This document shows positions 1-35,135 of a DNA stretch of 35,135 bases, one piece after another. Location of the stretch: positions 1 to 35,135 of the forward strand of contig DUCH01000087.1 of NCBI GenBank assembly GCA_012959865.1. The letters are read 5' to 3'. This stretch comes from Myxococcales bacterium (GTDB taxonomy: Bacteria; Myxococcota_A; UBA9160; UBA4427). Positions within the stretch are counted from its first letter, which is position 1. The number at the start of each line of letters is the position of its first letter. The translations under genes were made by a program, and so were the position numbers. The notes beneath the pieces are model-generated. The model had not been told where the DNA came from. It saw only the letters and a list, made by a program, of their open reading frames with translations, and did not search any database.

Positions 1-984
1 GTCGTCGGCCTCGTCGCATTTCCACGATTCCCCCGCCATGGCGAGATCGCCCTTCCAGCGGCCGTGTCCCCATTCGGGGTGCCCATAGCCGATGCCCTTC
101 ATGCGAAAGCAGAGCAGGGGATTCAATTCGATTTCCTCCTGGCGGCCATCCGAATGGTCGAGGACGAATTCGGCCCGGCTGACCCGGCGCGTCCCGGGCA
201 CAAATTCGAGTCGATGTGCGAGGGCGGCCACGGGCTGAGCGTTGGGATCCTCGATGCCGGGCAGATCGTCCGGGCTCGCGTAGGTAGGCATCACCATGCC
301 ATCCCAATGCCACGCCTTGCCGTAGTCATTCTCGAAGAGCCCGGCGTGGGTGCAGCGATTTTTCCAATGCAAGGGTGCCCAGAGAAAATAAACCTGGGGA
401 ACTCGCGTGGGCGGCGCACCGGGAGGAGCCGGATCGCCGACGGGGCGCACACCCCAAGAACGATCCTTCGTCCCGTACACCCGGTCGGGATTGATCTGCA
501 AGGACTGGCCCGCGTATCGAATTTCGCCCCGCCAAAAACCGAATTGATTGAAACGGGTGGCGTGCATCTGGATGCCGCTATCTCGAGCTGTTCGTTGGTG
601 CCCCTCGGCGAAACTCGCGGTTCGCGGGATCCAATCGAGTTGGCAGGCGATGCCGGTTTCGTTTTCGTCGAGGGTCACTCGGAGCGATTTCATCGGCTCG
701 AGAATATCGATCCGAAACGGCCCCACTTCGATTTCCGAGGGTTCCATGGGCGCCCGGCGCGAGGCATGGAAAGCATATTGCACCCCGTCGCGGACAAGGC
801 TGAACCCGCAATCCATGATGCCAAGGTTCGGGTACAGGGCCGCGCCGATTCCGAAATAGAATTCGCCATCTCCCGCGTAACCGTTGAACCAGTACCGATC
901 GTAGGCGTGGCGATCCGTGGTCGCGGGAATTCGAATGGGATCGGTGGTCTGGTGAATCGGGTAGTCGTCGAAGCGGGAAAGCAT
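1..984 (-). CDS. CrtC/AttH-like (DUF7064/7065-type) protein, partial
   Basis: The gene is open at the left window edge, and 328 codons are visible. The start is ATG at 984, preceded by AAGGAG about 7 bases upstream. The protein is rich in Trp, Tyr and Gly and has no signal peptide or membrane segment. A motif KDRSWGVRP lies near residues 173-181. Motifs of this kind occur in beta-rich lipocalin-like proteins related to hydroxyneurosporene synthase (CrtC) and AttH, which are often annotated as DUF7064/DUF7065 in genomes rich in lipid and steroid catabolism genes. That family assignment is from memory of motifs and is tentative. The catalytic role is unknown. It lies upstream of nothing visible on its own strand, so its operon partners may be outside the window. 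Confidence 0.75.
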   Translation of the reverse strand, partial: MLSRFDDYPIHQTTDPIRIPATTDRHAYDRYWFNGYAGDGEFYFGIGAALYPNLGIMDCGFSLVRDGVQYAFHASRRAPMEPSEIEVGPFRIDILEPMKSLRVTLDENETGIACQLDWIPRTASFAEGHQRTARDSGIQMHATRFNQFGFWRGEIRYAGQSLQINPDRVYGTKDRSWGVRPVGDPAPPGAPPTRVPQVYFLWAPLHWKNRCTHAGLFENDYGKAWHWDGMVMPTYASPDDLPGIEDPNAQPVAALAHRLEFVPGTRRVSRAEFVLDHSDGRQEEIELNPLLCFRMKGIGYGHPEWGHGRWKGDLAMAGESWKCDEADD

Positions 985-1174
985 GGGTTCACTCCTTCTC
1001 GTCAAATTTCGGACTCCCGGGATCGCAACCCGGCACCGGGCGGACACGCCAGTCCTCGAGGACCGGAGCCCGGACCCACGCCATCTGGAGAATCCTCAAT
1101 TCTAACAGACGAAAAACCGCGAGCCCTCGCCAGAGTAGAATCCGAGCGCACGTATTTTCTTCAACGCCAAGCAT

Positions 1175-1744
1175 CTAGCCCTGGGGATGGTAGGCCTGAT
1201 TGCGGGCGAGCCGCGGAGAGCTGATCGGCGGCGGCGGCCCCCGGCGACGTTGGGGCGGGCCCGTGAAGGAGACGACCACGCAGGGCATGGCGTCAAAGAT
1301 CCGGCGCGCTAAATAAAACGGACCCCACCAAGGCAGACCCAGCTTCCGATTGAGTCGCACCGCCCCCAAGAGGAAGCCGAATCGACGCCGGGGAAAACCC
1401 GGACGCAGGGACCAACGATCCACGAAGGCGAAAAGATGGGGGAGACGCTCTTCGCGGTCGCCAAGCACTCGGGCGCGGCCGGGAATATCAAAACCCAGCC
1501 CTCCCTCCACGGTATGAATTTGGACCTCGGGGTTTCGGGCTAGGCTCGCCACCCAATCCCGCTTACCCGGGAAACCCGAGAGCACCACTTCACCCCCGCC
1601 CGACCAACCGTACGTGGTTTCCAAAGTCCTCGGCGTTCCATCCCGGCGAGCGAAGGTTGTCCGCAGAGCGAAACTCTCGCCCAGGATGACTTTCAGGTCT
1701 TCGGGAATTTTGGGCGTTTCGGACATCTCGGGCATCTCGGGCAT
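1175..1744 (-). CDS. Deazaflavin-dependent nitroreductase-like split-barrel protein (DUF385-like)
   Basis: The product is 189 residues and fits the small split-barrel fold that binds F420 or flavin. The core includes TTFARRDGTPRTLETTYGW near residues 29-47 and DWVASLARNPEVQIHTVEGG further on. These match the pattern of DUF385 (deazaflavin-dependent nitroreductase) proteins, where a Thr/Arg-rich strand is followed by a W..NL..NP.V.V segment. The start is uncertain: the first residues are MPEMPEMSE, so three in-frame ATGs lie within 21 bases (1744, 1735, 1726) as part of a 9-bp repeat, and no strong ribosome binding site separates them. An in-frame extension to 1864 exists, but it looks non-coding. 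Cofactor choice (F420 or FMN) cannot be told from sequence. An LLM-type enzyme at 24178-25044 is a second possible F420 user. Confidence 0.8.
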   Translation of the reverse strand: MPEMPEMSETPKIPEDLKVILGESFALRTTFARRDGTPRTLETTYGWSGGGEVVLSGFPGKRDWVASLARNPEVQIHTVEGGLGFDIPGRARVLGDREERLPHLFAFVDRWSLRPGFPRRRFGFLLGAVRLNRKLGLPWWGPFYLARRIFDAMPCVVVSFTGPPQRRRGPPPPISSPRLARNQAYHPQG

Positions 1745-1908
1745 TGGGGAGCGAAGCCTAGCCGTGGTTGTAGCGGCCCGCCCCAGCCCGCCCCTCTTCG
1801 CGTCGAGGCCGAAAATCGGCCAGTGCTCGCGGTGGGCCCTCGAGTGCGCGAATCTCGGGGCCATTCAACGATGACCACTCGAGCGACGGGAAAGGAACTC
1901 GACTCCCC

Positions 1909-2529
1909 ATGGGCTTCTACGAAAATCGCATTCTCCCCATCATGATCAACAAGGCTTGCGCGGGCCCACCCATTCTCAAGCAGCGTCAAAAAGTCGTCCC
2001 TGCGGCCGAGGGACGAGTTCTGGAAGTGGGCATGGGTTCCGGGATCAACCTGCCCTTCTACGACCCCGAACGCGTGGAATTCGTTTGGGGTCTGGAACCC
2101 TCCGAGGGAATGCGAAGACTTGCTGGCGAGCGCATCGCGGCCGCGCCCTTCGAAGTCAAGCTGCTCGATCTCCCAGGAGAGTCTATTCCCCTCGATGACA
2201 AGAGCGTCGATACCGTGCTCCTCACTTTCACCCTGTGCACGATCTCGGACTTCAGGCAAGCCTTGGCCCAGATGCGAAGAGTGCTGAAGCCCGGGGGCAA
2301 GCTCCTCTTCTGCGAGCACGGCGAAGCTCCGGATGAGTCGGTTCGCAAATGGCAGAACCGCATCAATCCACTCTGGAAGAAGATCGCCGGCGGCTGCAAC
2401 CTGAACCGGCCCATTCCCCACTGCCTCGAGGAGGCGGGCTTCGCCATCGAGAACCTCGAAACCCTATATCTCCCCAACACCCCGCGGATCGCAGCGTTCA
2501 ACTACTGGGGCCACGCCAGCCTGGGTTGA
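1909..2529 (+). CDS. Class I SAM-dependent methyltransferase (type 11)
   Basis: The product is 206 residues. SAM-binding motif I is VLEVGMGSGIN at residues 37-47, with the acidic motif II in WGLEPSEGM, motif post-II in LDLPGESIPLDD, and motif IV/V in VDTVLLTFTLCTI. A later segment, RRVLKPGGKLLFCEHG, is typical of UbiE/METTL7-like small-molecule or lipid methyltransferases. A purine-rich stretch GGAAAGGA lies about 13 bases before the ATG, which is slightly long spacing. The gene is divergent from the deazaflavin-type gene and convergent with the cytochrome gene, so it is probably monocistronic. The substrate cannot be inferred. An N-terminal amphipathic stretch (FYENRILPIMINKAC) resembles METTL7-type proteins that sit at membranes. 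Confidence 0.88.
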   Translation: MGFYENRILPIMINKACAGPPILKQRQKVVPAAEGRVLEVGMGSGINLPFYDPERVEFVWGLEPSEGMRRLAGERIAAAPFEVKLLDLPGESIPLDDKSVDTVLLTFTLCTISDFRQALAQMRRVLKPGGKLLFCEHGEAPDESVRKWQNRINPLWKKIAGGCNLNRPIPHCLEEAGFAIENLETLYLPNTPRIAAFNYWGHASLG

Positions 2530-2615
2530 CGCAATTCGCCCCGAGTTATGCCGCACTTGGTGGCGGCACAAAGGTCAGCGATACGAAAGTCGCTGCCTCG
2601 ACGCGTTATCTTGCC

Positions 2616-2639
2616 GCGCTATCCGACGCGCTATCCGAC
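2616..2639. repeat. 12-bp perfect tandem duplication at a stop codon
   Basis: The unit GCGCTATCCGAC occurs twice back to back (2616-2627 and 2628-2639). The second copy contains the stop codon and last sense codons of the minus-strand cytochrome gene. The first copy therefore looks like a duplicate of the gene's 3' end. Confidence 0.9.
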
Positions 2640-5600
2640 CCGCTGCTGACGACGACGCTGCAGCCGTGCGAGACCGACGATTCCGGCCAAGAGCAAGACT
2701 CCCGCGCCGGGTTCGGGCGTTGGAGTCGGGTCGCAGGGATCGCCCAGGCCATCCATATCCGTATCGATTTGGTCGTTGTTCGCCAGTGCCGGGCAGTTGT
2801 CCGGGCTATCCAGGAAAAGATCGCGATCGCGATTCAATGCCATGCGCGTGCCCGAACCCGCCGGAACGCACGTGAAGGTTACGTCGGTGGACGCGGCGAG
2901 TGTTCGCAGAGCGGCCTCTGTGGTGGAAGTCCCATCGGAGGCATCGAAAGTCGCGCTCCCAGGGGCCCCACCCGTATAGAGCCAACCCATGGGTTCACCT
3001 GTGACCGTGGCCTTGGCGATCAGGTCACACTCGGTAACGACGCCCCCCAGGATCTCGGAGGTAAAGGGCGCGGCGGCGCGCTGGATGAGAAGGGCCAGTC
3101 GCGCATCGGTATCGGCATTGCTGCTGGATGAGAGGGTGATCTGTTGGCCAGTGATGGGCGGGAGATCCGAGTCGAAGACCAGCATGAAATCTTCCATCTC
3201 GGGAATCTGGACCGCGGGATTGTCGAAACCCGTGCCGTTGTTGAAGAGGTCGTTGAAGACCGAGGCGCGGAAGAAGCGAAACATGGTGTCTTCCGACCCG
3301 TCGTGCAGGAACCCGAAACCGCGAATCTGGTCGCCCTGGTGTGTGTGATCGCCTCCCGGCGTCTCGAATCCGGTGTCCGGGCTGCCGAACATACCGACCT
3401 TCTGATACATGTTGCGAAGATGGGCGACCTTGAAGATCTGGGTTTCGTTCTCGAAAGTGCCATTTGTACTGGTACCGAACCGGCCTAACGAAGCATTGAG
3501 TTCGTGACATCCATTGCAGGTAAAACCCTCTTCGGGGTTCGCAATGCCCGCAAGACCATTCAGCGCGGGGGTGTCCACCAAGCCGTCCGAGCGCCGGGGC
3601 CCGAAATAGAAATCAAAGCCTCCCTGCTGGGAGGGGGTCAGGGAGCCGTCGAGATTTCGCACGGGGTTGGGGCTCAGGGTCATCTTCAGGGCGAAGTCTG
3701 TGAAAGCTTGCATTTGGGTCGGCGTCAAGTTGCTCGATCGACCCAGAAGGCCGGAGAAGGCCACGATAAAATTATTGAACGAAATGTTCGTATCGGTGGC
3801 ATTGGTTCCCATCACGCCCGTGGAGCGATCCCCGCGCCAATGCATCGCGCCGCTATTGGGCAAGCCCTTCAGGGGCTGGGTGGTCATCGGGCCCTTCATG
3901 GGATGTATTTGGTGGTTGCCCGCGCCTCCATTGAGCAGCGAAATATCCGGCCCTCCCGCCAAGGCGAAGAAGGGGAAAAGAATCGAAAAATTGATGGGCA
4001 TCGGGTTATCCACCACCACGTCATCGGGGTTGCCCAGATCCCACGCCAGGTGGTCCATGTCGCCGAAAATATGGCAACTCGCGCAACTCTCAGCACCGTT
4101 GGCCGAAGTCGCGAGGGCGTCGTAGAGAAATGGACGTCCCGCCACGACGCTCGCCGACTCGGGGTTGTGCAGGAGAATATGGTGGGTTTCGGTCCGGGTC
4201 GCGGTATCGACGACCGAGACGCCATTATCGAATCGAGTGGCCACGTAGAGAGTCGAGCCGTCGGCCGAGAGCGCTAGCCCCGCTGGACCGCCGGCCGTCA
4301 GGCCTACATGATGCGTTTCTTGAGGAAGGGTCTGCACTTCCTTGGGAACGAAGGTGTCGGCCTCCAGGGCCGCGACATCGAAGATACCCACCTTGGCCGA
4401 ACTGAATGCCGCCAGGTAGAGAGTGGATGTCCCCGACTGGGAATCGTGATGAATCGCCATCTCGAGAGGCGTGGAAAGGCTCCGGGCTGCGAGCGTATTG
4501 TCGAAGGCCGGGTCGCTCGCCAAGACGGAAAAATCCGTGATGTGCTTGTTCAGGTGCCGCGCACCCGCGGTGGCATCGCTCGAAGTATTGGGGGCGGCGA
4601 TCACGGTAATCCTGGATTCCGCGATATGACCCTGGACGGTAGTCCCTCCGAGTATGCCCTCGCCCTCGAAGCGAACGTGGTTCTGCGCCTCGGTATTGCT
4701 GACATAGAGCGTTCCGTTGTTTGGATGAACCACCATGTTGAAAAGGGTCGTCCCCACATGGGTATGAAAAGCAACCTCAGCCAGCGAGTCGGCATCGATG
4801 GCGAAGACATCCTTATCGGGCAACGTAAAGCGGACGCCGTTGGTCCAATTCCGATTCTGTCCATCCCTGAACTGGCTACTGGCTTCATCCCATTTCACGA
4901 TTACGCCCACTTCCGGAGCCAGGATGCCCTCAACATTATTTGTTGGGCCCTGCATACCCCCCGGAACCTGCCCCGCCGGCAGACCACCGGGGCTGGTAAT
5001 TCCATCACCCCCGCACGCCGTGGTGCCAAAGCCGTCGCACACAACGCCTTCGGCCACCGTCGTCGTGCCATTGCCCGAGTGAAGAGCAGCCACGTAGACA
5101 TGGCTGCCGCTGGGGCTGACAGCCAAGGCACGCGGTGTGTCGGAGAAGAAGCTCAGGATCTCGAGTGGGGTACCGCCGAAATCGGCTCCCGGGGCATTGG
5201 CGTCGAACACCCAGACATCGTTGCGGCCGACTCCCGGGGTCGTGTATTCGGGATCGCCCGCGCCAGGAACACCCGAAATCGAAGCATCGGTGCGGTGCTG
5301 GCCACGATGGGCAGTACTGATGAAAACCCGAGGCCCAGTGGCTCCCGGAGGGTCGGCCACCACGATATCCCTGGGCTCATCACCCACCAGCAGCGTCCGG
5401 ACGACCCGCCCCGCACTCACGCTCACGATGCTCACGCTGTCCGACACGTGGTTGACCACCCAGGCCGTGTCGTCGTCCGTCGCCACCACGGCAACAGGCT
5501 CGAGACCCACGGGAATGGAAGTCACCGGGATGGGCTCGCCTCCCGCGCTCACGTCAAAGACCTCTAGATGCCCATCGGGAATATTCGTCACGAAGAGCAG

Positions 5601-5744
5601 GTTTCCGCTGGGTGACAACGTGATGGGACGCACCGCTCCGGATTCAAACAAAATCGAGTCGGTCTGCGCTTGCACGGACGCCGACAACGAAAACAAGGAA
5701 ATTGCAAGCCCGAGAAAGATCTGAACGGCGGCGCGGTGAATCAT
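2631..5744 (-). CDS. Secreted beta-propeller di-heme cytochrome (CcpA/MauG-like) with PEP-CTERM-like tail
   Basis: The product is 1037 residues. The start at 5744 is chosen because it opens a clear Sec signal peptide (MIHRAAVQIFLGLAISLF..., cleavage near SVQA-QT) and follows GAGGT. An upstream in-frame extension to 5885 lacks signal character. Residues 27-530 carry YVTN-type beta-propeller blades such as VTSIPVGLEPVAVVATDDD and GNLLFVTNIPDGHLEVFDV. Two haem c sites follow: CASCH at 554-558 and CNGCH at 743-747. Their spacing and context resemble di-haem peroxidase/MauG proteins. Near the C-terminus are a thrombospondin-3-like Asp-rich repeat (DNCPALANNDQIDTDMDGLG) and a tail PEPGAGVLLLAGIVGLARLQRRR, meaning a PEP motif, a hydrophobic helix and arginines. 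It is probably exported, haem-loaded and sorted to the envelope. The electron donor or substrate is unknown. Confidence 0.93.
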   Translation of the reverse strand: MIHRAAVQIFLGLAISLFSLSASVQAQTDSILFESGAVRPITLSPSGNLLFVTNIPDGHLEVFDVSAGGEPIPVTSIPVGLEPVAVVATDDDTAWVVNHVSDSVSIVSVSAGRVVRTLLVGDEPRDIVVADPPGATGPRVFISTAHRGQHRTDASISGVPGAGDPEYTTPGVGRNDVWVFDANAPGADFGGTPLEILSFFSDTPRALAVSPSGSHVYVAALHSGNGTTTVAEGVVCDGFGTTACGGDGITSPGGLPAGQVPGGMQGPTNNVEGILAPEVGVIVKWDEASSQFRDGQNRNWTNGVRFTLPDKDVFAIDADSLAEVAFHTHVGTTLFNMVVHPNNGTLYVSNTEAQNHVRFEGEGILGGTTVQGHIAESRITVIAAPNTSSDATAGARHLNKHITDFSVLASDPAFDNTLAARSLSTPLEMAIHHDSQSGTSTLYLAAFSSAKVGIFDVAALEADTFVPKEVQTLPQETHHVGLTAGGPAGLALSADGSTLYVATRFDNGVSVVDTATRTETHHILLHNPESASVVAGRPFLYDALATSANGAESCASCHIFGDMDHLAWDLGNPDDVVVDNPMPINFSILFPFFALAGGPDISLLNGGAGNHQIHPMKGPMTTQPLKGLPNSGAMHWRGDRSTGVMGTNATDTNISFNNFIVAFSGLLGRSSNLTPTQMQAFTDFALKMTLSPNPVRNLDGSLTPSQQGGFDFYFGPRRSDGLVDTPALNGLAGIANPEEGFTCNGCHELNASLGRFGTSTNGTFENETQIFKVAHLRNMYQKVGMFGSPDTGFETPGGDHTHQGDQIRGFGFLHDGSEDTMFRFFRASVFNDLFNNGTGFDNPAVQIPEMEDFMLVFDSDLPPITGQQITLSSSSNADTDARLALLIQRAAAPFTSEILGGVVTECDLIAKATVTGEPMGWLYTGGAPGSATFDASDGTSTTEAALRTLAASTDVTFTCVPAGSGTRMALNRDRDLFLDSPDNCPALANNDQIDTDMDGLGDPCDPTPTPEPGAGVLLLAGIVGLARLQRRRQQRVG

Positions 5745-6092
5745 GAGTCTACCTCTACCCGTTGGATACCCGTTGGAATGGGTTCGAGTTCGCGCGATGC
5801 AGTCGAGATAAGCAGATGCAGGAATCCCTTGTAGACCGGATTCACGTCTTGCTCCCCAATTCGCGCCAACGAGGCAGGATCTCATGAAAACGGTGAACTT
5901 TCAAGAGAAATGAGCCAGCGAGTTGCCTTCGACTTAAGACGAACCGGCACGAACCAAGCGAATCGGTCGCAACCCAATCGAAAGTCCGTTCTCTCCCCTC
6001 AACCAGGCCCATTGCGTCGAAAGAGAAAGGGGAAGGGAAAGGAGAATTATTTTCCCGTTATTGAACGAACCGACCCATTTCTTCATATTCCC
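5745..6092. other. Intergenic region with no supported gene
   Basis: These 348 bases lie between the cytochrome gene start and the stop codon of the acyl-CoA dehydrogenase, both on the minus strand. The region holds an 11-bp tandem duplication next to the cytochrome start, a purine-rich tract (about 6018-6042) and A+T-richer sequence around 6043-6105. A promoter for the cytochrome gene is expected here, but I could not identify convincing -35/-10 boxes. Reading frames crossing it on the plus strand run antisense into the dehydrogenase and have no gene-like features. Confidence 0.5.
5756..5777. repeat. 11-bp perfect tandem duplication in 5' leader
   Basis: TACCCGTTGGA occurs twice directly adjacent (5756-5766 and 5767-5777), 12 to 33 bases upstream of the cytochrome start codon. 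It lies in the presumed 5' untranslated leader just beyond the ribosome binding site. Confidence 0.9.
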
Positions 6093-7223
6093 TCAAAATT
6101 CGGGAAGGCCCTTTTCGGCTATACGCGCCCCGAGTTTTTCGAGTTGATGAGGCGCGGAGCCAAGTTCGTGCTCGATGCGCGTGGCCCAGATGAAGAACCT
6201 ATGAAGGGGATAGTCAACATCGATTCCGATTCCGCCATGCAGATGCTGGCACGCATAGGCGGAAAACTGGCCGCCCTCGGCCGCCCAATACTTGGCCACG
6301 GCCACGGCCTCGGAAGCTGGACGCTCCGCGCTGAGAAGCCATGCCGCTTCCCAGGCAGAGAGGCGAAGGGCCTCTACCATGATGAAGGCATCCGCGGCCC
6401 GCTGGTGGAAGGCCTGAAAACTGCCGATGGGCCGATCGAACTGCACTCGCTCCCGGCCGTACTCCGACGTCATCTCCAGGGCTCTTTCGCAGACCCCGAG
6501 TTGCATGGCGCAGCGAGCAGCGCTGGCGTGCTCTACGAGCCAACGAAGGCAATTTCGCCCATCCGCGCCGCCAAGCAGGTCGGACTCGGAGACTTCGACC
6601 CCGTCCAGAGCGAGATGGGCATGGGGCTGACGGTCGGAGCAGACCTGGGGCTCACACTTCACTCCGGGCGCCGCCATGTCCACCCAGGCGAGCACGATCC
6701 CCCCGCCTTCATCGGTCGCGGGCACCAGCACATGGCTCGCCTGCCCGCCCGCGGGCACCAGGGATTTCTCGCCCGAAAGGCGATAGCCGTTCTCGGTTGA
6801 CTTCGCCCGGGTACTCGGAGCCAGAGGGTCACTGGAATCCAGTTCGCAGAGAGCCGCACTGAGGATCAATTCGCCACTGGCCACCTTCGCCAGCCAAGCC
6901 TCCTTCTGTTCCGGAGTTCCGAAACGCGCCAGGGGCAGCGCCCCGAGCACCAAGGACGCATAGACGGGCACCGGCGCCACGCTTCGACCCACTTCCTGGC
7001 AGAGCAGGCAGAGGGCAAAGAAACCCAAGTCCATCCCGCCGAACTCTTCGGGTATCGCGACGCCGAGCAGATTGGTCTCGGCCAGCGCCGACCAGGTTTC
7101 CGCGTCGAAAACCGGATCGAGTGCCTCGATCTCCTTGAGACGATCATTGCCCAACTTATCCTCGAGAATCTTGCGGGCCAGTTCGGCCACTTCCCGATCT
7201 TCATCTGCGAACTGAAAATTCAT
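6093..7223 (-). CDS. Acyl-CoA dehydrogenase family protein, probably the non-catalytic partner
   Basis: The 376-residue product has the acyl-CoA dehydrogenase layout. It has an N-terminal helical domain with IPEEFGGMDLG, a beta domain with a short, degenerate version of the usual FAD/acyl signature (ILSAALCELDSSDPLAP), and a C-terminal helical domain with ERVQFDRPIGSFQAFHQRAAD and HLHGGIGIDVDYPLHRFF. The AGG AGC ribosome site lies about 8 bases before ATG 7223. The helix position that holds the catalytic Glu in isovaleryl-CoA dehydrogenase reads HASAARCAM, and the C-terminal YEGT-type Glu is also absent. Together with the dehydrogenase gene 50 bp upstream, this resembles the two-subunit acyl-CoA dehydrogenases known from mycobacterial steroid side-chain breakdown. 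That assignment is inference. The real substrate is unknown. Confidence 0.9.
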   Translation of the reverse strand: MNFQFADEDREVAELARKILEDKLGNDRLKEIEALDPVFDAETWSALAETNLLGVAIPEEFGGMDLGFFALCLLCQEVGRSVAPVPVYASLVLGALPLARFGTPEQKEAWLAKVASGELILSAALCELDSSDPLAPSTRAKSTENGYRLSGEKSLVPAGGQASHVLVPATDEGGGIVLAWVDMAAPGVKCEPQVCSDRQPHAHLALDGVEVSESDLLGGADGRNCLRWLVEHASAARCAMQLGVCERALEMTSEYGRERVQFDRPIGSFQAFHQRAADAFIMVEALRLSAWEAAWLLSAERPASEAVAVAKYWAAEGGQFSAYACQHLHGGIGIDVDYPLHRFFIWATRIEHELGSAPHQLEKLGARIAEKGLPEF

Positions 7224-7273
7224 TTTCCTGCTCCTGGATCCATACTCGGAGAACTCGCGGCAGGCTTCTCTGC

Positions 7274-8449
7274 CTAGCTCTTGTAATGCGGCAGGCCCAT
7301 GCCCGCCATGGCGATGATGTCGCGCTGAACCTCGTTGGTGCCGCCACCGAAGGTGAGAATCAAGCCATTGCGATAGCCGGACTCGATACGACCTTGAAGC
7401 ACAGCTCCCTGGCCATCCCCCCCAATATTGGCCCGGGCGCTGGTAATTTCCATCATCGCCCGATAGGCCTCGATGTTGAGTTCACTGCCAAAAACCTTGA
7501 CCGCGGAAGCAGCGGCCGGATGAGGATGACCTTCCTGAGCCGCCCAGGCCTGCTTCCAGTTCATCAATCGCACGACCTGCACTTTGGCGTAGACCCGCGC
7601 GAGATGGTGACGAACCCAGTTCTTGTCGATCACTCTTTGGCCATCCATCTCGGTCTCCCTAGCCCAAGCCACCACATCCCGCAGAGTCCGGCGGATTGGA
7701 CCCACGCTAGTGAGCGATATTCTCTCGTGGTTGAGTTGGCCCGTGATGAGCGACCAGCCATTGCCCTCACCCCCGATCAGAGCATCCAAAGGAACCCGGA
7801 CTCCATCGTAGAAGGTTGCGTTGGTCGTCACTCCGCCGACGGTCATGATTTTCTGCCGGGAGTACCCTTCGCTGGTCGTGGGAACCAAGAACATCGAAAG
7901 GCCCCGATGCTTCGGAGCATCAGGATCCGTTCGAGCGGCCAGCCAGATGTAATCCGAATAACCCGCAAGACTCGTCCACATCTTTTGCCCATTGATCACC
8001 CACTCGTCCCCGTCGCGGTGGGCCGTTGTCTGAAGCGACGCCAGGTCCGTTCCCGCCCCAGGCTCGGAATAACCAATGGCAAAGAAAATTTCACCGGCCA
8101 GAACCTTGGGCAGAATCTCTGCTTTTTGCTCATCGTTTCCATACCGCATGATGGTGGGACCAACGGTATTCAGGGTCAAAAAGGGCAATGGGAAACCGAC
8201 ACTCTGCACTTCATCGGCGAAAATAAATTGCTCCATGGGCGTTCTGCCCTGCCCGCCGTACTCACTTGGCCAACCCACTCCGAGCAATCCATCGCGCCCC
8301 ATGTTTTTCATGGCCGCTCGAAAGAGAGGGCCTCCGCCTTCGCCATCGCTTCGAAGTTCGGAAACGAGCGCTTCGCTCATCATTTCCTTGAAATAGATTC
8401 GGAGTTCGCCGCGGAATTTTTTCTGGTCTGATGTGAAGTCGAGTTCCAT
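7274..8449 (-). CDS. Acyl-CoA dehydrogenase, FadE type, probably the catalytic partner
   Basis: This is a 391-residue FAD-dependent dehydrogenase that would oxidise an acyl-CoA to its enoyl-CoA. GGAGAA precedes the ATG at 8449. The family signature GYSEPGAGTDLASLQTTA starts at residue 126, followed by NGQKMWTS and GGDGQGAVLQG. The usual C-terminal catalytic Glu (YEGTNE) is replaced: the sequence reads FGGGTNEVQRDIIA near 367-380. Glu242 in LNHERIS aligns by motif with the catalytic Glu of isovaleryl-CoA dehydrogenase, so this subunit can still be active. The downstream acyl-CoA dehydrogenase gene, 50 bp away on the same strand, lacks a Glu at both places. The two are therefore likely cotranscribed and form a mixed complex. 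A CoA-linked bulky or branched substrate is plausible but unproven. Confidence 0.93.
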   Translation of the reverse strand: MELDFTSDQKKFRGELRIYFKEMMSEALVSELRSDGEGGGPLFRAAMKNMGRDGLLGVGWPSEYGGQGRTPMEQFIFADEVQSVGFPLPFLTLNTVGPTIMRYGNDEQKAEILPKVLAGEIFFAIGYSEPGAGTDLASLQTTAHRDGDEWVINGQKMWTSLAGYSDYIWLAARTDPDAPKHRGLSMFLVPTTSEGYSRQKIMTVGGVTTNATFYDGVRVPLDALIGGEGNGWSLITGQLNHERISLTSVGPIRRTLRDVVAWARETEMDGQRVIDKNWVRHHLARVYAKVQVVRLMNWKQAWAAQEGHPHPAAASAVKVFGSELNIEAYRAMMEITSARANIGGDGQGAVLQGRIESGYRNGLILTFGGGTNEVQRDIIAMAGMGLPHYKS

Positions 8450-8562
8450 CGTCTATTCTCCGTGTCCCCATGGCCCGCCGTCTTCGGCCAATTATGCAAG
8501 CAGCCTATTCTAGAACCAAAGATTAGGAAGTAAAGCACTCTCCCTGGGAGCCAAATCTCCGA

Positions 8563-9414
8563 TCAGATTCCGGGGGCAGCGCTTTCTCTGATTTCGGCTT
8601 CGACAAGATCGACGAGGACCGAGCCCGAAACTTCGTTCAGGTGAATCGTATCGGTGAGCAACTTCATTCGATGGCGTTCTGCGATGCGATCCCATGTCCA
8701 ACCAAGGAGATACCGCAAAAGCATCGCCTTGAAGATCAATCGGTTCGCCGTCTGCGCGCTATAAAGGGGGGCATCTTCGAAAGAGTCCGAAAGCAGACGG
8801 TCGCGCAGTACCCGCCCAAAAGGAGCGCACGCCACGCCACGCTCGGCCGCCTCGCTCTCGATGAACGTGTTGAAACCCTCGACGACTTCATCAATTTCTT
8901 GCCCGCCGCGCTCGCCCATGGGAGGAAGCGTGACCGCAATCACCCGAGTGCCCGAGTATTCGCCCAGCTCGTCCAAGAGTTCACGGTAGCTCTGAACGAA
9001 AAATTCTTCGCTGGGCCGTTCGGGAAGGTCCATGTCTTTGACGTAGCGCACGGCGATTTTCTCGTCGTTGACGCCCCGTGCGTCGTTCGTCCCCACCAGA
9101 AGAACCACGTACGCGGGCTCGCTCGAAACAATCTGCTCGGCTCGCTGAAGCATATTCCAGGCCAACTGGCCGTTGATCCCCGCATTGAGAACCGTGTACC
9201 CCGACGGCTCCAGGCGACTCGCCAGGGCATGGACATAGTCGAAGCTTCCGTTGCCGTGGGTGAGGCTGTCGCCAAGACAGATCACCACTTTCTCGCGATC
9301 CGCGGCGAGCGAGGAGTGAAAATTATCCAGCCGCTCCATGTGCTGATGGCCGATCAGCGGCTGAATCCGTAGAACAACCCAAGCGATAAGGATGGCGGCG
9401 ATAAGGAGAAGCAT
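8563..9414 (-). CDS. SGNH/GDSL-family hydrolase, membrane-anchored
   Basis: The product is 283 residues. The N-terminus is one hydrophobic segment (MLLLIAAILIAWVVL), either an uncleaved anchor or a signal. The SGNH blocks are clear: GDS with Ser50 in CLGDSLTHGNG, Gly79 in NAGINGQ, Asn110 in VGTNDARG, and the Asp255-x-x-His258 pair in DTIHLNE. The enzyme should hydrolyse an ester such as a lipid, an acetyl group on a glycan, or a lysophospholipid. The start at 9414 is preferred over a GTG at 9420 because GAGGT then has normal spacing. It is in the same orientation as the acyl-CoA dehydrogenase pair, 113 bp upstream of them, so it may be cotranscribed. Confidence 0.9.
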   Translation of the reverse strand: MLLLIAAILIAWVVLRIQPLIGHQHMERLDNFHSSLAADREKVVICLGDSLTHGNGSFDYVHALASRLEPSGYTVLNAGINGQLAWNMLQRAEQIVSSEPAYVVLLVGTNDARGVNDEKIAVRYVKDMDLPERPSEEFFVQSYRELLDELGEYSGTRVIAVTLPPMGERGGQEIDEVVEGFNTFIESEAAERGVACAPFGRVLRDRLLSDSFEDAPLYSAQTANRLIFKAMLLRYLLGWTWDRIAERHRMKLLTDTIHLNEVSGSVLVDLVEAEIRESAAPGI

Positions 9415-9649
9415 TCCCACGACCTCGACATACTAGTGCGACTCGGGCCGAGACCCCACCGTGCGATCCGAGCCGGCCCCAATTTTCCGGCACGGGCAGA
9501 GCGGGGAGGGGAACGGCTCGATTCGGCGCAGATTGCCGTTTCCGGTGGCGACTTCCCGGTCGGGCTTCAAACAGGTCCGGCCGCGCTTGGAGGACCTCGG
9601 CGGTTACCTCGAGCGGGCACTCCAGAAAAACTCCCTGTCAGGGCTCAGT

Positions 9650-10207
9650 TCACCGCCATTGCCCCGCGGACCGTTCAAAGAGTCCCTCGATGGCGGCCAA
9701 CCCGTTCTCCTCGAGGAAGCGTGTACCGGTCCCGGCAAAGTGCTCGTGGGTAATCACCGGTGCAACTTCGGGCTGCCACCCCTCGCGTCCCCAATAAAAC
9801 CAGCCGTCCTGATCCTGGTCGAAGACGAACAGCGGCTTGTTGCAGAGCTTCGCGAACTCGGCCCCCCAGCCGGTTCCTCCCTTGACGGTCTGATCTTCGA
9901 GAATTTTCCCCACGACGTAGATTTCCTGTCCATTGTTGACCTGGTGCCAGATGCTCTGAAGGACCTTTTTGAAGAGTGGCGTATCCTTGTACCGGCGGTG
10001 CATGAGGTTGCTCACGTAGGCCAGACTCACATCGCCTTGTTCGAGTTCGCGATGGGTCAAGACGCGAATGCCACGCCCCCGGGCATCGGAATGTTCGGCG
10101 AAAGTGAAGTTGACCTCTTCCACCCCGTATCGCTCCGCCGCCGCTCCGAAAGCGGCCTCCGCCCCATTCGCAGCGCCACTATAAAGAACGCAATCGTCAA
10201 TATTCAT
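9650..10207 (-). CDS. Conserved unknown with a Rossmann/SLOG-like N-terminus
   Basis: The product is 185 residues and soluble. GGAGG lies 7 bases before ATG 10207. The N-terminal segment VLYSGAANGAEAAFGAAAE (residues 7-25) has a strand, a glycine loop and a helix, as in LOG/DprA/YpsA-type (SLOG) nucleotide-binding folds. A second glycine-rich turn, GGTGWGAEFAKLCNKPLFVF, near residues 115-134 would fit the later strand of such a fold. An aromatic segment (DGWFYWGREGW) follows. No catalytic motif is certain. SLOG proteins bind or process nucleotides or their derivatives. Applying that here is inference and the role is unknown. Neighbours on the same strand are the SGNH hydrolase and the sulfotransferase. 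Confidence 0.82.
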   Translation of the reverse strand: MNIDDCVLYSGAANGAEAAFGAAAERYGVEEVNFTFAEHSDARGRGIRVLTHRELEQGDVSLAYVSNLMHRRYKDTPLFKKVLQSIWHQVNNGQEIYVVGKILEDQTVKGGTGWGAEFAKLCNKPLFVFDQDQDGWFYWGREGWQPEVAPVITHEHFAGTGTRFLEENGLAAIEGLFERSAGQWR

Positions 10208-10303
10208 GCCGGTCCTCCGAATGGGCCTCGCTACTACGATGCAAAACCTTGCTCCCCATGCCCGCCTGGCATCCCTTAGGCCGAGTTGAGTAGCCCTCAG
10301 ACT

Positions 10304-11461
10304 CTAGGCGAGATCAAAACGATCGATATACCAGGCCAAACGATCCCGAACGCGCGCCTCGCTCAGCCCATAGCGCTCGAGGTCGTATTCGTGGGTCCCG
10401 TGCTTGCCCCGGGGATTCGCGGTCAAATGCGCTCCCATGGCTTCTTCGGCGGCAGACTCGAGCGGCAATTCGAAGTGATCATAAATCTTTCGCATCACCC
10501 CCATCGAGTCGGACACGAAATCCGCGAAACGAATATCGATGAACCTAAGGGGATCCGACCGATCCCGAACCGCATATCCCCGCTCGAGGGAAGTGGCGCA
10601 GAAGTCGAGCACCGTTTCACCCAGACCGACCTGGGGCGAGCACCCCTGGGTCTGAAGCAGGGTTTCCATCATGCTGCAATACGACGCGATAGCTTCGACA
10701 GGATCCCGGTGGGTGAGCACGATACAGCAATCCGGAAACGTCTCCACGATGGCATCCATGGCCCAAAGGTGCGCCGGAGATTTCAGGAGCCAACGATCCC
10801 CGGGGCGCTGCCAGTCGACCATCTTGAGGAGATCACGGTAGTAGAGGTACTGCGGCTTAAGATCGCGATTGCGAAAGAATGATGCATACGGCTCCATCAA
10901 CACCTCGACACCTTGATGGACGTTCTCGAACGTAATGGCCATGGGAATAACGCATTCTTCGGGTGTGTCCGCGTCGGCAAAATGGATGCGGGTAAAGTCG
11001 GGGTTTCGCTCGCGCATTTTCGCGAAGGTCGCTTTCATTGCGGTGTGCCGAGGGTCCTCGGCGCCCTCTTCAAGACCCTCGAGGGGCTCCGGAAAAGTGC
11101 CCTCCCAAAGCAGGAGAGGCCGGGCCGCCGGGTCCATCCCCAGAAGATTGAAAGTCGCCGACGTACCGGTCCTCGGCAGCCCGCTAAGAAACATCGGCCT
11201 GAGAATTTTGCGCTCATGAATTTCAGGATGCGCTGTGAAGGCTGCCTCGACGCGCAGGCGGGTCGCCAAGAGTCTGAGCAGGCGCTTCCAATTCGAGCGA
11301 CGACCGCGTTCGTCGAGGCCGGCGGTCGAATCCAACATTTCACACAAAACGGCGAGCCCCTCCCGGAAGCGAGGATCACCAAAATCATCGAGACCAGTCG
11401 CTTCCCGAGCAGCCTCAAGCAGAGGCTCGATCTTGAATTCAAAGGAGCCTACTTCGCTCAA
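10304..11461 (-). CDS. PAPS-dependent sulfotransferase family protein
   Basis: The product is 385 residues. The 5'-phosphosulfate loop is SGLPRTGTS at residues 93-101, close after a strand (ILRPMFL). The 3'-phosphate site is VLTHRDPVEAIASY at 248-261, with Arg252 and Ser260 as expected ligands. WLLKSPAHLWAMD matches the conserved KSP segment. The family transfers sulfate from PAPS to hydroxyl or amine groups. The length and the long N-terminal helical part match the Sulfotransfer_3-type proteins common in bacteria with steroid or lipid catabolism genes. The acceptor is unknown. No sulfate activation genes are in the window. The upstream neighbour on the same strand is the DsbA/HCCA-like gene, 64 bp away. 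Confidence 0.92.
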   Translation of the reverse strand: MSEVGSFEFKIEPLLEAAREATGLDDFGDPRFREGLAVLCEMLDSTAGLDERGRRSNWKRLLRLLATRLRVEAAFTAHPEIHERKILRPMFLSGLPRTGTSATFNLLGMDPAARPLLLWEGTFPEPLEGLEEGAEDPRHTAMKATFAKMRERNPDFTRIHFADADTPEECVIPMAITFENVHQGVEVLMEPYASFFRNRDLKPQYLYYRDLLKMVDWQRPGDRWLLKSPAHLWAMDAIVETFPDCCIVLTHRDPVEAIASYCSMMETLLQTQGCSPQVGLGETVLDFCATSLERGYAVRDRSDPLRFIDIRFADFVSDSMGVMRKIYDHFELPLESAAEEAMGAHLTANPRGKHGTHEYDLERYGLSEARVRDRLAWYIDRFDLA

Positions 11462-11525
11462 AATCTGCTCCTCGCCAAGAAGTGCGCGCGACGAGATACC
11501 ACAGGCCCTTCCAGAATTTTGGACA

Positions 11526-12134
11526 TCATTTTCCCTCCGAGGCCCCAGCCAACGCCAACTCGACGAAAATCAACCGATCGCTTCCAAAAAAGAGTTCGCC
11601 ATTGACGAAGAAAGAAGGTGCGCCGAATACGCCCCGGGATACGGCCTCTTCGGTGGTCTCGCGCAATGCCGCCTTGACTTCGGGCGCGGTAGAGGCCTCG
11701 GCGAGCTTGCCCGCATCCACACCCCCTGCTTCGAGTTCGTCCGCCAGAACGACCGGATCGGCAAGGTTCTTCTCTCGCTCCCAGAACGCCGAAAAAACGG
11801 TCGCGTGAAACAGCTCAAAAACTCCACCTGCCACGGCTGCATGCGCGTATCGCATGAGCCCGAGAGTGTTGATCGGAAAGTGGGGGTTGCTGCGGAAAGC
11901 AAGTCCGTAGTAATCCACCCAACGCCGCATCTCGGTTCCGAAATAATTTCGCTTGGCATCCACGGGCTCTTGAGCGGGAGATCGATTCCCCGTCGCCTTG
12001 AAGACCCCGCCCAAAAGCATCGGGCGATAATCGATGCGGCAGCCGGTCCGCTCGATCAACCCGGCCAGCTGGGTGTCGGCGATATAGCTGTAAGGACTTC
12101 CATAGTCGTAAAAGAACTCGACAACAGTCGACAA
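11526..12134 (-). CDS. DsbA-like 2-hydroxychromene-2-carboxylate isomerase family protein
   Basis: The product is about 202 residues if translation starts at TTG 12134, which I prefer. GGAAGGGAAGC directly precedes that codon, and the protein then begins MSTVVEFFYDYGSPYSYIAD, exactly where this family normally begins. A longer frame to 12224 adds 30 residues of no family character. Ser13 in GSPYSY is at the kappa-GST/HCCA-isomerase active position, and there is no CxxC, so it is not a disulfide oxidase. A cis-Pro segment, GVFGAPSFFVNGELFFG, ends the thioredoxin fold. HCCA isomerases use glutathione in naphthalene-type breakdown. Many relatives have other, unknown substrates, so the precise reaction is open. 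Confidence 0.9.
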   Translation of the reverse strand: MSTVVEFFYDYGSPYSYIADTQLAGLIERTGCRIDYRPMLLGGVFKATGNRSPAQEPVDAKRNYFGTEMRRWVDYYGLAFRSNPHFPINTLGLMRYAHAAVAGGVFELFHATVFSAFWEREKNLADPVVLADELEAGGVDAGKLAEASTAPEVKAALRETTEEAVSRGVFGAPSFFVNGELFFGSDRLIFVELALAGASEGK

Positions 12135-12312
12135 AGCTTCCCTTCCCAAGTGCTCGCGGACCCTGAACGTGGGACGCCGCGCGGAGAGCCAGAAAGAAAA
12201 CCCGATTTCTCGAGCCCGCGCCATCCCCCGGCCGCCTGGAGTGACGAGCCTCCGCCACGAAGTGCGAGAGCGGTTCAGCCGACGGGTGAGCGAATTTCCC
12301 GTCGTGGATGCT

Positions 12313-12368
12313 CCGGACTGCGACGACCGGTTTACGGCAACCGGACTGCGACAACCGGCCTACGACGG
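12313..12368. repeat. 28-bp imperfect tandem duplication at the sixA stop codon
   Basis: Two adjacent 28-base copies (12313-12340 and 12341-12368) begin CCGGACTGCGAC and match at 22 of 28 positions by eye. The second copy includes the stop codon and last codons of the sixA-like gene. The first lies in the intergenic space downstream of it. Confidence 0.8.
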
Positions 12369-12869
12369 CGGGTTTTCGTCGGGCTTGCCAAATTCGATCA
12401 GATCACCGCAGCCCCGCTCCAATTGGCTCCAGCGCGAAATCTTGAGTCCGATACGCGCTATCCCGCACGTGGGAAGCCCGAACCCGTGCTTGTCACAGAG
12501 CCAATCCCATAACTCGCTGAGCCCCGGATTGTGACCAACCACCACCAGGTGCTGGATATCGGCGGGCGCCTCGCGAATCGAATCCCTCAGGGTGCTCATA
12601 TGGGCCAGATAGAGACTGGAACGGATGTCCACATCCGCGGAGCCGAGCGCGACAGAATCTGCGAGGATTGTCGTCGTGGAGAGCGCTCGCTCGGCGTCGC
12701 TGGTCCAGACCCCGTCGGGCTCAAAACCGCGATCGGCCAAGCGTGCCCTCAGGCGGATCGCGTCCTCTCGTCCGCGTTCGGTCAGAGGGCGGTCGCAATC
12801 CCGGATCCGCGAGCCGTGCTCGGACTCGGCTTCGGCATGCCGGATCAGCGTCAAGAGTCGTTTGCTCAT
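12360..12869 (-). CDS. sixA: SixA-type phosphohistidine phosphatase
   Basis: The product is 169 residues and belongs to the histidine phosphatase superfamily. The catalytic motif is LIRHAEAE with Arg10 and the nucleophile His11. A second Arg is in SDAERALST (Arg61), and the second catalytic His is His113 in VVVGHNPGLSEL. The short length and the RHAEAE form match SixA, which in Escherichia coli removes phosphate from histidine in phosphotransfer proteins. It is 118 bp downstream of a large hybrid histidine kinase gene on the same strand, which supports a role in damping that kinase's phosphorelay. That link is inference. The ribosome binding site is weak (GAGGG). Confidence 0.9.
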   Translation of the reverse strand: MSKRLLTLIRHAEAESEHGSRIRDCDRPLTERGREDAIRLRARLADRGFEPDGVWTSDAERALSTTTILADSVALGSADVDIRSSLYLAHMSTLRDSIREAPADIQHLVVVGHNPGLSELWDWLCDKHGFGLPTCGIARIGLKISRWSQLERGCGDLIEFGKPDENPPS

Positions 12870-12987
12870 GGGCGTAGGCCCTCGTTCGGGTTTTTCACAC
12901 CCCGCCCCCCCTTGTCCCCAGGCCGTTGGGACTCCAGGACTGTTTCAGCGATGCAGAGCTTAGCGACAAGCGTTCAAGCCTCCACGA

Positions 12988-15789
12988 TTATTTGGCACTC
13001 GGGATGGAGACAAGTGGGACCGTGAGGGGAAGACGAACCGTGAACTCGGCGCCGGCGCCCTCTTCACTTTCGACGGTCAAGGATCCGTCGTGCTCCGCAA
13101 CGATCCGCTGGCTGATCGAGAGCCCCAGACCCGTACCGCCCTGGGCATCTTTCGTCGTATAGAAAGGCTCAAAAAGCTGGTGCAATTTCTCGGAGCAAAT
13201 CCCCGGGCCATCATCCCGAATCCGCAGGACGATCGAGTCCCCGTCCCGAGCCAGCACAACACCGATCTCGCCACCCCCTCCGCCCAAGGCCTCTACGGCG
13301 TTCTTGAGAAGATTTAGGAAAACCTGGTTGAGCCCACCGGGGTCACCCGAAATTTTGGGTAGACCGGGCTCCACTTCAACCTCAATTCGCGCGTTGGCGG
13401 CGCTGATCGAATGGCCCACCAGGGTCAGGGTTGACCGCAGGCCCACTTCGAGATCCACTGGACCGTGAACCGCCCCGATGCGCCCGGGGCGGGCAAAATC
13501 GTGGAGGTCGCCCACCAGAGAGGCCGTGCGCTTCAACCCGTCGCCTACGATCCCCGAAAGTTCGAGCACTGTGTCGACCAGTTCGCGCGCATTTCGGCCC
13601 CCCGATTCGCGCTGATAGGTTTCCAGACGGCGGATCAAATCGGCAGGATTCTCAGAGTCCATCTCCATCATCTCCGCAGCAAGTTCGCCGAGATCTCTGA
13701 CCGATGTCTCCATGGCGCGAACCGCATTCAGCGCAAAGTTGACGGGGTTGTTGACCTCATGGGCGAGGCCCGCGGCCAACTCTCCAATCGCGGCCAGACG
13801 CTCGGACTGCACGAGCTGGACTTCGGCCTGCTTGAGTTCGTCGAGGGTCGTCTGGAGTTCAGAATTCTGATGAGCCAGTTCCCGCTGCAAGCTCGCAACT
13901 CGCACCAGGGAACGCACTCGCGCCAGCAACTCACGCGGATGAAAGGGCTTCGTCACGTAATCGTCCGCACCCAGCTCGAGTCCCTCGATCTTCATGTCCC
14001 GCTCGGCCTTCGACGTGACCAGTACAACGGGGATGTGTCGAGTATCGGCGTCTCCTTTTATGGCTCGACAAAGTTCCAAACCGGAGAGTTCGGGCATCAT
14101 GACGTCGGAAAGAACCAAATCTGGCGGAGACTTTCGGATGGCCTCCAAGGCTTCTCGCCCGTTCTTCGCCGTCCGCACCCTGAATTCTCGCCCCACCAAC
14201 ATCGCGAGCAGAGCACGCATATCGGGGTTGTCCTCGGCGATGAGAATCTCTCCCAAGAGCTCGGCGGATTTCGGTATGATTTTCACGCCCTCTTCTTGCG
14301 GGGACTCGTCGGCCTGGCGATCGGCCCAACGCAGCACCGAACGGTCCATCTCGGGCAGGGAACCGACTTCTCGTTTGCTCGGTCCGCTGGTCCCTGCATC
14401 AACAGCTTCGACCAGTCCCGCAAGGGAATCCCCGAGGCCGTGCGCTCGGCCGCTCTCGTCGCGAATGGTCTCTTCGTCCAGAACTGCGTCGGGTTCTCCG
14501 ATCGGAATCACGATATGAATCGTGGTTCCCCGGCCCTCGCCGTCGCTCGCGGCCCAGATGCGTCCACCGTGGAGTTCCACCATCTCCTTGGCCAGGGCGA
14601 GGCCGATTCCGGTGCCCTCGTGCCGACGCGTTGCCGAATCGTCCACCTGGGCGAAGCGGTCGAAGACCGCCTCGAGCTGGCTCGGCGGAATTCCTACTCC
14701 GGTATCCGCCACCGCCAGAGCGACCTCATCATCGCCCATCACCTTGGCGGAGACCGTGATTCGCCCCCCGGAATCGGTAAATTTCAGTGCGTTACCCACA
14801 AGGTTGACAAACACCTTGTCGAGGGCCGCGGCGTCGCCATTGATCGTCGGCACCTCCCCAAACCCATTCATTTCCAGCTGCACCTGCTTGCGCCGAGCCA
14901 AGGGCTCCGCGCTGGCGAGCAACTCCTCTACCAGCGAACTCAGCTGCATGGGCCGGCGAACCAGCGCGAGCTGTTCGTTCTCGAGCTTGGCAAAGTCCAA
15001 CAGGTTATTGATCATCCGATGAAGCCGACGGCCGTTGGCCAACATCATGTCTACGGTCTTCTGCACCTCGACCGGAAGCGGCCCCAGCTCCCCGCTGCGC
15101 AAAGCGTCGAGGGGCGAAAGAATCAGGGTCAAAGGCGTGCGGAGCTCGTGGTGAATATTCGCACTGAAGCGTGACTTGGCGCGGTCGAGTTGCGCCAACT
15201 CATCATGCGCCTCCTCGAGTTCACGCTTCTGGCAGAAATCGGCGAAACGCATACGGTCCATATGCATGGAAGCCCAACACGCCTCGGCGCACGCGGCGCC
15301 GAGAAAGAAAAGATTTTCCCCGAACGTCGCCCAGGAAATCGGATCAGAGGTATAGAGAGGCAGAGCGGCATAGCTAGCGAACATCATGGCCCCGATGGCT
15401 GCGGACTGCCGCGCATCCACGGGAGTGATCACTCCCATCCCGACCACCAGCAAGATCATTCCCACGTAGTATCCGCTGCTCACGCCTCCCGTCTGGACGA
15501 CCATGGTCATGAAGAGAAGCGATCCCAACGCGCAGACCGCGCCCACCGAGGGCACAGGCCAACGCCGGGCGGTTCCAGAGTAGATGACCCAAAGGGCCGC
15601 ATTCAGCGCGAGCCGCAAGCCGAAGAAAGAACCGAATTGATCGGGATGCAGTATCCAATCGGCAGGGATAAAAACGAATGTCTGGAGCAGAAAGAAAATC
15701 AGGACGGCATTGCGCAAAGCCGGGGCGAGCAAATCGCCTTCGATGTGATCCCGATAGTCGCGATAACGAGTGTGCCCCGCTTCTTTCAT
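12988..15789 (-). CDS. Hybrid sensor kinase: membrane domain, kinase, receiver, second kinase
   Basis: The product is 933 residues. Residues about 25-175 hold several membrane helices and no large periplasmic domain. The first kinase has the phospho-acceptor His214 in NIHHELRTPL, N-box VFVNLVGNALKF, DTGVGIP, and GTGIGLALAKEM. A linker (about 430-510) leads to a receiver domain with Asp519-Glu-Asp region IAEDNPDM, phosphorylated Asp562 in LSDVMMPELSG, and Lys614 in VTKPFHP. A coiled coil follows, then a second kinase with His677 in LAHEVNNPVNFAL, N-box VFLNLLKNAVEAL, and GTGLGLSISQRI. Two complete kinase cores in one chain is uncommon. The second core is NtrB/ZraS-like. A SixA-type phosphatase follows and the PilZ fusion precedes it on the same strand. 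No separate cognate regulator is adjacent. Confidence 0.94.
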   Translation of the reverse strand: MKEAGHTRYRDYRDHIEGDLLAPALRNAVLIFFLLQTFVFIPADWILHPDQFGSFFGLRLALNAALWVIYSGTARRWPVPSVGAVCALGSLLFMTMVVQTGGVSSGYYVGMILLVVGMGVITPVDARQSAAIGAMMFASYAALPLYTSDPISWATFGENLFFLGAACAEACWASMHMDRMRFADFCQKRELEEAHDELAQLDRAKSRFSANIHHELRTPLTLILSPLDALRSGELGPLPVEVQKTVDMMLANGRRLHRMINNLLDFAKLENEQLALVRRPMQLSSLVEELLASAEPLARRKQVQLEMNGFGEVPTINGDAAALDKVFVNLVGNALKFTDSGGRITVSAKVMGDDEVALAVADTGVGIPPSQLEAVFDRFAQVDDSATRRHEGTGIGLALAKEMVELHGGRIWAASDGEGRGTTIHIVIPIGEPDAVLDEETIRDESGRAHGLGDSLAGLVEAVDAGTSGPSKREVGSLPEMDRSVLRWADRQADESPQEEGVKIIPKSAELLGEILIAEDNPDMRALLAMLVGREFRVRTAKNGREALEAIRKSPPDLVLSDVMMPELSGLELCRAIKGDADTRHIPVVLVTSKAERDMKIEGLELGADDYVTKPFHPRELLARVRSLVRVASLQRELAHQNSELQTTLDELKQAEVQLVQSERLAAIGELAAGLAHEVNNPVNFALNAVRAMETSVRDLGELAAEMMEMDSENPADLIRRLETYQRESGGRNARELVDTVLELSGIVGDGLKRTASLVGDLHDFARPGRIGAVHGPVDLEVGLRSTLTLVGHSISAANARIEVEVEPGLPKISGDPGGLNQVFLNLLKNAVEALGGGGGEIGVVLARDGDSIVLRIRDDGPGICSEKLHQLFEPFYTTKDAQGGTGLGLSISQRIVAEHDGSLTVESEEGAGAEFTVRLPLTVPLVSIPSAK

Positions 15790-15882
15790 ACCCTTCAGAA
15801 ATCGGCCGGGGCGGCGAAAACTTTAAATAACGCGACGACTTGGGCACTCTTTTCGCGTCCCTGAACCCCGGTGAGAATTCCC

Positions 15883-18324
15883 TCAGGGCCGCAGGGCGGA
15901 CACCACCACCGCCTGAGGGGGGGCGCCAAGGCTGCGCGACGCCCGGGCGTTGACGAATCCGCATTCCTCGAGCAACTCGCTCAACTCGCCGGGCTCCCAG
16001 AAATGGAACGCGCCCGTGTCCTCGAGTTCGAGGATTTTGGCCGCATCGTTCAGAAAACTGCGCGCCATGCCCCCGAGTTCGCGCTGCTCGAGTTCGGGCA
16101 ATTCCAATCCCGCTTCTCCGGCCTGGAGTTCGGCGTACGCTTCGACGTAGATGCGGCTGATATCCGCGTCGCAGCACAGGGAAGAAACCACCAGCCGACC
16201 CCCCGGACGAAGAATCCGAAAAATTTCCCCGAGAACGCGCTTGGGGAACTCGAGATACGAGAGCAACAACGAAGCCAGCACCCGGTCGAAGCACTGATCG
16301 GCCACCGGAAAGTGCTGTCCCGGGGCCAGAAGATCGAGATTGGCTTCCGCGCACTCAAGGCCGAATCCCGCGCCGCCGGGCAGAGCGGCCGCTCGCTCGC
16401 GGGAGCGCCGCAGCGCCGCTTCGACATAATCGAATGCCGTGATGCGAAGGCCTGCGGGACGGCTGGGATCGGCTGCCAACCCGAGCGCGAAACTCCCGGT
16501 GCCCGACCCGAGATCCGCGACGCGCTGGCCCGGGCCAAGTTCGAGGGCGACGAGTTGAGCTTCCATCAAGCCTCGATAGGCGCTGCTGGCGGTGAGGAGT
16601 TCGATCCCCAAGGAGCGATCCCGGCCCACCAGATAATCGCGCCAAAAGGCGTGCAGATCGGTTTCTACCCGGGGCAAACGGCGGCGCTCGGCGGCGCGTA
16701 GTTTCCGCACTTCCCTGGCCGGAGCCGCAACGGCTTTGAATTTTCGCCCCTGGGCCATGCGGCCCACTTCCTGGGCAATGCACTGAAAGGCCTGGCTCGC
16801 CTGCTGGCTGCTTCGAAGCTGGTGCCCTGTGGGCATGACCACCAGCCTGCGGCGACTGGTATCGCCGTGGGACAGAACCTTCTGCACTCGACCCAGATCC
16901 ACCCATGCGTCATAGCGCCCGTGAAACCAGGTGATCGGGATATCGATTTCAGCAAGATCCCGTCCCGAGTCCTCGATGAAAGACATGGCGTGGACTTCGG
17001 CATCCTTGACAACCTTGTCGACGTCCAGGGTCACACCGAGCAGTTCCTGAAGCCCGAATTCAAGACCCAATTCGTGGCCGGCCACAAAATCGACGCCGCC
17101 GGAAATGGAACGGGACATGCTCTGAAGATCGGGGGAGCCTACAACGCTGACCCAACCATCGATGGTTGCGCCTTTGTCGCGAGCCACCGCTTTGCGCACT
17201 TCGATGGCCGCCGCGCTAAAACTCACCACGATGACCTTGGAGACCCCCCATTCCGGCGCCTGGCGCAGGTGGGCGACCACCGCTTCAAGGTCGCGAACAC
17301 CCTGGGAAAATACGAAATTCCGACTTTCCGATCCGGGAAGCTGACAGTCGGGATCGTTGTGGGATTCACCGCGCCGGCGGATCCCGTCGTAGCGCAGAAC
17401 AACCAGTGATTCTCCGCTGGCTTCAAAAGTCGCGACCAGAGTCCGCGCCAGGGGGAGCAGCGCCTCCTTGGTCTGCCCCCAGCCGTTGGGCATCACCACC
17501 GCGGTCCGCTCACCCGATTCCCCACAGGCATCCACGAGGCCCACGATTTCCTCGCCCCGATCGTTCTGGATTCGCGCCACACTGGGTCCGCCGATTTCGC
17601 TGTCGCTCCGCGATGGGCGCGCGACCGGGTCGGCGTCGGTGAAGAGCGAATCGAACTCCTCGACTTCCAGCGGGCTCGTTCCCTCAGGCTGTTGACGCAC
17701 CAGGCCGACCCGGGTCCAGCCCGTCCTCCCCTCTACGGGACGACGATTGCGCAGTTCCAGCCGCAGTTCGGTCCCCGAGTCCCGGCCATCGAGAAAACGC
17801 ACCTTGACGGGCCGATCGGGGATGGAATCCGAATCCAGGATCAGGCCTAAGCCCGAGGGCGAAACGTTCTCCACTGCAGCCCGGCAATACCCCCCGCGAC
17901 CGTCTTCGATCTCGACACGGCTTGGATCCCCTGCACTGCCGTCGGGAGGACGCCGCGCTCGGTCCCGGCGCTCGCCGAAGAAGATCGTGTCGGGAAGAGT
18001 GACCCGAATTTGTCCCTTTTCGAATGCCGCCGAGGGCCGGGTGGCGAAGAAAAACGGCCGCTCACCGCAGCTGAAATTGAGGAAAATCTGGCTCCCGACG
18101 GGCGCACGATCAAAATTCTGCACGCGCAGAACCAGTTCGCCGTCGAGCACCTCGTCGAGGTAGGCAGTTTCAAGATCGATCTGCCGGTTGAGTCCTCGAT
18201 GAAACGCAACCCCTTCGGCCCGAGCACGCAAGAGCAGCGCCCGGATCTGCCGGGGATCGTCGATGGTCTCCGGATGCAAACGACGAAGTGCACCCTCGCC
18301 AATAGGCGTCGACCTACTGAGCAT
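15883..18324 (-). CDS. PilZ domain - LuxD-like alpha/beta hydrolase - SAM methyltransferase fusion
   Basis: The product is 813 residues. The start at 18324 follows GGAAGGGTTC, and upstream frame to 18456 is not needed. Residues about 15-215 form a YcgR-like N-terminal part and a PilZ domain. The cyclic-di-GMP motifs are visible: an Arg cluster RRDRARR at 119-125 and NVSPSG at 153-158. Residues about 250-520 are an alpha/beta hydrolase with nucleophile Ser370 in VVSFSAAAIE, Asp472 in HGRYDAWVD, and His501 in MPTGHQLRS. The SFSAAA elbow and DAWV segment resemble LuxD acyl-transferases. Residues about 560-813 are a class I methyltransferase with motif I VADLGSGTGSF at 602-612 and RILRPGGRLVVSS. 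I infer a c-di-GMP-controlled acyl-processing and methylating enzyme. The fusion is one unbroken frame. Confidence 0.93.
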   Translation of the reverse strand: MLSRSTPIGEGALRRLHPETIDDPRQIRALLLRARAEGVAFHRGLNRQIDLETAYLDEVLDGELVLRVQNFDRAPVGSQIFLNFSCGERPFFFATRPSAAFEKGQIRVTLPDTIFFGERRDRARRPPDGSAGDPSRVEIEDGRGGYCRAAVENVSPSGLGLILDSDSIPDRPVKVRFLDGRDSGTELRLELRNRRPVEGRTGWTRVGLVRQQPEGTSPLEVEEFDSLFTDADPVARPSRSDSEIGGPSVARIQNDRGEEIVGLVDACGESGERTAVVMPNGWGQTKEALLPLARTLVATFEASGESLVVLRYDGIRRRGESHNDPDCQLPGSESRNFVFSQGVRDLEAVVAHLRQAPEWGVSKVIVVSFSAAAIEVRKAVARDKGATIDGWVSVVGSPDLQSMSRSISGGVDFVAGHELGLEFGLQELLGVTLDVDKVVKDAEVHAMSFIEDSGRDLAEIDIPITWFHGRYDAWVDLGRVQKVLSHGDTSRRRLVVMPTGHQLRSSQQASQAFQCIAQEVGRMAQGRKFKAVAAPAREVRKLRAAERRRLPRVETDLHAFWRDYLVGRDRSLGIELLTASSAYRGLMEAQLVALELGPGQRVADLGSGTGSFALGLAADPSRPAGLRITAFDYVEAALRRSRERAAALPGGAGFGLECAEANLDLLAPGQHFPVADQCFDRVLASLLLSYLEFPKRVLGEIFRILRPGGRLVVSSLCCDADISRIYVEAYAELQAGEAGLELPELEQRELGGMARSFLNDAAKILELEDTGAFHFWEPGELSELLEECGFVNARASRSLGAPPQAVVVSALRP

Positions 18325-18634
18325 GAACCCTTCCAAGCCGGCGGCTCGAGGCTGCCTGGCAACGCGCTGCTCGGGGGGTAACAGAGAGCGCCGGGAATAT
18401 GCCAAACAATGCGGGCATTTCCACCCTTGAATTCGGGGAGTGTTCATTTTTATCACCTCGCGGTGTTCTTCCGAGCCCCCTGACCCGACCCTCGGTCCCG
18501 ACCCGACCCGCGGCCTGTCCTATGCTCCCGCGAGCGCACCCCGGGCGCGGGGAAGGGGCCCCGCTCAGACCACCGGAACACGCGCGAACCCGGGCACGCA
18601 TGGGTCCGGGCCCACCGGGGGCGGGAGGCGAGTG
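18325..18634. promoter_or_regulatory. Divergent intergenic region between the PilZ fusion and the RND gene
   Basis: These 310 bases separate two gene starts pointing away from each other, so promoters for both must lie here or be internal. The left half is A+T-richer around 18393-18456. The right half is very GC-rich with repeats of CGACCC (18483-18513). No convincing -35/-10 pair was found on either strand. The inverted repeat at 18394-18422 is the only defined element. Confidence 0.5.
18394..18422. promoter_or_regulatory. Imperfect inverted repeat, operator candidate
   Basis: GGAATATGCC (18394-18403) and GGCATTTCC (18414-18422) form arms separated by 10 bases, with a single-base bulge. The element sits about 70 bp upstream of the PilZ-fusion start in a divergent region. 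It could be an operator or a hairpin. This is a weak call from symmetry alone. Confidence 0.3.
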
Positions 18635-20935
18635 GTGGAACCGAAGGCGCTGCGCGCACGAACCCCCTTGGCCTTGATTGCACTTGGAATCCGGCGGCCG
18701 GTTCCCGTGCTGATTTTCTGGCTCGCCTTGGCGGGACTCGCCGGCCCCGGACTCCAGCGCCTTCAGGTGGACACTTCCACCGACAGCGTGCTCGACCGTC
18801 GCCACCCGGCGTGGCAGGTCTACCAGAACAGCCAGGAAGAATTCGGAGGCGACGAAATCATTGTGGTGGCGCTGCGCAGCCAGCGCCCCTTTGACCCGGC
18901 GGTGCTGACCACAGCCGCGCGCCTGGGCGAACGCTTGGAAAACCTCGAAGGGGTACGGCGAGTCGATAGCATCGCCCAGGTCCCCGTCGTTTGGGTCAAC
19001 TCCCAGGGCGATCTCGAACTCGAACCGGCGTTCGACGACGAAATGGCCGACACCCCAGCCCGGGCGAAGCGCATCGCCGAGCGTCTCGCCGTGGACCGAA
19101 TCGCACCGCACAGCTTGATCGCCGAAGAAGGCCGAGTCGTCGCGCTGAATCTCCATCTCGAACGCGGGGCCGAGGACCGGCACGCCGAACTTCTCGCCGA
19201 AGTCCATGCCCTGGTGGATCCCGCGGGCGGCATTCTTTCGGGGGTTCCGGTCTTCCGTGTCGCCGCCAACGAGCGCACCCGGAACGAGATCCTCGACTTC
19301 GCGCCGATCACCGGAGGCTTGATCGCGCTCTTCCTTCTTTTTGTCTTTCGCTCCCCCGCAGCGGTCGTGCTCGGGCTCCTGCCGGGCGCTCTGGGTTGCG
19401 GGTTCTTGCTCGCCGCGATGGGATATGCCGGGGCTCCCTTGAGCATCACCACCATGGTGCTCCCGTCGATCATCGTGGCCCTGGGCTGCGCCTACTCGAT
19501 GCACGTGCTCGTGGCGGCCAGCACCGTGCCCGCCGAAAGCCAAGGAAAACCCGATGTTCTCCAGGATGCACTCGCCCGGGTGGGCCTTCCCGTCGCACTC
19601 TCGGGCTTGACCACGGCCCTTGGGCTCCTTGCCCTGACTTTTGTGCGAATCGAAGCGGTCCGGATGACGGGCGGATTTGGCGCACTCGGAGTGCTCGTCG
19701 TGACCGCGCTCGGCCTTACCCTGCTGCCGGCGGGCCTGGCTCTCAACCCTCGGCCCATCCCCACGCCACGGGGGTTCGCATGGGTCCACAACCGGCTGGC
19801 CCCGGCGCTGGTGACTGCGATCGATCGCCGGGGCCCTCGCATTCTTGGCCTCTGGGCGGCGATCGTTGTGCTCGCCCTTGTGGGCGTTGCCCGACTCGAG
19901 GTGGAGACCGACGCAACCCGCTGGCTTCCCATCGGCAATCCGGTGCGCGACGCCTACGAGGACATTCGCACGACTCTTTCGGGCATCAGCCCCATGAACA
20001 TCATCGTCGAAGCGCCACCGGGGCGCAGCATCCTCGAACCCCAGGCCCTGAGGGCCATCGATGCCCTCGCAACCCACCTCGAAGCGCTTCCCGACGTGGG
20101 CAAGACCCTCTCGCTTGCCGATCCCCTTCGTCAATTGCACGGGGGCTTCCTCAATGATCCAACCCAACCCCTGCCCGACAGCGTGGCAATGGCCGAGCAA
20201 TACCTTTTGCTGCTGGAATCGCTCGAACAACTGGAGGACCTGATCCGCTTCGATCGTTCGGCGGCGAATATCCTGATCCGGGCCGACAACAACGGATCCG
20301 CGGGGCTGATGGGCATCCGCGAAGACGCGGATCTCTGGTGGAAAGATCACGGCCCGGACGGCTACGGGATCACCACCACGGGCATTATGTATGAGTTCGC
20401 TCGAGCCGAGGACGAAATCGCGTATGGGCAGGTCCGGGGGTTGGCGGCGGCTCTGCTGGCAATCTCCGCCGTGCTGCTTCTCATTTTTCGCTCACCGGGC
20501 CTGGCGGTTCTTGCCCTGGCCCCCAACGCCGTTCCCCTGTGGCTCATTTTCGGGATCCTGGGCGGCTTCGGACTTCCATTGGACGCCGGTACCGCTCTAA
20601 TCGGTTGCCTCGCCCTGGGCGTCGCCGTCGACGATACGATCCATATCGTGGCGGGCTTCCACCGACGAACCCAGTCAGGGCTCGACGCACCCACGGCGCT
20701 GAACCAAACCTTCGCCGAGGTTCTGCCCGCCATCGCGAGTACCACGGCGATGATCGCTGGGTCGTTTCTCGTGCTCGGGTTTTCGGAGTTCACCATCATA
20801 CGAAACCTCGGCTGGGTGACGTCGGGCATCATGGTGCTCTGCTTTATCGCCGATGCCACGCTGCTGCCCGCGCTTCTGGTCCGTCGCAGAAAAACCCGGG
20901 GGCACCGAATGCGTGATGATCGAGCGCCGCTATAG
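18635..20935 (+). CDS. RND superfamily (MMPL/HAE3-like) exporter
   Basis: The product is 766 residues. I chose GTG 18635 because GGGAGG lies 6 bases upstream and the protein then begins VEPKALRARTPLALIAL, just before the first membrane helix. The upstream frame is a Pro/Gly/Arg-rich artefact. The layout is the internal duplication of RND proteins: helix 1, a periplasmic loop (QVDTSTDSVLDRRHPAWQVY onward), helices 2-6, helix 7, a second loop, then helices 8-12. The second half carries the proton-relay motif GVAVDDTIHIVAGFHRR. The equivalent first-half site reads ALGCAYSMHVLVA and lacks the acid. HAE3-type relatives move lipids or hopanoids to the outer membrane. The substrate here is unknown. 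A VIT-family gene follows 7 bp downstream. Confidence 0.92.
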   Translation: MEPKALRARTPLALIALGIRRPVPVLIFWLALAGLAGPGLQRLQVDTSTDSVLDRRHPAWQVYQNSQEEFGGDEIIVVALRSQRPFDPAVLTTAARLGERLENLEGVRRVDSIAQVPVVWVNSQGDLELEPAFDDEMADTPARAKRIAERLAVDRIAPHSLIAEEGRVVALNLHLERGAEDRHAELLAEVHALVDPAGGILSGVPVFRVAANERTRNEILDFAPITGGLIALFLLFVFRSPAAVVLGLLPGALGCGFLLAAMGYAGAPLSITTMVLPSIIVALGCAYSMHVLVAASTVPAESQGKPDVLQDALARVGLPVALSGLTTALGLLALTFVRIEAVRMTGGFGALGVLVVTALGLTLLPAGLALNPRPIPTPRGFAWVHNRLAPALVTAIDRRGPRILGLWAAIVVLALVGVARLEVETDATRWLPIGNPVRDAYEDIRTTLSGISPMNIIVEAPPGRSILEPQALRAIDALATHLEALPDVGKTLSLADPLRQLHGGFLNDPTQPLPDSVAMAEQYLLLLESLEQLEDLIRFDRSAANILIRADNNGSAGLMGIREDADLWWKDHGPDGYGITTTGIMYEFARAEDEIAYGQVRGLAAALLAISAVLLLIFRSPGLAVLALAPNAVPLWLIFGILGGFGLPLDAGTALIGCLALGVAVDDTIHIVAGFHRRTQSGLDAPTALNQTFAEVLPAIASTTAMIAGSFLVLGFSEFTIIRNLGWVTSGIMVLCFIADATLLPALLVRRRKTRGHRMRDDRAPL

Positions 20936-20942
20936 TGAATCC

Positions 20943-21668
20943 ATGCACCCCGATCCCCCTCCCGATGGGTATACCCACAGTGAGAGCGAGCACATCGAAA
21001 ATACCGGAAGCGGAACCCTGCGCGCAGGGATCTTCGGAGTTTCCGATGGTCTGGTTTCGAATCTTGCCCTGATCATGGGGGTCGCGGGGGGTACCGGCCA
21101 AAGTGGCGAAGCCGTAGTTGTCGCAGGAACGGTGGGTCTGCTTGCCGGCGCCTTTTCCATGGCCGCAGGTGAATACATCTCCATGAAAATTCAGCGCGAG
21201 ACAATGGAAAAGCAACTCCAACTCGAGCGCGAACACATCCTCGCGTTTCCAAAAGAAGAGCAGGCGCATCTCGGACATCTTCTGGTCGAGAGCGGCCTCT
21301 CCCAGGAAGACGCCGAGGACATCGCGCACAAGGTGCACCTCAATATCGATCCGGCTGTGGGCTTTCACGCGCTGCTCGAGTTGGGCATCGTGCCTGGCCA
21401 GATGGGATCGCCTGTGGCCGCAGCGGTTGCCTCCTTCCTGTCGTTCGTGGTCGGCGCCCTGATCCCGCTCCTTCCTTGGCTCATCCTTCCCTCTGCCCTT
21501 GTGGAATCGATCGTCGTTTCCGCGATCGCCCTGATGGGAGTGGGCGGCGCGGTCACCACCGTCACCCATCGCAGCGCCTGGTGGGGAGCCCTTCGCCAAC
21601 TGGCCTTCGGGAGCGTCGCGGCGGCGATCACTTGGGTGCTCGGGCGACTGGTGGGCGCCGCTTTCTGA
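20943..21668 (+). CDS. VIT1/CCC1-family iron/manganese transporter
   Basis: The product is 241 residues. The N-terminal membrane segment begins LRAGIFGVSDGLVSNLALIMG, followed by GLLAGAFSMAAGEYISMK, the hallmark of VIT1/CCC1 metal transporters. A Glu-rich cytosolic segment follows (residues about 90-120: EREHILAFPKEEQAHLG, SQEDAEDIAHKVH), matching the metal-binding domain of the family. Three further hydrophobic segments lie in the C-terminal half. The family moves Fe(II) or Mn(II) out of the cytosol. An alternative start, ATG at 20916, overlaps the end of the RND gene. The start at 20943 has a weak ribosome site. Cotranscription with the RND gene is likely from the 7-bp gap. Confidence 0.9.
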   Translation: MHPDPPPDGYTHSESEHIENTGSGTLRAGIFGVSDGLVSNLALIMGVAGGTGQSGEAVVVAGTVGLLAGAFSMAAGEYISMKIQRETMEKQLQLEREHILAFPKEEQAHLGHLLVESGLSQEDAEDIAHKVHLNIDPAVGFHALLELGIVPGQMGSPVAAAVASFLSFVVGALIPLLPWLILPSALVESIVVSAIALMGVGGAVTTVTHRSAWWGALRQLAFGSVAAAITWVLGRLVGAAF

Positions 21669-21764
21669 CCACGCCCCCGGCGTGCCGAATTCAAGCGAGT
21701 GGCGTAGTCTGAGTCGCTGACCCCAGGCGCTCTTGCGCACCCATCAATTCCCGAAGGAGAACCC

Positions 21765-22250
21765 ATGCCAAAGTATTCGCGGGAGGAACTCGACACCGCT
21801 TTCAAGCAATACAACGCCCTCCGGCTGGAGGCCCAGAAAACGGGCGACTGGAATCTTTGGGCGGCAGTCTTCACCGAGGACGCTTACTACCTTGAACATG
21901 CGTACGGGGAATTCAACGGCCGCGAGGCCATCGCGAAATGGATTTGCGAAGTGATGTCTCCCTTCCCCGAGATGACTTTTCCCCAGGACTGGATCGCCTT
22001 CGACGAAGAAAAGGGCGCCATCGTCTTTCAATGCCAGAACCGTCTCCCCCATCCCACGGATCCAGAGGGTGAGCCCTTTTCATTCCCTACCTGGACGAGA
22101 CTCGTCTACGCAGGCGAAGGTTTGTTCTCCTCGGAAGAGGACATCTACAACCCCACCAAAGATGCCGGCCCGACCATCAAGGCCTGGATTCGAGCGGGTG
22201 GGAGCTTCGCGAGCGCAGAAAAAGTCAAAATGCAGCATCCTGGACACTAA
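21765..22250 (+). CDS. SnoaL-like (NTF2-fold) protein
   Basis: The product is 161 residues and soluble. GAAGGAGAA precedes the ATG with normal spacing. The pattern is an N-terminal helix (REELDTAFKQYNALRLEAQKTGD), then W..VFTEDAYYLEHAYGEFNGREAI, which is the typical opening of SnoaL-like NTF2-fold proteins where the barrel cavity binds a small hydrophobic molecule. Members include polyketide cyclases, ketosteroid isomerases and many of unknown activity. The catalytic residues cannot be fixed from sequence. The start of the next SDR gene is only 24 bp downstream, so the two probably work on the same compound. This is inferred from location. Confidence 0.88.
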   Translation: MPKYSREELDTAFKQYNALRLEAQKTGDWNLWAAVFTEDAYYLEHAYGEFNGREAIAKWICEVMSPFPEMTFPQDWIAFDEEKGAIVFQCQNRLPHPTDPEGEPFSFPTWTRLVYAGEGLFSSEEDIYNPTKDAGPTIKAWIRAGGSFASAEKVKMQHPGH

Positions 22251-22274
22251 GACACGACGCGAAAAGGAAACCCC

Positions 22275-23201
22275 ATGACCGCCCGACCCCCCGCTCTCTC
22301 GGGATCGCGTATCCTGATTACCGGCCCCACCAGCCAAGTGGCTTTGCCCGTCGTTGCGAAACTCGCTCAAGACAACGAAGTCTATGGGCTGGCCCGCTTC
22401 AAAAAACAAGAGAGTCGAGATAAAGTCGAGGCTCTCGGTGCCAAGACCCTGGCGGTTGACCTGGCCTCTGGCGACTTCAAGGATGTGCCCCAGGATTTCG
22501 ACTACGTACTTCATTTTGCCGTGGTTCGAACCGGGGACTTCGACTACGACCTGCGAGCCAACGCCGAAGGCGTCGGGCTGCTGATGGCCCATTGCCGGGA
22601 TGCTCGGGCCTTTCTCCATTGCTCGACCGCGGGGGTCTACCACGACGAAGGAGACCAACCCCTCAAGGAAACCGACCCCCTGGGCGACAACCACCGGGTC
22701 ATGATGCCCACCTATAGCCTCTGTAAAATTGCGGCAGAATCCGTGGTGCGAACTTCGGCACGGCTCTTCAACCTGCCCACCACCATTGCCCGCTTCAGCG
22801 TCCCCTATGGGGATAACGGGGGCTGGCCCTGGTTTCATTTGATGATGATGAACGCTGGCGCATCAATCCCGGTTCACTGCGATGGCCCGAGTTTCTACAA
22901 CCTGATTCACGAGGACGATTACACCGACATGCTGCCGCGCATGCTCGCCAACGCCAGCGTGCCCGCCACTACACTCAACTGGGGGGGGAGCGAGCCCACC
23001 AGCATCGAAGAGTGGTGCGCGTACTTGAGCGAACTGACCGGCCTCGAGGCCAAGATCGCACCCACCGAGAATACGCTTCGCGGGATCCAACTCGACCCGG
23101 CGCGTATGCACGAGCACGTGGGTCGAACGGGAGTCGCCTGGCGGGACGGCATTCGTCGAATGGTCGAAGCCCGCAATCCAGAATTATTGAAACCGAACTG
23201 A
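22275..23201 (+). CDS. NAD(P)-dependent epimerase/dehydratase (extended SDR)
   Basis: The product is 308 residues. A Rossmann strand and loop, RILITGPTSQVALP at 12-25, starts the cofactor domain. The glycine pattern is unusual: only the first Gly of the TGxxGxxG motif is present (TGPTSQVA). The catalytic Ser117 is in HCSTAGVY, and Tyr147-x-x-x-Lys151 is in YSLCK. Extended SDRs of this type oxidise, reduce or epimerise sugars or carry out 3-beta-hydroxysteroid-like reactions. It follows the SnoaL-like gene by 24 bp and has AAAAGGAA as ribosome site. The cofactor preference is not obvious because of the altered glycine motif. Confidence 0.9.
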   Translation: MTARPPALSGSRILITGPTSQVALPVVAKLAQDNEVYGLARFKKQESRDKVEALGAKTLAVDLASGDFKDVPQDFDYVLHFAVVRTGDFDYDLRANAEGVGLLMAHCRDARAFLHCSTAGVYHDEGDQPLKETDPLGDNHRVMMPTYSLCKIAAESVVRTSARLFNLPTTIARFSVPYGDNGGWPWFHLMMMNAGASIPVHCDGPSFYNLIHEDDYTDMLPRMLANASVPATTLNWGGSEPTSIEEWCAYLSELTGLEAKIAPTENTLRGIQLDPARMHEHVGRTGVAWRDGIRRMVEARNPELLKPN

Positions 23202-23312
23202 TCTCGCTGATTTTCGGACTCGCCCGCCACAGCTTGGACCGGCCCCGGCCGCATCACCGCAAGTAGCCGAACTCGAGGCGAACCAATAAATACGACGGGG
23301 GCAAGGGAGAAC

Positions 23313-24128
23313 ATGGGAAATCGATTTGAGGGACGCGCCGTGCTGGTGACCGGCGCTGCATCGGGGATCGGGCGCGCAACCGCCGAGATCTTCGCCCGGG
23401 AAGGCGCCCGAGTCGCCTGCGCGGATATCGCCGAAGAGCCGCTTGCGGAAACTGTGACCGAAATCCAACGAAGCGGCGGCGTGGCCGTGGCGATGGGCGT
23501 AAACATCGCGGATTCGGCGTCTGCCAGCGAAGTAGTAGAGCGCTGCGTGGAAGAACTTGGGGGCGTGGATGTGCTCGCCAACGTCGCGGGAATTCTCAAG
23601 CTCGATCATACCCACCGACTGACCGACGAGGATTGGAACCGGGTATTGGGCGTCAACCTGAGCGGCACCTTTTTCATGAGCCGGGCAGCCATCCCCCACC
23701 TGCTTAAAAGCGAAGGCGCTATTGGCAGAGGCGCCATTGCCGGAGGCGCCATTGGCAGAGGCGCCATTGCCGGAGGCGCCATTGTCAATGTGGCGTCGCT
23801 GGCGGGGCTCAAGGGTCAAGCCTATGGGGCGGCGTATTGCGCCTCCAAAGCGGGGGTCGTCGGGCTGACTCGAGTCATGGCCGTGGAGTACGCGAAACAA
23901 GGTCTCCGGGTCAACTGCGTGTGTCCGGGGGGCGTCGAAACGCCACTGATCGCCGGATTGACCCCGCCCGAAGGCTCCGATGCCGAGTTGATGGGCCGAC
24001 TCAGCTTGGTGCCCGGCTTGACCGCGCCGAGTGAGATCGCCGAGGCCGTTGCATATCTCGCGTCACCCGCGGCCCGATCCATCAACGGCGTCGCGCTGCC
24101 CATCGATTTCGGAACCCACGCCGCCTAG
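23313..24128 (+). CDS. Classical SDR oxidoreductase with a 20-residue repeat insertion
   Basis: The product is 271 residues, about 20 longer than the usual 250. The NAD(P) loop is TGAASGIG at 13-20, NVAG is present, and the catalytic set is Ser162 in NVASLAG, Tyr175 and Lys179 in YCASK. A normal SDR would read GAIVNVASLAG at the fifth strand. Here that strand is preceded by four extra five-residue units, GAIGR GAIAG GAIGR GAIAG, encoded by 15-bp DNA repeats (23715-23774). The frame is kept. The insertion is at the start of the strand bearing the active-site serine. AAGGGAG precedes ATG 23313. The C-terminus (ARSINGVALPIDFGTHAA) is normal. The substrate is unknown, possibly a hydroxyl- or keto-compound processed with the neighbouring SDR. 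Confidence 0.93.
   Translation: MGNRFEGRAVLVTGAASGIGRATAEIFAREGARVACADIAEEPLAETVTEIQRSGGVAVAMGVNIADSASASEVVERCVEELGGVDVLANVAGILKLDHTHRLTDEDWNRVLGVNLSGTFFMSRAAIPHLLKSEGAIGRGAIAGGAIGRGAIAGGAIVNVASLAGLKGQAYGAAYCASKAGVVGLTRVMAVEYAKQGLRVNCVCPGGVETPLIAGLTPPEGSDAELMGRLSLVPGLTAPSEIAEAVAYLASPAARSINGVALPIDFGTHAA
23715..23784. repeat. In-frame 15-bp tandem repeat array within SDR gene
   Basis: Four 15-base units (GGCGCYATTGSCRGA pattern) run from 23715 to 23774 and a fifth partial unit continues to 23784. Units alternate, so the array is also two 30-bp copies (23715-23744 and 23745-23774) that differ at one base. Each unit encodes GAI followed by GR or AG. Confidence 0.95.
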
Positions 24129-24177
24129 CCGGGCTCGAAAACCCAAGCACTGGCCGATTCGACGCTCGCTCACCCGA

Positions 24178-25044
24178 CTAGATCCGTGCGATAATTTCGT
24201 CGCCAAAGCGCGCGATGCCGTCGAGTTTCTCCTGCAGCACATCGGGATTCGCGCCATAGAAGAGCCAGGGCATGGTGGTGAAATGTGTCGCTCCCAGATC
24301 GGCGACGCGCCGGTAGCCGTCGAGATCGTAGGCGTCGTTGCAAGTCACCAGAATCTCAAAGGGGTCGGCAGCCCTTTCGCTCTCGGCCCGAAGCTTCAGA
24401 ACTCGGGGGATGAGTTCGGCGAGTTCTGCGGTGCTGTGCAAATCCGAAATCCAGCCGTCGCCCCGGGTCACCGCCCGGCGAATCGCTGGAGCCGAGAAGC
24501 CGCCGACATAGATTGGAATCGGCCGCTCGGGAACGGGACTCATCTCCAAAGGCGAGAAGGTATAATTTTTGCCTCGATGCTCCACCCATCCGCCCTGCCA
24601 GACCCGACGCAACACGTCGATCATTTCGTCGGTGCGCTCGCCCCGCCCTTCAAAGCGCTGCCCCAGCAATTCGAACTCTTCGCGCATCCAGCCGACGCCG
24701 ATTCCGAGCTCGGCGCGACCGCCCGAAAGTACCCCAGCGGTCCCCACGGTCTTGGCCACCAGAAATGGGTTGCGCATGGCCAATACAAAGACGCTCGTAA
24801 AGAACCGAATTCGTTCGGTTACCGCGGCCATCGCCCCAATAGCCACCCAGGGATCGGGCCAATTCGTAAAGGGCGGCCAGCGCGGCGCGCCGTCCGCGGT
24901 ATAGGGATAGGGGGTCTCCAGCTTCTCGGGCTGGATGACGTGATCCGAAAGCGTGACTCTCGCAAAGCCCGCCGCCTCGGCGGCTCGGGCCATGGGAGCG
25001 AGATGAGTCGCGTCGCTGAAAGCTCCCGAAACTCCAAACTCCAT
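24178..25044 (-). CDS. LLM-class F420-dependent oxidoreductase
   Basis: The product is 288 residues. ATG 25044 follows TAGGAAA and opens the typical MEFGVSGAFSDATHLAPMARAAEAAGF. A longer frame reaching 25509 has no family character. Conserved LLM segments include FARVTLSDHVI, AVTERIRFFTSVFVLAMRNPFLVAKTVGTAGVLSGGRAELGIG with a GVGWMREEFE loop, RPIPIYVGG, and the C-terminal RVADLGATHFTTMPW. The TIM-barrel family uses F420 or FMN to oxidise or reduce small molecules. The LGIGVGWMREEFE pattern is typical of the TIGR03619-like F420-dependent group. The gene converges on the SDR gene with 49 bp between. No F420 biosynthesis gene is in the window. Confidence 0.92.
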   Translation of the reverse strand: MEFGVSGAFSDATHLAPMARAAEAAGFARVTLSDHVIQPEKLETPYPYTADGAPRWPPFTNWPDPWVAIGAMAAVTERIRFFTSVFVLAMRNPFLVAKTVGTAGVLSGGRAELGIGVGWMREEFELLGQRFEGRGERTDEMIDVLRRVWQGGWVEHRGKNYTFSPLEMSPVPERPIPIYVGGFSAPAIRRAVTRGDGWISDLHSTAELAELIPRVLKLRAESERAADPFEILVTCNDAYDLDGYRRVADLGATHFTTMPWLFYGANPDVLQEKLDGIARFGDEIIARI

Positions 25045-25262
25045 TTTCCTAGTCTTAACCCAGCCCCCACGGACCCGCACGATTTCGAACCTGGAAACCC
25101 GGGCTATCCGGCTCGGGCGAGGAACCTGAAATTCGCCTTTTTTCTCACTTATCGCGAATGTAAACAAGAAAAAGCTAGGCCACTGGACCGACTTCCCGGA
25201 TAATGGATTGAGTGCCCAAGTAACTTGGGTTGGGCTCAAGGCCGTGAGGTGCGTGAAGAAGT

Positions 25263-25598
25263 ATGTCTGCGACAGGTGAATTTCAACGGTATCTCGCAAC
25301 TGCGCTGGCGGTCCTGCCCCAGCGCGGCGATGCGGGCGGCCTGGACCCCGGGCTGACTCGGCTACGCGCCGAACTTGAATCTGCCCAAGTCGAGCCGGAG
25401 GCTTCCCTGGCCGAGTGCGCGGAACGCGCGATTCGGGCGCTGGAGTTTTTCTGGAGTGACGAAGCAATCTGCGCAAATTCTGCTGCACTGCTGCCGGATC
25501 TACGGGCAAGCGCCGAAGATCTCCGCTCGATCAGTCAAATCATAGTCGGGCAGACCGGCCCGGCTGCCGATAGGAATTCACCCACACAGGAATCTTGA
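25263..25598 (+). CDS. Small unknown soluble protein
   Basis: The product is 111 residues, alanine-, leucine- and glutamate-rich and probably all helical (for example LTRLRAELESAQVEPEASLAE and AECAERAIRALEFFW). A GAAGAAG stretch precedes ATG 25263. The following protease frame begins within a few bases of its stop codon, which suggests the two are linked. I do not recognise a family. Codon use is like the neighbours. The opposite frame over the same bases is Arg/Pro-rich, so this strand is the better reading. It could be a small regulatory or structural protein, but nothing directly supports a function. Confidence 0.55.
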   Translation: MSATGEFQRYLATALAVLPQRGDAGGLDPGLTRLRAELESAQVEPEASLAECAERAIRALEFFWSDEAICANSAALLPDLRASAEDLRSISQIIVGQTGPAADRNSPTQES

Positions 25599-25651
25599 AC
25601 GAAGTCCGGACGCGTCGAAGCGAAGCGCTGGCCGGTACAACCGAGAGAAAC

Positions 25652-26806
25652 ATGCTGGGATTTCGCACTTCAAAATCAGAGCACCGCGATCGGCGATCGA
25701 GCCCGGGTTCAGCCGCGAGCCGATGGGCGAGCGCCGGATGGCTGCCAGCGCCTCTGCTCGGCGCTCTCTTTCTGATCGCGCTCCCCCAGTTTTCGGCCCA
25801 GGCGGTGATCCTCTCGGCAGGCGATGGTACGGGGAACACTACAGCGCCCGCCGACGATCCGGGCTTCGCCAGCGTCGGCAAAGTCAATGGACTTTCCGGG
25901 GTCTACCTTGGCAACGGCTGGGTTCTCACAGCCAATCATGTGGGCTTTGGCCCCATGGAATTCGGCGGCGTCACGTATCCCGCCGTACCCGGCTCCTGGC
26001 AACGGCTCGTGGGGAGCGGGCCCAACCCCCCCGACCTCTCCCTCTTGCGCATGGTGGGAGACCCGGGGCTTCCCGTTACCGCGCTGGCCACGGCGCCTCC
26101 GCCGCTGGGCAGCGAAGTCGTCATGATTGGCCGCGGGCTCAGTCGAGGATCCGCAATCACCTGGACGAGTACCGAGGGTTGGCATTGGACAAGCCCCATG
26201 GTGAAACGCTGGGGGAAAAATCGGGTCACCACCACCGGGTCGTCCATTGTCGATACCGAGAGCATTACGATGAATTTCGACTCCCCCGGTCCGGCGGCAG
26301 TGGCCGACGAAGCCCATGTGGCCGTCGGCGATTCCGGGGGCGGGGTTTACTGGAAATCCGGCGGGATCTGGTATCTCTCGGGCACCCTGTTCGTTTCACT
26401 CGCCTTTGCGAGTCAGCCCTCGAATACATCGCTCTTTGGCAATGCCACCGGAGCTGTGGATACCTCGGCTTACCGAACCGAAATTCTGGGTATCATCTCG
26501 GTTCCGGCCTGCAACAACGGACTCGATGACGATCTGGACGGCCAGATCGACTTCGGCGCGGATCCGGGCTGTGACGACGCAAACGACACCTCGGAGCAAT
26601 CAGCCGCTCTTGTCTGCGACGACGGACTGGACAATGACCTTGACGGATTCATCGACTTTCCCGCCGATGCCGGGTGCGCTTCGTCCATTTTTCCGACCGA
26701 GAATCCCACGGTCCCAGCGCTCTCCTTCTGGCCATCGGCATTCTTTACGGGTTCGCTTCTGGCCATCGGGTTCTACCGGGCTCGCCGTGGCCCCGCTTCC
26801 GCCTAG
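25652..26806 (+). CDS. Secreted trypsin-like serine protease with Ca-binding-like repeats and C-terminal sorting helix
   Basis: The product is 384 residues from ATG 25652. A TTG at 25595 that overlaps the previous stop codon is possible. A basic N-region and hydrophobic stretch end near FSAQA at residue 51. The catalytic triad is visible: His96 in LTANHVG, Asp128 in PPDLSLLRM and Ser228 in AVGDSGGGVYW. After the protease domain come two Asp-rich cysteine-bearing repeats, CNNGLDDDLDGQIDFGADPGC and CDDGLDNDLDGFIDFPADAGC, which look calcium-binding. The end is VPALSFWPSAFFTGSLLAIGFYRARR, a short motif, a hydrophobic helix and arginines, as in IPTL/PEP-CTERM-like sorting signals. The enzyme should act on the cell surface. 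The substrate is unknown. Confidence 0.9.
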   Translation: MLGFRTSKSEHRDRRSSPGSAASRWASAGWLPAPLLGALFLIALPQFSAQAVILSAGDGTGNTTAPADDPGFASVGKVNGLSGVYLGNGWVLTANHVGFGPMEFGGVTYPAVPGSWQRLVGSGPNPPDLSLLRMVGDPGLPVTALATAPPPLGSEVVMIGRGLSRGSAITWTSTEGWHWTSPMVKRWGKNRVTTTGSSIVDTESITMNFDSPGPAAVADEAHVAVGDSGGGVYWKSGGIWYLSGTLFVSLAFASQPSNTSLFGNATGAVDTSAYRTEILGIISVPACNNGLDDDLDGQIDFGADPGCDDANDTSEQSAALVCDDGLDNDLDGFIDFPADAGCASSIFPTENPTVPALSFWPSAFFTGSLLAIGFYRARRGPASA

Positions 26807-27717
26807 TCGATCAGCCGCACCTTGTAGTTTCCGCGGCGTTCGTCGAAATCCAGATCCACGCATCCTTCATCTTCGGCGTGCTCTAGAAGTTCGGCAAAAT
26901 TTCGGTAGCCCAGGTAGCTCTCGTTGAAGCTCGGATAGACCCGACGAATGGTTTGCTTGATCATTGAACCCCAAATTTGGTCGTAGTCCTGGGAGAGCGA
27001 TTCCACGATCTCCATCAACTGATCGATGGCCTCGGGTTTTCGATCGCCGTCTCCCGGCGTAGTCTTGTCGGGAAGCTCGCGCTTCTCGGCCTTGCCGGGC
27101 TTACCGGGCTGATCGGCCTTACCGGGCTGATCGGCCTTCGGGCTCGGCGCTGGCTTCTCGGCCTTCGGGCCCGCAGGCGCATTCCGTGCGCGCCCCCCCG
27201 GGCTCTTCGCGCTCTTTTTGCGCTCGCGATTCGAACCGCCCTTTTCCTGCACTCGAACGAGATCGTCGTAGTAAATGAATTCGTCGCAGCCCGAAATTAG
27301 GAGATTCGAGGTGGATTGTTTGACCCCGCAGCCCAACACCCTCTTGTCGTTTTCCTTGAGTTTCGAAACCAAGGGCGAAAAATCGCTATCCCCGGTGAGC
27401 AACGCGAAAAAGTCGATATGGGTCTTTGAGTAACAAAGGTCCAAAGCGTCCACGACCATATGAATATCCGCACTGTTCTTTCCGCTCGCCTTGCTGCGCG
27501 GAATATCGATCAACTCGATGCCGTGGGTATGGAAGTCCCGCACGTCGTCGCGGTAATTGCTCCAATCGCAATAGGCCCGCTTCACCACGATGCGCCCCTT
27601 CTCGAGCAGGCGCTTCAGGATCAAGTCGATTTTGAACCGACCGCCCTTCATATCGCGCACACCCAGGGCGAGGTTTTCGAAATCGACAAATACGGCTATC
27701 AGGGGTTCTTCGGACAT
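26803..27717 (-). CDS. NYN-domain (LabA-like) RNase with OST-HTH/LOTUS C-terminus
   Basis: The product is 304 residues. Residues about 5-150 form a NYN (PIN-like) domain: Asp12 and Asn15 in VFVDFENLA, Asp84 and Asp90 in NSADIHMVVDA, and Asp110/Asp112 in LLTGDSDFSPLV, the usual metal-binding acids of this RNase-like fold. A Lys/Pro/Gly/Ala-rich linker (about 160-225) contains two perfect KADQPG units encoded by an 18-bp repeat. Residues about 225-304 resemble an OST-HTH/LOTUS domain (WGSMIKQTIRRVYPSFNESYLGYRNFAELL), which binds RNA. The combination is known in bacteria and eukaryotes, and suggests RNA cleavage or sequestration. The stop codon overlaps that of the convergent protease gene. Confidence 0.92.
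   Translation of the reverse strand: MSEEPLIAVFVDFENLALGVRDMKGGRFKIDLILKRLLEKGRIVVKRAYCDWSNYRDDVRDFHTHGIELIDIPRSKASGKNSADIHMVVDALDLCYSKTHIDFFALLTGDSDFSPLVSKLKENDKRVLGCGVKQSTSNLLISGCDEFIYYDDLVRVQEKGGSNRERKKSAKSPGGRARNAPAGPKAEKPAPSPKADQPGKADQPGKPGKAEKRELPDKTTPGDGDRKPEAIDQLMEIVESLSQDYDQIWGSMIKQTIRRVYPSFNESYLGYRNFAELLEHAEDEGCVDLDFDERRGNYKVRLID
27103..27138. repeat. 18-bp perfect tandem duplication within the NYN linker
   Basis: ACCGGGCTGATCGGCCTT occurs twice (27103-27120 and 27121-27138) in the plus-strand reading, and on the coding strand it adds KADQPG units. Degenerate relatives of the unit surround it, so the whole linker may have grown by duplication. Confidence 0.9.
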
Positions 27718-27813
27718 GGAGACCTCGAGTTGGGGTGGAGATTCCTCCCTCCACCGGGATCGCGCGGGCTGTCATGAGGGGCAAAGAACGATTCGGACAA
27801 TCGGCCCGGAAAC

Positions 27814-27845
27814 AGACTCTACACTCGAAAATTCGAAACGAGTCT
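27814..27845. promoter_or_regulatory. Nested inverted repeat, operator candidate
   Basis: An inner perfect palindrome TCGAA-AA-TTCGA (27825-27836) sits inside outer arms AGACTC (27814-27819) and GAGTCT (27840-27845). The outer spacing is 5 and 3 bases. It is about 250 bp upstream of the regulator gene and 100 bp upstream of the NYN gene. A dimeric regulator site is plausible. Confidence 0.45.
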
Positions 27846-28033
27846 AGCAGCCCAGGGACACCGCGCGGCGAAGCTCCAAGCGATGGGCATAGCCCCCAAT
27901 CGATCGGCTTTTGACAGCGAGAAGCCAATAACAGACCGGTAGCGGAGCGATGGACCTGGGGTGCAGTTTCCCCCAACCGAACACTTTCGGACACATATCG
28001 ACGGAAGGCGCCCCCCGCCAGATGGATTAATTC

Positions 28034-28062
28034 TTGTATTCCTAACACGTCCGGAGTAAAAG
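28034..28062 (+). promoter_or_regulatory. Weak sigma70-like promoter candidate
   Basis: TTGTAT (28034-28039) is followed after 17 bases by TAAAAG (28057-28062), 34 bases before the ATG of the regulator gene. The ribosome site AAGGAG is at 28085-28090. The match to consensus is only partial. Confidence 0.25.
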
Positions 28063-28096
28063 CAAAACAGAGAAAGCCCGGAGCAAGGAGTCGCCT

Positions 28097-29353
28097 ATGC
28101 GCGGCAACGTTCTCGTGGTCGATGATCAGTCCCTGTCCCGCACCGCCCTCGCGAATGACTTGCGTGACGGCGGCTTTGAGGTCCAAGAGGCGAGCAACGG
28201 CGTCGAGGGCTGGGCACGGTTCTGCCAGCGGGCACCCGATGTCGTGGTCACCGATCTCGTAATGCCCGCATCCGATGGCCTTGACCTCCTCAGCCGGATC
28301 CGATCTCGATCCGATATCCCAGTCATCCTTTTTTCTGCCCACGGAACGGTTCAGACCACCGCTGCTGCCTTCAAGGCCGGCGCCCAGGACTTTCTGGCCG
28401 CCGATGACCTCGCGGGCGAAGACATCGTCGAACGCGTCGCGCGGGCATTGGCAGCGGTCGAAGGTGACCGCGAAGACTCTCCGATGTATCGGTATTTCGT
28501 GGGTCAGACCCCCTCACTGAAGAGGCTGCGTACGCAGCTCACCGCTCTGGCTCCATTGGCTTCCCCGGTTTTGGTGCTCGGACAACGTGGGACCGGACGA
28601 GATACTGCGGTTCGCGCCCTCCACGAACTTGGCGCAACCGCTGGGGGAAGCTTCGTGAGAATCGCTTCCGCTGCCCCAGTCCCTGACTTGTCCGCACCCT
28701 TCCCTGCGGCCCTCTACCTAGATGGATTGGAGGGCCTTACACCAGAAATGCGCACGACGTGGTTTCTTCGAATCGCCGATGCCCGCCGTCGCGGCTACGG
28801 AAAGACCCGACGAATTTTCATCTCGAGCACTTGGCTCGCCGACCGTTGGCGCGCTGACTCAACTTTCGCGACAGAACTTGGCGTTTGTCTCCTGAACTCG
28901 GCGGTCGAACTTCCCGCACTCTCCAGTTACCGGGAAGATCTACCCGAAATCGCCCAAATGCTCTGCGGACGAATTTCGGAACGCCTGAGCCGGAAGCTGC
29001 GCCTCTCTCCCGCAGCGTTGCGCCTTGTCAGCGAGCACGAGTGGACGGGCCAGAGCCGCGAAGTGGAGCACTTGATTGAGCGCGCGGCGCACTTCTCCTC
29101 TGGCCAGCAGATACGACGGGAGACTCTCGCGGCCGTAATCCAGGAAAATTCTGAAAGCGTTGCGCGCTACCGAGAACTGCGCCGCGAAGGTGAATTCACC
29201 GATCTAACTCGAACCCTTCAAAACTCCGGCGGAAATATCGCGCTTACGGCCCGGCGACTCAATCGTAGCCGAGGGGCCGTCTATCGAATGATCAGAAAAT
29301 ACGGAATTCCTCTTCGACCAGCATCTGAAGCAAAGAAACCCACTCGAAACTGA
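28097..29353 (+). CDS. NtrC-like response regulator with a degenerate AAA+ domain
   Basis: The product is 418 residues. The receiver domain has Asp9/Asp10, phospho-acceptor Asp53 in VVTDLVMPASDG and Ser80 in ILFSAHG, but the usual Lys of the KP motif is missing (DFLAADD). The next 210 residues align with a sigma54-activator ATPase. However, the Walker A loop reads GQRGTGRDT (162-170) with Arg in place of Lys, and the Walker B segment reads ALYLDGLEGL (205-214) with Gly for Glu. The stretch with the sigma54-contacting GAFTGA loop is absent, about 30 residues shorter. A Fis-type helix-turn-helix (NIALTARRLNRSRGAVYRMIRKY) ends the protein. It probably binds DNA without activating sigma54 RNA polymerase. 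It is the first gene of the RND/kinase operon. Confidence 0.93.
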   Translation: MRGNVLVVDDQSLSRTALANDLRDGGFEVQEASNGVEGWARFCQRAPDVVVTDLVMPASDGLDLLSRIRSRSDIPVILFSAHGTVQTTAAAFKAGAQDFLAADDLAGEDIVERVARALAAVEGDREDSPMYRYFVGQTPSLKRLRTQLTALAPLASPVLVLGQRGTGRDTAVRALHELGATAGGSFVRIASAAPVPDLSAPFPAALYLDGLEGLTPEMRTTWFLRIADARRRGYGKTRRIFISSTWLADRWRADSTFATELGVCLLNSAVELPALSSYREDLPEIAQMLCGRISERLSRKLRLSPAALRLVSEHEWTGQSREVEHLIERAAHFSSGQQIRRETLAAVIQENSESVARYRELRREGEFTDLTRTLQNSGGNIALTARRLNRSRGAVYRMIRKYGIPLRPASEAKKPTRN

Positions 29354-29359
29354 GCCCCG

Positions 29360-31648
29360 GTGCATCACCTCACAGATTTTTCCCTCCGCAGACAACGACT
29401 GACTCTCACGATATTGCTGGGAATCAGCATTTTTCTGGCCTTCGGCATCCCCAAGGTCAAGCCGGCCTTCGGCTTTCGGGTTCTCGTCGGAGACGATCAC
29501 CCGGCAATTCGAACACTCGACAGCATGATCGAGGAATTTTCTGGGGGACTCCCCGTCCAAATCGCATGGCAGTGCGGACCCGGCCATCCGTGCGAAAGTG
29601 TTTTCGATGCGATTTCCCTGGCAATGGCCGATACCGTCACCCGCCAACTCTCCCTCACCGAACGCATTCGCGATGTCCAGGGGCCGACGAACGCGCCCCT
29701 TCTGCTTCCCGCCGAAGGGGGCTTTCGCGTTCGTCACTTCTTTGAAAACGGAAAACTGGCGGAAGACTCCGAAACTCTGATTCTTCATGCGCTTCGCGAC
29801 CCGCTCTGGACAGGAAACCTGATTACAGAGGACGGGCTAATCGGAGTCATCGTACTTCAGCCGAGCGACAATCGTGCCTCTACGGATCGCAGAGTAATGG
29901 ATGCCATCACCCAAGCCCTTGCGCCCTTTGAAGCCCGCGGATTTACCTACCATCTCGCTGGAGAAGCACCGCGGATTGCTGCGGGTGAAGGACTTTCCAA
30001 AAGCACTTCCCGTTTGATCCCAGTACTGGTTTCCCTCATCTTCGTAGTGCTTTTTTTCTTGACGCGTTCATTTCCTCACAGCTTGATCACCATGGCCACC
30101 ATGGGACTCGCGCTGGCCTGGACCCTGGGAGCACTCGGATGGCTCGGATGGCCCCAGGATGGAATGCTGGAGGTGCTGGCTCCGTTGATCATGGTCGTCG
30201 GAGTCTGCGATGCGATTCACCTTCTGGGACGATATGCGGAACGGACCCGATCATTCTTGACTTCAGCGTCTGCCCAGACCGCCATGCGTGAAGCTGTCAC
30301 TGAGGTAGGACCCGCTTGTTTGATCACCACCCTCACCACCGCTGGAGCGTTTCTCTCATTTACCACCAGTACCCTCGATACATTCGTTCGGTTCGGATTC
30401 ATCTCGGCTCTCGGAGTCGTCATCTGCCTCCTGCTCACATTTACGTTGCTCCCTCTCCTGACCTGTCACTTTTCCAAATCCGCCGAAGAATTAGACATCA
30501 ACTTGCGAAAATGGAACCTTTTTCTCAAGGCGATTTGGCAGACCAACGAGCGTCGAACCGGCGCACTTCTAGCGACGGCCTGCCTGTCGCTGATCTTTTT
30601 TGGATTCGGCTGGCTGAACTACTTGAAGGCCGACCAAAACTGGCTTGAATCGTGGGGGGAACAGAGCGTCCTTACCCAATCGATCCGATTTTTCGAGAGC
30701 AATCTCGGTCAGTCCCAAAAACTCGAGTTGCAAATCAGCCTTCCACCCGAAGTCCGAATCGAGGACCCGACTACGCTGAAGACAATCCGTTCACTTTCGA
30801 ATTCCCTTGCCGGCATCGAGGGACTCGGGCCTGGCACCAGCATTCTCTCCTTCTTGGAACGAATCAACAAGTTCCTGAATGACGGGGAAGACAACTTGCA
30901 CGGCGAGAGCGCGTCTATACAGGCCAACGCCGAACTGTTCGAACTCATCGCACTCGACGACCCCGAACAACTCGCTCGATGGGTCAGCTTGAATCGATCG
31001 AAGCTGAGAATTTCCTTCCCGGCATCCGAGATGTCCCACAGCGAACGCAGCCGACTGATGGAGAAAGTCGAAGAATTTATTGATCGGGATTTTCCCTCGG
31101 GCTGGGAAAGCAGCCTCACGGGAGGCGTAGCCCTTAGTCGGGACTGGACTCGAGACGTCCAAGACACCCAGCACCGCAGTTTCCCTGTTGCTTTTATCAT
31201 CGTGTTTCTCCTGGCTTCTGGTTTTTTTCGCTCATGGAAGCTCGGATTGGCTGCGATGGTGCCGGTGTTGCTACCGGTGGTGGCCGTACTGGGTTCCATG
31301 GGCTGGCTGGGAATGAGCCTTGACGTCGCCCGGGCGATGATCGCCGCTATTGTGATCGGGGTGGGGGTCGACGACGCCATCCATTTTCTTTCGCATTACA
31401 AGAAACAAAGAGAAAAAGGTATCGATAGCCGCTCCGCTGTACGAGAGGCGTTGCTTCATACCGGACGGGCCATCGCGATTACATCCGTCGCACTCGCCTT
31501 GGGATTCTTTGCGTTGATGATGTCGGCTTGGCAAACGATCGCTAGCTTCGGCTTCTACGTGGCCTTGGCGATCATTGGCGCATTGCTGGCCACATTTTTC
31601 GTCCTTCCGGCTCTGATCCTGAGCATTGAGTCGAGGAATCAACGTTGA
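29360..31648 (+). CDS. RND superfamily exporter (MMPL/HAE3-like)
   Basis: The product is 762 residues, starting at GTG 29360, 6 bp after the regulator stop codon. The layout is helix 1 (residues about 14-30), a large periplasmic loop (SGGLPVQIAWQCGPGHPCESVFDAI), five helices, helix 7, a second loop, and five more helices. Both halves keep the relay-type acid motif: VVGVCDAIHLLGRYAE in the first and VIGVGVDDAIHFLSHYKK in the second. Such proteins use the proton gradient to move hydrophobic molecules, typically with an outer-membrane or LolA-like partner. The partner gene is two positions downstream. The kinase frame starts within its stop codon (TTGA overlap), so the operon is translationally linked. 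Confidence 0.93.
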   Translation: MHHLTDFSLRRQRLTLTILLGISIFLAFGIPKVKPAFGFRVLVGDDHPAIRTLDSMIEEFSGGLPVQIAWQCGPGHPCESVFDAISLAMADTVTRQLSLTERIRDVQGPTNAPLLLPAEGGFRVRHFFENGKLAEDSETLILHALRDPLWTGNLITEDGLIGVIVLQPSDNRASTDRRVMDAITQALAPFEARGFTYHLAGEAPRIAAGEGLSKSTSRLIPVLVSLIFVVLFFLTRSFPHSLITMATMGLALAWTLGALGWLGWPQDGMLEVLAPLIMVVGVCDAIHLLGRYAERTRSFLTSASAQTAMREAVTEVGPACLITTLTTAGAFLSFTTSTLDTFVRFGFISALGVVICLLLTFTLLPLLTCHFSKSAEELDINLRKWNLFLKAIWQTNERRTGALLATACLSLIFFGFGWLNYLKADQNWLESWGEQSVLTQSIRFFESNLGQSQKLELQISLPPEVRIEDPTTLKTIRSLSNSLAGIEGLGPGTSILSFLERINKFLNDGEDNLHGESASIQANAELFELIALDDPEQLARWVSLNRSKLRISFPASEMSHSERSRLMEKVEEFIDRDFPSGWESSLTGGVALSRDWTRDVQDTQHRSFPVAFIIVFLLASGFFRSWKLGLAAMVPVLLPVVAVLGSMGWLGMSLDVARAMIAAIVIGVGVDDAIHFLSHYKKQREKGIDSRSAVREALLHTGRAIAITSVALALGFFALMMSAWQTIASFGFYVALAIIGALLATFFVLPALILSIESRNQR

Positions 31649-34056
31649 CTGGTACCCCCCTCGAGGCGATCCGCCAGTGCAAGAACGGGTTTCCGGCCGG
31701 GTTGACGGTTGCACTGCTCCTGCCCGTTATCAGCGTTCTTTGCATAGGGTTCTATCGCGCTCTGGCTCCCCAATTCCCAGGCCAGATCTCGTGTTGGCTC
31801 CTACCCAATGCCCGTGTGCTTGAGAGCCCTTTCAATCCATCTTGTCCGCTTCGAAGCTCGGATCAAATTCGACGGGCCGAAGTATCGGGAGAGATGATCA
31901 ACGTGATCCGGGCCTCGGACGTCTGGGCCGCAACAGCACTGGGCATGAGCAGCATCCGACTGGAAGTGGAGCGAGACGGAGACAGTTTTTGGATCAATCT
32001 GCCCAGCCACTTTCCGACCCCTGCATTTCGGATAACACGGGTGTCGCTCGCCGTCATTCTTTCCGGCTGCCTTATTGGTCTTCCATTGATCCTTCTATGG
32101 CGCTCGACATCCAGAGCGGCACCTCCTTTGGCGACTTTCTACTCGGCCATCGCGACCTTCTTGGCAACTGCACTGTGTGCGCAAAAATCGGAATTGGCCA
32201 ATCAAATCGCGATACTGAGCCTGCTTGTCGCGCCCGCTGCTCTCGGGCATCTCGCATTGACCTTCCCACGGGAGCGCGCAATTCTTTTAAGCGTGCCGAG
32301 CGTTCGCCTTCTCCCCTACGCGACCGCGTTCCTCCTGCTTCCAGTCGGCATGTTGGCTCTGGGAGAGGATCCCATCCTATGGCCGCTATTCGTGTACCTG
32401 GTGATGGGAATCACCCTGGGCGCATGGGCGGTGCTCATCCTTTCGTCGGTCTACGCCCTCGACGAAGCGGATTCTGCCCAGGAACTTGCGCGCGCACGGC
32501 TGATGCTCTTTGGATCTTTTCTCGCCCCGCTCGTGCCGAGCGCCGCTTTCGCCGTCATTGCCAACAACTTTTGGGACTCGGCGATCTTGTACTTCTGGGC
32601 TCTACCCATTGTCCTGCCCATTCCCATCGGCCTGGCCATCAGCCGATACAATCTCTTTGACCTCGAGGCCAACATTCGTGTCTTTGTTGCACACATGCTC
32701 TATCTCGGCCTCTCAGCGCTGACGCTCTCCTTGGTTCTTTCTGCAGCATTCAGCTTCGCAGATGGATCCGGAATCCTGCTCGAGTTTCCCGTCGCGGTAT
32801 TGATTTCCCTCGTCGGCGTAGCCGCGCTCGAGCCCCTGCGTAGCCGCCTCCCGAACATCGTCGAAAACACGTTGGCGCCCCAGATTCAGAGGCTTCGCGA
32901 CCTACATGAGGGTCTCGGAGAGGACCTCGCGACGCTCCAGGGAGCGGACGCAGTGGGCCGGCGAGTATCCGAGGACTTGAAGAGCGGACTCGCCGGCTGC
33001 AGCGGATCGGTCCTGCTATCCCAAGATCGAATATGGCGGCCGGCCCACTTATTCGGAACAGAGCCTCCCAGCGGCCCCGAATTGGCCCTCGAAGCCGCTT
33101 CCTTAGTTGAATCCGTTTCTCTCGTTCACCTGCCAGCCGCCAGCGTTGAGGATCGGCACAAGACCGCCCTCGAGCGCGCAGGCATTGAGGTCGTTGCCGC
33201 TATCCGAAGCGGAAGCGAACTCCTTGGTCTCCTGCTCGTGGGCTCGTCGGAACGCCGAAAGCCCTATTCGTGGGTAGAACTCGAGTTTATATCCCGGATC
33301 AGCACCCTGGCAGGGATTGCGCTCCACAATGCCCGACTCTCCGAAGAACTGGTAGCCGCCGAGGAAAAAGCAGCTATCGGTAGAGTCGCATTGGGAGTGG
33401 CTCATCACCTAGGAAAGGAACTGGGATGGATACATCGCTTGGCCCACCGGCTCCCAAGTCGCTTGGAGGACCCCCATCGACTCCAGAGAGATGCGAAAAT
33501 GTTGGCAGATTTGGCGAAAGATACCTTGGAGGGATTGCGTCGGTTCGTCGAGGAATCCACTCAGCATGCCAGTCTCTCCGGACCGGGGTCCGAGTCGTCC
33601 CGCCAGGCCCTGGATGCAGTGATCGCGAGGGCCGTGCGCCAAGTCGGAACTGAACACGGCCCCCAGAGGGTTTCGGTGGTTCTCGACCCAGCGGCCAGCA
33701 GGGCTCTTTGTCACCCCGATTTCGGACGGGCACTCTTCAACCTTCTGGACAATGCGGTCCACGCCAGTCCTGAGAATCAGATGGTCCGTCTCTTTGGCAC
33801 CCGTGAGACCCCCCAATGCGTGCGCGTTGAAATCGAAGACCGCGGACCGGGAATTCCCGGACAAGAACTCGATCGCGTTTTTGAAGCGGGATTTACCACC
33901 CGGTCGGAGCAGGCCGGTAGCGGAATCGGGCTGACGATTGCGCGCGAAATCTTGAACGCGCTGGGTGGCTGGGTCAAGCTCGGTCCTGCGCAACCCTGCG
34001 GTACATTGGCGACCGTACTTCTTCCGATCGGTCCAGGATCGAAGGCGAATTCTTGA
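31645..34056 (+). CDS. Membrane sensor histidine kinase (TM domain, GAF, HisKA-like/HATPase)
   Basis: The product is 803 residues starting at TTG 31645, with GAGGA 8 bases upstream. A first helix (residues about 18-38) is followed by a periplasmic segment (about 45-132). Then come seven or more helices (about 133-395), a GAF-like region (about 425-565: VLLSQDRIW, LGLLLVGSSE, SRISTLAGIALHNARL), and a kinase. The likely phospho-acceptor is His587 in LGVAHHLGKELGW, an unusual H-box with two His and no Asn. The ATPase part has NLLDNAVHASP, EDRGPGIPG and GSGIGLTIAREI. It shares an operon with the regulator, RND exporter and LolA-like protein, and its stop overlaps the next start (TGATG). The signal is unknown, possibly envelope or lipid state. 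Confidence 0.93.
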   Translation: MTGTPLEAIRQCKNGFPAGLTVALLLPVISVLCIGFYRALAPQFPGQISCWLLPNARVLESPFNPSCPLRSSDQIRRAEVSGEMINVIRASDVWAATALGMSSIRLEVERDGDSFWINLPSHFPTPAFRITRVSLAVILSGCLIGLPLILLWRSTSRAAPPLATFYSAIATFLATALCAQKSELANQIAILSLLVAPAALGHLALTFPRERAILLSVPSVRLLPYATAFLLLPVGMLALGEDPILWPLFVYLVMGITLGAWAVLILSSVYALDEADSAQELARARLMLFGSFLAPLVPSAAFAVIANNFWDSAILYFWALPIVLPIPIGLAISRYNLFDLEANIRVFVAHMLYLGLSALTLSLVLSAAFSFADGSGILLEFPVAVLISLVGVAALEPLRSRLPNIVENTLAPQIQRLRDLHEGLGEDLATLQGADAVGRRVSEDLKSGLAGCSGSVLLSQDRIWRPAHLFGTEPPSGPELALEAASLVESVSLVHLPAASVEDRHKTALERAGIEVVAAIRSGSELLGLLLVGSSERRKPYSWVELEFISRISTLAGIALHNARLSEELVAAEEKAAIGRVALGVAHHLGKELGWIHRLAHRLPSRLEDPHRLQRDAKMLADLAKDTLEGLRRFVEESTQHASLSGPGSESSRQALDAVIARAVRQVGTEHGPQRVSVVLDPAASRALCHPDFGRALFNLLDNAVHASPENQMVRLFGTRETPQCVRVEIEDRGPGIPGQELDRVFEAGFTTRSEQAGSGIGLTIAREILNALGGWVKLGPAQPCGTLATVLLPIGPGSKANS

Positions 34057-34937
34057 TGGAAACACGCAGCGTTCTCTTCACGGCTTGCGCAGTGCTGACA
34101 CTTTTCCTCGCCCTGGGGTCTGGGCGCGCTGCCGGTGAAGCCGTCGCCGGCATGGCGACTTCGTCCACGGACCCCGGAGATTTTTCGAAGATCCCCTCCG
34201 AGATCCCCACTCTCTCGCCGAGCGAGGTTCTCGAAGCAGCCTTCGTCAATCGATATTCGGTCGATCTGGTCACCCAGATCGAACTCGTCATGCGCGACCG
34301 CAGAAACCAAGAACGTAGACGCACCATCGCCGCCGTTACAAAAGTGGTGGACGGTCACGTTTATTCTATCGGACGCCTGCTCTCCCCCGAGTACTTACGC
34401 GACATGACTGTCTTGATGATGGAATCGGAGAATCGCGAGCAAGATGCCTTCGTCTTTATGCCTTCCCTGGACAAGGTGAGGCGCATCACCACCGCTCAGC
34501 GAAGCGATGCGTTCTTCGGCTCCGACGTCACGTACGAGGATATCGAACAGCAGCGGGCCGAGGACTTTGAGTTCGACGGGATGGAAACCGGCTGGCTCAG
34601 GGAGGAATCCGTCTACCGAATTCAGGCTCGACCCGCACGGATCGACAACTATGCGCGAGTGGTTTTCACCATCGCTCAAAACGACTTCGCCCTACTCGAA
34701 GTTCGCTATTACAAGCGCTCCGCCGAGGCTCCTTATCGGATCATCCGAGCTCCGCGAGAGCACATGATAAGCCTGGGCGGCCATGTCCTTCCTACCCGGA
34801 TCAATGTCGAGAACACCATGCGGGGCACAGAAACCGATGTCCTGCTCACCAAGATGCGGACCGACGTAGAGATCCCGACCCGGATTTTCTCGGTCCGAAC
34901 GCTCGAATCCCGAGCGCCCTTGCCCCGGGCTCGCTGA
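34056..34937 (+). CDS. LolA-like outer-membrane lipoprotein-sorting family protein
   Basis: The product is 293 residues. ATG 34056 overlaps the kinase stop codon as TGATG, which indicates coupled translation. The N-terminus is a signal peptide (METRSVLFTACAVLTLFLALGSGRAA). The mature part has beta-strand-rich sequence such as RRTIAAVTKVVDGHVYSIGRL, DAFVFMPSLDKVRRITTAQR, FFGSDVTYEDIE and REHMISLGGHVLPTRINVENT. These match the TP_0789-type LolA-like fold, often encoded beside RND exporters. In such pairs the periplasmic protein is thought to carry a hydrophobic substrate from the exporter. Here that is inference from the operon and fold. There is no lipobox Cys, so it is probably soluble in the periplasm. 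Confidence 0.88.
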   Translation: METRSVLFTACAVLTLFLALGSGRAAGEAVAGMATSSTDPGDFSKIPSEIPTLSPSEVLEAAFVNRYSVDLVTQIELVMRDRRNQERRRTIAAVTKVVDGHVYSIGRLLSPEYLRDMTVLMMESENREQDAFVFMPSLDKVRRITTAQRSDAFFGSDVTYEDIEQQRAEDFEFDGMETGWLREESVYRIQARPARIDNYARVVFTIAQNDFALLEVRYYKRSAEAPYRIIRAPREHMISLGGHVLPTRINVENTMRGTETDVLLTKMRTDVEIPTRIFSVRTLESRAPLPRAR

Positions 34938-34972
34938 CCCGCACTTTCCGAGCTCGATCCGGGTATATCCGC

Positions 34973-34988
34973 CTGCTGCCGGCAGTAG
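34973..34988. repeat. Near-perfect palindrome downstream of the operon
   Basis: CTGCTGCCGGCAGTAG (34973-34988) is self-complementary except for one pair. It follows the LolA-like stop codon by about 35 bases. It has no T run, so a terminator role is not shown. Confidence 0.4.
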
Positions 34989-35035
34989 ACCCGCATTTGA
35001 GCCCCTGGGGACTCGTTTAACCTGAATCGTTTCGT

Positions 35036-35091
35036 GACCCATTGGGACCTATTGGGACCCATTGGAGAGAAAAAATCGGAGAGAAAAAATC
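35036..35091. repeat. Compound tandem repeat: 10 bp x3 then 14 bp x2
   Basis: Three 10-base units GACCCATTGG run from 35036 to 35065, the middle one with one change. Two perfect 14-base copies of GGAGAGAAAAAATC follow at 35064-35077 and 35078-35091. The repeats lie about 100 bp downstream of the operon. The last copy resembles a ribosome-binding region followed by possible start codons at the window edge. Confidence 0.9.
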
Positions 35092-35135
35092 ATACGGGTG
35101 ATCCGAAATACCCCAAATATTCGACGAATGGGGGG

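Follow-up and report, generated by a model that had tools for sequence, protein, structure and literature searches.

The window, the whole 35,135-nucleotide stretch of DNA analysed here, carries on its minus strand an 813-residue open frame (15883..18324) in which a YcgR-type PilZN-PilZ module, a LuxD-like alpha/beta hydrolase and a class I SAM methyltransferase are joined in one polypeptide. This three-domain architecture is conserved across Myxococcota with its catalytic and PilZ motifs intact, the gene is paired with that of a membrane-bound hybrid histidine kinase, and in other genomes its place beside the kinase is taken by a PhcB-type synthase. We consider it moderately likely that the pair is a Phc-like module for synthesizing and sensing a lipid signal, with a c-di-GMP-sensing thioesterase-methyltransferase in the place of PhcB. 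Read in this way, fusion and kinase probably make and sense a fatty-acid methyl ester signal across Myxococcota; the pair works like a Phc module although its synthase is not PhcB, and is a new version of a known cell-to-cell signalling system of plant-associated bacteria.

Architecture and distribution of the fusion

The layout of the gene is supported by the open frame itself, by relatives and by AlphaFold, which models the full-length protein with a pLDDT of 83 and a pTM of 0.76. Its ATG start is also kept by the closest relatives, and a longer frame beginning at a GTG at 18456 found no support among relatives. The source genome is a metagenome-assembled genome (MAG) of an uncultured organism (5.08 Mb in 553 contigs, 88% complete), and the relatives compared are likewise mostly MAGs of Myxococcota/Deltaproteobacteria. 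As 23 of the 60 relatives searched, all members of the window's taxonomic order, carry the fusion with 33-80% identity along its length and in independent assemblies, it is a conserved gene and no assembly error; further fragments of it were seen at contig ends among these relatives. An earlier note, made from the DNA letters alone, had described the single-frame fusion, and the independent assemblies bear this out, confirming that the three domains form a genuine fusion in a single 813-residue protein. The combination, unfamiliar to the author of the note, is no one-off and belongs to a phylum-wide family, traced by its hydrolase to 55 of 379 Myxococcota genomes sampled.

Outside the window's order, fusion homologues are encoded by longer frames (940-1300 aa) that preserve the domain order PilZN-PilZ, hydrolase, methyltransferase, and most of them have one more PilZ domain at the N-terminus, with matches as strong as E 2e-18. 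Many of the long homologues (L091-L093, L101-L110) also carry an insert of ~95 residues in the methyltransferase, after its SAM-binding half. A search of PLSDB for relatives of the fusion returned generic methyltransferases only, and a search of a limited literature collection yielded no paper joining LuxD with PilZ and none joining 3-hydroxypalmitate methyl ester with a methyltransferase and PilZ.

The N-terminus begins with a YcgR-like, PilZN-like barrel (~residues 20-117; 17974..18267, minus strand), identified by AlphaFold and Foldseek, which is followed by a PilZ domain (~residues 118-212; 17689..17973, minus strand), identified by Pfam PF07238 and by fold. The Pfam match is weak and under the cut-off on the window protein (E 0.006), and reaches E 7.7e-8 among the orthologues, 11 of 21 of which match. 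Alignment of the 21 orthologues showed an invariant Arg cluster, ERRxxxR (residues 118-124), together with invariant S155 and G158. The cluster includes the RxxxR motif (residues 120-124; 17953..17967, minus strand; R119, R120 and R124 invariant), and the (D/N)xSxxG motif (residues 153-158; 17851..17868, minus strand) always has D or N at position 153. When an AlphaFold model of residues 1-235 was searched with Foldseek, the first 16 matches were all YcgR-type PilZN-PilZ chains, PP4397, YcgR, MotI, MrkH, VCA0042 and PlzA among them. The PilZ domain that had been proposed, with its Arg cluster and NxSxxG motif, is therefore present, with intact motifs and a YcgR-type fold, but it is not the only barrel: the N-terminus is PilZN plus PilZ, and the long homologues have a further PilZ domain. 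With the YcgR-type proteins YcgR, PP4397, VCA0042 and MotI, the fusion shares the PilZN-PilZ double barrel with RxxxR and D/NxSxxG; whereas their output is flagellar braking or DNA binding, that of the fusion is two fused enzyme domains.

The LuxD-like alpha/beta hydrolase (~residues 247-545; 16690..17586, minus strand) was missed by single-sequence searches and revealed by profiles and folds. The hydrolase profile found LuxD (1THT) as its best match among PDB sequences (E 0.008), in an alignment that covers the Ser and Asp regions and stops at the His. A fold search with the full-length model also placed 1THT first (E 2.9e-15, 16% identity, TM 0.80 on the target). NCBIfam LuxD and Pfam Acyl_transf_2 match among the orthologues. 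As the LuxD equivalog score of 12.7 bits is far below the 420-bit cut-off, the hydrolase is a relative and not an orthologue of LuxD. Its triad was located by alignment at S370, the nucleophile (17215-17217), D472 (16909-16911) and H501 (16822-16824; all minus strand), and these residues are invariant in 41 of 41 aligned homologues spread across the phylum. With 1THT heading the PDB by both profile and fold and the triad invariant, the earlier assignment of a LuxD-like hydrolase with a Ser/Asp/His triad holds. The domain resembles LuxD, the myristoyl-ACP thioesterase of Vibrio harveyi, in its alpha/beta hydrolase subfold, in its triad and in the placement of the Ser in a non-GxSxG elbow, but it is only ~16% identical to it, forms the middle of a fusion and lies outside any lux operon. 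Its substrates could be other acyl or ester compounds.

The class I SAM methyltransferase (~residues 546-813; 15886..16689, minus strand) was assigned by Pfam and by motif. Matches to Methyltransf_11/25 are over the cut-off, that of Methyltransf_11 on the window protein at E 7.6e-14, and the D604xGxGxG motif (16495-16515, minus strand) is invariant in orthologues, in line with the complete methyltransferase proposed before. Of the checks that the earlier note had suggested, the Pfam search recovered the methyltransferase over cut-off, PilZ under it and the hydrolase with no match over it, and structure prediction placed both the YcgR-type N-terminus and the LuxD-like fold. A profile of PhcB-type methyltransferases (motifs KPLGYxGDY and GLFDYL) had no match anywhere in the window's genome, and when the profile of the fusion's methyltransferase was compared with it, the Rossmann core alone aligned. 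The fusion's methyltransferase is not of the PhcB type, and its product could therefore differ.

The partner kinase and its two candidate synthases

The gene that follows the fusion was overlooked in the earlier note. Starting 93 bp past the fusion gene, with no terminator-like site found in the 93-bp gap, it encodes a hybrid histidine kinase of 933 aa (12988..15789, minus strand), composed of a six-helix membrane sensor, a HisKA-HATPase module (H214), a REC domain and a second HisKA-HATPase module (H677). In the stretch that spans the membrane sensor domain and the start of HisKA (15127..15777, minus strand), D44, R59 and Y107 are invariant in 26 loci. The kinase is present in all 55 genomes with the fusion, and in 51 of them its gene immediately follows that of the fusion on the same strand; in pairs elsewhere the stop and start codons often overlap. 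A profile of the sensor domain finds the kinase in 144-149 genomes; among 3,425 frames of the loci examined, it hits these kinases and spares the window's other kinase. Farther along the window lie a sulfotransferase gene (10304-11461), whose position after the kinase gene is conserved in 8 loci of the order; a gene for a 1084-aa protein (2631-5885) that has a lactonase-like beta-propeller region as well as a weak PEP-CTERM sorting signal; and a second signalling cluster (28097-34056, plus strand), in which genes for an NtrC-like response regulator, an MMPL transporter and a histidine kinase are joined by start/stop overlaps.

Related operons contain genes for c-di-GMP enzymes, with GGDEF-EAL genes in L092 and L103, and the window's genome also encodes GGDEF proteins, with only two GGDEF domains found there; both observations fit the mechanism proposed below. 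In L092, an HD-GYP domain replaces the second kinase module of the partner kinase, and a convergent REC-PAS-GGDEF-EAL gene adjoins it (10018-12729 and 12754-14850), an arrangement that we would describe as Rpf-like wiring of the same sensor. The RpfF/RpfC/RpfG DSF system pairs the synthase of a fatty-acid signal with a hybrid kinase and is linked to c-di-GMP. The candidate signal synthase, hybrid kinase and c-di-GMP link found here resemble that system, as does the HD-GYP end of the L092 kinase; RpfF, by contrast, is a crotonase-fold enzyme, and no PilZ, LuxD or methyltransferase is known there.

Where the kinase occurs without the fusion, it is usually preceded by a different PilZ-methyltransferase of ~490-530 aa, in which a PilZ-like domain at the N-terminus is joined to a methyltransferase marked by KPLGYxGDY and GLFDYL motifs. 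Full-length copies of this second type were found in 59 genomes, in 48 of which the kinase gene comes right after them, and none of the 379 genomes has both types together. A search of kinase-only loci with the fusion profiles turned up no divergent fusion copy apart from one contig-end fragment. Mapped on a tree of the kinases, the synthase type switches four times, a rough count from a quick tree. Such an exchange of two unlike methyltransferases beside one sensor is what would be expected of a synthase-sensor pair.

The first 100-130 residues of the PhcB-type proteins resemble a PilZ barrel, with a Pfam match of E 4e-6 in L131, and Arg22 of PhcB seemingly lies inside it. This PilZ-like N-terminus was seen in the Paraburkholderia gene (L132:5638-5970) and in genes upstream of the kinase in L120, L123, L124, L127-L129 and L131, and Ralstonia PhcB itself may contain a degenerate PilZ domain. 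A CMAS/CFA-like methyltransferase gene, possibly for a further lipid-modifying step, lies beside the PhcB-type gene in L112 and L115 (Myxococcota) and in Paraburkholderia (L132:3583-4605).

A plasmid of Paraburkholderia graminis encodes a 468-aa methyltransferase with 33% identity to the second type; the gene series there runs methyltransferase (468), membrane kinase (445 aa), receiver (134 aa) and regulator (344 aa). The Myxococcota series of second type, kinase and PhcQ-like regulator matches this operon, which in turn has the layout and protein sizes of a phc operon. The published order is phcBSRQ, with 464-468 aa for PhcB, 368-374 aa for PhcR and 336-337 aa for PhcQ (PMC8578825). The P. 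graminis methyltransferase has an Arg at position 22, the residue reported as conserved in PhcB of Ralstonia, Cupriavidus and Paraburkholderia (PMC6989110), and the phosphoacceptor of the P. graminis kinase is His233, compared with His230 in PhcS (PMC11960443). The sensor profile matches this PhcS-like kinase with 94 bits over the whole membrane domain. The connection to Phc, made through one Paraburkholderia plasmid operon, published sizes and gene order, and R22, is strong by context and indirect.

In Ralstonia, PhcB makes and PhcS senses 3-hydroxy fatty-acid methyl esters (PMC8578825, PMC11960443). Judged on the Paraburkholderia PhcS-like kinase, the fusion locus likewise has a PhcS-type sensor kinase beside a methyltransferase synthase: the methyltransferase gene comes first, the membrane sensor kinase follows with a homologous membrane domain, and a REC domain and second kinase module are arranged as in PhcR. 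In contrast to Phc, kinase and regulator are one polypeptide here, the REC and HK of the putative PhcR counterpart being fused into the kinase, and the methyltransferase comes from another family and is joined to a LuxD-like hydrolase and a YcgR-type PilZ module. Some related loci contain PhcQ-like REC genes; none lies immediately beside the window pair, which is not known to be tied to the LysR regulator phcA.

Neighbouring genes and alternative readings

Divergent from the fusion, the window encodes an MMPL/HAE3-family transporter of 831 aa (18440..20935, plus strand). An MMPL/HAE3 transporter with HpnN-like similarity adjoins ~20 loci, and in other genera of the window's order its gene lies between those of the fusion and the kinase. 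This neighbour would suit a role in envelope-lipid modification, in which c-di-GMP-controlled acyl release and methylation act on a membrane or storage lipid, the MMPL protein exports it and the kinase senses envelope lipids; the acyl-CoA dehydrogenases and GDSL lipase nearby in the window and the CMAS-like methyltransferase gene beside PhcB-type genes in the same order point the same way. Synthase and kinase may then be linked through lipid or envelope metabolism and not through cell-cell signalling. We regard this as unlikely: in other orders the MMPL gene is not a neighbour of the pair, and a methyl-ester signal is favoured because the kinase sensor is homologous to that of the PhcS-like kinase and because PhcB-type enzymes can fill the synthase position at this locus.

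The hydrolase might instead be a BioH-like methyl esterase that degrades the signal made by the methyltransferase, making the fusion a turnover enzyme set by c-di-GMP. Weak BioH matches do occur among the orthologues, and serine hydrolases of this fold include carboxylesterases; however, LuxD outranks every esterase by profile and by fold. PhcB-type synthases at this locus have no hydrolase, so a fused thioesterase that supplies the substrate is the simpler reading, and we give the esterase little weight. Smaller still is the chance that the fusion makes an unrelated small molecule, such as a polyketide- or amino-acid-derived ester, and shares an operon with the kinase by coincidence. The methyltransferase does belong to a generic family from which the substrate is unreadable, but the fusion is constantly paired with a single family of kinases (51 of 55), never shares a genome with the PhcB type (0 of 379) and has no other conserved biosynthetic genes beside it in the loci compared, all of which speaks against this reading. 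A chimeric assembly of separate genes is next to inconceivable, as, although the source is a MAG in 553 contigs, 55 genomes in independent assemblies, one of them single-contig, share the same fusion, and its recurrence at 33-80% identity excludes a joining error.

Proposed mechanism and its meaning

For the Phc-like module, we infer the thioesterase substrate, the methyl ester product, the binding of c-di-GMP and the direction of its control, the ligand of the kinase and the role of MMPL as follows. The LuxD-like hydrolase would free a fatty acyl chain, the donor probably being 3-hydroxyacyl- or plain acyl-ACP or -CoA, and the methyltransferase would cap the freed carboxylate with the methyl group of SAM, giving a signal like a fatty-acid methyl ester. 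The YcgR-type PilZ module would bind c-di-GMP and set the output; we propose that the signal would therefore follow the sessile or motile state. The six-helix kinase would sense the product and relay phosphate via REC, as PhcS/PhcR do in Ralstonia, and the neighbouring MMPL pump may transport the lipid. The earlier note had already guessed at a c-di-GMP-controlled product of this sort, such as a fatty acid methyl ester or signal lipid. The adjacent PhcS-like kinase, the PhcB-type gene that replaces the fusion and the MMPL transporter now support this guess as context, with product and control still at the level of prediction.

More tentatively, and with slightly less than even confidence, we suggest an undescribed cell-to-cell system extending across Myxococcota, in which c-di-GMP would directly gate a thioesterase-methyltransferase in one polypeptide, its fatty-acid methyl ester product would be sensed by a fused PhcSR-like kinase, and LuxD-type and PhcB-type PilZ synthases have repeatedly been swapped. 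This is a specific prediction, for which a single purified protein together with one kinase would suffice as a test. If true, a second-messenger receptor would sit inside a signal synthase, such that an intracellular c-di-GMP switch sets an intercellular lipid signal within one protein, and the loci would be a natural experiment in which the signal synthase was swapped while the receptor was kept. Fatty-acid methyl ester signalling, known from a few Burkholderiales, would then also reach a phylum whose members are social and predatory.
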